A DNA stretch of 64,000 bases, taken from NCBI GenBank assembly GCA_009829735.1, contig CM020618.1, positions 11,499,119 to 11,563,118 on the forward strand. The letters are read 5' to 3'. The notes beneath the pieces were generated by a model. The model was not told the DNA's origin, did no database searches, and saw nothing but the letters and a program-made list of their open reading frames with translations. A program made the translations under genes and the position numbers. Below, one piece after another: positions 1-64,000 of the stretch (position 1 is the stretch's first letter; each line of letters opens with the position of its first letter). The DNA comes from Pyropia yezoensis (Eukaryota > Rhodophyta > Bangiophyceae > Bangiales > Bangiaceae).

Positions 1-840
1 AGAGATGGCCGCCGCCGCGGCTGCGGCGTCGTTGGTTGCCGTGGTGTTTGCGGCAACCACGACGGCGGATTTATTCGCCGTGGTCGCCGAAGCAGCGGCA
101 AGCGTGGCGTCGCTTGCGGTGGTCGCATCGCCGGCGGCCGCGGAGCCGTTGTCGGCGGTGGACGCCGACTACGGCGGCAGCTGTGGCGACAATGTCACCG
201 GCGGTCGCCGCGCCGGCGCCAGTGATCGCCGCGGCGTTGTCAGCGGTGGTCGCCGCGGCGGTGTCGGCCGCGGGGTTGCGGGCGGTGATCTCCACGGCAG
301 CAGCTGTGGCAACAATGTCGCCGGCGGTCGCCGCGCCGGCACCAGTGGACGCCGCGGCGTTGTCGGCGGTGATCGCCGCGGCGGCGCCCGCAGTGGTCGC
401 TGTGGCGGCGGCGGCGGCGTCCCAGTGTGGGGTGGTTGTCGCGGCGGTCTTGAAGGCGGACGTGTTGGTAGTTGTCGCCGCTGCCGCGCCGGCAGTTGTC
501 GCTGTGGCGGCGGCGGCGACGACTTTTGTGTGCGGTGGTCATCCTGGCCAGCGCGACGACGGCGTTGTTGGCGGTGGTCGCCGCAATGGCGGTGGCGGCG
601 TACGAAGCGGTGGTCGCCGCGTTGGCGGCTGCGGCGGGGTTTTTGGCACGGCCGCCACCGGCATCCACGGCTGCGGCGGGTGTCGCAGTAGAGATGAGAG
701 CTTCGGGCGCTGCAGAATGTGGATGTCTGCGAGCCGGGGGTGGGGGCGGAACTGTACGACGCCGGCTTTGACGCCGGCAAAGGGAGCGGTGGCGGAGGAT
801 GCATGTGGGAGAGCAGGGAGTCAATCTGAATATGAGTGAC
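1..840. repeat. GC-rich imperfect minisatellite
   Basis: This stretch is built of imperfect repeats rich in gccgcgg, gtcgcc and ggcggt. One block near 171 recurs near 293 with few changes, a period of about 122 bp. All frames on both strands stay open for hundreds of bases because stop codons are rare in such sequence. One plus frame gives an Ala/Val-rich product and another a Gly/Arg-rich one; neither shows a recognisable domain. It may be a low-complexity part of a gene that extends left of the window, but I cannot support a CDS here. Confidence 0.6.
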
Positions 841-923
841 AAGGGAAAAAGTTATGTTACGTTCACCGCGACGGGCAAGACCGATGCTCACCCACAGCCA
901 GCACTCACAACGCCACCACAGGT

Positions 924-1343
924 TCAGTCGCGACGACCGCGAATGCGCCGCGCCAGCATGATGTCGTTGAGGGTGACGGTGACGCGCTTGGCATGGGACG
1001 CGCACAGCACAGCGTCCTCAAAAAGCTGCACAACGTGCTGCTCCCCCACCTCCTGCAGCGCCGAGAAGGCGGCCTCCTGGAAGCGCATGCCAGGGGTGGC
1101 GACATTATCAGCGATCTCACGAACAAGGCGCTTGAAGGGCGCCTGGGGGATGAGAAGACCGGGGTGCTTCTGAAAGTGACGAATCTCTCGCAAGGCCACG
1201 GTGCCAGGGCGATAATGACGCACAGGCATGCGAATGCCTGCGTTGGCATGAATGCGGCGCCGCGCGGCAGCGGTGGGCTTGCGCCTGGTCTTGGCGACGA
1301 AAGGCGGGCAGCGCTGCGGCGTCACATTCTTCACGCGGCCCAT
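924..1343 (-). CDS. Centromeric histone H3 variant (CENP-A/cenH3-like)
   Basis: The 139-residue product is a histone H3 fold protein that would mark centromeric nucleosomes. Residues about 50-135 follow the H3 core: [12 protein letters not shown] (alpha-N), [10 protein letters not shown] (alpha-1), [13 protein letters not shown] (alpha-2), [17 protein letters not shown] and [10 protein letters not shown] (alpha-3). Two points favour cenH3 over canonical H3. The N-terminal tail ([14 protein letters not shown]...) lacks the ARTKQTARKS motif, and loop 1 (DNVATPGM) is one residue longer than in H3. I chose the ATG at 1343 because the frame upstream, open to 1655, encodes no histone-like sequence. 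The stop is TGA. A TATAAAG lies about 180 bp upstream. It appears intact and intronless. Confidence 0.9.
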
Positions 1344-1522
1344 GTCGGTGGGTGGGAAGGGGGAGACGGGTGGAGAGACGGGCGGGGAGGGAGGGGGGTA
1401 TGAAAGAGGGGTGCGGGCAGCGGTGTGCACGTATAGAGCGACAGTGTGCACGAATGGGTGGGCTCCTGGGGGATAGGTGCGACCACCAGGTTGGTTGGGG
1501 GAGGACGGTCGCCATCTTGGGC

Positions 1523-1529
1523 CTTTATA
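1523..1529 (-). promoter_or_regulatory. Possible TATA box of the cenH3 gene
   Basis: On the minus strand this reads TATAAAG, about 180 bp upstream of the cenH3 ATG, which would leave a 5' leader of roughly 150 nt. It rests on a single short motif. Confidence 0.35.
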
Positions 1530-2787
1530 GCTGCAGCCAGAGGCCAGGGATGCCGACTGAGGCCGTCGGGCCGCAAAGACGACCGACAAACTGTGACGGT
1601 GGTCACCGCGGATGCCTCCTGCTTGCACAAAAACGCGGGAAACGTGGCGTGCCAAAAGTTATGGGCTTCCTGTGAGATGAAGGAATACATGATGCTGCGC
1701 AGCCCCCACGGCGCTTTCCCGCAAACACGAGGCGCAGTGGTCCCTGCTGGTGAGAATGCAGAGGACGACCAGTTGTGACACTGTGTGACTCGTACTCGTG
1801 GGGAACCTGTGCGCTGGTGGTGCCCACCGGTTGTGGGGATACGTTTGTGGGGATACACCCTTGCCACAGCGTGTGCCTGCCCACCAACACGAAAGCAGTG
1901 CGGAGTGCGTGTGGGAATGCATCCCGCTCGGACGCATGGCAAGGGATAGGCGATTGCAGCTCTTTTTGAGCCGCGGAGAGAGAGGTGCTCAGCGAGCCGT
2001 CTTTCGTGCGGAGCCCCCATGAGAAGATCTCACTGTCGGACGTGTGACTGTGCCCGTGACTGCACACGCTCCACACGTTGTTCAATCACAACCATCCACG
2101 TCGCCTGGCAGCCCCCCAGGCGGCACTGACCAATGACAAGGACGGAACGTGGTCCCTGTTTGCGGCAGCCGAGAACAACCCGGACTGGAAGACCCGCTCC
2201 GATTTCAGGGACTGGCCGCGGTCGGGCCGTCCGATTCACATCGCGAGCAACCATGTCTCGCACAGAGGTCGTGGGCCGCCATATTTAGCAAACAGGGACG
2301 TGCATTAGCAAACCGGACTGGAACCACATCGCCGGTCCATTGCAACTCGGGAAACGGTTTGCCCAGTGGTCCCCGGAAGCCCGCGATCTGGCCATCGCGG
2401 AGCACGTGACCCCCCCAACCAGCACTACTCACCAACACAATGGAGCTACACGAAAGTCCGGCGGACGTGTGACACGCCTGGAAGACCAGCCAGGGGCGGT
2501 GTCGAGGTCCCGTCAAAGGTTGCGTTCCACACCGATGTGGCCATTTTTGGGAAAAGCGCCATACATCCTTGCCAATCTTGGCCGCTTCCCATGTTACAAA
2601 AATCTACCTGTTTTCATTATGTCTAAAAAAAGACCTATCAAGTCCAACATCGGTATGCGCCCTCATTCTCGCGCCCGCGAAGTTGCAACAAACGCGTACG
2701 TGCATGGCTGTGGCCCCACTCCACGTGTTCAAATATCCTGTCTCAGCGCCCCCCTCTGCGGCTGCCCCGTGGCCATGAAAATGGCAG
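1530..2787. other. Intergenic, no gene seen
   Basis: Mixed composition, less GC-extreme than the flanks. Several short open frames occur on both strands, but none resembles a known family or has a convincing start. It separates the cenH3 gene from the 3' end of the methyltransferase-SET gene; both are on the minus strand. Confidence 0.5.
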
Positions 2788-5253
2788 TTATGTCGCCCTA
2801 TCGTCTTTGACCCAAACGACCAGCGTCGTCAAAATTTGCGTTGATTTCAGTGAATCCGAGTTTTGAAAGTCTTGAAATGCAGCGTTCTCGAGCTTGCTGC
2901 CACAAATTCCGAGAACGCGCTCGTGACCTCCCCTGCCCCGCCCAGAGCGACGCCACTCTGGCCCAGAAAACATGTACTCGCTGCCATAGTCCGTGAGGAG
3001 CTTCTCGCTCACCTCGATCCGACGCACAGCTTCCACCACGACCTTTGCCGGCGACCCAAAATCCATGGGGGTCGGCAGCAGCGTGCCACCCTTGTCGTCG
3101 TGATCGACAACGATGGCCACGTTGGCCTTCCTGCCAGCTCCGTGCGCACCCCTTCTCTCACCTCCCGAGCAGTCGCCGTCACCACAACCGCTGCGCTCGA
3201 CGCAATCGGCGGCGGCAGCCGCGGCGGCACGGTCGACCTCCTCGTCTATCGCCGACGTCGCCCGCCCGTCGTTGATGTAGCCCATCACACACATCGGAGA
3301 CGGGACGATCCACAGCACCGTCCGACCCCCGTCGCCGTGTGCAGACATGGCGGACGACGCCGACCGGCCGCTGCTCTTGCCACCGCCGCGAGCACGCGCG
3401 CGTTTTCGCCGTTGCTTTGGGCGGCCGACGGCTCCGTCGTCCGACGCAGAGGCAGTGTCGGTCAGTTCCACCTGTAGGGCGCGCTCGGTAAACTGCTTCG
3501 CAGTCGGGCCTTGAGCACCCAGCACCGAGACAGCGTAGCGCGCCGTCTTGGACGTCTTTTGGTTGAGGTCCACGTACGCAATGGCGCCCCAGAGAGTGTC
3601 GATCGTCTCCTGCGACTTGAATGGTCGTAGCGCAAACACACCGCACCCTGCCGTACCACCAGCTAACCGACTGCGAGCAAAGCACACGCCGAGGTGCGCA
3701 GCAAGCGCCGACAACCCCGCCTCTGCGTCCTCCACCGCCAGCGCACATTGCCACCGCAGCAGCCAGTCGCCGACGCTGACGCCCGCGAGCTTCATGACCT
3801 CCACCGCTACGTCCCGACCCGGAGGCGGCAGCCCGGGCGTGGCACTCAACTGGCCAGCCCGTTGCTCGTCGGCGTCGGTCGCCCACCGCCCAGCGAGCCA
3901 GCGGAGCAAGTGCACCGGCAGGGCCGAGTGGCACGGCAGACCGGCAGGGGCTTCCCAGTCCGGGCCGTCGCCGACGCATGCGTCAGGCGAGCTCATCCGC
4001 CACAGCTCCTGCGCGAGCAGCCGGTCCTCATCAGCGGCGGGCGAAGGGGCGCCAGACGCGATAAAGGAGGAGGAGGAGGAAGAAGTACAAGAGGGGCGGT
4101 GAGCAGAGGTCTGGGAGGAGGAGGAAGACGCGGAGGAAGAAGAGGAGGAACACGACGACGATGACGATGTCGCCGCCGCCGCGGAGGCACTCGACGGAAC
4201 AATGGCCGATGCGGAAGCCGGGCTGCTGCACATGCTCCCCCTGCCTTGGTCCCGGGCGTCCGACTCAGAGGCAGGCAGCACACTCGCCTTTTGCTTCGTG
4301 TTGCGCGCCTTGTCACGACGCAGGCCGGCGGCCACGGCTACGGCGTCTGCGGCGGCCGCTGCAGACTCGCCTGCAACAAACCGGGCCGCAGCCATCACGT
4401 CAGCCGTCACGACGCCACAACTGACGTACCCGCCGAGCAGCACCTGGTTGACAAACTCGCGCCGCAGGCGAGGCTTGCAGGCCTCCACCACCAGCGCGTC
4501 CGCGTCGCAACACACAACACGCCGACGCTGGCCGAGGATCCCCCGAATACATGCTGCCATTGTCGAGCAGGTGCCGGCAAAGATGTCGACCACAAGGTCT
4601 CCCGGCTGCGAGCAGCGGAGCACAAGCTCGAGCAGGAGGTCCATCGCCTTTTGCTCGGGCCGTAGCCACGGGCGGGTGCCGTTGAGCACGCGCCGCACAA
4701 CCTCGTTGAACTGCGGCGGGCGCACATTGTCAAGCACATTGTCGTGCGCGAGGAACCGAGACGGAACCACGTTAAACGTCCGGAAGTTGACCGCTTGGTA
4801 CGCATCCTCTCGGTCCGCCCCACACCGGGTGGCGTGGATGATCACTTCGGCCTTGTTCGACAGGTTGGTCGAGCTCTGCCGCCGCGAGTTGAACGCGTGC
4901 GCGTCCTTGATGGCCAGCATGGGTGCGCTGTCCACGCGAAACGCGGCCAGGCTCGGCTTGCCAGAAGCGCCCATGTCTTGGAGGGCGCGCAGCTCAGACA
5001 CCCACGCGTCGCGCTGGTCAAAGGAACAAAAGATGAGCGCGTGACCACCAGGACGGAGGAGTACCTGGTAGAGCCGCGCCGATGCTTTCAGGTCCGCCGC
5101 AGTCAAGACGTCGTGGTCGGACTGGGCCTGGCTCGTCTCCATGCGGGTTCCAAACGGCGGATCAGTCAAAATCAGCTGCACCGACGACGTGAGGTACTGC
5201 GGCAGGCGAGCCGCGTCATCGCCGCCAAGCGCAGCGGCGGCCCCACCGAGGCC
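2788..5253 (-). CDS. Beta-class DNA methyltransferase fused to a SET-like domain
   Basis: The frame opens after a TAA at 5254-5256. Counting residues from the GTG codon at 5181, the catalytic motif DPPF is at 8-11, followed by LLRPGGHALIFCSF, and the AdoMet motif VVDIFAGTCSTM is at about 198-209, with an acidic CCDAD at 224-228. DPPF before FAG is the beta-class order of bacterial-type amino-methyltransferases; DPPF suggests N6-adenine but does not prove it. A Ser-rich linker (about 318-374) leads to a SET-like part at about 503-738: GCGVFALRPF, MGYINDGR in place of the usual RFINHS, and LLTDYGSEY. The family ATG is missing from this frame; the N-terminal half lies in the next frame upstream (5172-7058). 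A -1 shift near a GGGG run at about 5242 would join them. Alternatives are a sequencing indel or a small intron. Confidence 0.7.
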   Translation of the reverse strand, partial: GLGGAAAALGGDDAARLPQYLTSSVQLILTDPPFGTRMETSQAQSDHDVLTAADLKASARLYQVLLRPGGHALIFCSFDQRDAWVSELRALQDMGASGKPSLAAFRVDSAPMLAIKDAHAFNSRRQSSTNLSNKAEVIIHATRCGADREDAYQAVNFRTFNVVPSRFLAHDNVLDNVRPPQFNEVVRRVLNGTRPWLRPEQKAMDLLLELVLRCSQPGDLVVDIFAGTCSTMAACIRGILGQRRRVVCCDADALVVEACKPRLRREFVNQVLLGGYVSCGVVTADVMAAARFVAGESAAAAADAVAVAAGLRRDKARNTKQKASVLPASESDARDQGRGSMCSSPASASAIVPSSASAAAATSSSSSCSSSSSSASSSSSQTSAHRPSCTSSSSSSFIASGAPSPAADEDRLLAQELWRMSSPDACVGDGPDWEAPAGLPCHSALPVHLLRWLAGRWATDADEQRAGQLSATPGLPPPGRDVAVEVMKLAGVSVGDWLLRWQCALAVEDAEAGLSALAAHLGVCFARSRLAGGTAGCGVFALRPFKSQETIDTLWGAIAYVDLNQKTSKTARYAVSVLGAQGPTAKQFTERALQVELTDTASASDDGAVGRPKQRRKRARARGGGKSSGRSASSAMSAHGDGGRTVLWIVPSPMCVMGYINDGRATSAIDEEVDRAAAAAAADCVERSGCGDGDCSGGERRGAHGAGRKANVAIVVDHDDKGGTLLPTPMDFGSPAKVVVEAVRRIEVSEKLLTDYGSEYMFSGPEWRRSGRGRGGHERVLGICGSKLENAAFQDFQNSDSLKSTQILTTLVVWVKDDRAT

Positions 5254-7058
5254 TTACGACGGCGCGCCTCATAATCCCACCACACGGCGTGGGTGTGCAG
5301 CAAGTCTTGGAACTTGCAGCCGTGCGCGACCGCCACTTGCGCCAACGCCGCGTCCAGCAGCCGCCACGCCGACGCCGACGTCATTGTGCGAGTCGGCGAC
5401 GGTCGCCGCGCGATCGGCTGCCCACGGGACGCGACGAGAACGTCCTCATCATCCCTCAGCAACTGCACCCCACCCCGCGGATGGCGGAGTGCTCTGGAAG
5501 CAGCGCTGGTCGCCGCCACAGCCGCCACCAGCGCTGCCTCGGCACGCCAGCCGGCAACGCGGCGATCGGAGCGGTACGCCAACTCCAACGCCATCGGTGA
5601 CATCGACGAGTCCGCCGCAGGTGAACTGGACGCGAAACGCGACGTCGTGGCAACGCCGCCCGTCACTCGTCGCACGGGGACGGCGCCATCGCGTGCCGTT
5701 GCCACAGTGCGTAGCGCAGTCAGCCCCGCAGACACCGCCTTGAGTATGCGGGGAACTGCCCCCGACCTGCGGTCCCACAGAGGCTGCCGATAATCATCGA
5801 CAGTCACCCGGCCAAGCACCTTGCGTATCTGACGCTTGGTGGGATGCCCACCTCCGCGGCTGCTCCCCACGGATGCTGGCGCCGCCGCCGCCGCCGTCGC
5901 AGCCCGACTCGAGCCCGGCTCCGACAAGCGTCGCTTGATCGAAACTCCGAGGCGGTCTGCCGCCGTGCACACGTCGATGTGGTCCAGCATCATGGCGGCA
6001 GCGGCTCGGAGTTGCCCGTCGGCAAGGGGCAAACGCGCCGCCTCCTCCACGAGCAAAAGGCCCTCCTCACCGGCACAGCGAACGGGTCCTTTCCGGGTGT
6101 GCAGATCCAACGCCTGCGCGTGGGGTGCAAAGAGGCGCGGGCACGCGTCTAGCGGACGAGCCAGCGCAACGTACGCCACGATAGATGGACACCACAGCAG
6201 ATACGGAGAGAGCATCGCATCCGCAGAGCGAAAGCCGCGGGTTCGCGCGAGCGCATCCCATCCACCCACAACATCCCCCACAATGCCCCGGATGCGGCCA
6301 AAGGCACGCCACACATGCTCGCCGACCAGCCTCCCATACTCCTGGTGTGCGCTCTCCTTGTCCGACGTGGGGCCGGACCCATGCCTGACCTCTTGCTCCA
6401 ACGCGTAGAGGCGCGACAACGCGAGAACGATCTCGGTTGGCCGCAACACGGCCGGCGGCACCCCGTCGTCTGACTCACCACTCACAGCGTCGGCCGGCAC
6501 ATGTCCCATCACTCCACGGAGCAGCGCAACGTCATGCAGCGGCTCCGGCGACACCGGGCTACCCGCAGCTTCTCGACGGCGCTTCCGGCCGACCGCAACA
6601 GACCCCACAGGCTCCGCGACAATACGGCTCGGGGCGTCGCGGGAGCCAGATGGTCCACCTCCATCAGCCGCCTGCACCCGACGCCTGGCCCACTCACAAA
6701 GCTCCCCAACCGCCTCGGCCTGGCCGCCCAACACCAACAGCAGCTGCCACACGCGCAGGTCGAGCGGCTGCCCACCCGAGACGTCCGTAAACACATCTGA
6801 GATGACGGACCGGTTGGTCGGTTGGCTGACCACCGCGTATGGGCGTCCACATTTTGTACAAAATGTCGCATCTGAGATATCGGACCGGTTGGTCGGTTGG
6901 CTGACCATCTCGTATGGGCGTCCACATTTTGTACAAAATGTCGCATCCGAGATGACGGACCGGTTGGTCGGTTGGCTGACCACCTCGTATGGGCGTCCAC
7001 ATTTTGTACAAAATTCCGCATCCGAGATGACGGACCGGTTGGTCGCTTGGCTGACCAC
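5172..7058 (-). CDS. N-terminal part of the methyltransferase gene, in the preceding frame
   Basis: This 628-codon frame overlaps the methyltransferase-SET frame by about 80 bp. Its last part (FQDLLHTHAVWWDYEARRRKASVG) reads naturally into the sequence that precedes DPPF in the other frame, so I take the two as one gene. The middle is Ala-rich with no domain I recognise. The first ~95 residues come from the 75-bp tandem repeat and form 25-residue units ending in FCTKCGRPYE, each with one CxxC pair. Because 75 is divisible by 3, these may be accidental coding of a minisatellite, and the true start may lie further in. Confidence 0.5.
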   Translation of the reverse strand: MVSQATNRSVISDAEFCTKCGRPYEVVSQPTNRSVISDATFCTKCGRPYEMVSQPTNRSDISDATFCTKCGRPYAVVSQPTNRSVISDVFTDVSGGQPLDLRVWQLLLVLGGQAEAVGELCEWARRRVQAADGGGPSGSRDAPSRIVAEPVGSVAVGRKRRREAAGSPVSPEPLHDVALLRGVMGHVPADAVSGESDDGVPPAVLRPTEIVLALSRLYALEQEVRHGSGPTSDKESAHQEYGRLVGEHVWRAFGRIRGIVGDVVGGWDALARTRGFRSADAMLSPYLLWCPSIVAYVALARPLDACPRLFAPHAQALDLHTRKGPVRCAGEEGLLLVEEAARLPLADGQLRAAAAMMLDHIDVCTAADRLGVSIKRRLSEPGSSRAATAAAAAPASVGSSRGGGHPTKRQIRKVLGRVTVDDYRQPLWDRRSGAVPRILKAVSAGLTALRTVATARDGAVPVRRVTGGVATTSRFASSSPAADSSMSPMALELAYRSDRRVAGWRAEAALVAAVAATSAASRALRHPRGGVQLLRDDEDVLVASRGQPIARRPSPTRTMTSASAWRLLDAALAQVAVAHGCKFQDLLHTHAVWWDYEARRRKASVGPPLRLAAMTRLACRSTSRRRCS

Positions 7059-7490
7059 CCCATCTGGGCGTCCACACTTTGTACAAAATGTCGCATACGA
7101 GAAGACGGACTTGTTGGTCAGTTAGCTGACCACCTCGTATGGGCGTCCACATTTTGTACAAAATGTCGCATCCGAGATGACGGACCGGTTGGTCGGTTGC
7201 CTGACCACCTCGTATTGGTAACCACATTTCGTACAAAATGTCGCATCCGAGATAAACAACTGTTAAGTCGTCTTGCTGATCATCTCGGATGAGCGTTTCC
7301 ACACTTTGTTCACAATGTCGCACCCAAGTTGACACCACTGGGGTGTCAACGTCCGACCCAGGACGCGAACGATATTTTGCACAGAATGTCGCATCCGAGA
7401 TAACCGACCAGTTCATTGTTCATGTGACTGAGCCAGCTGGGCATCGACATTTTAGTCAACATGTCGCGCCCCGGATGACCTGACAACTTA
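6799..7490. repeat. 75-bp tandem repeat with an 18-bp palindrome per unit
   Basis: Units start at about 6799, 6874, 6949, 7024, 7099 and 7174, then decay through 7250-7490. Each good unit has a gacggaccggttggtcggtt block and the perfect palindrome ACATTTTGTACAAAATGT. It overlaps the putative 5' coding end of the methyltransferase gene. Unit length and lack of unique spacers rule out a CRISPR array. Confidence 0.9.
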
Positions 7491-7852
7491 CTTGTTCGTC
7501 AAGAGGTCTCGCACGTGTTGGCATCGACCACTTGTGCAAACATTTTGTACAAAGTGTCAAAGCAAGGTGCCCTTAACAATTCAACTGTTTGTGGGCCTGG
7601 GGACAGTGCACGTTTGGGCGCATGTTTCTATCCAGTCTCTGAAGGCGGTATTGCGCAGCTCAAATGGGAAAGGAACAAGCCAGGAATACAACAAAAAATG
7701 CTGCAAGAGGAACAACAAGATAGAGAGACAACAAAGACATACAGACAAGCACACAAAAAACGCTATTCGTCGTGGACGTTCATGTCGTCATGAACCTCAC
7801 TATCAGCTCCGGTGCCATCGTTCTGACCGCGAGTGCCACTAGACGGTCCACC
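7491..7852. other. Short intergenic stretch
   Basis: It holds decayed traces of the 75-bp repeat (a ttttgtacaaa core near 7543-7553) and an A-rich part at 7690-7760. I see no gene. Confidence 0.4.
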
Positions 7853-9505
7853 TCAAGACCCACCAGTACGCGCAGCTGGCGAGACGTCACTTGCCTTAGT
7901 CGCCTCGGCGTCACCGGCTTTCTCGTCGTCATCGCCCGGGAACCAGCCGCCGTTACCTTGCCCAAAAACAAAAGTCTGCTCGGTGAAGATGGCGTCCTTG
8001 ATCGGCTGGTCGGGATCTTGTAGGTACATATGTAGACGGATGGAGTGGCCGTACGTCAGTTCGATCGGGGCTGCCGCCATGCGGGCGATATCGTCAGCGG
8101 CGCCTGCCCCGGCGTGCACAAGGTCCCCGCGAACGACAAAGATGGAGCGCGGAGGCACGACGATGCGCACTGGCACCATGCCGCACGGAGCGGGTAGTTG
8201 CTGCGTCTTGCGGTGCATAATGAGCACACTGCCGGGCCACGTCACAGCAACAAAGCCATCGTCGCCAGACGCCATGACAAAATAGTTCTTGGTCGCCGGC
8301 GTCTTGTACGTCTGCAGCAACGGCAGCTTGGTGTCGGGGCGGACTTCAAACTTGTCGGCGATGGTGTCCTCTCGCTCCTCGTTCGTCAGCACAGGAGGAT
8401 TAGGAGGGTCCGCCATTACCTCCGAGTCGACGTGCGGGCGCTGCCGCTGCGCGCGGCTTGTCGTCAGCATGATCCGCGAGCCCGACTTTGGCGCACGCAC
8501 CTTGACCTCTTCTGAACGACCTTGCGCAGCTTGAGCTCCCAGCAAAACTTGGTGCGCCACCGACGCGATGGCGACGTCACACATGAGCTTGGCCACATAC
8601 AGACGCTGCTGCGCCTCGTTGAGGGAGCTCCGCACCGCCGTGAGATGCACCGTCAGATGACCCTGCCCGTCCCGCAAAGCTTGCGCGTCACCGCTGTTGT
8701 TGTCGATATTGTGGATGGGGGCCCAGACGGGGTCCATCCGCTGCGCGCCGGCAGTCTCGGCCTTGCGGCCACACAGCGCCTCGTCCGGGAACTTGGCCTC
8801 GTACGCCTGCAGCGTCGTGCCGACCGGATCCGTGACGTCCTTGAGGTGGAATCCGCGGCCTGCGAAGTCCACCGCGCCGCGAAGCACCGTCCATCCCTGC
8901 TCCACCAGCTCCGTACCGTACGCGACGCGCCCAATGTTGCCAAGCAGGTAGACGATGACTGGGTTGCTCTTGTCGCGCTGCAGCGCCGTCGGTGGATCCT
9001 GCGCTTGGCACACCGACACGCATCTCGACAAGTGCTCGCCATGCCCAGCCATGTAGGCCGCCGCTGCGTCACCGAGCTTGCGCCAGGTGTCAAACGGGAT
9101 GAAGTCGCGGCTCTGGTGCGCTAGAGGAAGAAGCTTTGCGTACGGAGGAAGCTCCCGCGGCTTATTGTCGACACCCTCGGTCAGCGACCGCCGGTTGGAC
9201 CGTGCGTCCGCAGCAAGCTCCTGCGGAATGGCTGGGACGATGTCCGCGTACGGCTCCTCTTGACTGCAGCCCCCGCCCGTGCTGCCACCAACCGTAGGTG
9301 CCTTGGGAGACGAGTCATGGGCAGCACGCGTCGCCTCGCGGATGCGCCCACGCGGGCTGGTCGCGGTGGACACAGCTGCCGCCACTTGAGCCGCCGCCTC
9401 GTCCGACGCGTCGTTGATGGCGAGGTTCTCTTCGCCCGACGACTCGTTTTCGCGATCCGTCGCCAGCGTCGCCCTACCATCACCAGCTGCCCCTGGGCTC
9501 ACCAC
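7853..9505 (-). CDS. Unknown protein with a possible double-stranded beta-helix C-terminal part
   Basis: The frame encodes up to 550 residues and I do not recognise the family. The first ~110 residues are polar and low in complexity. The middle has blocks such as SRDFIPFDTWRKLGDAA and IVYLLGNIGRVAYGTE. The last ~120 residues include VVPPRSIFVVRGDLVHAGAG and IRLHMYLQDPD. This pattern (GDLVHAG, then an R-x-H strand) recalls cupin or 2-oxoglutarate oxygenase folds, but that is only a resemblance. No ATG lies near the N terminus: the first codon in the frame track is GTG and a TGA lies just upstream. An ATG in another frame about 30 bp upstream suggests a frameshift or a first exon. Confidence 0.55.
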   Translation of the reverse strand: MVSPGAAGDGRATLATDRENESSGEENLAINDASDEAAAQVAAAVSTATSPRGRIREATRAAHDSSPKAPTVGGSTGGGCSQEEPYADIVPAIPQELAADARSNRRSLTEGVDNKPRELPPYAKLLPLAHQSRDFIPFDTWRKLGDAAAAYMAGHGEHLSRCVSVCQAQDPPTALQRDKSNPVIVYLLGNIGRVAYGTELVEQGWTVLRGAVDFAGRGFHLKDVTDPVGTTLQAYEAKFPDEALCGRKAETAGAQRMDPVWAPIHNIDNNSGDAQALRDGQGHLTVHLTAVRSSLNEAQQRLYVAKLMCDVAIASVAHQVLLGAQAAQGRSEEVKVRAPKSGSRIMLTTSRAQRQRPHVDSEVMADPPNPPVLTNEEREDTIADKFEVRPDTKLPLLQTYKTPATKNYFVMASGDDGFVAVTWPGSVLIMHRKTQQLPAPCGMVPVRIVVPPRSIFVVRGDLVHAGAGAADDIARMAAAPIELTYGHSIRLHMYLQDPDQPIKDAIFTEQTFVFGQGNGGWFPGDDDEKAGDAEATKASDVSPAARTGGS

Positions 9506-12200
9506 AGTCGCATCCCCACCCCTCTTTTTGTGTCATGGGTGGCGACGCGCTGGTTTCGCGTGCTGGGAGCACCGTTCCCCCCCCCCACCCCCCCCCTTAA
9601 CCAACCTGTAGTGGACACCACCCACGCATCACGACCCCCCCCGCCTACTCCTCCGTCTCTTGTCTCCCCGACCAAGACGAGCGTTCAGTGGTCGGTCGGT
9701 GAGTGCGTGGGCGCTTTCTCTGCGGCCGCTAATCACTGCGCAGTGCGGCTTAAAGCGGTGTCACGGAAACGGCCAGATTTCTTGCTCAGATCTGTTGACC
9801 ATTTCTTGCAACCCCTCCGTATGGTATGCTGGAGGCCTACAAATCAGCTTTTTTTTTTGTATGACTTGTTCGAGACGGTTCCGCACGGAGGCCACGTGCT
9901 CACGAAACACGACGTGAAGCGTCATCATCAGACCTCTCTGGTGATGTGCTTTGAGCACATGGCCGTCGTGCAACTATACCGCTCGGCAAATTTAAGCAAG
10001 TAGACAAAAAGAGAGCTTGCACAAAGGCGCAAAACAAAGTGCAAAACGATGCAGCTTCGCGCAACAGTTTTGACAATATCTCGTGGTTAAGGTAGTGCTT
10101 GTTGAAGTCTTCGCAGTGATTGCTGACTCGCTGGCGATGAAGGATGCCATGTTCTCATGTCTGCAGCGGCCGCGGCCGGTCAAGCGGAATCTGATTGCGC
10201 AGTCTCATTGTCTCCAACTGTGACCTACCATATATAAATCTGTTTCCATTTCCAGAGTCTTACTTTGAATACGATGCGTACTTGCGCGTCAGCACCCGCC
10301 ACCTGCAGCTAGCTGCAGCCGCCTACTTGAGCTGCTTAATGGCTGTTGCTTCCGCTTGGTCTGTGAGTGACCAATGTTCAGCTGCACTTCTGTGTGGGCC
10401 TCAGCGATGGCTGCTCAACCATTCTGCTTCTCCCTACAGGTTGTGCCGCCGTCCCCGCCAGTAACGGGGCGGCCTCCTGGGACCTGGAGGGCACGGCAAT
10501 GACGCCAAGCCCGCCCGGCGTGGACCATTGCGACAGTACCACGACTGTCGCGAAACCAGGAAGCACATATGCCACGGGGCGACATGAAAACCGGCAGGAG
10601 AGCTGGGCCGTCGGGACTAGTGCACAGACGACAAACGGATAGGCGGACACGAATGTCCAGACGTGCAGCATGATTATTTTTGTAGACGAGGGAGAGGGAC
10701 GACCGGGATGATGTCCGGTAGCAACAAGACCACCCTTTCTCACACCTCATACAACTCAAGCTAGGGATAGTGGGCGCAAATGCATCGAACACGGGGGGGG
10801 GGTGCAGCCGACTACTCTTGGGGGCGGGTCGCTAGTTCGGGAGATGGGTGGAATGCGGAGGGAAGGGGGGGGGCTGTGCAAAGGGACCTGTGGATTGTGG
10901 GTGCTTTAGACAGGGGGGTGTCTTTTTGCCTTCGAGGCGGCGCGTCGTCATGGTTGTTCTTCGTGGAGAAAGCACAGTGTGAAGCACAAGGTGGTCACAT
11001 GGGTCGGGTTCCTCCAGCAAACTATTTTCTTGGGACTCAATAAACCCGAGAGAGTCTCAGGAAGCAGCCCAACTACGCCGATCATTCCGTAACTCGTCCA
11101 ACGACGATTGGCGCTTTCTCAGTTAAATCTGTTGTCTGGGAATTTGTGTGACGTCCATGGCGGTACGTAGTCGTTTTGTGCAAGGACCTCTCATGATTTC
11201 ATTGGGTGACAAACCGTCGGAGATTTTCACTCTCGTGCGGGGACAACAGCTTTTCTTGCGCGTTTGAGCAAGAATTCTGTTGGTTTGTACATGTTGACTC
11301 TCTCGTTCTTACAACTGTGCCGAGGCGACTGAGCAAGTCTGAGCAAAGAAAAACAGGCCCGAGGAACGAATTCGTGAGACCCCTTTAAGCCGCACTGCGC
11401 TGGACGGCCGACCGAGACTGACGGACCCTTGCACGCTGTGTCATTCGTGTCAGTGGCACGGTCACAGCGAACTTATACATTCACAAGGCCCCCGATACGA
11501 CCCAAAAGGAGAGTTGTCTACACTTATAAACGACTTCATAGTATTTGTTTGTTGTCGTAATTTTGTTATTAAAATCGAGTAAGTTGACTGCATTTTGCTT
11601 CTAAACTCCTGGGCAGAGTCTTTGCTGACTCGTCGAGGCCGCCGATTTTCAAGAGACCGCTGCCAGGGTCTGTCTAGTTCCTTGCATCGGAGGCCACCGG
11701 CGCCAGTGTCCAGGACACCTCCCCGAGGTGTCCTGGTCGTCCGGGGCCGATTCAGGTCGCAGGCGTCAAAAATGCAGTTTTCAGTGGCCGCGCCGCTTAG
11801 CATCGTGAATGGTGCTCTGCAATCAGCAGAGGCCAGCTTTCAGAACACGTTTGTTGCCTCACTCACATTCGAGGACCACAAGGCATTGTAGTCCTTGAAG
11901 CTCTGTCAGAGGCCTATAAAAAAATCGACGTTTTGAACGACCCGCCTGAAGGAATCCACGGGGGAGAACCCTCTGTGAGGCCAGGACCAGTTCCGTCGGA
12001 AAATGCAGGAATTCATGGCCCATCTTCAGGCTTGGCAGAGATTTGACTCGGATACAGATAATGGAAGCAACTTCTGTCGGATTGGTTTTAATCACAAGTT
12101 AGCCCCCCTAAAATCATAATGTGAGGCCTCGCATGCGAGACCTGCGAGACCTCCTCTTTCAGGGTTACTGAAGCCACCTACTGCCTCACAGCCGGACGAC
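9506..12200. other. Long non-coding region
   Basis: Lower GC than the surroundings, with C tracts near 9580-9598, a T run near 9850 and G tracts near 10793 and 10866. Only short, unsupported frames occur. One strong hairpin is listed separately at 11710-11736. No tRNA, rRNA or transposon protein was recognised. Confidence 0.5.
11710..11736. repeat. Perfect 12-bp inverted repeat (hairpin)
   Basis: CCAGGACACCTC is followed by a 3-nt loop and then by its exact reverse complement. It lies in non-coding sequence, and no T-run follows on either strand. Confidence 0.8.
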
Positions 12201-14573
12201 CTCCCCCCGCTCCCGGTCCACTGCCTTCATGTCGGGGTGGAGGTGGGGTCCACCCTTCCCAACGGGTACGGGCTGCCGGACGGCGTCGTCGACGGTGGTG
12301 GTGATGGTGGTAATGGTGGGATGGGAGGGGCGGGGGGGCTCAGCGGCGGCGGCGGCGACGCGCTGCCCCTGCTGGTGGGGAGCCTGCCCCGGGGGGGAGA
12401 GAGAGGGGAGGCGGCGGTACGGGGTATGTTGTAGAGGCAGCTGCCAGGGGGGTGGGGGAGGGCGGTGGCGGCGATACGGAGCTGGTTACAAGGGCAGCTG
12501 CCTGGGGAAGGGGGGAGAGGGGCGGCGGCTGTACCGGGGCGTTGACGGACGCGGTGCAGGCACGGCCAGCACAGCTTTCAAGAGACGCAGGGAGACAAAC
12601 AGAGCGCGCAATTGATTGAAATCCCCGCAGCCTGCGCTGCCGCCTCCCACGCTCGCTCGCGGCGGCTGCAGCGCCCGACCACACAAGGCGGCCACGCTCA
12701 GGACGGGCAGCATCAACGGGCCAATGGAAGTCTGCAGATCGTGGGAGTTGCCACCAGCTGCACCCGCGGGTTCCCGTACGGCAGCAGCACCGCAGGCGGT
12801 GGCGGCGTGGGGGCGGCCCCGGATGGGGGAAGGGGGGAGAGATACACAGCGAGCCGCAGATGGTGTCGGGGGGGGAGGCGGGCACCACAGGCGGGCACAG
12901 AATGGAGGTCGAGCGCGCGCAGCAGCCACTTTGGAAGCGCCGCGGGGTGCACCCACGACGTGGCCAGGGACATCACCGGTGCCGCCACAAGCGCCACGGT
13001 TGCCGTCGTCTTCGCTGCCGCCGCCGCCAGGTCACACCACGCACTCGACGATGGCGGGGGGAGAGGTGATGAACGACGCGGTGGCCGCACCCAGCACGGG
13101 CGACCCCGCCACAGCGGTGGAGCTGCCGCCACCGCCCGCTGGCGGTGGCGGCGCGTACACGGCATCCCCACTGATCATGCTCCCGCGAGAGTCTCCCTGC
13201 TCCTCTGGAGGCGGGGGTGCCTCGCTGGCCGCCCGTCTTGAAAGACGCCACGCGCCCCGCATATCTTTTCATCGTGTCGGCGACCAGCACACCGCACGCC
13301 GCCTCAGCCCGCCACAGCGCGGCGGCCACCGCCGAGTCCACCCCGTCGTTGCCGTCGCCGGCGCCCTCCCTGCCCGTGCGGGCCGCCGACCAACCAATTG
13401 GGCGGGGGAGATCCGACCAGAGCTGTCAGCCCGCAAATGTACATCCGTCCGCAGGGGCCTCCCCGCCGCCGTCGGCCGCGGCCACGCCCCGCTCGACGCC
13501 AGCGTCGTCGGACACTTCGGCCGCTCCGTCGGCCGACACGTCCGCGTCCCCGCCGACGCTCATAGCCGGCGGCGCGACCAACGGCGGCAACGGCCGCCAT
13601 CCCCACCACCCTCACCACTGCCGCTGCTGCCGCTACCGCTGCTGCTGCTGTCGATGCCGCTGTCGTCGTCAGTAACAACGGCCCTCCCACACCATCCGCA
13701 AACCGACCGGTCGCAGCGCAACGTCCGCGCACGCGCCGACCGCCGCCGCGACGAGGAGCACATTCCCCGCCAGAAAGTCGACCCAGCACCCCATTGACAA
13801 TCCCAACCCCCGCAACACGTCGACGCCGGCGCCTGCCGCCGCCTCCAACGCATACACGTCAGCCTGGACGGCGACGTCCAGCTCCTGAAACTCCGCAGCC
13901 TCGACCGCCGCTTCCGTATCCGCCGCCCCGCCGTTGTTGTCGCCGTCTCCGATATCGGCGTCGTCAACCACCCGCACTTCTCCGGGGGTGGGAGCCCTCC
14001 ACCCCAACGCCACCAGTCGCCGCAGCTGAGCCGGCGCCTCCGCCGCTGCCGTCGCCGTCAGGCGCACGTCGATGTTTCAGTGGCTGCCGCGGCGGTCGCC
14101 CCCCCCGCACCCCCGCACCAGGTCGCCCCCCCCGCATCCTCTGCCGCCTGCGGCCATACACGCGTCCGCCGCGGCTGTCAGGAAGTTGAGCACGAAACGC
14201 GTGGACGCGACCTCCAGCCGGACCGTCACCGTTTCCTACCCGCGCGGCACAAGACTCGGCGGGCCGTAACCGGCCGGCACCGCCGCATCCACCACCGTCG
14301 ACGAGCGGCCGAGCCGCAGCAACCACCGCCGCCACCACTTCCGGACACGCTACAGCCGCGCCCCCCCGACGTCACGCCGACGATGACCCTCCCGGTGCGG
14401 CGCCGCCGCCACGCGGCACCGCCAGCATCCCCTTGCGGCGCAGCGCCAACGCCGGCAACGAGGCGGCCAGGGCAAAGCTCCTGGGAGGCCGCCGCCGCGC
14501 AGGGCGCGTCGCCAGCAGCAGCGAGAGCGGTGACTGCCGCGAACGCCGCTGCCGCCCCGCGGGAGACCCACAG
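12201..14573. other. GC-rich region with a possible decayed minus-strand gene
   Basis: Many overlapping open frames result from very high GC. On the minus strand, short stretches look protein-like: about 14160-14230 (VTVRLEVASTRFVLNF) and 13669-14067 (QLRRLVALGWRAPTPGE and later VDVLRGLGLSMGCWVDFLAG). They sit in the same or adjacent frames broken by stops. This may be the remnant of a large gene, but I cannot name it and give no CDS. Confidence 0.3.
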
Positions 14574-15938
14574 TCAAGAGAGCCGAGACATGGATGCAGA
14601 GGGAGTGCCCGTTGGCCAAGTGATGTCGTTGCAGTGAGGGGTGTTGTTGATGCGCTCCACTTGCTGCAAGCATCTCAGCTCCACCGCCTTGCAAAGGTTG
14701 ATGAACTCGTTGTGCTGCATGTCCAACTTCTGCTTGTAGCTCTGGTGAAGCTTCATCTGCTTCGAGGTTGCTATCGCAGTCTTGATCGTCGCCGGATCAG
14801 TCTCCGACGCGAGGACGTCGCAAACGTGGTCCCAAGCCACCGGCTCAGTAACGACACCACTGGTCGCTTCTTGCAGTATCAAGCAGCTACGGACGGCTTG
14901 TGACGTCCAGGATCCCTTTTGGTAGAGCGGGGAGAACGCCATGGCTACAGCGACATCGTGCATCGAAGGAGGAAGGGCATGTACAGCCGCATTACGAGCG
15001 TCGTTCAGGTGGTAGGTGGTAGAATACGTAGTCAGCTCAGCACAGAGAAGCTCGATTTTGTTGCGCAACGGCTCTAGGTCGCCGAGCTCCGTCAGCAGCT
15101 GACGGACCACGGACGTGAGACCGCGTGCAACACTAGAAGCGGTGAGCGCTTCCACCCGGCGCAGCGACACCGCGCTCTTCTTTGTGAGGTAGTCCCCCAG
15201 CAGTTGCCAAACGTCCGACGCAGACGCAAGTACCGACGGCCGGTACCGTGTGGGGATCAGCTGCATCTCGTGCTGCATCAGCTCCAAGACGTTCTTGCCG
15301 TCTGCACCAGGGAGATTGAGGAGCACATCCAGCAAACGCAACAACACAGCGCCACTCACCAGGTAGGAAGAGGAGAGGCCTACAGCTGACTTAACAGCTT
15401 GGTCGATTGCAGCATGCCGGGAGAAGCGGACCGCCGAGGCAGGGACGGGAAATGACACTGCAGCAATCCGGATGAAGACGCACAGGCGCGCCCACGTGAC
15501 GATGTTCCGCAGGCTGTTGTTGCCACTCACCTCTAGGGCCGGACCCAGCTGCAGCGCCACGGCAAGCCCTTCCGCGGTATAGCCGCTCATGCTTGCGGTG
15601 AGGTCTTGAAGGGCGCAATTCACAAGACGCCTCTGCTTCATCACCCATGATAGACGCAGCTTCTCCACCTGCATCAGCACCTCGGTCTCATTTTGTGCGA
15701 GGACGAGCGGCTTGACGATGATGCTGACAGCGGCTGACTTCCGCTGGGAAAGCGTGCGGCGCAGCCGCGTCAAAAGAGGCTCGTGCCCACCACCAATAGC
15801 AGCGACACGTGCATCACCGTCCGACACCCGAGGAGTCTTGAGATCAGCTTCAAAGACGCTCTCCAGCGCTTCTTCCACTGTCCTGTACATCAAGGCGCGC
15901 TCACGCGCTGAGTCGGAAACGCTCGGGAGCTCAGCCAT
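14574..15938 (-). CDS. Unknown protein, 454 residues
   Basis: I do not recognise this gene. The chosen ATG at 15938 begins MAELPSVSDSARERALMYRT. The frame runs upstream to 16445, but that part is a repetitive Pro/Leu/Gly-rich translation of degenerate repeats and is probably not coding. The 454 residues have normal globular composition with likely helices (LLTRLRRTLSQRKSAAVS, VEALTASSVARGLTSVVRQLL) and a C-terminal KQMKLHQSYKQKLDMQHNEF segment that could be a coiled coil. No stops or frameshifts break it. Transposon-associated helical proteins can look like this, so host gene versus element gene is open. Confidence 0.55.
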   Translation of the reverse strand: MAELPSVSDSARERALMYRTVEEALESVFEADLKTPRVSDGDARVAAIGGGHEPLLTRLRRTLSQRKSAAVSIIVKPLVLAQNETEVLMQVEKLRLSWVMKQRRLVNCALQDLTASMSGYTAEGLAVALQLGPALEVSGNNSLRNIVTWARLCVFIRIAAVSFPVPASAVRFSRHAAIDQAVKSAVGLSSSYLVSGAVLLRLLDVLLNLPGADGKNVLELMQHEMQLIPTRYRPSVLASASDVWQLLGDYLTKKSAVSLRRVEALTASSVARGLTSVVRQLLTELGDLEPLRNKIELLCAELTTYSTTYHLNDARNAAVHALPPSMHDVAVAMAFSPLYQKGSWTSQAVRSCLILQEATSGVVTEPVAWDHVCDVLASETDPATIKTAIATSKQMKLHQSYKQKLDMQHNEFINLCKAVELRCLQQVERINNTPHCNDITWPTGTPSASMSRLS

Positions 15939-16600
15939 CGTGTAGAGGGGGAGACCAGCGGGGGCAGATGCAGGCCTACAGGCGGAAACGGGCTGAAGGC
16001 CGACGCCAGATGGCGCGCGGCGGCAAACCAACACATCGACAGGCGCGGTCTGGCCGACTGTCGGGAGCATAAACGGGCGGGCGGGGCAGACCGGTGGGAA
16101 GAGGCAGGCCGAGAGCCAGTGGTAGGCCGACAGCGAGCAGCCGGTCGGCGTGGTGGCCGGCAAGCCGGGGCTGGCCGACGGATGGGCAGGGGCTGACGGG
16201 CGCAGGTCGCAACCGCGCATATGCAAGACGATGCGCAGGTGCAGTCCGGCCGGCTGGAGATGATCGACCCACGGGGGTACGCCGATCAGCTGGGGAAGAC
16301 CAGCAGGCGCGGGTAAGCCAACGGACGAGGGTTGAACAACCGGCTGGGGCACGCCGACAAGTGAGAGGCAGCCGACGCGCGAAGGCAGCGTGCAAGCAGA
16401 GACAGGTCGACGGGAAGCGGCCGGCCACCGGCCGGGGCACACCAACAGGCGGGGTCAGGCGGAGGGATCGAGGCACGCCGACGCGCGGTGTCTTGCCAAT
16501 GCTGAGAGGCGGACCAGGCCGACGAGCGGGGTCTGCCAGACGGTGAGCGGCAGGCCGACGGTGGGGGGCAGGGAGAGCACTGAGCTGAATTTTCTGAAGC
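15939..16600. repeat. Degenerate low-complexity repeats
   Basis: Variants of gccgac, gggcagg and gccggc recur at irregular spacing of about 30-50 bp. The sequence keeps frames open on both strands but encodes only repetitive Pro/Gly/Arg-rich peptides. Confidence 0.45.
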
Positions 16601-16819
16601 GGCGGCGCTCGTTGGGGGGAGAGGGGGTCACGCCTGCGGAGAACAGGTCTTGTTCATTGGGGTAGGTTCAGGTACGATGGACCAATGGTAGCCCCCTTGC
16701 GGACGCTGACAGCGAAGCTCTAAGAGCGTCGGCCCGTTGGTGAACGTAGCGACGATTGCCCGCTCGAGGCGGCTCGTCGCTGTGCGGGTGAGTGTGCAGC
16801 GGCCACCGCGAGTTGCCCT

Positions 16820-17540
16820 GCGCAGCAGGGCCAAAACCAGGTACCTTACGGACTCCGATTTCCTCTGCTTTGACGTGCAAACACGTGCTCCGGGCGTGCG
16901 CGGGCGCGTTTCCAGGTCTCCGTGGTTTGCTGAACTGAGCACGACTGTCGTGCCGACACTGCAGCTTGCGACAGCAATTGTGCGGACACGCGCACGAAGT
17001 GAACAGGTGTTGCGCACCACCCAGCAGCTCTCCGGCAGCTCCCTGAACTTGAAAACCAGGTGCCGTCGCGCACGGGGCCGATTCATTGGTCCAGACGTCG
17101 ATTTTCATGCAGCATCAATGCTCGCCTTTTGCATGGACCAAACACGGCAATGTTGGATCTGCACACGCCCTGCAGTCGCGCACATCCGCTGCAGATGCAG
17201 TGATGCTAAACCCGTGCGGACTTGGTTGAAAGACATGCAGCAGTCCGCACCACCCTTCGAACAGAAGCTACTGCTACAGGGGGGGGAAACGGCGGCCCAC
17301 TTTGTTCTTTCGTCCACACGTACATCTGAGTCTGCTCTATCCTTCACAACAACAACCAAGCTGGGCCGTTATTTCCCCTTCGAGCTATGCTGCTATAACG
17401 CACTGCATGCGGCCCAGGTGCACGAAAATCGGTCTCCAGGGGCCCATCAGGGCACGTTGCAGAGTCTCTGCGGCTCTGCAACACGCCGTTACAGAGGGAA
17501 ATCGCGATCTGTAAGGTACCTGGTTTTAGCCCTGCTGCGC
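16820..17540. mobile_element. Small element with ~45-bp terminal inverted repeats
   Basis: The left end (gcgcagcagggccaaaacc, then aggtaccttac and cgatttcc) is matched by the reverse complement of the right end up to 17540, with about five mismatches in 45-47 bp. The interior has no protein I recognise and lower GC than the flanks. A 7-bp direct repeat, CGAGTTG, occurs 4-9 bp outside each end (16809-16815 and 17550-17556), a possible but imperfect target duplication. It lies at the 3' end of the Fanzor gene, whose last codons run into the right terminal repeat. Confidence 0.5.
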
Positions 17541-17549
17541 TGCCAGGAT

Positions 17550-18408
17550 CGAGTTGTAAGTCGCCTGACGGGGGCTGGTGTGGCCACCACCCTCCACGTT
17601 CACGTCGTCGTCATCACCATCTGCAGTCCCCGTTGCCTCCGCCACAGCGGCGGCCGGCGGCGGAAGAGGCTGCGGCACCAACAGGTGTTCATCAGCCGCC
17701 GTGTCCGACTCCTCCCCGTCGTCCTCTTCCGCCTCGGTGCCCTCCACCGCAGGCGCCGCCGACGCCGCCGGCAGACGGCCCGCCCACCACGAGTCCGCTG
17801 TGTCCCGCGACAAGTCCCAGTCCCGTCGGCCGGTCCCGTTGCCTCGTGGCGGACGGCGCACACGACAGCCATGGAAGAACGGGGCTGTCGACGCGCCAGA
17901 CAGAGACGCCAGACCCGCGCCAGCAATGTTGCGCGCCGCGTTCTTGTCCCGGCTGACATAAGTCACGGGGCAAGGCACACTCACGCACATGCGGGCGCTC
18001 CAGGCCGCCTTCTCGTCCCGTCCCGTCGCCCGCTTTTGCAGGGCCTCGAGGCGCTGGGCCGCCCACTCTTCATCCAGCCTTTCAGCAATCGCCCGCTTCT
18101 GTGCGTCGCGGGCGACGCCCCCTCGCCGTGGTCGGGTGCCGCGGTGGCTCTTTGCGGCACACCGTCGTGGCTGCACCGGCTTGGCCCCCGCACCTCCGCC
18201 CTGGACCGGCTGCTGCTTCCGGCTCTCAGCCAGGGCGGTGCCATTCCACATCTGCCGCCGGTCGGGGGGGGAATGCGCCGTCGGGTACACGTTGACCAGC
18301 TGGTGCTTGCAGCCCGCGCACGCAGCCGACATGTTGTGCTCGCTGATGCGCAGCGCGTTCATGTGCGGGCTGGCACGCTTGAACAGCTGCACTACGCCGC
18401 CACTAGTG
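17550..18408 (-). pseudogene. Fanzor nuclease, C-terminal fragment (RuvC-II, zinc finger, RuvC-III)
   Basis: Fanzors are eukaryotic relatives of TnpB, RNA-guided nucleases carried by transposons. This piece has the RuvC-II glutamate with the first zinc pair (ISEHNMSAACAGC; Glu codon 18339-18341). A Lys/Arg/Pro-rich insertion follows, then a second Cys pair and the RuvC-III signature (CPVTYVSRDKNAARNI; Asp codon 17946-17948). The order and spacing E-CxxC-(insert)-CC-RDxNAAxNI are those of TnpB/Fanzor. An acidic tail of ~130 residues follows. The 5' side abuts a solo LTR; removing the LTR and one TAGTG copy joins this frame exactly to the fragment at 18777-19195. The 3' side ends at a small inverted-repeat element. 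Confidence 0.85.
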
Positions 18409-18771
18409 TGTAGCACAATAGGTATCCGCTGCACGTCCACTCTCCGGGAACACTCACCAAGGGGGATCGGCACCAACGTCACCGGGAGGCCAAGGTTGCT
18501 GTCCTTGGAGCGCAAGCCACGGGACCAAGATGGGAGCCCAAATGGGAGGGGTTTGTTGTTCTACCATGGCCGGCGGTGGATTCGCCGCCGGCCCCCTCGT
18601 TATAAACCCTCGGAGACACTACTAACTACCCTCCACCCCGAGATGCAAGTCCCTCTGGTCATACGTAACTTATAGATACCGTGACCAGTACGGACTCCCA
18701 AATTGAAAGTTAAGGGTTAGAAGTAGCCCCCCTAATATTAGGGTCACAATACGGTCAACCATATTGCTACA
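18409..18771 (-). repeat. Solo LTR of the Gypsy family found at 36.3-47.0 kb
   Basis: This 363-bp sequence is the reverse complement of the Gypsy LTRs, with the same TGTAGCA...TGCTACA ends. It is flanked by a perfect 5-bp duplication, TAGTG, at 18404-18408 and 18772-18776. No internal element sequence remains, so it is a solo LTR formed by LTR-LTR recombination. It sits inside the Fanzor coding sequence just after the GAGVT codons. Confidence 0.95.
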
Positions 18772-18776
18772 TAGTG

Positions 18777-19195
18777 ACGCCCGCCCCCCACATCACCACC
18801 ACCACCTTGCCGTCGACAGTAAGGCGTCCCAGCCCACCCGTCAGTTCCTCAGAAAACTGCCTTGCAAACCGCTTGCGCTGTGCGTGCCGGTGCACGTGAG
18901 CCTGGCGCAGTCGCCGTGTGACGTCTGTGCCATACACCGCCAGGTACTCGAGGGAGTCCCGCAACTCCGCTCCCGCTCGTGCGGCCGTCCACCACGCCGC
19001 GTCCGTCCCCACCTTCAGGGACGTCGCCGTCAAGCGCGCGGCGAGGACCTCGTCGTCCTCGGCGCTGCGCTCGGCGGCGCAGTCTTGCTGGGCCCGCGTC
19101 ATCATTGTCGCCCCCGACCGCTCCCGAAAGGACGACCCCGACACGGCGTACGTCTCCCCGCGAGAGGGGCACGCGGGCGGCCGTTGGCGTCGTCC
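18777..19195 (-). pseudogene. Fanzor nuclease, middle fragment
   Basis: About 140 residues: GETYAVSGSSFRERSGA, helical sequence around SLEYLAVYGTDVTRRLRQAH, then DGKVVVVMWGAGVT. In TnpB/Fanzor this is the part between RuvC-I and RuvC-II, where a YxxSGxxFRxxSG-like motif follows the first aspartate and a hydrophobic strand ending in a W/Y-G motif precedes the glutamate. The frame joins the C-terminal fragment once the solo LTR is set aside. Its upstream side touches the 5' end of a Copia element, estimated at 19196. Confidence 0.75.
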
Positions 19196-19427
19196 TGTCG
19201 CACAGACAGGCGCGGGAGAGTCTGGGACAAATATAGGGAGGGGTTTTATGGAGGCCGGAGGTGGAGAGAGGACCAGGGGATAGACAAGAGACACCTTTCA
19301 CCCTCTGCACATCCGTCTGCACCGCGGAGGAGGCCCTCGTCCGGCGGTGTGTGCCGAGGGAGTGGGGGCGCCTGACGGCGCTACCAGCCCCCACTGGGGG
19401 AGCCCACCCACCCTGTGTGTCACAACA
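19196..19427 (+). repeat. Probable 5' LTR of the Copia element
   Basis: The 232-bp stretch begins TGTCGCACAG, ends GTGTGTCACAACA and is followed at once by a Copia-type primer-binding site. No second LTR remains to confirm the start. Confidence 0.5.
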
Positions 19428-19442
19428 GGTTATGGGCCCAGG
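19428..19442 (+). promoter_or_regulatory. Copia primer-binding site
   Basis: GGTTATGGGCCCAGG directly follows the LTR end. TTATGGGCCCAG-like sites, thought to match an internal part of initiator tRNA-Met, are common in Copia elements. Confidence 0.6.
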
Positions 19443-19655
19443 GCTACCATACGCACTATCGTTTAGCACCCTGACGTGGAACGAGGCTGTGCTCGAGTTG
19501 CAGCTTGCGCTTGACACCGGTTGCACGACGGGCAGCGGCACTGAGGTCGCTATCGAGACGTCCGCTGAGGACGACGTCGACCGCGCGCTGAGCCGCGCAA
19601 GGTGTCCCCGGAGGCAGGGGGACACGGGGGAGGAGCACGAGGGCTCCACCCAGCT

Positions 19656-20615
19656 ATGAGCTTCACTTTGTCAGGCGGCAGCGCCGCATGTGGCGGCAGC
19701 ATCAAGCTCGCCAAGCTCAACCTCGCCAACTACGTGCACTGGCGAATTGAGATGGAGCCGGTGCTCCAGATGCATGGCGCGTGGGACGTGCTGCACCACC
19801 CACGCCCTGTCGTGCCCCCGGCTACTTTGGGGATGGCGCAGTCCGATGGAGCGGCTGTGCTGGCGGATGCAGGCGAGCAGACAGGGGACCGCAGTGCGAC
19901 GGCAGTGTCGGGAGACGCCGCATCCTCAGCTGTTCACGCCAAGAAGGGGAAGGCACGAGCTGCAATGGCTGGTAAGAACCAGCCGTCGCCGGCCACCCGC
20001 CAGGCGGCCATCGACGCTCAACGGAAGGCTGAGGCGGTGCACGAGCTGGCTGTGACGGCGGCGCGGGAGTGGGACAGGCAGAATGTCCAGGCGCGTGGAC
20101 TGATCATCCTCGCGCTGGAGCCGGTCCACCAAGTGGTAGTCGGGCGGCATTCCACTGCCAAGGGCGTGTGGGACGCCCTGGAGCGAGACTACCGCTCTCG
20201 AGCAATGGCGCGTGCACAAGTCCTGCGAACGCAACTTGATGCCCTGAAAAAGAGAAACACGGAGACGGTGTTGGAGTACGTGGCACGCGCTCGCACCATC
20301 CAATGAGAGCTGAAGGAGCTTGGCGAGGAGGCGTCGGACCGCACAGTGCTGATGACCGTGCTCACCGGCCTCCCGTCAGACTACCACGTCACTGTGGGCA
20401 TCCTGGAGGCAAGCGATGCGTCCTTTAAGGACGAAATGCCCAAGCTCATCACGGCAGAACAGCGCATCGCCATGCTCAAGGCGCGGCAGAGCGACCCCGC
20501 AAAGAGCACTGGAGTGGCGTTGACAGCCACCAGCAACATCACGTGCTTCGGGTGCGGACGGCGCGGCCACATCCAGCGCCACTGCCGGTCGAGCGGCAGT
20601 GGTGGAGCCAGTTGA
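19656..20615 (+). pseudogene. Copia gag with zinc knuckle
   Basis: It starts MSFTLSGGSAACGG, followed by KLNLANYVHWRIEMEPVL, the usual Copia gag opening (KLxxxNYxxWRxxMxxxL). The zinc knuckle CFGCGRRGHIQRHC (CX2CX4HX4C) is at about 20551-20592. A TGA at 20304-20306 and a TGA at 20613-20615 break the frame. The protease lies in the -1 frame relative to gag; no good slippery site is visible, so this is probably an indel. Confidence 0.85.
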
Positions 20616-22405
20616 GACAAGGCCGAGGGGCCGCGCGAGGTCGCGGCGCCCCTGGACGGAGCGGACGCCAAGCTGGGCACAGTCGTGGCGCTGTGCGCAA
20701 CAGTGCCCCCCGCTTCCCCGCTCGGGACATGGAGCGACGGTCGGTGCGAGCCAACCCTGGCGGCACGAACGATGACGACCTCAGTGACGGCGCACATGCA
20801 CTGTCGGCCGCTGCAGGCGAGCGGACGATCGGCAGCGGACTGCGCGCCGGAGCGGTGACGGCGAGCGCGGAGGTCTGGGTGGTGGACAGCGGAGCATCCC
20901 ACCATATGACGGGCAAGCTATCGATGCTGCGACAGGCGGAGCGCATCAGCCCGCTCCGAATCCACATGGCGAATGGAGACACACGCCTGGCCACCCACTC
21001 GGGCAAAGTGCTCATCCACACCACCACCTCGACGGGGACTCAACCGCTGGTGCTGACGAGTGTGCTGGTCGTCCCGGGCTTGGCGACCAATCCGTTCTCT
21101 GTGCCGCGGGCAGCACGCAACGGTGCCCACGTGGCGTTCACGGCGGAGGGCGTCAGCCTCACGGCTGGCGGCCGGGAGTTGGCGCGCGGCCACTCACGCA
21201 GCGGCGTGTACGTCCTGGATCGGCAGGAGGCCGTCGCCATGACCGCACAGGCGGACGACGACAGCATCAAGTGGCATCGCCGGGTCGGCCACGCAGGGGG
21301 GGCTGCGCTGGCTCGCACTCCCGCCGCTGTGGACGGCATGCGCGCGGACACAGCAAACCTGCCCAAGGTGTCGGGGGGCTCGTGCACGCCGTGTGCGGTC
21401 GCCAAGATGACCCGCCTGCCGTTCACGCCGGCCACGGACACCCCCAAGAGGGTGATGGACCTGATCCACACGGACGTGTGCGGGCACATGCCGGTGGAGT
21501 CAACTGGTGGCAGTCGGTACTTCGTCACAGTCATCGACGGGTACTCGCATTACGCCGCAGTAAATGCCCTCCGGTCTAAGGACGAGGCCGGGGCGGCAGT
21601 ACGTAATGCGCTCCTCCAATGGGAACGCGCGACGGGCCACAAGGTCAAGCGGCTGCGGCGCGACGGCGGCGGGGAGTACACCGGACACGAGCTGAGCGAC
21701 TGGCTGCGGGCTAACGGCGTCGACGTCCAGGTGACCGCCCCCGAGACACCCGAGCAGAACAGTGTAGCAGAGCGGTACAACCGCACGCTTGCGGAGAGGG
21801 CTGTCGCTATGATGGAGGACGCTGGATTGCCTAAGGCCATGTGGGCGGAGGCGGTCGGCACGGCCAACTACACGGCCAACCGCATCCCACGCACGGGGGA
21901 GACGAAGACCCCGTTTGAGCTGTTTCGTGGCGGCAAACCGACCGTGGCCAACCTGCGGGCGTTTGGGTGCCGGACGGTTGTGCTGGCCCTCAAGAAAGGA
22001 CGTCGCAAGCTCGACCCTCGCGGGCAGGCCGGCGTCTTGGTCGGCTACTCGCCGACAAGCAAGGCCTACAGAGTGAGAGTCGGGGCCAAGGTCGTCGAAA
22101 GCCGCAACGTTAGGGTTCACGAGGAGGAGTTCCCCGGTCTGTGGGAGCCCACACAACCTGATATTGAGACGGACATGGACAAGGTGCTGGCCGCGTGCCG
22201 CTTGGTGGCGGGAACCGGTTCGGCGCCGTCGGAGCCCGCCGACAAGACTACCGTGGCCGCGGCGACAGATGACACGACGGACGACGAGGAGGAGGGCATC
22301 GCGATGGGTGCCCGCGCAACGCCTGACCGCATGTCGGAGGCGGATGCACGCAAGGAGCCGGATTGGCCGCTGTTCGAGGAGGCCGCCCGGGCCAAGGTCG
22401 ACTAG
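20543..22405 (+). pseudogene. Copia protease and integrase
   Basis: The protease active site is VWVVDSGASHHMTG. Integrase follows: WHRRVGHAG with CTPCAVAKMTRLPF (zinc-binding H2C2-type), DLIHTDVCGHMP (first Asp), YFVTVIDGYSHY, LRRDGGGEYTG (second Asp), and PEQNSVAERYNRTL (Glu). The frame stays open through these domains and ends at a TAG (22403-22405). A second TAG follows at the Trp position of the ENGTW motif just before reverse transcriptase, so both stops are disabling. Confidence 0.9.
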
Positions 22406-23240
22406 CTCTGGGAGAACGGCACGTAGGTACCGGTGCCCCACCACGAGGTCCCGCTCGACGCCAGGATCATCGACACGATGCTCATCTTCGACCGCTATCG
22501 AGACCAGAACGGGAACATTGAGCGGCACAAGGCGCGCAACGTGGCAAAGGGATTCCCGCACGTGGCTGGCCGTGCCTTCACCGAGAAGTGGGCGCCGGTG
22601 GTGCGTCAGACGACGATGCGGACGCTGCTGGCCCTGGTGGCGGCAAACGACTGGCACATGCAGCAGATGAACTTTAAGACCGCCTTCCTCAACGGCACGC
22701 TGAAAGAGGAGCTGTACGTTCGCCAACCGCCGGGATTTGAGCGTGGTGACCCGTCGCGGCTGTGCCGGCTGGTGAAGGCCATCTACGGCCTGAAGCAGGC
22801 AGCGCGGGAGTGGCATCTGGCCTTCATTACCGCGCTGATCGGAGCTGGGTACCGTCGATCTGAGGCCGACCCATGCCAGCTGGTGCAACGTGACGGTGCG
22901 CGCGCGGTGTATATCCTCATATATGTCTACGACTTGCTATTGGTCGGCCACTCGGCGGCAGCGGTGGCTGCGGCAAAGGACGTGGTCGCGGGACATTTCA
23001 AGGCCCGCGACATGGGGGACCCGGCGTGGTTTCTGGGCATGCACATCGCTCGCGATCGAGCGGCGGGCACACTCACCCTTTCGCAGAATCAGTATGCGAA
23101 GACCATCGTGGAGCGGTACGGGCTGGGGAGCGCGAACCCCACGACGCTGCCGATGCTCGTCGGCGCAAAGATGCGCAAGGAGGGGACGTTGCTTGACGGC
23201 GACGCCAAGAGACGCTACCCTGAAGTTATCGGTGCTTTGA
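22406..23240 (+). pseudogene. Copia reverse transcriptase, truncated and catalytically altered
   Basis: It is in the same frame as the integrase. Motifs: HKARNVAKGFPHVAG, WAPVVRQTTMRTLLAL, MNFKTAFLNG, LYVRQPPGFERGD, RLVKAIYGLKQAAREW. Two catalytic positions differ from the family: the first Asp in DVKTAFLNG is Asn here, and YVDD reads YVYD. RNase H is absent because the element is cut at about 23240. Confidence 0.9.
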
Positions 23241-23745
23241 TTCTTTCCGGGGTCGACCCCCACGAGGCAGTAGCGCAGAGACGCGTCGCCCAGATCCAGG
23301 CCCAGTGCCTCTGCCTGGGCCTCTAGGCTGGACGGCGGCCCGCCCTCCCGCTTTGACCTCAGGCCGCGGCGGACGTGCGCGGACGCTTGCGCAACGGACT
23401 CGGCCGCCGTCGCGTCGCGGCTGTGCACAAACACAAGGCCTGCACCGTTGGTCAGCACTGTGATGTTGAACGCCGTCTTGCAGGAGCCCACCCGGGCTTT
23501 GCGCGCCAGCGTCCGCACCGCCTCGGTCTTGGCATCTTTCGACATGTTCCCTGCCAGGCTGGCGTGCACCCACTGCCACCAGCCCTCCTCAGCCAGCCCG
23601 GCCTGGCCAAGCCTCCGCCGCAGCAGCGGCGCCGGCACGTGCGTGTACCGGCAGGTGTGGGGGTGTCCCCGATGCAGCACAGAGATGGCGGCGTGGCCGC
23701 GCGTCGCCAGCATGGCCTGCACTTCGAGCAGCAACGGCAAGAATC
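23241..23745 (-). pseudogene. Fanzor nuclease fragment with the TDGVS-like motif and RuvC-I
   Basis: About 168 residues. It begins FLPLLLEVQAMLATRG, as in the wedge region of Fanzor proteins, continues HASLAGNMSKDAKTEAVRTL, then VLTNGAGLVFVHSR (equivalent to the conserved TDGVSVSV strand), and ends CLVGVDPGKN, the RuvC-I motif with its catalytic Asp (codon 23252-23254). A DIRS-like element adjoins the upstream side and a Copia element the downstream side. Its frame matches the N-terminal fragment: the intervening 5,529 bp are divisible by three. Confidence 0.8.
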
Positions 23746-24240
23746 GCCCACTTTCCCCTCCCAGTACAAGGCTGTTAACTTGCCCTGTTCCGAGGAGGGG
23801 AGGCCCGAGCGCGCGTGGCAGCTGTAAGCCGCTGCCGGCGGCCTGGACCGTTTCGCTGGGCGTCCGACCACCGCGGGCGCCGGCGGGGCGGCGGCACGAC
23901 TGGCGGTACCCCCCCCCCGGCGGCCGTCCGGCTCTCCCGTCACAGCGAGCCGTTTCGGTAGCGCGGCGGCGGCAGTTACGGCGGCGACGGGGCTGCGGCG
24001 GCGGTGGCGGAAGCGCCAGGCGGTACGGCAGGGCGCACGCGGCCCCGCCGCACGCGCCCCACCCCGGCGGGCACCCTCTCCCCCGGACCCCCCCCCCCCC
24101 CCCCCCTCCCCGCGGACTCGCCCCGCCGCGCGGCAACGTGGCGGGCGGGCGGGCGCCATCGAGCACGGGGGCGCCCATAAGGAGCAATCGGGCCGACCCC
24201 GCCAGCCGACCAGCGGGCGGCAACGTCCTTCTTGCCGCTT
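23746..24240 (+). repeat. Left direct repeat A1 of the DIRS-like element
   Basis: It is 495 bp and roughly 90% or more alike A2 by eye, with matching start (gcccactttcccc) and end (cttgccgctt). It contains a run of about 20 C near 24089-24106, much shorter than in A2. Confidence 0.85.
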
Positions 24241-24347
24241 GCGCGACGAAAAGGACTTCCAGGCTGCCTTTTGCGGCCTTGCCTTGACGCGGCCTGCGCG
24301 CCGAAATCGGTGTGGGCATGGGCGAGGACTGAGACACGGCGTCCCCC

Positions 24348-25362
24348 GTGGGCCCTGTGACCCGGGCCGAGCTGACGGCCTTCCAGGGGCGGATTGATGA
24401 GCGTCTGGGGGAGATCCTGTTTTTGGCCAGGACCGGGCAGCTCGGGAGTGGAACCCCCACGGCGGAGCAGTCGCATTCGGCGGCTGCCACACAAGCTCCG
24501 GAAGGAGGCGCCTCCGGTAACAGGGGCGCCCCGCCCGACCCCAAGCGCAACGAAGAAGATGTTAGCGGCGGTGGGGGGACCAGCGGCGAGGCCCGAAGGG
24601 CGACGGGGCGTCCAGGCGGGGCCGGCCCGGGTGCCGGGCGTCGCACGAACGAGGATAGGGCCGACGGCTACACAGACGGCGAGCAGGCTAGCGAAAGGGA
24701 CTCCCTGCTTAGCGGGCTCGGCGGCGGCGAGGCTGGGCGGTTCATCACGGTGCACACCCGTGCCGCCCGCCGCGGGGCCATCGTGTATCACCCCGACGGA
24801 TTTGACGACCCGGAGCTCCCCGCCGCCGACGAAATCATCTGCGCGGGCCGCCGGCTTTCCTGTGCCGTTCGAGCCTGCCGACGCCCGTTATCTCTCCCGG
24901 TTCAAGGACGGCAGCCCGCAGTTTCACGAGGCTTCGTTCGCCTACCAGGTCGCCGCCTGGACGCAAGAGCTGTCAAACGCAGCGGGCACCCTCTACCACG
25001 AGCGGGACACTTACAGCGCGCAAGGCCTGGCCGACCGGCTCGCCGGCGCGGCCGTCGCCAGCCGCCAGCTGTTCCACCTCGCAACGGCCCAGTACGACTC
25101 CCTTGAGTACAAGCAGCGGGACCCGGTCGGCGCGGAGATGTACTGCAGCACCGAGGCGGTGCCCTGGAGCACCTTGCGGGGCCCCAAGGGGCGCCTCTGG
25201 CTGTCTACCGTGGCCCGCGACGAGGTCAAGATCAACATCAAGACCGCCGCCGAGGAGCGAGCGAATAAGCACCGCGGCCACAAGAACAACCCGGGCGGGA
25301 ACAACAACACCGACGCGACCGCCACCCCAGGGGGCAGGGCCAAGCGCCTCGCCAAGGCCTAG
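24348..25362 (+). pseudogene. Gag-like ORF of the DIRS-like element
   Basis: The product starts in one frame (GRFITVHTRAARRGAIVYHP) and continues after about 24860 in the next frame (FEPADARYLSRFKDGS, HEASFAYQVAAWTQELSNAAG, ERDTYSAQGLADRLAGAAVA). It ends in a basic tail (RANKHRGHKNNPGG). The position before reverse transcriptase and the helical middle followed by a basic tail fit the first ORF of DIRS-like elements. I see no zinc knuckle. The frameshift shows decay. Confidence 0.6.
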
Positions 25363-25583
25363 CTGACGGCCGCAGCAGCGGCCGCGACCGCGGCCGCCGG
25401 GGGCGGCGGGGGCGGTGGGGGAGGAGGCGGCGGTGGAGGCCCCAAGGGCTCACGCCGTACGTTTTGGGGCGGCCCCAAGGGGGGGTGGCTTCGCACCTGG
25501 GCGCCAAGTAGCTCGAAGCCCCGTCGCCCGGGGGGGCACCCCAACCCCAGCCGACGGATACCCCGCCGCCGGGCGACCCGCCG

Positions 25584-27404
25584 GTGAAGCCCTTCGTGGC
25601 AACCCGGTGGGCCATCAAGCAGTGGCGGGCACTGAGGGCATCCCGCTGGGTTACCCGCACGATCCTGCAAGACGTGCAGATACCCTGGACCAAGGAGCCC
25701 CCGCGCTACCGCAGTCGAGGCTACTCTCTCAACCAGAAGGACGAGGAGTGCGTCAAGGAGGAGGTGATGCGGTGGTTGACCGCTGGGTACCTGCGGGAGG
25801 TGACGGAGGCCGAGGCGGCGGAGGCGCACTGTGTGGTGGGCGCCTTCGTCACCCACGACGCGGGCAAGCCGCGTCTGATGGTGGACTACCGCCACCCAAA
25901 CGGCTACATGGAACCGCGGTGCTTCAAGTACGAAACGCTGTGGGATCTGGCGCCGGGCCTGGCTCCGGACGATCACCTCATCTCCTGGGATGTGGCCGAC
26001 GCGTTCCACCACCTGCGTATCCAGCCGATGGACCAGCCCTCCCTGGCGTACACCAACTGCGGCCGGACGTTTGTGCCAGTGTCGATGCCCTTCGGCCTTG
26101 CCGTGGCGCCGTACACCTGGACGAAGGTGTGCGGCCCCGTCGTGGCGCACCTGCGGGAGCTCGGCTTCGTGCTGACGGCGTACGTACACGAATTTGGAGG
26201 GCGGCCTCCGGTCCCCCGTCCGGGGCGCCCCGCGACCAAGAAGGACGCGCAACGGGGGTGGTGGACGGCCGAGCGGCTGCTGACCTCGCTGGGCCTGCGG
26301 GTCCACAAGAGCAAAGGGGAGCGGGAAGGGACCACGGTCCTGCCCCTGCTGGGCAACGTGGTCGACACCAAGCGGGGGGTCTTCCGGCTGCAGCCGTCCC
26401 GGGTACAGAAGATCTAGACGATTGCGGCCGCGTTGCTGCGGCACGCGGCCAAGCACCGCCGCTGGGTGCGACTGGGGACTCTCCGGTCGTTCTGCGGGAC
26501 GGCGATCTCGACTACGCTTTCCATTCCCCAGGCGCGATACCGGACCAAGTTCCTCTTTGCCGCAATGCGCCCGCTGCTGCAGACGTACGGGCCGCGGCGT
26601 CCCGCCGGGCGCGATCTCCGGCTGGGGCATCAAGCGCTCGCGGACCTACGCTGGTGGGCCAAGCTGACGGACCTGGCTCTCCTGGGCCGGGCGCTCTGGC
26701 CCGCCGAGGACGATGCCGGGATGCACACCGACGCCTCCCTCACGGGTTGGGGGGCAACGTGAAACGGGACGGTGCCAGCCCGGGGCTTCTACGCCCCGGA
26801 GCGTCGCCACGCGAATATCAACATGCACGAGCTGGCGACCGTGCGGCTGGGATTGCTGTCCTTCGTCCCGCAGCTGCTGACCGGCGGGACCGTCTTGCGC
26901 CTGATGATGGACTCGCTGGCCAGCGTCCATGTGATCAACAATGGGACCTCCAAGTCGGACGCGATGATGGTGGATCTAAGACGACTGCAGGCGGTCTGCG
27001 ATGCGCACGGCGTGCACCTGCGCGCGTCCCACCTGCCGTCGGCCGCGAACCACGTGGCGGACAAGCTCTACAGGACATGGGACAGCACGGACTGGTCGCT
27101 TTCCGACGCCGCCTTCCAGCGGTTCGGAACGGTCTACAGGCCGCACACCCTGGACCTCTTCGCCACGAGCGAGAACCGCAAGTGCGGCCGCTTCTACTCG
27201 GCCACCGCCAATTCGGGCACCGCCGGCGTCAATGCCTTCAGCCAAAGCTGGCGGGACGAGAACTGCTGGTGCATCCCGCGCTTCCAGATGCTGGGCCTCG
27301 TGGTGGCCAAGGTCATCCGGCGCCGGGCGACCGCCACCCTGATCGCGCCGGTCTGGCGCGCCCGGAGATGGTGGCCCCAGGCGGTCGCGGCATGCGATGC
27401 CTAG
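25584..27404 (+). pseudogene. Reverse transcriptase and RNase H of the DIRS-like element
   Basis: RT motifs: GKPRLMVDYRHPNGYM, HLISWDVADAFHHLRI (catalytic Asp present), VSMPFGLAVAPYTWTK. The YVDD box reads AYVHEFGG, so both catalytic aspartates of that motif are lost. After a TAG (26415-26417) the same frame resumes with AAALLRHAAKHRRW. RNase H follows (MHTDASLTGWGAT, then TGA at 26760-26762 at a Trp position; NMHELATVRLGLLSF; LMMDSLASVHVINNG). The C-terminal HTLDLFATSENRKCGRFYS motif is typical of DIRS elements. It ends at TAG 27402-27404. Confidence 0.85.
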
Positions 27405-27589
27405 AAGGTGCTGCCAGCGGCGGAAGGGGTCTTCACCCACGGGACCAGGGACACGCCGGCTCCCCGCCCGAAGTGGGAGGTCACGGCGTTCCGGTTCCAC
27501 AGCGACGGCGCGATCCCGTCCCCCGTCGCGTCCGCTGGTAGCGGCTTTGCGACCGAGTAACGGGTGCGCGGCTCGGGACCGGTGCCGGC

Positions 27590-28501
27590 GTGACGGAAGG
27601 AGCTGCCCTCCTCGAGGCCGCCCATCGGCCCGCGACGGCGGTCAAGTACGTCAACGGGTGGGAGCGCTTTGCGGAGAACTGCGCGAAGGCGCGGTTCAGC
27701 CCATTGCCGGAGGCCCCGGAGACGCTGGTGCGCTACCTTGGCCACGTCAAGGCATTGGGTACCGTCGCCGCCTGGTCGCTGGGGAGCCGACTCGCGCCCA
27801 TCGCCGCGGTTCACGCCCTGGCGGGCCACCCTAGCCCCACCCAAGACAGCGTGGTGAAGCAGGCGAAGCGGGGCTATGCTCGCACGCACACGGTGGAGGC
27901 GGATGGGCGGCCCGAGCTGCGCGGCCCGCTCCCGGCGGCGGCCGTGGACGCCTTCTTGGGCCTCTGGCCTACGGCGCCCCCCGACCTGCGTTGCGAGATC
28001 GCCGGTCTATCCCTGGCCTTCCTGCTGCTCAAGCGGCCGGGGGCGGCGTCGCACAAGCGCGCCCTGGACGTCTTCCCGACGCGCCGGGGCCTGCAGGTGC
28101 AGGTCCCGGATTATAAGATGGCCGTCCTCAAGGATGGCGACCGCATCGCCTACACCGTCCCCACGGCTGCGGTCGGCTGGAGGTCCGACCGCCCGCTGCG
28201 CATCATCCGCGCGCATTGGAGGGCGCACGTCGCGGCCGGCCGGCCGCGCAACGAGCGCCTCTTTGGCCTGGCCGGCACGGTTCAGGCCTTGCCGGCGGGC
28301 GTCGTCACCCGCTGGATGCGGGACCTCCTCGTGCTTGCGCCGACGCCGGCCCCGCTGGGTACCAAGTGGTCGGGCCTCTTCTTGCGGGCCGGCGCGGCGT
28401 CGGAGGCGCACGCGCTGGGATAGCGCGATGCGCTGATCCGGCAGCAGATGGGACTGTCGGACATCAAGGTGGCGTACCGCCACTACATCGACGCCACCTA
28501 G
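27590..28501 (+). pseudogene. Tyrosine recombinase of the DIRS-like element
   Basis: An N-terminal core-binding part (RPATAVKYVNGWERFAENC, EAPETLVRYLGHV) precedes the catalytic part: LAFLLLKRPGAASHKRALDV around the first catalytic position, KWSGLFLRAGAASEAHALG at the HxxR box, and VAYRHYIDAT with the putative nucleophile Tyr. The His of HxxR is not evident and the first Arg site reads Lys-Arg. A TAG at 28421-28423 interrupts the frame between HxxR and Tyr; the frame ends at TAG 28499-28501. Confidence 0.8.
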
Positions 28502-28590
28502 GCGGCGTCGTCGGCAGCCTGGAGCTGGTTTGGGCGCTGCGCGCCCCGGAAGCGACGCGACTCGCCGCCCCCATCTCCGACTTCATGGAA

Positions 28591-28614
28591 CACATTCCCA
28601 GCTACCCCGGTTAT
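28591..28614 (+). repeat. Repeat B1 of the DIRS-like element
   Basis: The 24 bp ending gctaccccggttat recur at the element's right end (29251-29274) with about four differences. Here they lie directly before A2, as B1 should. Confidence 0.65.
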
Positions 28615-28950
28615 GCCCACTTTCCCCTTCCAGGACAAGGCTGTTAACTGGCCCGGTTCCGAGGAGGAGAGGCCCCAGCGCGCGTGGCGGCTGTAAGCCG
28701 CTGCCGGCTGCCCAGACCGTCTCGCTTGGCGTCCAACCACCGCGGGCGGCGGTGGGGCGGCGGCACGACTGGCAGTACCCTCCCCCCGGCGGCCGTCCGG
28801 CTCTCCCGTCACGGCGAGCCGTTTCGGTAGCGCGGCGGCGGCAGTTACGGCGGCGACGTGGCTGCGGCGGCGGTGGTGGAAGCGCCAGGCGGTACGGCAG
28901 GGCGCGTGCGGCCCCGCCGCACGCGCCCCACCCCGGCGAACACCCTCCCC

Positions 28951-28983
<33 letters not shown>

Positions 28984-29111
28984 ACACGCCCCGCCGCGCG
29001 GCAACGTGGCGGGCGGGCGGGCGCCAGCGAGCACCGGGGCGGCCATAAGGGGCGGTCGGGCCGACCCCGCCAGCCGACCAGCGGGCGGCAACGGCCTTCT
29101 TCTTGCCGCTT
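28615..29111 (+). repeat. Right direct repeat A2 of the DIRS-like element
   Basis: This 497-bp copy matches A1 from gcccactttcccc to cttgccgctt. It contains a run of about 40 C near 28942-28981. The adjoining B2 tail (29112-29274) completes the element. Confidence 0.85.
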
Positions 29112-29274
29112 CCTCGTTCTTCCCCGCGCCGTCTTCTCGGCGCGCTTCCACGCGGGCTGTCACGCCCTGTGGTCTTGGTCTGTATACCTTACTAGTGCAG
29201 TAGTGTAGTCCCTCTCCATGCTCAATTAAAACTGCTAGCGTAAATTGGCACACACACCCCGCTACCCCGGTTAT

Positions 29275-31068
29275 ACTGCCAGTACGCCACCCGCTGTGCC
29301 TCGCCGAGCGTGATGGCGAGCACCTTTCCCTGCCGCAGCCTCTTGTCTGCCAACACCTCCATATTCAGACATTTGTCAAACGCCGCCCGCAAGGCTTGGT
29401 GCACGTGCGCCCGTGCGCGCTGCGGCACAGCGGACGGCCAGTCGCGGTCGTGCACCGTGCACGACAGCGCGAGCAGCGCCGCCGCCACTTTGGCGGCCCC
29501 GTGCGCCTGGACACCGCCCCACTTTGGCGATTCCGCTGCTGTGTTGGTGAGAGGAGCAACCGCCAGTGCGTCCGCAACGAGCACCCCCGCCAGCCGTTTC
29601 ACTGCTCGCGGCACCGCCCGAGCCACCACGATGGACGTCGTTGTCGCCACCGTCGTGAACGCGGCCGTTTCTGCAGGACCGAGGAGTTTCTTGTTGCACG
29701 GCGGCGTCGTGACCGCGCAGAACGCGGCGGCCGCGTCCACAATGGCCCGCCAAATGCCCACCTCTGGCGCCATGCTTACGTCTGGTGCCGACCGCTGGTG
29801 GTCGGGTGTGCACAGACACGACTCTCTCATGTCTGCCAGCCGCCCGCACTGGTAGGCCCCCCTGCACGACATGACGGCCGCCATCCAATTTCAGGCGCAC
29901 GCCTTGTTATCGGAGAGGTCGTCCACGGGAGACGAGGCCATGAATGCGCGCACGTCCCCGGCTGCGGCCGCCCAAAGGCTGCGCTCTGCCCCCTCCAGCG
30001 CCTTCACGATAAGCATCCTGTGATTTGTGCGGGCCTCGGCAACCGTTCCAGCTCGTGCTGCAGCCGCGCGGATGCAGCAGACGCGCCGGCGTCCCGCTTG
30101 ACAAACCGCGCCCAGATCGGGGGGCGGCCGCCGGCCACTTTGCGTCTCGGCCGCCAGCCCCGTTGCACGTGGTGGCGATCAAAAAGCACTCGCAGCGGCA
30201 CCAGCGTGGACGCGTACACCCTTTGCTTTCCGATGGCGTCGGGGTCTGGGGCAGACGCGCTCACTCCCGAGTCCCCGGTGTACGCCGTCGCCGCGCTCAC
30301 CGGCCGCTGGTTCTTTGGGCACGCGCGGGACCCACTGGTGTGGCCCGTCGCGCGAGACGCGCGGCACTGCGGCGGTTCATGGGACGAGGCACGCGGAACG
30401 CCCGCGGCGGCCTTGGCTCTGGCAGCCGTCGTCTCGGCCTTGCGCGCCTTCACGCGCGCAGTGTGGGCCGCCTCTTCTGCTGCCGACGCCTCGCAGTCGT
30501 CACGCTTGTGCCCCAGCACACCGCATGCCGTGCAGTGCGCGGTGTAGTGGTGGCCCGTCTCGCGGCACAAGCTGCACCTGCGCGGCCCTCTCTTGCGTGT
30601 GCCCGCCTGCTGCGACTCGGTGGGCGTTTGCGACGCGGCCGGCAGCGCGCGTTCCGGCGGCACTGCGCGGGCCGAACGACCCGCCGTGGCCTCTGCGGCC
30701 GCGGCCGCCGCCACAGCAGCGCGCTTCATCAGCACGTCCGCGCCTTCGATGCGCACGGACTGTCCGTGCACGCACGTGGCTACGGCCGCTGCCAGCTCGC
30801 GCGCCGCGTCTGCCGCGCGCGTGCCCTGCCGCAGCGCCTCTGCGCGCACGTCAGAGTCTGGTGGGGTGTCCTCGACGGGCGGAAACTCCAGCAGCTCGCG
30901 CAGCGTCTGTCGCATGTGTGGCAGAGGGGCTGCGTCCACCTGCAGCTGTGCCGCGGCGGCGGTGGCGGACGCCACTTCCAGCTGTGCCGCCGCCGCCGCT
31001 GCGGCTGCCGCCGCACGGCGCCGCAGGCCCGCCATCAACCCGCCGGCCTTGGCACCGCGCGACACCAT
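29275..31068 (-). pseudogene. Fanzor nuclease, N-terminal fragment with zinc knuckles
   Basis: From the ATG at 31068: an Ala-rich helical segment, TLRELLEFPPVEDTPPDSDV, then two adjoining CCHC-like knuckles at about residues 165-192 (CSLCRETGH..., CTACGVLGHKRDDC), and GWRPRRKVAGGRPPIWARF. A one-base frameshift near 30020 moves the reading to the frame RTNHRMLIVKALEGAERSLW, a TGA lies at 29891-29893, and the frame continues to KVLAITLGEAQRVAYWQ, which meets FLPLLLEVQ of the next fragment in register. Placing this piece in the Fanzor gene rests on strand, order and frame continuity across the DIRS-like element; the N-terminal sequence itself is not diagnostic. Confidence 0.6.
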
Positions 31069-31299
31069 GCTGTGCGCGGTGACAGGCGCACACGTCTCCG
31101 GCCGCGCTCGGCCGAGCCGGACGCCGTGCTGCGCCTCCGCCCGACTGCCGACGGTACCGCCTTGCCGTGCGCACCGGCAGTCGGGGCAGCGCTTTCATAG
31201 ACTTGAGAGCCTCCGAGGGCCTCGCGCGAGGGGTGGGCACAGGTGACGACGACGCTTGCACAGCACCACGCGCTTTGCGTGTGACGGGAGCGCCGCGCT

Positions 31300-31960
31300 C
31301 ACGCGGCGGACCCGGTGTGGTCCGAACCTAGTTTGATTGGGTGGTATACATCAGATGTGCACTTGTCACCGAAGGCAGAGTCCGCCACACGCCAGTCTGG
31401 GAGTGCGCACAGCCAGCGATCATACTCGGCAGACCCGGTATGGTTCGACTCTGGTTCGGTTGGGTGCTACACATCAGATGTGCACCCGGCTGACCCAGTC
31501 TGCTCCGACCCCGGTTTGGTTGCGTAGTATACATTAGAGATGCACTCACCGACGGAGTCGAAGTGGGTCAGAAGCGGGTTGGAGAGTGCCCACAGCCAAC
31601 TGTGACACTGTGCGTGGCAGTCGGACACGGTCTGGTCCGACTCCGGATTGGTTGGGTGGTATACATCAGATGTGCACTCGCCGGTCAAAGCAAAAGTGGT
31701 CAGCATCATGTCGGGGAGTACCCACAGCTACCTGTGAGACCGTCTGACAAAGTCCGGTCTGACCCCGTTTTGGTTGGGTGGTTTACATCAGATGTGCACA
31801 CGCTGACCGAGTCAAAGTGGGTCAGAAACGGGTTGGGGAGTGCCCACAGCCACCTGTGAGACCGTCTGACCCAGTCTGGTCCGACCTCGGTTTGGTTTGG
31901 TAGTGTATATCAGATGTACACTCGCCCTTTGGTGTGCTGAAATGGTCCACACATGGTCGC
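31300..31960. repeat. ~125-bp tandem repeat, left copy
   Basis: About five degenerate units share cagtctggtccgac, ggtttggttgggtggtatac, atcagatgtgcac, agtcaaagtgggtcagaaac and gagtgcccacagcc. The same family recurs at 35850-36190, so it flanks the ATPase and protease genes on both sides in the same orientation. Confidence 0.9.
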
Positions 31961-32180
31961 TGTGACGTCGGGTGTGCTGCGGCCGCGCGGCATTCGTCGT
32001 TGGCGCGATCGTCCGGTGCGCGCGTGGAAAGCCTACTTAAACGGCCCTGCGCCAGCAGCCGAGCATGTGCGGGTCGCACCTGAACCTCTGGGGACCGGCT
32101 GAGTGGCGGTCGATTCGGAGGACGTGTGCTCTCGTGCGCATGCGCACTCGAGACGTGCGGTGTGTGGCAGCGTCGCGGTC

Positions 32181-34415
32181 ATGGGAAGCGGTGGCGGTTG
32201 TCGGCCCGCTGGGCGTGGTCGCCTAAGATTGGCTGACTTTGAGCGAAGGGACGCCCAGTCTCTGCAGGAACAGGCTCCGCTGGAAGCGCCAGCGGCTGCG
32301 TCGTCTGGCGGTGCGCGTATGTTCGAGGAGACGGCCGCGCCGGCGCGGCGCGGCGCAGCACCGGGCGCGGACCACGGCGATGCGGCAGTGGCGGCGTCCG
32401 CCCCGTCACCGGCCTTGTCTGGCGTGGGTGCCGCCGCCGCGGTGCCGCCTGCGGAGCGTGAGTTGACCGCAGAGCGCCGACGTCGCAAGCGGCGTCGGAC
32501 AGAGGGCACCCCCGTCAAGGTCCCGGTCGGGGCGCCCGTGGAGCACGAGGCGGAGCAGGAGTCCGACGACGCGCCGGTGGTGGTGCAGCAGCCGCCGGCA
32601 ACCAGCTCGACGGCCTCATGGGCAGAGGTGGGCGGCCGTGACGAGGCCGTGCGGGGGCTGAGGGAGGCGGTGGTGCTGCCGCAGGTGTACCCGCAATTGC
32701 TGGCGGGCCTGAGCGTGCCGACACCCAGGGGGTTGCTGCTGCGCGGCCCGCCCAGCACCGGAAAGACGCTGTGTGCGCGTGTGCTGGCGGACACCGAGTA
32801 CCCCACGGCACAGGGGACGCGGCGGCTGACTTTTTTTTTCCGCAGCGGCTCGGAGGTGCTGTCCAAGTGGTTAGGGAAGGGTGAGCGCCAGCTGCGCAAG
32901 ATGTTCGAGCAGGCGCAGCAAGAGGCCCCCTCAATCATCTTTTTTGACGACGTGGACGGCTTGGCGCCAGCGCGCGCGTCGGGCGCGGACCACAACCACG
33001 TGTCCCTGGTGACGGTGCTGTTGGGGCTGATGGACGGGCTGGCCTCGCGCGGGGACGTGGTGGTGGTGCGCGCCACCAACTGCGTGGACGCAGTGGATCC
33101 CGCGCTGCGTCGGCCCGGCCGTTTTGACCGCGAGGTGCGTTTTGTGGCGCCCGACTTGGCGGGGCGGCGGCAGCTGCTGCGGATCTTCACGCGGGGGTGG
33201 AACCCGCCGGCCCGCCTCGAGGTGGTGGACGACGTGGCCGCGCGCTCCGCGGGCAACGTAGTGGCGGACCTCCGAGGCGTGTGCTCCGAGGCTGTGGTGC
33301 TGGCGTGTCCCCGAGTGAACCCCGCACTGCTGAGTGCGGACGGGTCCTCGGCCCCGCGCGCGGTGCGTGCTGCCGACGTCACCGCGGACGACTAGTACGC
33401 GGCATTGTCCAAGGTGGTGCCCTGTGCGCTGCGCACCGTGCGACAGGTGGCACGCCCGCTGCTGACGCGGCCGGTGCCGCTGTTGGCACTAGCCGTGCAC
33501 CAAGCTGTACGTGTGGTGCAGGTGCTGCTGCCCGAGGGGCTTTCTTTCCCCGTGGACGGCGGCGGGGGAGTGGTGGCACAGCTGCGCGGGCAGGCCCTGC
33601 TGGAGCGGCACCGGCGGCTGCTGCTGTGCGGGGCTGCTGGTTGCAGCCAGACGCACGTGGCGCTTGCGTTGCTGGCGCGCATGCCAGACTGTGCTGTGCA
33701 CGTGCTTGACCCCGTGTCGGCGTATGCCTCGGCTGGCGGCGCTTCCCCAACACAGCGTGTGGCCACCATTGTGGACGCGGCGTGTGCGTCCACCCCGTTG
33801 GTGCTGTACCTGCCGCAGGTGGACCAGTGGAGCGGCAACGAGGCGGCCTGTCTGTGGGCCGCGCTGGAGGACGTGCCCCTGGCGCACCGCCTGTTGGTGC
33901 TGGCCACCGAGGATGAGCCCTGGATGGAGCTCTCCACGCAGCTGGCAGGCTCCTTCGCCTAGTTCGTGTGCCTCGAGGGGCCCTTCACGTCGCAGCGCGC
34001 CCACTTTTTTGCGCCGCTGCTGCAGGGGGTGTTTGGCGTGCCTGTGGAGGACGTGGAGGTGGTCCAACTTCGCGAGGACCTGTTGAAGCAGCACGCCGCG
34101 TTGTGCGTTGCGCGCGGTGAGGCGCTGAATGGGCTGCTGGCCCTAACTACGGCCTGGTCGGTGGACCTGCTGGACAGTCTGTACACGGACCTGAGCGACG
34201 AGGTCAACGCCTTGCCCGCGGACGTGATCAACCAGGACGCGTTCGCGCACCTGCGGCGCGCCGCCATGCGGCTGGGCGAGTCGCGGGCCCGCGTCACTAC
34301 CAGTCGCTTGGCACCCCCCGCGGCGGTGTCAAATGAGACCTCTGGTTCTGGCCATTCAGCGCCCGCGGGGCAGTTCACGGCTGCTGCTGCGTCGGACCCC
34401 CCCCCGGGCGACTGA
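32181..34415 (+). pseudogene. ATAD2/Yta7-like AAA ATPase with two in-frame TAG codons
   Basis: The family acts on chromatin (histone handling); members have two AAA domains. The first is well kept: SWAEVGGRDEAVRGLREAV, Walker A GPPSTGKTLCA (32745-32777), FFRSGSEVLSKWLGKGERQL, Walker B IIFFDDVDGLAP, RATN (sensor 1) and RRPGRFDREVRF (arginine fingers). The usual Walker B DE reads DD. After a TAG at 33393-33395 the same frame continues with KVVPCALRT and a degenerate second AAA domain, then a TAG at 33960-33962, then GPFTSQRAHFFAPLLQ and a tail to 34415. No bromodomain is evident. I chose the ATG at 32181. Frame is kept throughout, so two point changes may be the only damage. Confidence 0.8.
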
Positions 34416-34565
34416 CGCGTGCCGCGGGGGCGGGCGTGCACGGTCGCCACCTGTACGGGTGGCCCTGAGGGGTTCATTCTGTACGCCCTCGACGGCTTCG
34501 GAGACCCAATACACGCATTTTGTACTTGGTTTACTACGACTAGAAGGGCGGAGGGTGTGTGGCGG

Positions 34566-35540
34566 TCAGGTGCCACCCAGCCTGAAAAGCAGGCCCAGCG
34601 CGATGCGGCGGCGCAGGATGTCGCCGTCGTCGCTGCCAAAGCAAAAAGGCACACCCTGCCCCAGGCAGTGCGCGTACCCCACAAGGAAGACACCACAGTT
34701 GTAGGCGTCGCGCTGCCGCTGCATGCCCTCGTTCATCAGCACGGGCCACGCGGAGACACCCAACGCCGACGCCTGCTCTGCAGAGTAGTGCTTCCCCACG
34801 GACTCCGCAAACCAGCGCCGCACCGCGGACACAGCGCCTGGATCGGGCGTGTCAAACAACGAGCCCAGGTACAGCACGCAGTGGGCGTGCAGGTCCAGCA
34901 CCAGCAGCGCCTAGTGGTTATTATTCAGGTTCATTGGGACCAGCACGTACTGCAGCGCCAGCAGATTCACGTCCCCCACGGCCCGCCGCGTCAGGGACTG
35001 CTCCAGGTCTCCGCTCTTGCCCAGGCTAGTGTACAGAAAGGTATCCACGGCGTACGCGTGCTCCCAGTGCCGCGTGTTGAACAGCCCAAAATAGGCGTTC
35101 AAGTGCCCGTCTGTCAGGCAGTGGTGGGTGTACAGCTCATTGAAGGCCCTTTTCGTGAGCTGCGACACGCCCTCAGAGCCCAGGCACACCACGCGCGTCG
35201 CCTCTCCGACTTCTGACTCCTCGCGCAGCAAGTCCGCCTCAACTTGCACCAGTGGCGCCGTCGTCCACGGGAAGCCTACGGGCGCCCTCACCAGCAACCG
35301 CGACCGCTGCGCACGGCGCGTGGACGACCCCGCCGCGGGATTGACCAGGGCGCTGCCGACACCCCCCTTGGCAGGGGGGTTTGCAGCTTTGCATTCATTG
35401 CGGTCCTGGCCGGTAGGGGTGGTGGGCGGCCGGCTCTGCCCGCCGGGCGGGCGGGGGGGCGTGCCTTTGTCGCCGCCGTGAGTGTCTGCCGCCACTGCAC
35501 CGGCCGCCGCCGCACGTGTCGTACTGCTGTCGTCCTCCAT
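34566..35540 (-). pseudogene. Ulp1/SENP-like (C48) cysteine protease with in-frame TAG
   Basis: C48 proteases cleave SUMO or related tags. The sequence shows ELYTHHCLTDGHLNAYFGLFN, FLYTSLGK, YVLVPMNLNNNH (catalytic His), then a TAG (34911-34913) exactly where the family has Trp after His. The same frame continues LLVLDLHAHCVLYLGSLF (catalytic Asp region) and RQRDAYNCGVFLVGYAHCL (oxyanion Gln region and catalytic Cys in NCG). A Pro/Thr-rich N terminus precedes the domain. The ATG at 35540 (MEDDSSTTRA) is a likely start; the frame is open to 35600. It converges on the ATPase gene 150 bp away. Transposons also carry such proteases. Confidence 0.75.
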
Positions 35541-35849
35541 GTCGCGTGAGGGGTGCCGCACACCGCCGCCGGTGCCCGCACGCCGCCCCGCGCCGCGCAC
35601 TGCCGCTGCTCAGCGGTGGCCACTGCCGTGTGGTGGACACACGGTCACTGCCGTCCACGTCAGCGCTTATGTAGGCACTTGGGGGCAACTCGCGCGGGGG
35701 CTGGCCCGGCCGTGCCGGCACGCGTTCAGTGCGCGGGCCGCGCCCTCACATGCCACCTGCGCCGCACGTGCAAGCCCAGCCTGTCCTTCCGCAGTGCACT
35801 TGTATCATGCACCCGCCAGTGCCGGTGGTAGGCGGACAGGTGCTGGCGA

Positions 35850-36190
35850 GGTGCCGCCTCAGTCTGGTCCGACACCGGTTTGGTTGGGTGGTTTACAGAA
35901 GATGTACATTCACCGACCGAGTCAAAGTGGGTCAGAAACAAGATGAGGAGTGCTCACAGCAACCTGTAAGAACGTGTGACCCAGTCTGGTCCGACCCCGG
36001 TTTGGTTGGGTGGTATGCATCAGATGTTCAGTCACCGACCGAGGCAGTGCTGGTCAAAAACCGGTTGGGGAGTCTCCCGTGACACCGGGCAAGCCCGTCC
36101 GATTCAGTCTGGTCCGACCCTGGCTTGGTTGCGTGGTATACATCTGATGTGTACTCCCCAACTGCGAGACGGTCACACACGAGTGAGGTG
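35850..36190. repeat. ~125-bp tandem repeat, right copy
   Basis: Three units of the family seen at 31300-31960, including ggtttggttgggtggt and catcagatgt-like blocks, in the same orientation. Confidence 0.85.
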
Positions 36191-36282
36191 CGTTCACAGC
36201 GACGAACAGAGTGGTCGGGCGCACCGCGATGGGGTGAGGCTCGCAAGTCGGTGCCGTGAAAGGTGACGATGGGGAGAGGACG
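36191..36282. repeat. GC-rich minisatellite, left of the Gypsy insertion
   Basis: One partial unit (gtcgggcgcaccgcgatgggg ... ggggagaggacg) matches units at 47017-47300, so the Gypsy element inserted into this array. Confidence 0.7.
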
Positions 36283-36646
36283 TGTAGCAATATGGTTGAC
36301 CGTATTGTGACCCTGATATTAGGGGGGGCTACTTCTAACCCTTATCTTTCAAATTGGGAGTCCGTACTGGTCACGGTATCTATAAGTTACGTATGACCAG
36401 AGGGACATCCATCTTGGGGTGGAGGGTAGTTAGTAGTGTCTCTGAGGGTTTATAACGATGGGGCCGGCGGCGAATCCACCGCCGGCCATGGTAGAACAAC
36501 AAACCCCTCCCATTTGGGCTCCCATCTTGGTCCCGTGGCCTGCGCTCCAAGGACAGCAACCTTGGCCTTCCGGTGACGTTGGTGCCGATCCCCCTTGGTG
36601 AGTGTTCCCGGAGAGTGGACGTGCAGTGGATACCTATTGTGCTACA
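36283..36646 (+). repeat. 5' LTR of the Gypsy element
   Basis: It is 364 bp, beginning TGTAGCAATATGG and ending TTGTGCTACA, so its ends form a 7-bp inverted repeat. It contains TATAAC near 36451 and TATAAG near 36382; neither can be firmly called the promoter. Confidence 0.95.
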
Positions 36647-36647
36647 T

Positions 36648-36665
36648 TGGTGGAGCAGCTGGGGA
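36648..36665 (+). promoter_or_regulatory. Gypsy primer-binding site
   Basis: TGGTGGAGCAGCTGGGGA starts one base after the LTR. The opening TGG fits the CCA end of a tRNA; I cannot assign which tRNA. Confidence 0.5.
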
Positions 36666-36871
36666 CGGGTTTCCGTCACCCATATGGTGGCGCCGTCTTC
36701 GGCCCTGGCGTACGGATAGGGATCCGGTCTTTTTCTTGTACTCCTGGTGCTGCGATCTGTTTGATTGTTTTGAGTGGTTGCGTGTGACTGCAATCTACGG
36801 TTACTCTCCCCCAACTACCCCCTCGCGCTCTTATTCGTGGTGACTGTTACGTCGGTTGACTGATTGTGACT

Positions 36872-39049
36872 ATGTCTACCCAAGAGACGGGGAACGTTCA
36901 AGATGACGGATCGGCGTCGACGCCCACCCCGGAGCTGAACCAGGGAACCGGGATCGGTAACCCGATCGACAACATTGAAACGCCGATGCTCTCAGGTGCC
37001 GGTTGGACGTTTGGTACAGCACGGACGGCCGGGGGCGGCGGACAGCCGCAACTGCCCTCTGCCGACCTCACGCCGCCGCCACCTTCACCAGGGGACTCCC
37101 TGATGGCATCATTGGCTCGCGTCGAGGCCCGGTTCACCGGGCTCGACGCCCGTCAAGAGCGTACGGAGGACGCAATGGCGGTGCTGATGTGAGCACGCCG
37201 TACGACGGTACCCCGTCGGGTCCCCCCCACACCGGTACGGTTCGAACCGGCAGGACTACTTTCGGAGTCCACCAGGGTCAACCCCGGTATTGCTTCTCCT
37301 GGGCAACCCCCGGACACGGCGGGTTATGCATCCGACTCGTCGGCTGAGTTGGAACGTAGCCATACGGAGCGCTACGCTCGGAGCACCCAGAGCGGGCTCC
37401 GCGGACATGGTCCGGCGGACACGTACGCCGGAACAGAGTCGGCGATGGGGGGAGACGGTACCGTCTCCCATTACCCCCTCGACGGCGGAAGCCAGGCAAC
37501 TCGGGTACCCGAGGCGCCGACGCCGGAGGTTCCAGCGTCACTGGTGCAAGCGATGACAGCGCAGGTTACTGAGAGCTTACTGAAGCGGATGGAGTCCGAT
37601 GAGTTTACTCATCAACTGGCCAAGCGACTGGATATCCAGGACGCGGACACGGAGATTGTCAACGAAGTCTTCAGGTCGGTACTGACTCCTGAACGTTATC
37701 GTTTGGAGGACCGATCCACTACCGTATCGGAATCGATGCGTACGACCTCGCACCGAGCGATCCGCTCTATGCAGACCCTTATGAAGGGATTCCCTATGAT
37801 CGGGGGCCCTAACGGACGCCCGTTGGCAGTCATTGGCTTCTTGACTAGCTTCAAGGCAGCCGCGGACAAGGCACTCGTCAACGAGGGGCTGGCACTGGAG
37901 ATCCTCCCGTTCTTTGTTGACAAACGGGTCCGAGGCATCCTCCGCCAGGCATCCTCGATGCCGGAAATGAGGGTCGCAGCCACCCTCATGGATTACCGTG
38001 GTATACTGAAGGAGCTTCTCAGCAGCTACCTCAGTGAGGACAAGTGCGAAGACCACTATCGGGCCCTTCGCACCGCCACCGCCCAGTCCTGGGAGGATGA
38101 GGAGATGTTTGGACGCCGGATCCAAGAGCTCGACTACGAGCTGGGGAAGCTACTCGGCGAAGGGGAACTACGCGCCATCCTGTTCGCAGGAGTACCCAAC
38201 TACGTGCGGATATCCGCACGGGGAGCCAATACGGCTCGGACGAACTTCATTCGACTGATGCACATGTGCAAGTCCCTAGGGGACACCTACCGAGTGCTAC
38301 ACCCGGAATGCGCCTTGGCCCCGAAGCCCAAGGGTGAGGGAGGCAAGCACAGTCTTACTCCGGTACCAAGGCAAGAGAAGGTGGAGCGTAGGGCCGCTTC
38401 AGTACTGGTGGCGACCGAACATACCCCTACGGGTGAGGATGAACCTCTAGTCGACCAACAGGGTCACCTGTTGCTACAGGCGACGCCGGTGATTGATGAG
38501 CATGGTACGGTAGCGTACATCGCCCCGGCTGGGACCTAGTTCCAGGTCAACAAGGGAGCGGGATGGCGCGTCCCGTATGTGCGGACTATGGGGTATGCCC
38601 CGGTTACGGGTAACCCCCCCCAACCCCTGCCGACATGGGCAGTTCGTACGGAGGCACCTCCGCACATCGCTGGTAGAACCAACCGGCTGGGGGAGTCCTT
38701 GTTCCGGCTGGCACCGGGACCCAAGGCGTCTCAACGAGCGGGCACTCGGGCGCCCGAGGCAGGCAAGCGAACCTATGGAGCCAACCCGACGCGGACGCCC
38801 GGGACGGCCGGCACGTCCGGATGTATGTTTTGCGGAGACCCCCAACACTGGGTGTCCTCATGCCCGCTCATCCCGGAGGAGTCTCGACGGGCAGCGGCGC
38901 AACGCAAGGCATTCATTGGGGGGTATCCCGCCAGAGGCCCGGCACGGGGAAGGCAGCAAGCTCCAGGAGGAGTACTGGCAGTCGAGAAGGCACCTCCTCT
39001 CCCGGATATCCCGGAAGATGGTAACCGGCCGAGTACGGGAAACGAGTAA
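36872..39049 (+). pseudogene. Gypsy gag with zinc knuckle and in-frame stops
   Basis: One frame runs from MSTQETGNVQDDG to the TAA at 39047, interrupted by TGA (37190-37192) and TAG (38537-38539). The centre (ESLLKRMESDEFTHQLAKRL, AVIGFLTSFKAAADKALVN, KCEDHYRALRTATAQSWEDEE) fits a capsid-like helical domain. The C-terminal zinc knuckle CMFCGDPQHWVSSC (CX2CX4HX4C) lies at about 38823-38863. The gag stop comes directly after a GGGAAAC heptamer that would move ribosomes into the pol frame. Confidence 0.85.
39037..39043 (+). other. GGGAAAC slippery heptamer for -1 frameshifting (gag to pol)
   Basis: The heptamer lies in gag frame as G-GGA-AAC, followed by GAG and then the gag stop TAA. Slipping back one base gives GGG-AAA-CGA-GTA and continues without a stop into the pol frame. 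A short stem-loop (39071-39087, gctgggg/ccctagc, 3-nt loop) lies downstream, further than the usual 5-9 nt spacer. GGGAAAC is a known type of slippery sequence in retroviruses. Confidence 0.7.
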
Positions 39050-42000
39050 GAGGAAGGACGGCACGGGGTCGCTGGGGTAACCCTAGCAGGCCACCTTGGA
39101 CTGCCGCGTGGAAAGCCCCACGGAGAGCGCGGTTGAGCCGACGCCGCATCAACCCCCGGGTACACCTTCCGGCCCCGACGACACGGCGTCAGGGGATTGA
39201 TGACATACCACCAAGGTTGGGAGGAGAGGACGGGAAGCCCCGTCACATGGAACCAGACAAGGGCCCTGTTCAGGATGCCCGAGCTACACCGGATATCGGT
39301 GTAGGCCACGTGCTGTTCACCTTGGAGAACTTCAAGGTATCAGCCACACTGGGGGTTGACCACCAGTCGCCCCGATCGTATTACCCTGTACTGGATACCA
39401 GGGCTGGACCTAACCTGATCCGGAAGGATACCCTCCCGGAGAAGTGGCTCCCGCGAGTCCGAGTTGCTCGGGGACCCACGATCAAGGATGCGAATGGTCG
39501 TCTCATTTGTACGACCGCAGCGATGTCGCTGCAGGTCACCATCGGGGAGCTCACTACGGAAATTGACTTCCTGGTGTGTGAGACTCTATCTATGCCCTGC
39601 ATACTGGGGTGCACCTCCATCAACGTTCACGTTGATGCAATCCGGCCGGGCCGGAGGGCCGTCGAGCTGCAAGAGGCCGACGGGACGAAGAGAGGACATA
39701 CCGCTATTGTCAGGGACCTGACGCCACACGGGAGCCACGTTAACGTGGCTGAGGTATACGCAAGCGTAGAACCTAAGACACTCCGGCTGGCTAAGCGGAC
39801 TCGCTTTGAGCCGTTATCGGAGACCGTCCTCCCGGTTAACTGTGACCTCGCAGGCATCTGCAAAGTCCAGTCCAACCTACGAACTTACAAGCGCCATCGG
39901 TTGACCATGGCCAACGCTATCGTAGACCTCCCAGCGGGGGGGTCATCACTGCTCGTGATGGCGAACTATCGCCGTAAGGCAATCACCCTTCCGAAGGGAA
40001 CTATCCTCGGGATTGACGAGCACTACGAAGGAGATATCCTTACCCCCGACAAGGAAGGTCAAGTGGAACCACTTGAAGTACTGGCGGTCGCCGAGACCCC
40101 CGAGCAGCAGCAACCCGATGACGGGAAGCCTAACCCATCGACAGCTCCGGCGGACATTCCGCCAAAGGACCAAGAAGCCTTGAAGGCACTGGCCGAGGCT
40201 GACCTCGACCACCTTCCCCCTTCGGTAGCTGAAGGGGTACGACGGATGCTAAGAAAGCATGACGTCATGTGGACCGGCGGGGCGCTGGGTACCATTGGGG
40301 CAACCCAACACCGTATAGACCTGGTACCAGGTGCTCGACCAGCGCGGTCGCAACCGCATCGCGTGGGACCTATGCAACGAGAGATCGTTGATGGAGAAGT
40401 GAAGAGGATGAGCGAAGCTAATGTGATTCGACCTTCGATGTCGGAGTGGGGCGCCCCAGTCGTTATCGTACCGAAGAAGGATCAAACCCCTCGGTTCTGC
40501 ATCGATTATCGACGCCTCAACTTGGTTACCAAGAAAGACTCATACCCTTTACCAAGGATGGACGAGTGCATCGACTCGCTGGGGGAGGCCACAGTGTTTA
40601 CCACTATCGACTGCAATGCCGGGTACTGGCAGATCCCAGTTGCGGAAGAGGATATCCCCAAGACGGCGTTCGTCTGTCACAGTGGCGTGTACGAGTTCCT
40701 AAGGATGCCCTTCGGATTGTCCAACGCCCCCGCCACATTCCAGCGGGTCATCGACATTATACTGTCGGGAGTCAAGTGGCGTAACTGCCTGGTGTACTTG
40801 GACGACGTCATCGTCTTCTCGCGTAACATGGACGACCATGTGCAACATGTCGATGAGGTACTTACCCTCTTGCGGAACGCCGGGGTAACCCTGCGCCTCA
40901 AGAAGTGCGCCTTCTATCAGCAGACCGTCGAGTATCTGGGTCATCAGATCACACCAGGTAAACTGGGAGTGCTCGAAGCTAATACCCGGGCACTCCGGGG
41001 TGCGCGATACTCAACCGCACAGACACAGCTGAAAAGCTTCCTGGGAATGTGCAACGTATACCGACGGTTCGTCAAGGACTTTACTCGTAAAGCCAAACCG
41101 TTAACGGTTCTGACGAGCAGCGCCTTGCCAAAGGTACTCCAACCTCCCTCGCCCAGCGAGGGAGAGGCATTCGAGCTGCTCAAGCAAGCCCTGCTAGCCC
41201 CACCCGTGCTTGCGTTGCCGCATAGACGCGGGACCTTCGTCATCGACGTCGATGCCTGCGATACCCAAGTGGGATGCACCCTGTTACAGGGAGAGACCAT
41301 CATCGGTACCGATAATGCTATCCCGGACCTACACCCGGTAGGGTACTTCAGCCGGACACTCAACCCGGCTGAGCGTATCTATAGTGCCACCGAGCGCGAG
41401 TGCCTCGGAGTCATATGGGCAGTGCAACTGCTCCGGCCATACCTGGAAGGTTCCAGGTTCATCGTGAGGTCCGACCACGAACCTTTACGATGCCTTCTCA
41501 ACCTTGGTGACAAGGATTCCGACAGCCACGGTCGGCTAGCCCGGTGGAGGCTGAAGATGGCCGAGCACGACTACCGGACCATATATAAGGCCGGCTCTAC
41601 CCATCATCTGGGGAACGCGCTGTCGCGACTCGATACACCTAGCGGGGATACCCGACAGGTGGACGAGGACATCCCGGTTGTACCGGTTTGCATGGTGGGT
41701 AATGCTACCTAAGGTATGGTTGACCATACCATGGCACACCTTGCGTGCCCATTGACCCTCGCGGACTTCCGCGAGGCACAGGCCAATGACGATGACTGTA
41801 AACGCCATCGTGCTAACCTCCTGGCCGCCACGGCCTGCATATTCTCCGAGAACGAGGACGGACTCATATACCGGCGGGCACCCGCCGATAGACGGCATCA
41901 GGTCGTGGTTCCCGTGTCCCTACGACAAGCCGTCATGGAACGAGAACACGAGAACCCCACAGCCGGACACCCGGGGGGTTCGCGCATGTTCGCAGCAATG

Positions 42001-43224
42001 CGAATGTTCTTCTACTGGCCAGCAATGGCCGTCGACGTAATCGACCACCTGCGGGGATGCCACCCGTGTGCACGGAATCGTATGAGTCTTCATAGGCGAG
42101 CATCCGCTATGAAACTGTTCCCCCCGGATGGGCCCAACGAGCAAGTCGCTATCGACATTCTCGGGCCGCTTCCGGTAACGGAAGAAGGGAACAGGTACAT
42201 CCTGGTCATGTCGGATCGCTTTACTAAACTGTCACGGGCAGTAGCCATCCCGAACGATACGGCATACACCATCATGAACGCAGTGGTTGACAACTGGATC
42301 AGTGCGTACGGAGTAATGAAGCAACTCCTCTCCGATAACGGATCAGACTTCACGTCAGCATTCTGCACTAAGGTCCTGGGCATGTTCGGCATCGAACCCC
42401 GTCAAGCATCCGACTACCACCCGCAATCCAACGGACAGGTGGAGCGGATCAACCGCACCATCGTCAAGATGCTCCAATGCTATGTGGCAGAGCACACGAA
42501 AACGTGGGACAGGCTTCTGTCCGTCTTGACCCTGGCATACAATGCCAGGCACCACCGGAGTACCAGCATTGCCCCACTGGAATGGGTCATGCCGATGGGC
42601 GTCGGTAACCTGACGCTGCCACCGGGCAGATGCACTCGGTATGATATACCGAAGGGCCGACCGGCCGAACAGATCCACTTAGCTTGGTTGGCCAAGCTAT
42701 CGTGGATGATACCCAAGCTCAAGGGTGCCCTTGACCGTATACAACTTCGATACAAGAAGAACTTTGACGCCCGGCTACGGGTACGCAACGCAACCCTGGC
42801 AACAGGTGACTGGGTCTACATCAGACACCAGAAGTTCCGAGGGAACAAGCTTATGCAACCGGTCAAAGGACCGTACCAGATCTTACACAGAGATGATCAC
42901 TCTGTCATCCTGCACTCCGATACGGAGATACAACGCAGCAACCTCAATGATGTGACACCTGCTCCGAAGCTGGAACAGCCTCAGCCAATACCGGCTGGGT
43001 TGCTACATGAAGCTCTTACAACCCACCGGTCAGATGACCCGGTGGGACCGGATGGGATTCCATACCAAGTAGAGAGCTTGGTCGGACACACCGACCCGGA
43101 CCTACCAGGACCCTGGTACGTCAAGGTGATGTGGATCGGATACGACTCACCCACCTGGGAACAGGCGGCAAATATACCCCGCCAACTTCTCATGCCTTAC
43201 ATGAGGCGACGACGCCTCCTGTAA
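39044..43224 (+). CDS. Gypsy pol: protease, reverse transcriptase, RNase H, integrase, chromodomain
   Basis: One frame to 43224, broken only by a TAA at 41710-41712 between RNase H and integrase. The protease reads YYPVLDTRAGPNLIRKD: the usual DTGAG Gly is Arg. RT keeps its Asp motifs (TTIDCNAGYWQI; YLDDVIVFS). RNase H shows FVIDVDACDTQVG, SATERECLGVIWA and VRSDHEPL. Integrase has HX3H/CX2C-type zinc ligands (HENPTAGHPG, CHPCAR) and the DDE residues in QVAIDILGPLP, LLSDNGSDFTS and SNGQVERINRTI. At the C terminus VESLVGHTDP, YVKVMWIGYDSPTWEQAANIP is a chromodomain, which marks chromoviruses and is thought to steer integration to chromatin marks. Confidence 0.93.
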
Positions 43225-43675
43225 CAACCCAACCGACACCGACTCCGGCTGTTGGGGGGTGAGGCTTATACCTACTAAGTAGGGTGTCACATGGATTCGG
43301 CAAGACTTAGGTTCACTAAGTGGGAGCGGACTTAGGCACACTAAGTAAGCGACTGACTTTTACAAGTTTACTTGAAGGAGATGACTAACTACGATAATTT
43401 CAAAGTAACGTGAGGCTTACACCAATGTAAACCCTCATCCATGGGGCAAGTGACGGACCAAGGAAGGTTGACCTTCATGTGTACTAACCAACCAGGATGG
43501 GTTGGGGCACGCGAGAAAGAACCGAGGCAGGCCACGGCTAAGGCAGACGGGGTACTCCCAAAAGGCAGGCATGGGTATCATGCAAACGCCCCAGCGGGGG
43601 ATGAGTTTATACTCACTACTACTTGGCCACCATAAGGGCCACCGGCTCCCTCTTCCTCTCAAACAGTAGCACTTC

Positions 43676-46047
43676 TCAGTGGGTAGATCCACTGCCCGAA
43701 GGAGGCCACTCACGCGTAAGCGCGTACACCTCCACGCTCCACCGGTCGGCAATCTCGCGACGGTCAATCGCCCGAGTTACCTCGGTGCATAGCTCGAAGA
43801 GGGTGCTGCGGCCAGCCTCCACGTCCTCCAGAGCTGTCTGGAGGCGGTCCAACACGCCACCAAAGCAACGCGCGGAACCGACCAGCGCAGCACCGGGGGG
43901 GATATCCCCCCAGCTAACAGAGAGACCCTCCCGCATCTCGCGGCAAATGAGGGCGTCAACGCCCTCATACCAGAGACGGGGACCCCCGTCACGAATGACA
44001 GGGGCGGAAGGTGACACTGGCGCAGCCACAGGAGCCACCGGAGCAGACACGGCTACTACCGGAGTCGGTGGCGCCCGATACGAGGCCCGGTAGGACCCCA
44101 CTGAAGGAGCTCCACCGTAAACCCGGCGGGGCTCCGCCCGACGACGGGACACCTCACGCCCCCCACCCGCAGAGTCCCACTCTCGAGGACGACGGCCAAC
44201 CGCCATCGGTACCGGGTTACCGAACCACGGGGCAAGGATCTGAAGAGGGTAATAAATAACCATGGGAATACCCAGGTCAGGAGCGGCCTCGGTGGACGCC
44301 CACCCACGGCAATTGGGCTCACCCGGCTGAGTACGCCGGATACGCAGCGAGTGACGAGGCAAGGGGGTAGCCCCAGCCTGCGGGTCCCGGTACGGGGGAA
44401 GGGCCAGCACCCCAGCCCAGTTCACGGCATCGTGAAATGCCAGCAGGGCCCCGAACTCCCGGGCCAACCCGGTCTTGGCAGCTATCATGTCCATGCCCAG
44501 CTGCCCGATGTGCCGACGGACACCCGTCGGAAGATGAAACAAGCGCCCCTGCCGGCGGACGGACAGCAAGAAGGAGGAAGCCTGCCCGAGGGTAACCTCA
44601 AGGGTGAACGTCCCCTGCAACGGGTGGACCGGCCGAGATGCCAACACACTCCCGAAGTATCGGAGACAGGAGCCGGTGTCAAACCGGAAGGCAGTGGCGG
44701 GTTCCCACCCCTCCTGCCACAGAGGCGGGCGCACGGGAGTTTGTACCGGCGCACGACCGCTGCCGGTCTGCAACGAACACGTTATATCGGTGCGGAACGC
44801 ATCCGCCATGACACGATGGTTGCGCCGCCAGCTGGACGCCGACTTCAACCCCGCCATGGGCGGGTACGGAGCCGTCAACGTCAGGTACGGGGATACCCCC
44901 GGGAAGTACTCAAACCCGGGATACCGGCCGGTATCGCCCACCGTCTCCCCGAACGCCACCGGCTCCGCCGCCGCCGCAACCCCCCGAGCACTAGCCGGGT
45001 AGTCAACCTCCCGCGGCAACGCGGGGGCAACCAAGTCGCATACTCCGAAGACAGAGTCGAGGTAGACTTCACCACGCCCCACCCAGGTGCGCCAGAGCTG
45101 CGCATGCCGGTCGTCCGGCTGACTCAAGATCCAATAATGTTCCACCCGGACCGCGTTCGGCTGGTTGACCAGCCGCACCAAGTCCCGCTCCCAACTCGGG
45201 TCCACCTTGACGCGCCGGGAGGTCTCTCCACGGTGACGCGGCTGGTGGAAGTCCAACCGCATCCGCCCAGCGGAGTCCATAGACTCCTGCACCGTCAGGC
45301 CTCGAACCCGAGCCACCAAGTCAGACATCGACATGGCGGGTTGACCCGCCGCCAAGGCGACGCCGCCACCCAACGGGGCAACACGGGCAGGACCAGGAAG
45401 AATCGGGGGCGCCGGGGGAAGCCCCACCGGCAGATGGGCCGGTGCCGTAGGCGCACGGGGCCGAGAAGGAAGAAGAAAGGTTGGCGCCCGCCCGGAGTAG
45501 CTCCCGGAGTCCACCGACATCGGGGAGGACACGCCTCGACCACCAATCGCCCGCGGCACAGGGGGCAAAGCATCGCCGCCACCCGGGCCCGACGTGGGCT
45601 CCACGGGGTCGGAGGGGGCAGACTTTTACCCGCCCCCACGGATACACCACCAACCGGGCGGGCACCCGCGCCGTCTTGACCCGCCGTCCCGGCCGGGGTG
45701 CCGCCACGACCTCCCGACACGGCGGCTGCACCGTCTTGAGGTGGAGCCGCACCGCCACCGGCGGCAGGAGCCATCCGGGCCGCCGGAGGAGTAGAAGCAG
45801 GGGCAGCCGCTACAGGCGGTTGACCACCACCCGACGGAGCCGTCGTGCCGCTGCATACGGACGACAATCTGCCCGGCACGCCTTCCGGGGCCACGCGGAC
45901 GGTTACCCTGTCGCCCTCGTCTTCCGACGAGCTCGCCAAGAAGCACACGGCAGCGGTGGCAGAGACGGGAACGTCGTCCACCATCACCTCATCCTCCCCC
46001 TCAAGCAGGAGGTCGTCCTCGCCCCCGGGTACCTGGGGGTCCGACAT
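43676..46047 (-). CDS. Antisense ORF of the Gypsy element, unknown function
   Basis: On the strand opposite pol, between the integrase stop and the 3' LTR. An ATG at 46047 starts MSDPQVPGGEDDLLLEGEDE, then a Pro/Ala/Gly-rich part; near 45610 the reading moves to another frame (EPTSGPGGGDALPPVPR), which stays open for 642 codons to 43676. The middle looks globular: MSMSDLVARVRGLTVQESMD, VRVEHYWILSQPDDRHAQLW, YPGFEYFPGVSPYLTLTAPY. I do not recognise a domain. Antisense extra ORFs in this location are known in some plant Gypsy elements. The frame change may be a mutation or a short intron. Confidence 0.6.
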
Positions 46048-46641
46048 GGTGGAGCCAGGGTAGCAGGGGCGCCCCGTCCCAAAACGCCGCAGCCGGCTCG
46101 ACCCTTTACAAGAAGCGCTCGCGCGAACGAGCCAGGGAAGCGCGGGCACCCGCGGGAAGCGCGGGCACCCGCGCTTATCACCACACAGCTCAGCACGAGC
46201 GATATGGCAGCGCGGGACGACCCGCGCCAGCCGAGCTACGAGGGCGCTCCACCCAGGCACCTGGATCGGGGCCACGCCCCCCCCACACGGGGTAATCAAG
46301 GGAGGTCACCCCCAACCGCCCCCCCGCAACGCGGGCAGCCCCGTCCCCCACTCAATCGTCCCGCGAGAGGGGCCCCCCTACCACCAGACGCCTTGTGGCG
46401 GATCCGCTTGCACCACCCCTCGGAAAGAGGGGTCGTGAACAGAAACACGCATCGGGAAATTAACGGTCCGGAAAACGGATCGTGTCTGTACCACACAAAG
46501 GGGGGCACCCCCCTCAGACAACCTCGGAAAGGGGTGTCTGTCGCGACAGGGCGCAAAGCCCCACCCGACTGGTAAACGGTCACGCGACCCACTTACATTC
46601 GGAAACCCGAATGCAACTCGACCCGAGGACGGGCCGAATCT

Positions 46642-46650
46642 AAGGAGGGG
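46642..46650 (+). promoter_or_regulatory. Gypsy polypurine tract
   Basis: AAGGAGGGG lies three bases before the 3' LTR, the usual place for the plus-strand primer. Confidence 0.7.
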
Positions 46651-46653
46651 ATA

Positions 46654-47016
46654 TGTAGCAATATGGTTGACCGTATTGTGACCCTAATATTAGGGGGGCT
46701 ACTTCTAACCCTTGGCTTTCAACTTGGGAGTCCGTACTGGTCACGGTATCTATAAGTTACGTATGACCAGAGGGACTTGCATCTTGGGGTGGAGGGTAGT
46801 TAGTAGTGTCTCCGAGGGTTTATAACGAGGGGGCCGGCGGCGAATCCACCGCCGGCCAAGGTAGAACAACAAACCCCTCCCATTTGGGCTCCCATCTTGG
46901 TCCCGTGGCCTGCGCTCGAAGGACAGCAACCTTGGCCTTCCGGTGACGTTGGTGCCGATCCCCCTTGGTGAGTGTTCCCTGAGAATGGATGTGCAGCGAA
47001 TACCTATTGTGCAACA
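46654..47016 (+). repeat. 3' LTR of the Gypsy element
   Basis: It is 363 bp, beginning TGTAGCAATATGG and ending TTGTGCAACA. The terminal TGCTACA of the 5' LTR is TGCAACA here. GGACG follows at once and completes the target duplication. Confidence 0.95.
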
Positions 47017-47300
47017 GGACGCCGCGAGCAGCGCGGTCGGGCGCACCGCGGTGGGGGGAAGCACGCAGGTCGGTGCAGCGAAGGGTGACGACCAGGAGGG
47101 GGACGACGGGGAGAGGACGCCGCGAGCAGCTGGTCGGGCGTCCTGCCGTGGAGGGAGGCACGGAAAGAGGGGTGATGAAGACGGGGAGGGCACGCCGCGT
47201 AGAGTGGTCGGGTGCACCGCGGTGGGGGGAAGCAGGTCGGTGAGGCGAGGGGTGATGACGGGGAGTGCACGCTGCGAGGAGCGAGGTGGGTCACGCAACA
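47017..47300. repeat. GC-rich minisatellite, right of the Gypsy insertion
   Basis: Imperfect units of about 75-97 bp share gaggacgccgcgagcag, gtcgggcg, accgcggtggggggaagc and aggtcggtg. The left part of the same array lies at 36191-36282. Confidence 0.75.
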
Positions 47301-47979
47301 GGAATGGAGGGCACGAGACGAACCGAGCTGAACGGCTGCGGGGGGGAGGACGTGTGGGTACAATGTGGGTGGAGTAGCCTCGGACGCGTGCACTCGCCCA
47401 AAGGGGTGCTGGGGGCGCGGTGCACCCCCCGTGCGGAGGACCACAAGCGACGGCCCGAGATGTGCGAGAGTGGGCACGGCACACGCCCAGGGCTCGGCGG
47501 GGAGCGCTGTCAGCTCTTCCAGCCTCTTTGTGGGTCGCTGGGCTGGCGCGTCACCCCGAGATCGATCCGAGATCTGTTGTCACGCGAGCTTGCACGCCTG
47601 TACTCTATATCGAAAGATCGGACAAATGCATGTACTTCTTTTTAGAACGAATATTCTGGACCACATGAGACGGCGCTCATCGTCCAATCATGTCAATCTG
47701 CCTAATGCTGTCCGCTGAATTTTGTTTCACATGATCAAAGTCAAGGTCAAGAGACGGAATTTCTTTTTCGTTGATGAATACTGCGGTTTCTCGTAATTAG
47801 CGAGATTCTTGCAGATTGTGGGTCATGTGCCTTCAACTAATCTTGGTCGTGTGAACTGCCAGGCAGCACTGCAGTCGACGACGGTGACGTATTGATGTGG
47901 GCGAACTGCGCGCTCACGTCGAAGTGCACGGCACGTCCCGGCAGACGCAGCTGGACGAAGTGCACCCTGTTTCCTCGAC
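47301..47979. other. Intergenic, no gene seen
   Basis: GC-rich at first, then AT-richer from about 47580 to 47830. No convincing ORF or repeat. Confidence 0.4.
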
Positions 47980-49293
47980 ATGCCGGCCGGTGGAGCGGAT
48001 GTGCATGCGGGCAACGTCGAAGGTGCATCGACAGGTATGCTCACGACTCCGGTTAGAGAACTGTTTCTGCCCGTGTCTTTCTTGTTCGCTGTCCAGAGTC
48101 ATCTGGAGGTAGGCTCATTCGTCCCTGTTGCGTCGTCGACAGGCAGCAGCTTGCCTGCCGCCCCTTCTCTGTGTCGTTATGGTTATTTTTTGGTCGTGCC
48201 CCATCTGTTGTCGTATCCAACAGATGCCGCCCGCATTCGGCTGTGTGGTGTTTGCCGGCTTTCCGGCCACGATCTGCGACTGTGCCCGATCGTGACCAAC
48301 CCTGATCTTTTTTGTGGCTGCGCCCAGCGCGTTTGTTGCTCATGCTCGGCGGCGTGCAGCGTGTGCGGTGAGACGGGGCACGGCCCCGACACCCTGAAGG
48401 AGAAGGTGCGTGCCGGCATCGTACCCAAGTGGGTCTGTGATGAGCACGACATCAAGGATATGCAGGCACGTCTCGCTGATGTTGTTAAGCGGCTTCCGCC
48501 GACGCATCGAATGCAGAAGGAGGCCGCCCGCGGTCAGAAGCGCAGCCTTTTGGCGATCGTCCCAACTGACGGGAACCGTTTCCAAGCTCACGACGAGCAA
48601 TCCGAAATCGTCGACCTGACGGGCCTGGGCGGTGCCTCGGCTCCGCCGGCCGTCCGACTGGCAACAGATGTGTCCGCCGCGTTGGAGGATGAGGGGATCT
48701 CGCGACCGGTGGCCCGTAATCGAGGGGCTTTTGCGGGTGACTCAGCGGCGCAACCGGCAGGTGGCTCTTCCCAACCGATTCCTGGCGCAATGGGGACCGT
48801 TGACACCGTTGGCCGTCGCGAAAACGTCGTCGCTGCGCTGGAGGAGCAGCTCAGGAAGCAGCCGAAGTAATCGTACGCGACGCGCGGGGCGATGCTGCGG
48901 CGGGAGAAGGAGGCTGGTGTGCTGGGGGGGGGTGGCGGCGGCGAGGTGCTAGGACTCTCCAACCCCTATTTCAGTGTGAAGGGGAAGGACCTGAGGCGCG
49001 CGGCGGTGCGCTACGTTGGCCTGCCTGATGCAGCTGAGGATGCCACTAAGGTCAAGGACGCCTTCGCAGCGTTCGTTGGACCGGGTAAGTTGTACACGGG
49101 AGCTTCGGTGACCAGCAAGACGCTGACCTGCGAGATTGTGTGTGGTGAGCTCATGGCCTGTGCTCCTGGGGTCGGATTTACCGTTCCTGCTATCCTTGCT
49201 TCGATGCGGCAGTTTTTTGTTGATATGAGGGCTGGGGACGCGGACCTGCGCGGGTTCTTTCGCCACCTGGCGGAGCCTGGAACGGCTTCGTAG
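47980..49293 (+). CDS. Cys-rich unknown protein, interrupted by an in-frame TAA
   Basis: I do not recognise the family. The frame from ATG 47980 runs 296 codons to a TAA (48868-48870) and then stays open for another ~140 codons to 49293. A Cys/His cluster at residues 89-134 (LCGVCRLSGHDLRLCP, FCGCAQRVCCSCSAACSVCG, ETGH) could bind two or more zinc ions. After the stop come LSNPYFSVKGKDLRRAAVRY and IVCGELMACAPGVGFTVPAI. A CAG|GTATGC at 48034 and a pyrimidine-rich CTGTCCAG near 48095 could be an intron within the first 40 codons, so the N terminus is uncertain. Either the TAA is a pseudogene stop or the gene is two genes. Confidence 0.5.
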
Positions 49294-50081
49294 GCTCCGA
49301 GTCACGCCAAGTAAACTCCCGTTGTTTTCCTACACTTAGGTCGAGTTCCGCATTGGCGCAGCAGCCGGCCATGGCCGGGCGCGGCGGCTGCGCCGGCGCC
49401 GGGCCCCCGGGCGCGGCGGGGACGGCCTCCGCGGTGGGGGGCTGGGGGTTGTGGGCGCGGCGGCAGTCGCGCGGGGGGGAGTCGGCGCTGCCCACGCCGC
49501 CCCAGTGGTGGCGTCGCGCGCAGGCGGGGGCGGGCGTGGAATAGGGTGTGGTCGCGCGCGGGCGCACTCGCGGCGGGCACAGGCGGTGGGACCGGGCCGG
49601 TAGACAGCGTGGGATCCCCCACAGCCCGCGTTTGGTGCAGAGGACGGCGCGGTGGGCGTGTGGTTCGCCCGACGCGCGTGCGCCTCCCTCTCGCTAGGCA
49701 GCCGGCGCGGCGGCCGTCGCGGATCCTGTCCGAGACGAGAGCCGCCGCGCGGGTGCGTGGGCGTCGACCACCCGGCTTCCGCCACCCGTCATCCCCCATC
49801 GGGGGTGCTCGCGCCCCCGCTGCTCCATCTGGGGAGCTGCTCGGCGGGGAATCCATCCCCGCTGAGCAGTCTTTCTCGCTGGCTTCAGTCTCCCTTGTGT
49901 CCACGAAGTCTTCCCCTGCACTGCCCGCCGCTGGCCCTTGCCGCTTGGCTCCCCCCCCACTCTACGTGCTGCCTGCCAACTTTCCCAGTCCCCCCCCCCC
50001 ACGAAATGGCTCCCCCCCCCCCCATGACCTGACGGCCGAGGCAGGGACCCCCCGCCCCCCCTCCCCCCCACTTGGGGCCCC
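49294..50081. other. GC-rich region without a supported gene
   Basis: Several overlapping frames on both strands encode Pro/Arg/Ala-rich sequence. C tracts lie at 49990-50070. The next recognisable coding sequence starts at 50082. Confidence 0.4.
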
Positions 50082-52340
50082 ATCCTCGCCGCCAACCGCG
50101 TTGAGATTGCGGTACGCATCATCCGCGCGGTGCACAGCCTCCGCCCCCCCGTCGTGGCCGTGTATGTAGTCGTCGACGCGGCGTCTGGCCATGCGGCCGC
50201 TGCTCACACGGCCGTGAGCCTTGGGGACTACCCCGCCGCGTAGACGGACGAGGCGGCACCTGTGGCGGCGGGCACCTCCGCCGCCGCCGTGGCCGTCCAC
50301 CCCGGCTATGGGTTTCAGGCGGAGGCCGCGGGAGCGGTGGAGGCGTTTGAGGCGGCAAGAATGGCCTGGGCGGGGCCCACCCCCGCCTCCATCCGCGTGT
50401 TGGGGCCCAAACACGGGGCGCATGCGGAAGTGGTCGCCGCCAGCGTGTCTGTGCAGCCCTCGTTGGGGCTGGTGGACGACGGGACGGCGGCGGCGGCGGC
50501 CGCGGACGCCATTGCGTTCCCGGAGCTGCTCAAGACCACGGCTGAGGGCGGGGGCATTGGCCAGGTCCCGGCCCACGCCCGGGCGGGAGTGGCCGCCGCG
50601 TTTGCATCCGCCGCTGGCGCCGGCGCGGCGCTGTTTGGCGATGACCGGCTGTTTGTGGAAAACCTGGTGGCGGCAGCCCGCCACGTGGAGATGCAAGTGT
50701 TTGGCGATGGCCGGGGCAGGGTCGTGGCGCTCGGCGAGCGGGACTGCTCGGTACCGCGGCGGCGGCAAAAGGTGGTGGAGGAGGCCCCCGCGCCGGGGCT
50801 GTTGGCGGAGGTGCGGGCGCGCATGGCCGCAGCCGCCGCGGCGCTGCCGTCCCGGGGGGGGTACCGCTCCGCGGGGACGGTCGAGTTTTTGGTGGACGCT
50901 GCGTCTGGAGACTTTTTCTTTCTGGAGGTCAATACGCGGATTCAGGTGGAGGCGGGCGTGCCGGAGCTGATCACGGGGGTGGACCTGGTGGGGGGGATGC
51001 TGCGGCTTACCCGGGAGGACCCGGTCGCCGAATGGTTCCCGACGCTGGCCAATGGCGACGGCGACGGCGGCGGCGGCTGCAGCGCCTCCTCCTCCCCGTC
51101 GACGCCGTGGCGACCGCACCAATGCGGGGCGCCGCGATCGAGGCACGGGTGTAAGTCGAGACCCCCTCCACGGCTACCGCCCGTCGCCCGGCACTCTGAC
51201 GGCGATGACGCCGCCTCCGACCTCCCTCACCATGCTGATCGACCCGTGGGCGTCCACAGGGTGTACCATCTTGACAGTGTTTGACCCGCTGCTCGGCAAG
51301 ATCTTCAGAAACGGCCCCACCCGCGCCGCCGCGAGCGCCACGTTTGCCCACGCCCTCTGGTCGACGGCCGTGCGCGGGGTGACGTCCAACGTGGAGCGTC
51401 TGCTCGCGGCGGTAGCGAGCGCCCCGTTTTCGGTCGACGCGTACACTGCCGCCATGCTCGACGGGCTGACGCCGACGGCGGTGGCGGTGGAGGTGGTCGC
51501 CCCTGGCGTGCAGTCCACGCTGTAGGACTGCCCGGGCCGCATTGGCCTGTAGCGGGTGCGCGTGAGCCCTTCCGGCGTGCTCGACGCGCACGCGATGGCA
51601 ACTGCCAACGCTCCGCTGGGCACAGACGTGGGGGCGGTGGCCATGGAGATATCCCGCCGCGGGACGACGATCCGGTTTAACGCTTCCACTACCATGGTGC
51701 TGTCGATCGCGCGGATGATGGCGAGCGTGAAAGGCGGTCCGCCGCTGTCTTGGGTGACACCGAATCCGATGGCGGCCGGGGCGGTGCTGACGGCGGGGTG
51801 CGTTTACCGCTCTGCGGAGGCGGTGGCCCCGGCGGCCGAGACGGCGCCCGGCGCGGCAGCGGCGTTGGTGCGGGACAAAAAGGCGCCTGGGAGCGTGCCG
51901 CGGCTGCTTGCGACGGCCGCGCCGGGCGCGTGCGTGCTGGCTGTTGGCGACGCGGTCACGGGCGTGGACTCGGTTGTCGTCTTTTCTGAATCCCTTGACG
52001 GGGACGCCGCGGCAGCGGCGGCGGCGGCAGCGGCGGCGGCCGAGGTCGAGGTGGACACCGCCGGCGCTGAAGGCAGCGGCATGGTGGCCTACCTTGCCGT
52101 CAGCGGAAGCGTGGACGCCCCTCCCTACTTGGGACGTCGACTTTTTCATTGGGCACTCTAGGGGCCACGCCGGCACTTTCGTGGCCTCCGGCAACCTGCT
52201 GCCGCTCAACCTCCTTCTGGCGTCCGCGACGTCCCCGTGGGGCACCGCCAACCTTCCGCGGGCTCCACGCCCCGCGTACACGGCGCTGGCGTGCACAGTG
52301 GCGTGGAGAGTGGACCTGCACGAGTTGGAGGACGCAGCAG
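50082..52340 (+). pseudogene. Urea carboxylase (DUR1,2-type) pseudogene
   Basis: The enzyme carboxylates urea to allophanate using biotin. The biotin carboxylase part is clear: ILAANRVEIAVRIIRAV, VAVHPGYGFQAE, ELLKTTAEGGGIGQ, ARHVEMQVFGDGRGRVVALG, ERDCSVPRRRQKVVEE, YRSAGTVEFLVD, FFLEVNTRIQVEAG. After a frame break near 51050 come IEARV and YRPSPGTLT, TVFDPLLGKIF, then a urea-carboxylase-specific part (PGVQSTL*DCPGRIGL*RV, SPSGVLDAHAMA). Stops: TAG 50241, 51523 (Gln expected) and 51550 (Trp expected). Frameshifts occur near 51050-51170 and 52150. No biotin-binding domain is seen; the end runs into a transposase fragment. Nitrogen-use gene now dead. Confidence 0.85.
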
Positions 52341-53708
52341 GACAGGGAGAAGAACCCGAGCCTGAAGTACATCGGGGACCTAGGCGTGGATTTGGCGCCT
52401 TACGACACCATGCACTTAATTCTGCACAATGTCGTTCCGTCTTTGTGGAAACTATTTTCCGGCAAGATCGTTATTCAAGGACAAGAAGACGAGCCCTACC
52501 GCATGTTAACCGCGCACGCCGCAGCAGTCGGACAAGAAATTGCCGCGAGCACGGCAACCGTGCCCGCGTCCCAGGCGCGCTCTCTACGCGACGTGCACGT
52601 CCGCTTCCGCTCCTACAAAGCCGTCGATTGGATGGTTTTTATCTTGTCGACGGGGGAGGCAGTCCTGTCGGACCGCATTTCCGAGACCGGCTTTTCTATG
52701 TTTATGGCCCTCTGTCAGGCCTGCCGCCCTCTCTTCCACCCGAGGGCACTGACGAAGGCGGATATCCTCGAAGTACATGCTCTTCTGAAGCGGTTCTGCA
52801 CACTCTTCTACTCGCACGTGTACTGGGGCGGCTGGGAGCGCGTCCCCCTGTGTCGGTCCACTCTAGCGGCTCTCCTGGACGTCGTCCCAATCCTGCGGGC
52901 ATGCGGCCCCGCCTGGGTTTATTGGCAGCTTCCGATGGAAAGATACATTGGCACATTGCCCCTGCTGATCAAGTCGAAGAACCACCCGTATCCGTCTTTA
53001 GCCAAGGCAGTATCACGCAAGTACAAGGCCGGGCTGGTGACAAGCTTTGCGGAGCAGCACTTGGGCGAGGAGTGGTGCGCTCCCACCGGCATCCCGAGCG
53101 CTCCTGACGGAAATCCTCGCTCAGGGAGCTCTTCATTGGCCCACGACGACGGGTCGACCACTGTGCTTCTACCTCCACGAGAAGCGCCGACGTATTTGAC
53201 AGAACTTGAGCTGCTGCATTTGAAGGCTCTTTTGAGATTGGAACCTGGGTGTAATATTCCAGAGGCGATTTTTGCCGAGAAGTACTTCCGGCTCCAGTTG
53301 CCAAATGGAGTTCTCGTTGGGTCCCGGCGATCGAGCTTCGACGACGACAAGCGGAAGAGGCGGAACAACTGCGTGCGCGTCCAGTCGACAGGCAGGCGAA
53401 GAAGGCCTGACGGCTCTGAGGAAGAGTACGAGTTGAGCACGTACAGGCTGGTTCTTCATTATGCCCTCGTGTTTATCGAGCAAAAGCCGAGCGCTTTTGC
53501 GTACATTGAATGCGTTAAGTCTACCGCCGACCGCACCGGTCGGTTTGGAATTGCGGAGCGACGCCGCCAGATGGACTGCTTCTCAAGCTTTGGCGGGGCA
53601 CGCCGCTATGCGGACGTCGCGGCAATCGCCTCAGTGGTTGGCACACTGTGGCGAGGTGGCAGACACATGGTTCTCTTCAATCGAGAGCGCTTCAGCGACG
53701 TGCCTTGA
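52341..53708 (+). pseudogene. CACTA/Plavaka-type transposase, C-terminal fragment
   Basis: About 450 residues in one open frame: LKYIGDLGVDLAPYDTMHLI, LHNVVPSLWKLFSGK, ACRPLFHPRALTKADILEVH, FCTLFYSHVYWGGWERVP, YWQLPMERYIGTLPLLIKSK. D-x-MH...HN...LW.LF and MERxxG are landmarks of the transposase superfamily called Kyakuja/Plavaka-like CACTA in fungi and algae. The N-terminal part, with the earlier catalytic acids, is missing; the fragment begins where the urea carboxylase relic ends. The start given is approximate. Confidence 0.6.
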
Positions 53709-53842
53709 GTGCATTGACGAAATTCAAGTGATTAGCAATTGCAGGAGGAGTTTATGCTTCTTGTTTCTAGGACAGATGTCGTACTCGATTTCACTGTAAT
53801 TTGTCCGAAGTGAGAAGTAGCCAGCAGTGCTTGTTGCTGGAG

Positions 53843-54299
53843 GTATTGCATTTTTCCGAATCTTGTCCCATGTGGACAAGAGCAAGAGCAAGTGTGCAAG
53901 AGCAAGGGCCAATCGCATGCTAGCAGCAGAGGGCTTACCAATGGCGTGCTCCAACACGTCTGTGGGAAGAAGCTGATAATGGGCTATGGCCACAATTGCT
54001 CTCGCAACGAACGCTGGTTGGTCTTAACACTCTCGTTTTTTCATCGGATCTCGCCGGTTGGCCCTTTATCTCAGGTCATCTCTGCCAAGAACAGTGCGAA
54101 GCGCTCAGCCGGTGCTTGTTCTGCCCTCGAAGTAGTCAGAGATCCCGAGAGAATCCCCGATCACACTGTTCGCACAACAACTGACCCTCATGCAAAGCAG
54201 TCATTGGCCAGAGAGGCAGCATCTGAGTCATATCATTGGTCAAACACAGTTTGCTCTTGCTCTTGTCCACATGGGACAAAATTGGGAGAACTGCAATAG
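53843..54299. mobile_element. Small inverted-repeat element (MITE-like)
   Basis: The left end (tattgca, then cttgtcccatgtggacaag and agcaagagcaa) is matched by the reverse complement of the right end to 54299 over about 50 bp. The interior of about 350 bp has no protein. No clear target duplication was seen. Confidence 0.6.
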
Positions 54300-54995
54300 T
54301 AGCGGCCGCTCGCCGTCTGCCTGTCGACGTCTCCTACTCGACAGCGTCATGTCCGGCCTGTACCGTCGGGTACGTGCGTGCCGCTCTCCATGCACCTTGA
54401 CATCCCCGTCATGGCTCGCCTGAAGCGCTCATCTACCAGTGAGCAGCAATCGCGAAGAGGTACGCTGGTGCCCTCTTATTATGGGACACGGGGTGGCGGT
54501 GCGTGCCTTTTTGTTGCTGCCCAGTGCCGTCGCTGTGCTATTTCTGTGTCATGTTCTTTGTCTCACCCGCACTGCTCGATCCGTTCCGCCCGATCCGTTC
54601 TCGCCCTGCGGGTATGTTTGGTTTGCTGCCTGTTTGTGGTATGTGCTTTGAAGAGCGTTCTTGCACTTTGTTGATGTCGCTTTGTTGAACGCGGCGACCG
54701 CGGTCCTTGTCAACCCCCCCCCCCCCCCCGCTTTTCCATCCCCGCCTGCTGTTTTTTTCTGAATCCCCGGCCTTCCTCTCCTTCCCCACGCAGCCTCGGT
54801 GAGGTCCAGGGCTACGCCCGGCGGCACCCAGCCGCTCGCACGCGCTCCCCCCCCCCTGGCCGCCGCAGGCCCGGCAATGTCGGCCGCCACTTCATCCGCC
54901 GCCCTCGCAAGTGTGAATGCAAGTGCCACCCTCCCACCCCCCCGGCGCAGCCCTCGAGGTCCTGCTCTGCGCGGTGCTCCGTCTGGGCGAAGAGC

Positions 54996-56573
54996 ATGGC
55001 GATGTCTACCCCGACCGTCTACAACGGCTGCAGCGCTCGCTGCGCCGCGGCGCATCAAGGCCCAAACGCCGCGGCGGCCTCTCTCCCCGCCGCGGCGGCT
55101 GCCCGCCCCGCCGCGGCGGCTGCCCGCCCGCCCGCAGCGGCTGCCCGCCCCACCGCGGCGGCCGCACGCCCGCCAGCAGCGGCTGCCTACCCAGCCGCGG
55201 CGGCCGCACGCCCGCCAGCAGCGGCTGCCCGCCCCGCCGAGCCGACCGCACGCCCGCCCGCGGCGGCTGCACGCCCGCCCGCGGCGGCCGCACACCTCGC
55301 CGCGCCGGCCGCGCCCCCGCCCGCGGCGGCCGCACGCCCGCCCGCGGCGGTCGCGAGCCCTGCTGCGGCGGCCCTAAGCCGCGCTGCAGCGGCGGGAAGC
55401 CGCGCTGCGGCTGCCGCACGCCGCGGCGGGGTGTCGGCGGTGGCTGCACCCCCAGCTGCGGCGGCCGCATGCCGCGGTGGGGCGTCAGCGGCGGCCGCAC
55501 GCCCCGACGTGGCGGCCGCTCACGCGCCCGCCGCCGCGGCCTCTCGCCCCACCGCGGCACCCCCGCGCCCCCCGGCAGTTGCAGGCCCAGCAGTTGCGGT
55601 TCCCGGCCCTGCCGCGGCGGTTCCGGGGCCCGCGGTTGGCGAGGGAGCGGATCCTGGTTCCGACGACAACGCGGCTGCCAGCGCGAGGGCCGCCGCGGCG
55701 GCGGTTTCCGCGAGCGGCCGCAGCAAGCGACGCATGAATGGCCGTGGGGGCCTCCAAGTTGACAACTGTTTGGCCCGCACTGTCGACGCCCCTGAAAAGA
55801 CGATTGCCAAGATTCGAATTTCCGAGTACCAGCTGCTGGATTTTTCTTTTTCGGTCAGAGCGGACATGCGGGCACTGTTGCGCGACACCATCAAGATGAG
55901 CGGGCTCGTTTCTGGCATCTCGTTCACCAAGCAGTCGGAGGAGAGCTTGGTTACGGCGGTGCTCTACATGGAGCGGCGGGAGCCGCACCTGGCACCCTGC
56001 AAGAACAGCTGGGGGGCATGCTCGTTGTTGTCGCGTGGCATGTCCTACCGGATGACGCCATACGACGTGAGTGGATCTCCTGCCGCCGTGCGGCATTCGC
56101 CTATGGTGAGGGTTGGGGCCACTGCGCCGTCGCGCCATGTCGAGCCTGGGCGGGGCGGGGGCGCGGCGGGGAGCGGGGAGGGGGCTGGGGGCTTGTCGGT
56201 GGACGTTTGTGGCGCGGGGGCGATGGCCTCGATGCCATGTGGTCGCGACAGTGGCCAGGGGGGAGCAGCTCCAGGTATGGGCCCATGGGTTGGGCACGGG
56301 GGGGGGGGACGGGCGGGCGGGTTTGTGGGAGAGGCGGACATGGCGCCAGCTGTCGAGGGGCACCGTGGCCGCAGGAGAGCAGCAGTCGCGGGGGTGGGTC
56401 AAGGGGTGAGAGATGGGCGGGAAGCGGGTGCCGCCCTCCCCGTCGCGGTAGCAGGCCGCCGGCGTGGACAAGCGGGGGCGGCGGCGGCGACGGGCGGATC
56501 AGCAGTAATGGCCGCTGCGGCCGCCGCAGCTGGCGCGGCCGCGCAGGAGAATTTTCTCCGCAGTCTGCATTAA
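54996..56573 (+). CDS. Unknown protein with Ala/Pro/Arg repeats
   Basis: An open frame of 525 codons. Residues ~20-230 are low-complexity Ala/Arg/Pro repeats (PAAAAARPPAAAARP-like), from ~15- to 30-bp gccgc repeats that leave all frames open, so coding there is doubtful. Residues ~246-365 look like real protein: NCLARTVDAPEKTIAKIRIS, EYQLLDFSFSVRADMRALLR, SGISFTKQSEESLVTAVLYM. After that the sequence becomes Gly-rich. I see no known domain. A short genuine exon inside a repeat-rich stretch is possible. Confidence 0.3.
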   Translation: MAMSTPTVYNGCSARCAAAHQGPNAAAASLPAAAAARPAAAAARPPAAAARPTAAAARPPAAAAYPAAAAARPPAAAARPAEPTARPPAAAARPPAAAAHLAAPAAPPPAAAARPPAAVASPAAAALSRAAAAGSRAAAAARRGGVSAVAAPPAAAAACRGGASAAAARPDVAAAHAPAAAASRPTAAPPRPPAVAGPAVAVPGPAAAVPGPAVGEGADPGSDDNAAASARAAAAAVSASGRSKRRMNGRGGLQVDNCLARTVDAPEKTIAKIRISEYQLLDFSFSVRADMRALLRDTIKMSGLVSGISFTKQSEESLVTAVLYMERREPHLAPCKNSWGACSLLSRGMSYRMTPYDVSGSPAAVRHSPMVRVGATAPSRHVEPGRGGGAAGSGEGAGGLSVDVCGAGAMASMPCGRDSGQGGAAPGMGPWVGHGGGGRAGGFVGEADMAPAVEGHRGRRRAAVAGVGQGVRDGREAGAALPVAVAGRRRGQAGAAAATGGSAVMAAAAAAAGAAAQENFLRSLH

Positions 56574-56630
56574 AAAGGATCTTTTCGAGAACAATTGTAA
56601 ACTATCTACATAACTGTTTTTGACAGACGC

Positions 56631-56757
56631 CATATAGTGCGTCCCGTAAAAAGTAGACCTGCTCGTGTCGTGATCATGTCAAATATCGGCCACTGGACCA
56701 ATCAAACCCACACTGCACGACCTGTGCAAGTCCACTTTTTACGGGACGCACAATATG
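56631..56757. mobile_element. 127-bp MITE with 27-bp inverted repeats
   Basis: The ends catatagtgcgtcccgtaaa (then aagtaga) and the reverse complement of the right end (catattgtgcgtcccg...) match at 25 of 27 bases. A TA lies at each end outside the agtgcgtcccgt core, which would fit a Tc1/mariner-type target site. Confidence 0.65.
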
Positions 56758-57057
56758 AAGCGTGGCGAAAGAACGGGCTGGACAATTGGGCTGGAAAGTG
56801 GTGTCATCTCATTGGCTCTCAAAACAATGGACGAGCCTACCGCAGCTCAGCTTCGTGCCCCACGGATGGCTGAGGATGCTCCGCCGGAGATGCGAGGTCT
56901 CCTGTGGACCATCCATAGTGCCATTATCCCGGTTTGCGTATCTGCTCATGCGGCATCCCTGTGGGGGTCTCTTCAACCTCGATATCCAGGTTTCCACATC
57001 CTTGATATCCAGGTTTCTTCAACCTCGATATCCCGTTTTCTCGGACTTGTCAGAAAC

Positions 57058-58404
57058 CTAGATTTTGGGCCGCGTTTTTTTTTGTAGGGCTGAGCGGCCT
57101 AGCGCGGACGACGGGTGTTGCTTCGACAGCTGAGCTTTCCCGTCGACAAACGATACGCCTTGTCCTCTGCCGGACTGCTCATGGGGCGTTGGTCGCACCA
57201 GGCCCTCACACAGCAACTCTGGATGCCGCACGAACGAAGTTGCCGGTGGCTGGCAAAACACGTACGTAATGGCACGTAGCCAGGGAGAAGGGAGCTCACT
57301 ATAGCTCGAGTTCGCTCCTAGAGACCATCTCGCCGATCGTAGGCCGTCGGGAAGCGTATTTGACGGCTGCGCCGAAGGGTCGACAAGCAGATGCACATCC
57401 GCATCTCCAGCCATATACGACCGCCAAGCGGGGTCACGGAGCAGCCAGCCCGGGTCTGTCGTAACTGCTCGACCCTGGGAGAGGAGGCCCTCGTCTCCAG
57501 CGAGCACCGGCAGCGGCGTATCGAATCCTGGTGGGCGAAACGACACTATCGGAAAGATGTGATGAGTGCCGTTCTCCTCGGCCTCGGAGCCGCTCACCAA
57601 GTCAGCAGCGAAGACTGTGTTGCAATACTCGTCATCGCAAATGCCAACGGTTTCGCGCGTCACGGCAATCACGTCAAACACTGCCGTCTGCCGCAGCACG
57701 AAGCCACTGCTGGTGTTGCGCTGCATTGTGAGTAGCCTCGCCACGTCCTCTTCGTACGCCAATCTCCCGTTCCCACCGTCGCTCGGCAGTGCATCGTAGT
57801 GTACTGGCGTTGTTCGTAGATCGACTTTCGTAGGCCTCAAGGCCGAGCGCGTGGTGCAGTTCTTATGTCTGAGCGTGGCGTTGTCGAGCCCTGAAACCAC
57901 ATCCGGCAAATGAGCGATGCGCACAGGCGCGTCACAGGTTCCAACCCCGATGGGGACAAACTCGGGTGAGGCCGAGCGGTTGGCGCGAAACGAAACACCC
58001 CGGCAGCTGTCGGCGCCCACCCGTGAGCGCACGTCGCATTGCAGGGACGGAAGGGTTTCAAAGCGCCCCAGGGGAGGGCCCCCGCCTACCGCCGCGGCGG
58101 CGTCAAAAGGGAGCGGCGGCGGCTGGGCCCCGGCGGCGGCCGCGGCGGTGCACGACCCGCTGTCGTCTCCGGCGGTCGCCGCGCCCAGCGGGGTCGCAAC
58201 AGCAGCTGCGGCGGCGGCCGACAAGGTGACAGCGGCACCGCCGAGTAGCAGCAGCAACCGCCCGGCGGGCCACGCCGGGCCACCCTGCCAAGGACGAGGG
58301 GAAACCGGGTGCCCGCGGGGAAGCGCCTCAAGGACAGGGCAGGTGCTAGCCCTGCGGAAGAACGAGGTCGGGCAGGCAGGGGCGCCCGCCAGGGGACGAG
58401 CCAT
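57058..58404 (-). CDS. Probable secretory or membrane-anchored protein, unknown family
   Basis: From the ATG at 58404 the product has 448 residues. Residues ~50-78 include GRLLLLLGGAAVTLSAAAAA, which could be a signal anchor or the core of a long signal peptide. The rest is Cys-containing, with several N-x-S/T sites (NRSAS, NATL, NTSSG, NGTHH, NSSY), typical of secreted glycoproteins. Motif-like parts include ETVGICDDEYCNTVFAADLV and FPIVSFRPPGF. I do not recognise the family. An upstream frame to 58635 adds a Pro/Arg-rich part that hides the hydrophobic segment, so I prefer 58404. No stops or shifts interrupt it. Confidence 0.5.
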   Translation of the reverse strand: MARPLAGAPACPTSFFRRASTCPVLEALPRGHPVSPRPWQGGPAWPAGRLLLLLGGAAVTLSAAAAAAVATPLGAATAGDDSGSCTAAAAAGAQPPPLPFDAAAAVGGGPPLGRFETLPSLQCDVRSRVGADSCRGVSFRANRSASPEFVPIGVGTCDAPVRIAHLPDVVSGLDNATLRHKNCTTRSALRPTKVDLRTTPVHYDALPSDGGNGRLAYEEDVARLLTMQRNTSSGFVLRQTAVFDVIAVTRETVGICDDEYCNTVFAADLVSGSEAEENGTHHIFPIVSFRPPGFDTPLPVLAGDEGLLSQGRAVTTDPGWLLRDPAWRSYMAGDADVHLLVDPSAQPSNTLPDGLRSARWSLGANSSYSELPSPWLRAITYVFCQPPATSFVRHPELLCEGLVRPTPHEQSGRGQGVSFVDGKAQLSKQHPSSALGRSALQKKTRPKI

Positions 58405-58639
58405 CCGACCTGGGCAAGTCGGGATTGCAGAAAGGGGGCGATGAGCAAGGAAAGTGTGTAAAGCGGGCAGAGGGAGGGGGGACGGATCGGCAAAACGTCT
58501 GCGCGGTGCGCATCGGACGGAAGGCTGCTCGACGCAGCGCTCAACTGCCTCGTGGGGCCACGCGGTTGCGCCCCGCGGGGATGAGTCCTCTTGTTCGGCA
58601 GGGGCCTCAACGTGCATGCGCTTTCGCCCCCGCACGCCC

Positions 58640-60337
58640 GCCGCGGACCATCATGGTCAGTATGATACTGGGAGGTGCTGGCCCGGCTGCCAGCGCATCC
58701 TCATGGTGCTCTGGCTCAGCCGCCACGTCGCATCCCTGTGGGGGGTGCGGCCACAATGGCACACGTCGGCTGTGGCAACGCGAGGTGTGGCGGTGGGTGT
58801 TGGTCCCCACGGCGTCGGTGCGGCTACGTATCTACAGTACATTTCCGCACATGAGGCCGCAGAGACACCGCACGCGCCGCTCGGCCAACACAGCGCACCC
58901 TTTCCGCATGGGAGGAGGAACCCCCACTGGCAATTCGGCATCTAAAACCACTTCTGTATGTACCACCCCACATGGCCAAACGAGGGGCGGGAGGGCGCGC
59001 CCCCGGCCGACCGGAGCAGCGGCGGCGGCCACGGTGGGGGGGCGCCGGCGGCGGGGGTGGACCCGCCGACCGCCTGGACGCCGTTGGCGTTGGCGTCCAC
59101 GTCCGCGACGGCGTTGGGCAGCGTCGGCGCGGTGGCATGCGGCGTGGGGAGATAACGGCTGCTGCGGCGGCGGGGGGTAGTAGGTTGACTCACAATGGAA
59201 AAACCGCACCGGTTCCTCCACAGGTCCGCACGAAAAGTAAATTACTGAACGTATGGCATACGTGGCACATTTCACATATGAGTAAGGTTCGGTCGAAAAC
59301 TGACGCCGGACCCAAGCGGAATTGCCGGGGTCCACGAACCCCGCTCAGCCACCGGCACGGGCGGTGCGGTTGGACGAGGGGGGGGTGCGGTTGTACGAGG
59401 GGGAGGTGAGGTTGCCGGGGGGGGGGGGGGGTGCGGTCGGCCGAGGGGGGGGTGAGGTTGCCGGGGGGGGGGGGGGGTGCGGTCGGCCGAGGGGGGGGTG
59501 CGGTTGCCGGGGGGGGGGGGGGTGCGGTCGGCCGAGGGGGGGGTGCGGTTGCCGGGGGGGGGGGGGGTGCGGTCGGCCGAGGGGGGGGTGCGGTTGCCGG
59601 GGGGGGGGAGTGCGGTTGGCCGAGGCGGGGGGGTTGCGGTCTGGAAAGGGGCGTTTGGACGACGCAGCGGTTTGACCACCACACGGCTCCCTGTCTCGCC
59701 AGCCGGCGTGCTTTCCTTCCCGGCCCCCCCTTTTCATGATGCCTGCGAGTGGCAGAGTATGGGTGGGTCTCGTCGCACAGTAAGCTTCGCGTCCTCCCCG
59801 CATGCATCGCGCCACCCCCGGCTCTGTCAACATCCCAAAATTCGCAGCGTGGGCCGACCCCGTCGCGCCTTCCCCGCCCTCTAAGACCTGCCTCCTCCGA
59901 ACCCGCCCCACCCCCGCGCGAGCCAACCGCGCGCACCCCCGCTGCGACCGCCCCGCCTGCCCAGGTTCGCCCGCCCGCGCTGTAAATACCCACAATGTTG
60001 CAGCGACACCAGCGTCCTCCCCACATGTCCAATCCGACCCACCACCTCAGGAGCCAACGTATGTAGTGCCCCAAACCGCCGCGCTATTTGCCCCTGCAGG
60101 GCAGCTGCTCGGGCGCCCCACCCGCAGGGATCCGCCGGGCAGCGTGCTGGTCGCTGCTAAGTGCCGCTTGATAGGAGCGGGGAACGCGCGCGGGTGGATT
60201 TGAGGGGCCAAAGCACTCGAGTCCATCTCCTTCACTCTCTTTTCCTCGCGCCTCCCCCTCCCACCTAGCTCGACAGGGTGCGGCCGTCCCCCGCAGTCGC
60301 GCCTGCGCGACCTATCCTCCCCACACTCGTTACCGTC
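58640..60337. other. GC-rich region with simple repeats, no supported gene
   Basis: It holds the G-tract tandem repeat at 59370-59640. Frames on the minus strand encode Pro-rich repeats from it. No recognisable protein. Confidence 0.4.
59370..59640. repeat. ~46-bp G-tract tandem repeat
   Basis: Five to six units of the form gtgcggtcggccgag, G8-9, tgcggttgccg, G10-13. The runs of consecutive G could form four-stranded DNA structures. Confidence 0.85.
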
Positions 60338-62446
60338 ATGCCTTCTGGGCGCTCACGCAAGGCGCGGCGCTTGGCACCACCCTTCGTGGATGAAGCGCGA
60401 GACTCGGCTAGCCCGGCCCATCCGTCCCCTTTCCCTGCCGCTGACGAGGCCAGTCGCTTCGTTAGTGCGCCTCCGCTCACCCAGCGTTTTCGTCCCGATG
60501 GGGGTATGGACTCGAGTGGGCTGAATGCCCCACCCGCTGGCGTTCCCGGAAATGCAGCGGCAGTCCCGTGCCGACCCCCCGCCATTTTCCGTCCTGTAGA
60601 GCGACGTTCTTCTCCTGCTGTCGACGGTATGCGGCCAGTACCGCGTGGCGGGGAGGGTTCATTCATCGACGGAGGCGGCCGCATCCCCCCTGCTCCTGGC
60701 GGTGCGCCCTCGCGCGCGATTTATCATCCGCCTCGCCACAACGCTCCGCCTCGCCACCCCCGTCGGCCTCGCCACCCCCTTCCGCCGACCGGTCCTACTC
60801 CCGTTGGCTCTGGGAACACCCCCCCACCTGCTGTGCGCCTCCCTTCTGGTGCATGGCCCCCCCCTCCTCCCTCCTGGTGCAGGTCTCCGATTGCTATGCG
60901 CGTAGTGTCTACGACTGGGCTCCCCGCCCCCCGCTGTACGCGTTGGTCCCAGAGTGGCACGGGTGGCGGGCCGTCTACTGCTCCTGCATCCTCCGGTGGC
61001 GATGTCCATGGCAGCGGTCGGAGGGGCGAGAAGGATGATGATACTGAGACGGAGGACGATGACGGGCAGCAAGGGTTTGCTGCAGACGCTAACGCTCGGC
61101 GCACCACAGATCTTTCGGACAGGGACGGCGATGTAGGTGACGGAGATGTAGGTGATGCGTGTGACGGTACTGTCCGTGATGCGTGTGACGGTGCTGTCGG
61201 TGATGAGCGAGACGATGGTGTCGGTGATGCGCCGACCCGTGGACATGGCCAAGCCCCGCCTGTAGCTGCAAAAGATCGCGATAGTGTTTCTAATGTACGT
61301 GTCCAAGTTTTGAAGCGTTGGCACGACGAAGTTCATCGGCGCGCAACGCGGCACGGTACCCGTGGCAAGGCCCAGCAGCTGCACGTGGCCAACGTGTCGA
61401 CCCACCTGGACAGCGAGGACCCGTACATGAAGGAAAGGGCGATCGCCGCTCGCGCCTGCGCCCGCCTCATCGAAAATGCAGTGAAGGTGTCCAAGAAATG
61501 CGCAGCCATCCGCGCCCAGAGTACTGGAATGTCGGCCGACGACGTCACGACCGCCGTAGAGGGCTTCCTGACGAAGCAGGCCGGTCACTGGCGCGCCTCC
61601 ACGGAGGACGTTGACTCTATCATGGAGTACGTCACGGCGACGCTGCCGTTGGTGGGGGGCGTGCAGCGCGGTGAGGCACCACCCTTCTGTGGCGCTCCTC
61701 CTGACGACGCGCCGCCGGAATCCGTGGATCTCGTCGCCGGCGGGGGGGGAGGCGCGGCTGAATCTGACGGTAGGGGTCGCGGCGCTGTCTCAAGCGTGGA
61801 AGGCGGCCCCGATGAGGCATCCGACGCTGGCGCGGAGGCGGGCGCCTTGTCTGGATGGGCGGAGGGTGCTCGATCTGTGGGTCAATTCCCCGCTGCTGCC
61901 GGTGCTTCCCAGGCTGTGATCGGTCCTGTAGCGGGCACTGGCGCCAGCGGGCGCTCAGTCCGTGCGGCCGTTGCTGACAACGCCCTGGAGGCTATCATGC
62001 CGGGAGCTGGATCTTTCTTGACCAACATGTCGAAGGCGATGGCCGATTCTTCCCGATGATTTGACGAAAAGCAGAAAACGAAGCGTATCGGTGAATTGTC
62101 CCGCCTGCTGGAGATTATGCCCGACAACCCTGCCATCCTACGCTTGCTGGAAAAATTGATTGACGGCGGTGAGTCATCCGCGGCGGACCGTGGGGCTCGC
62201 GTGGCGGAGGACGCAGCATGTAGCGAAGCGCGAGCTTTGGGAGGTACGGGGCGGGACGAACCCGGTGCTAGAGCGGTCGGTAGGGCTGCTTGCGGGGCTC
62301 GGGCTGAGGCAGAGGATAGTACTGGAGAGCTCGTTGACAGTGGATCGTGGGAGGGCACGAAGGAGAGCATCGATGGGGGCAGACCCAAAGGGCGCCCAAG
62401 GAGCCACATCGGGGGCAGCGGGAGCACTGGGACTTTGACGCAGTAG
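60338..62446 (+). CDS. Unknown protein, interrupted by an in-frame TGA
   Basis: From ATG 60338 (MPSGRSRKARRLAPPFVDEA) the frame runs 573 codons to TGA 62057-62059, then continues 129 codons to a TAG at 62446. The first half is Pro/Arg/Ser-rich. The second half has conserved-looking helices: VQVLKRWHDEVHRRATR, QQLHVANVSTHLDSEDPYMK, RACARLIENAVKVSKKCAAI. Across the TGA it reads MSKAMADSSR*FDEKQKTKRIGEL and LLEIMPDNPAILRLLEKLID, which looks like one continuous protein. It converges on a Harbinger transposase 170 bp away; two-gene Harbinger elements carry a second, DNA-binding protein, but I see no Myb signature here. Confidence 0.5.
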
Positions 62447-62615
62447 GAGGCTGATGTCGTGGGGCGTGAGGTGTTCTTTCGTTCGATGCGGTGAGGAGCA
62501 ACGCCCGTTCATTACTGTGTTTCCGTTTTTGTAGGCCAAACCGTTTTTGCGCACACATTGCGAGCCTGAGCAAGCAAGCAGCGGCAGACCCCGCGTATTT
62601 ATTGTCTTTTTATGT

Positions 62616-63563
62616 CTATCGCGCGCACCGGAGCCCACGCGTTCTCCAATTATTGCGGCCATGTCGGAAGACGTTCGTTGCTCTCATAAAGTCACAAACG
62701 TGGTTCGCCACGCTCTGCCGCGCCGCCAAAGCATCGCTGTCAGGACGTAAGAGGCAAACACTGGACCCCTCTCTCTCCATCTGCTCCGGAGACCGATCCC
62801 CCTCTCCTTGGCACACGTTGTGCAGTACACAGCATGCCACGAACCAGTCCGTAGCGCGCGTGATGGTCTTGTCACTACCAATGCTGATTCGCAGCTCTCT
62901 CAGACTCCCCCATCGCCCCTTCAATATGCCAATGGTATGCTCCGAACGTACCCACAGCTTTGCCAGCTGATAATTGAAGTTGGCATGCTCAGCAGTCGTG
63001 CACTCCGGCCGAGAGAACGGGCCAATCACTCGTGACGTATACTTCATGCCCTTGTCCCCCAGCAAATACTCGCCCGGAGAGAAGTAAGTTCCTGGAAATA
63101 TGTGCCGGGAGGCCTTCACAACCGCGCCTGGAGATACACCAAAGCAGTCGGCCACAGCGTTCAAACGGGCAGCATTGCCATAGCACCCCAGTCGATACAA
63201 TGTCAGGGCGAGCAGGATCTCTAACGGCATCTGTGCCGCACCACGCCGAGGCATGAAGAGGTCTGCCGCATGAGTGCGGAGCAGATCCAGCACAACTTGA
63301 AACGTCGGCCTGCTCATGCGCATGTACTCGCGAAATCGAGAGTCTGAGCTGTTCAGTAGAACGTCGGTGTACCACGCAGAGCTCTGAGGCAGGGAAGTAC
63401 GTGCCGCACGTAGATACCGTCGCTGAGACACAGCAGAAAACCCTGCGGCGGACACGAACCACAGCTACCGGAAAGCATCCTTCTGTCGCAGCCCAGACTG
63501 ACGCGGTATACAGGAAGGCAAATCGTTTGCCTCACTAAGGGCTAGCAGAACGGTGAATAGCAT
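62616..63563 (-). pseudogene. PIF/Harbinger transposase, internally deleted
   Basis: HARBI1-type features: REYMRMSRPTFQVVLDLLR, MPLEILLALTLYRLGC, VADCFGVSPGAVVKASR, then directly YFSPGEYLLGDKGMKYTSRV (second catalytic Asp) and NFNYQLAKLWVRSEHTIGIL with KGRWGSL (catalytic Glu). About 100 residues normally lying between the helix-turn-helix-like part and GDKG, including the first catalytic Asp, are missing. A TAG at 63465-63467 interrupts the N terminus; upstream the frame reaches an ATG at 63563 (MLFTVLLALSEAND). The C terminus ends at 62616. It cannot be active as it stands. Confidence 0.85.
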
Positions 63564-63848
63564 CAGCCGGGTGCGTAGCCGGGCGAGCACCAGCTTGCGA
63601 GCGGAGCGCGCCATAGTACCTATTGGGGGGGACGGGTGTGGGGGCGGGGGGTCTGGGGGGATGCCAGAGGCTGGCGTCGTCGGACAGGACCAGCGTCATC
63701 AGGTAGAGAGTCGCTAACCGTTTCTACAAGCAGAGAACCCACGTTCAACACTCGAAGTAGCAGTGATTGGACCATTCCCATCACATGGACGTCTTCCGGT
63801 AGTTACGTGTGGCAATGGAGAATTGCTATAGGACGAGACGGTTTTGCG

Positions 63849-63935
63849 ATGGAATGGCCTTGGACACACGGTGCGTACCGCTGATTGACTGTGGAATGGC
63901 CTTGGACACACGCTGCGCACCGCTGATAGCCTTTG
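63849..63935. repeat. Short tandem repeat
   Basis: tggaatggccttggacacac and a gctgcgcaccgctgat-like tail occur twice with a ~41-bp period. A second short duplication (gctgtggtctatgt / gctgtggtccatgt) follows at 63940-63968. Confidence 0.7.
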
Positions 63936-64000
63936 GAAGCTGTGGTCTATGTAAGCTGTGGTCCATGTGTCTGCCGTCGTCTCTGACGCACGGCGCGAAC

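Follow-up and report, generated by a model that had tools for sequence, protein, structure and literature searches.

A decayed Fanzor-lineage element in Pyropia yezoensis and its multicopy relatives with a common 3′ structured RNA

Introduction

Fanzors are eukaryotic RNA-guided nucleases and relatives of CRISPR-Cas12. For both TnpB and Fanzor, it has been proposed that cutting of the empty site favours retention or spread of the element. As given in the accessible part of PMC10711439, the Fanzor fingerprint consists of DPG in RuvC-I and a glutamate six residues ahead of the first CxxC, and the available portion of PMC11423790 reports Fanzor guide RNAs of 75–150 nt. Excerpts of PMC10432273 and PMC6338049 provided further background for the comparison. 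A literature search found no paper on Fanzor in Pyropia or Porphyra, and no title or abstract opening among the papers listed on Fanzor in algae, in eukaryotes at large or with helicases concerns the families described here.

The Pyropia family resembles Fanzor1 (SpuFz1, GtFz1, PpFz1 and the Fanzor1 of Bao and Jurka) in its DPG, its alternative glutamate before the zinc finger and its RD motif, and likewise consists of mobile multicopy elements with a 3′ structured RNA ahead of a variable flank. Unlike Fanzor1, which the published excerpts place at about 600–800 aa, its three longest proteins have 1,315, 1,331 and 1,408 aa; the family carries extra N-terminal zinc knuckles and a long zinc-ribbon loop, RuvC-I and RuvC-II are separated by ∼400 residues, and one family has a helicase partner. 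With the Chlamydomonas Fanzor1 elements CRe-1, CRe-2 and CRe-3, as described in the accessible text of PMC3627910, it shares a kept 3′ end, 5′ truncation and many young copies. Whereas that text describes them as Helitron2-like non-autonomous elements with exons, the helicase-linked Pyropia elements have an AAA_11/AAA_12 helicase upstream, and no Helitron Rep was found nearby. The same text includes a further red-algal Fanzor1 element of many copies, CMe-1A of Cyanidioschyzon merolae; compared by description alone, it differs in its ∼3 kb consensus and ∼80% identity, and the accessible text mentions no helicase for it. With TnpB (InsQ of IS609 and phage relatives), the family shares RuvC-III NRDxNAAxNI, aligned by profile, whereas DPG and the alternative glutamate are both missing from InsQ.

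Results

Five pieces of one element separated by four inserts

The window, i.e. the whole stretch of DNA analysed, comprises 64,000 nt of Pyropia yezoensis (GCA_009829735.1, CM020618.1, positions 11,499,119 to 11,563,118, forward strand). Between 31194 and 16683, its minus strand carries five pieces of one Fanzor-lineage element with four inserts between them:

29279–31194, minus strand: Fanzor piece 1, with the zinc knuckles of the N terminus and the adjoining region; frame broken inside
23744–29278, plus strand: DIRS-like retroelement, split direct repeats 23746–24240 / 28615–29111, RT-like and Dam domains
23240–23743, minus strand: Fanzor piece 2, TNGAG strand and RuvC-I
19199–23239, plus strand: Copia-type insert, truncated, RT present; 19199–19568 without assignment
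18777–19198, minus strand: Fanzor piece 3, region preceding RuvC-II
18409–18771, no strand assigned: solo LTR, TGTAGC...GCTACA ends, 5-bp target duplication
17535–18403, minus strand: Fanzor piece 4, RuvC-II Glu/zinc finger, CVSVPC, RuvC-III and tail
16826–17534, no strand assigned: hAT-like insert, 24-bp terminal inverted repeat CAGGGC... with one mismatch
16683–16787, minus strand: element 3′ end with structured RNA, a putative guide scaffold resembling the RNA of relatives

An earlier note on this DNA had recognized four Fanzor fragments and placed the limit of the element at 17550. The count is five, because 19198–18777 is a separate piece and 16817–16683 is the 3′ end; the element ends near 16683. 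The landmarks that the note had named all lie on the minus strand in the right order: zinc knuckles (in P0001, 31194–30004), TNGAG, VGVDPGKN, EHNMSAACAGC and SRDKNAARNI, the latter two in piece 4. The three RuvC acidic residues are kept as well (D codon 23254–23252, E codon 18341–18339 and D codon 17948–17946). The note's reading of ISEH beside CxxC as RuvC-II is correct for a Fanzor, in which the alternative glutamate precedes the zinc finger by six residues; here EHNMSAACAGC supplies it. Judged by its sequence, the locus is a decayed Fanzor-lineage element with a TnpB/Cas12-type RuvC that was hit by insertions four times or more and lost sequence at one of them.

The DIRS-like element, the truncated Copia and the solo LTR had been noticed before and were confirmed, while the hAT-like insert had been missed. 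The repeats of the DIRS-like insert are 91.6% identical over 498 bp; Pfam detected Dam (6.3e-7) and, below cut-off, RVT_1 (E 1.7e-4), and found no tyrosine recombinase. The Copia-type insert matched Retrotran_gag_2 (3.5e-14), rve (2.3e-11) and RVT_2 (5.9e-53); neither RNase H nor an LTR pair was seen, the repeat search returning no repeat pair. Target duplications accompany the other two inserts, CACTA at 18776–18772 and 18408–18404 for the solo LTR and the 8-bp CAGCGCAG/CTGCGCAG (7/8 identical) for the hAT-like insert. Copies of the LTR occur in L024 (97%), L026 (96%) and L025 (87%). A mir-44 match of Rfam inside it, below the gathering score and the sole match over 15000–34000, was dismissed as chance.

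Each of the four inserts is absent from relatives in the same genome. The Fanzor neighbours are adjacent in L038 at the DIRS site and in L021–L025 at the LTR site. At the Copia site this holds in part: both sides lie in one frame in L023, yet with ∼300 codons between them (gap 110–415), which corresponds to the stretch between RuvC-I and piece 3 that is missing from the window.

Homology joins the pieces to a single multicopy family

tblastn with family members recovered the window pieces in order, at 23497–23243 (E 2.8e-5), 19195–18773 (2.4e-8 to 4e-9, three queries) and 18458–17850 (E 4e-9). Conversely, P0001 matched parts of L029 (9e-7) and L039 (1e-5), and 29701–29279 of piece 1 matched L038 residues 62–210 (E 2e-6). 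Piece 2 corresponds to L029 residues 156–333 (E 3.5e-16) and L023 residues 3–110 (E 1.8e-21), piece 3 to L023 residues 415–549 (61% identity, E 2.9e-45) and piece 4 to L038 residues 200–378 (E 2.7e-20). On this similarity, the window pieces are members of one multicopy family. L035, L023 and L038 hold the corresponding regions in single frames, and one relative has an uninterrupted frame of 1,315 codons; two shorter matches, one of 733 aa and one of 731 aa, cover portions of the long proteins. A protein search with P0007 residues 330–587 gave one match, P0008. A tblastx comparison of window and loci was flooded with low-complexity matches and was left out of the evidence.

Motifs, with weaker profile matches, support a Fanzor lineage

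DPG at RuvC-I and the glutamate six residues before CxxC occur in all five reference proteins (P0002, P0003, P0004, P0005 and P0007). DPG is likewise present in the window and in L037 (VGGDPGR); the window also has the alternative catalytic glutamate, which, together with both cysteines, is invariant in 8/8 C-termini. A relaxed pattern for the whole fingerprint was found in four of the five reference proteins (P0003 stops without RuvC-III) and not in the InsQ control. Translated in six frames, the window contained the tail motif E-x6-CxxC...C-x(2,4)-C-x(4,8)-RD a single time, as against 0/100 when the residues of its 644 frames of at least 60 aa were shuffled; on the Fanzor strand, the motif was present in only nine of 20 loci.

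Published limits are exceeded by the family. The strict pattern (E x6 CxxC x12-18 CxxC x4-8 D after DPG) was absent from 5/5 family proteins, even with a free DPG–E distance, and from the InsQ control. Nor does the family carry the Bao–Jurka motif D-X(125,275)-[TS]-[TS]-X-X-C4-X(5,50)-RD: the D to [TS][TS] spacing is ∼400 residues in P0002, P0004 and P0007, and the window has M-S in place of [TS]-[TS]. The long members also surpass the ∼600–800 aa Fanzor length.

Profile searches gave weaker signals. PF07282 (TNB/OrfB zinc ribbon) matched 6/8 C-termini weakly at E up to 1, with individual values between 1.7e-5 and 6.2e-3 for five of them, none reaching the 26.3-bit cut-off; there was no match for the window piece, L021 or full-length P0002 or P0004, and none in the whole genome at E 1e-3. 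The four window fragments, for which the note had proposed profile searches against Fanzor and TnpB, had no significant Pfam match, and full-length family proteins had no useful match in Pfam, NCBIfam or PDB. In a profile comparison with 12 TnpBs, only the RuvC-III stretch aligned (P 1.4e-4, probability 53); a longer alignment scored 35.8, as against at most 15.1 in column shuffles (20 shuffles, 16 distinct outputs). A PDB search with the C-terminal profile returned four matches, two of them collinear and not significant, TnpB-like L79 (E 1.4) and Cas12m (E 3.6), and the other two unc-13.

Collectively, a single multicopy family with the fingerprint and a weak TNB match in several members supports the Fanzor identity proposed before. 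The label of a known OMEGA-type nuclease holds in part: the family is an oversized, divergent and putatively RNA-guided branch outside the published length and spacing limits.

A structured RNA ends four families

Four families have in common a structured RNA of ∼90–125 nt at a sharp 3′ end, beyond which the flanks are unrelated among the copies compared. Such an arrangement would be expected of a guide scaffold, and the RNA is a putative one. In the alignment, 96.1% of 306 cells were paired, with double changes in 13 cells vs. 5.0 in shuffles, and at the outer pair of stem I families 1–2 have G-C where families 3–4 have C-G. There are only 18 pairs, stem I is mostly near-invariant and pair types are not more varied than in shuffles. 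The stem I pattern had 83 matches in the genome, including the window, and none in the reversed control; 73 of these belong to one young family.

A helicase accompanies the young family

Elements of the young family exceed 10 kb and carry an AAA_11/AAA_12 helicase upstream (AAA_12 2.3e-27, AAA_11 3e-9). At 28 of 40 helicase places, a Fanzor part of the same strand follows downstream at a distance of up to 30 kb, in 24 cases within 7 kb; the other 12 have no listed Fanzor part. Copies truncated at the 5′ end with the 3′ end kept (L097 and L099) made up two of the four family 4 ends fetched. No RT was present in the 16 upstream frames scanned, which cover part of the upstream sequence and stop short of the 5′ end, so a non-LTR retrotransposon origin of the truncated copies is judged unlikely. 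Helitrons are present in the genome (22 Helitron_like_N matches), the nearest being 123 kb away from the 40 helicase places. The IS200/IS605 Y1 transposase had no match in this genome, while 5/14 genomes in the control were positive.

Discussion

The window copy is a fossil, and the helicase-Fanzor family is the more interesting part. Taken as a whole, we consider it highly probable that the locus is a decayed Fanzor-lineage element with insertions and a putative guide scaffold; its living relatives, we infer, would encode an RNA-guided nuclease of very large size. The 3′ structured RNA may act as guide scaffold, with neighbouring host DNA supplying the guide. The protein would then cut the matching empty site, which could favour retention or spread of the element. 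Spread would probably proceed in a way that keeps the 3′ end constant while 5′ truncation is permitted, in line with what the accessible part of PMC3627910 reports for CRe-1 to CRe-3, and the SF1 helicase may be involved in, or accompany, the spread of one family.

An ordered set of pieces on a single strand could also be exons of a split gene with intronic DNA between them. This is extremely improbable, given that two spacers hold retroelement domains on the opposite strand, duplications flank the two others, L035, L023 and L038 have the corresponding regions in single frames and ∼300 codons are missing. Terminal hairpins, for their part, are common among transposons, and the 3′ hairpins might be an end for a transposase with no guide scaffold, the protein being a RuvC-like relic with another role. 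The few pairs, the near-invariant stem I and the shuffle-like pair types fit such an end; the position of the RNA directly after the Fanzor frame, its size within the range given in the available portion of PMC11423790 and its occurrence in four families with unrelated flanks beyond the end argue against it, and we regard it as unlikely.

A Helitron-type rolling-circle transposon, with the helicase serving the replication of the element, would likewise account for truncated copies such as L097 and L099, which recall CRe-1 to CRe-3 (PMC3627910, accessible text), in a genome that contains Helitron_like_N. The helicase is, however, of the AAA_11/AAA_12 type and no such domain lies within 123 kb of the 40 places, the 5′ ends being beyond the sequence read; a Helitron is therefore possible but rather improbable. 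Equally tentative is the proposal of a new class of eukaryotic transposon in which the oversized Fanzor, its own 3′ guide RNA and the SF1 UPF1/DNA2-like helicase work as a single module for transposition or retention. For this family we observed 73 RNA-end copies; no Helitron Rep turned up close to the helicase copies analysed, and no Y1 transposase in the genome.

With regard to the Fanzor-lineage reading, what is new is the four families with a common 3′ structured RNA, one of them helicase-linked. The genome offers similar, alignable guide-like RNAs in four families, numerous young copies whose 3′ flanks can be read, a giant member with its frame intact and the helicase-linked family, so it can be tested whether each flank is a guide and whether helicase and nuclease act together. 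This bears on what Fanzors do for their transposons. Finally, to judge from the size of the proteins, the fold may accommodate much greater additions than the published descriptions, in their accessible parts, include.

Four inserts in a fossil giant Fanzor element

The genome that holds the window comprises 107.5 Mb in 11 contigs, three of them of 43.6, 34.3 and 29.4 Mb, and the G+C content of the window ranges from 54 to 72% (per 2-kb step). Read in the window sequence, the Fanzor landmarks that the earlier note had placed on the minus strand are present in the order it gave, and tblastn with three family proteins (P0002, P0003 and P0005) recovered window pieces in the correct order. The E-x6-CxxC tail motif occurred once in the window vs none in 100 shuffles of 644 frames, and was intact on the Fanzor strand in nine of 20 loci. 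A giant Fanzor element survives here as a fossil that carries four inserts.

Three of these, a DIRS-like element, a truncated Copia and a solo LTR, had been claimed before, and the comparison with relatives from the same genome upheld them. In the relative L038, residues 62-210 and 213-320 are adjacent and match window positions 29701-29279 and 23743-23417, so that the site of the DIRS-like insert is closely placed. This insert has split direct repeats (498 bp, 91.6%) and RT-like and Dam domains; a Pfam search found no tyrosine recombinase in it. At the Copia, residues 3-110 and 415-549 of the relative L023, which share a single frame there, match 23569-23240 and 19198-18794; approximately 300 Fanzor codons are missing there by comparison with L023, and a deletion therefore came with the insertion or after it. 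The Copia carries gag, integrase and RVT_2, while neither RNase H nor an LTR pair was seen. The solo LTR (TGTAGC...GCTACA, with CACTA at each flank) is absent at this site from the family 1 relatives L021-L025. At 17534-16826 lies the fourth insert, bounded by 24-bp inverted repeats beginning CAGGG (one mismatch) and with an 8-bp flanking duplication (7/8 matching), features that fit hAT; L021-L025 run on through its site up to the element 3' end.

Two features lie beside the Fanzor locus:
31301-31926: tandem units of ~60-130 bp with TGCACATCTGATGTATACCACCC (minus strand), directly upstream of the Fanzor frame; possibly the 5' region of the element
32103-33395, plus strand: frame whose Walker A (GPPSTGKT, by eye) resembles that of AAA ATPases; probably a host gene adjoining the element

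Relatives in the genome

When the genome was searched with 165 aa of the RuvC-II/III piece, 32 matches reached E 1e-3 or better, query included, and the stretches around 20 of these were taken as L021-L040.

Families of Fanzor relatives (blastn grouping)
Family 1: L021-L026
Family 2: L027-L031, L038-L040
Family 3: L032-L036
Family 4: L037, apart from the others

Family 1 is closest to the window copy (65-73% DNA identity, blastn). The search for intact copies that the earlier note had proposed yielded L035, with an uninterrupted frame of 1,315 codons (P0002). Residues 600-1220 of P0002 retrieved four proteins of 731-1,408 aa among the 8,000 database candidates scored.

Within family 2, L030 and L031 are 99.9% identical across 3.5 kb, flank included, and are a segmental duplication. 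A repeat of ~93-94% identity over up to 5.3 kb, with differing end points, lies upstream of the Fanzor copies in L028, L029 and L031; L027 holds inverted copies (~470 bp) of its end.

Family 2 upstream repeat (Fanzor-oriented)
L028: 463-5769
L031: 1-5307
L029: 3-3300
L027: 2990-3983

Assignment of the protein

According to PMC10711439, the molecular fingerprint of Fanzors combines DPG with a glutamate that precedes the zinc finger by six residues; < 1% of TnpB homologues carry it. Both were found in all five reference proteins and in the window. PF07282 matched six of eight C-termini at E up to 1 (five listed singly, at 1.7e-5 to 6.2e-3 and each below the cut-off), and did not match the window piece, L021 or full-length P0004. 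Against 12 TnpBs the RuvC-III stretch alone aligned, and no hit of a PDB profile search was significant: two were chains of TnpB/Cas12 and two of unc-13. Database searches with the full-length proteins were empty or without useful match, and the family lies outside the published Fanzor length and spacing limits. We therefore file the family, on its fingerprint, as Fanzor-lineage: an oversized, divergent variant rather than a typical Fanzor1.

A conserved RNA at the 3' end

In members of each family the frame is followed by a conserved stretch with a sharp end, beyond which the printed flanks are unrelated; the exceptions are the duplicated L030/L031, which have a common 3' flank, and L027, which lacks the last part of the stretch. 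Across 17 sequences, 96.1% of 306 cells pair in the RNAalifold structure, which was derived from the tested alignment, so that its edge over slid versions is partly by construction. Doubly changed cells numbered 13 vs 5.0 in shuffles, the covariation score was 0.265 vs 0.207, and three pairs showed a double change vs 1.8 (reached by 23/500 shuffles); further pair types were not above shuffles (12 vs 12.6). At the next pair outward in stem I, families 1 and 2 have G-C, whereas C-G stands there in families 3 and 4; the L035 row, cut short within the stem, is left out of this comparison. A model of the RNA built without family 4 (R1) found it in all six fetched family 4 ends (E 4e-4 to 3e-3). The stem I pattern occurred at 83 genome places vs none for the reversed control, 73 of them with the family 4 type loop. 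Guide use and cleavage by the giant Fanzors are putative, as is their mode of transposition.

A young family linked to a helicase

A search with 2 kb of the L037 3' part gave 197 candidates, of which the best 40 were scored; in 35 of these places (query included) the match is ≥ 90% identical over 1,970 bases or more. Shared sequence extends upstream of the L037 Fanzor part, first as a 2.0-kb stretch, and includes a 1.6-kb stretch complete in some copies only and a 2.9-kb stretch complete in 36/41 rows, query included; this upstream reading stops short of the 5' end. On the Fanzor strand, the 2.9-kb stretch (L101) codes for a UPF1/DNA2-like SF1 helicase with AAA_11 and AAA_12 matches; its frame is broken in the L037 copy. 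A Fanzor part lies downstream on the same strand within 30 kb at 28 of 40 helicase places, and within 7 kb at 24; the other 12 have no listed Fanzor part, which may partly be because 40 Fanzor candidates alone were scored. The wider system, made up of large Fanzors that have a guide-like RNA of similar make and including this young helicase-linked family, is a novel variation on a known kind.

Upstream of the L037 Fanzor frame (267-546, Fanzor-oriented strand), five TGTACAT copies lie ~70 bp apart, most inside the palindrome GCGTTATGTACATAACGC.

Mode of spread

Among the four family 4 ends fetched, L097 and L099 show 5' truncation with the 3' end kept, and no target duplication was seen at either by eye. 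Chlamydomonas Fanzor1 elements are alike in this 5'-truncation bias, which PMC3627910 reports and ascribes to rolling-circle replication beginning at the 3' end. No Y1 transposase was found in the genome. Helitron Reps do occur in it (22 Helitron_like_N matches), but the 40 helicase places have none closer than 123 kb. Some of these matches sit in open frames, the longest of 2,040 codons, and the Helitrons concerned are apparently young.
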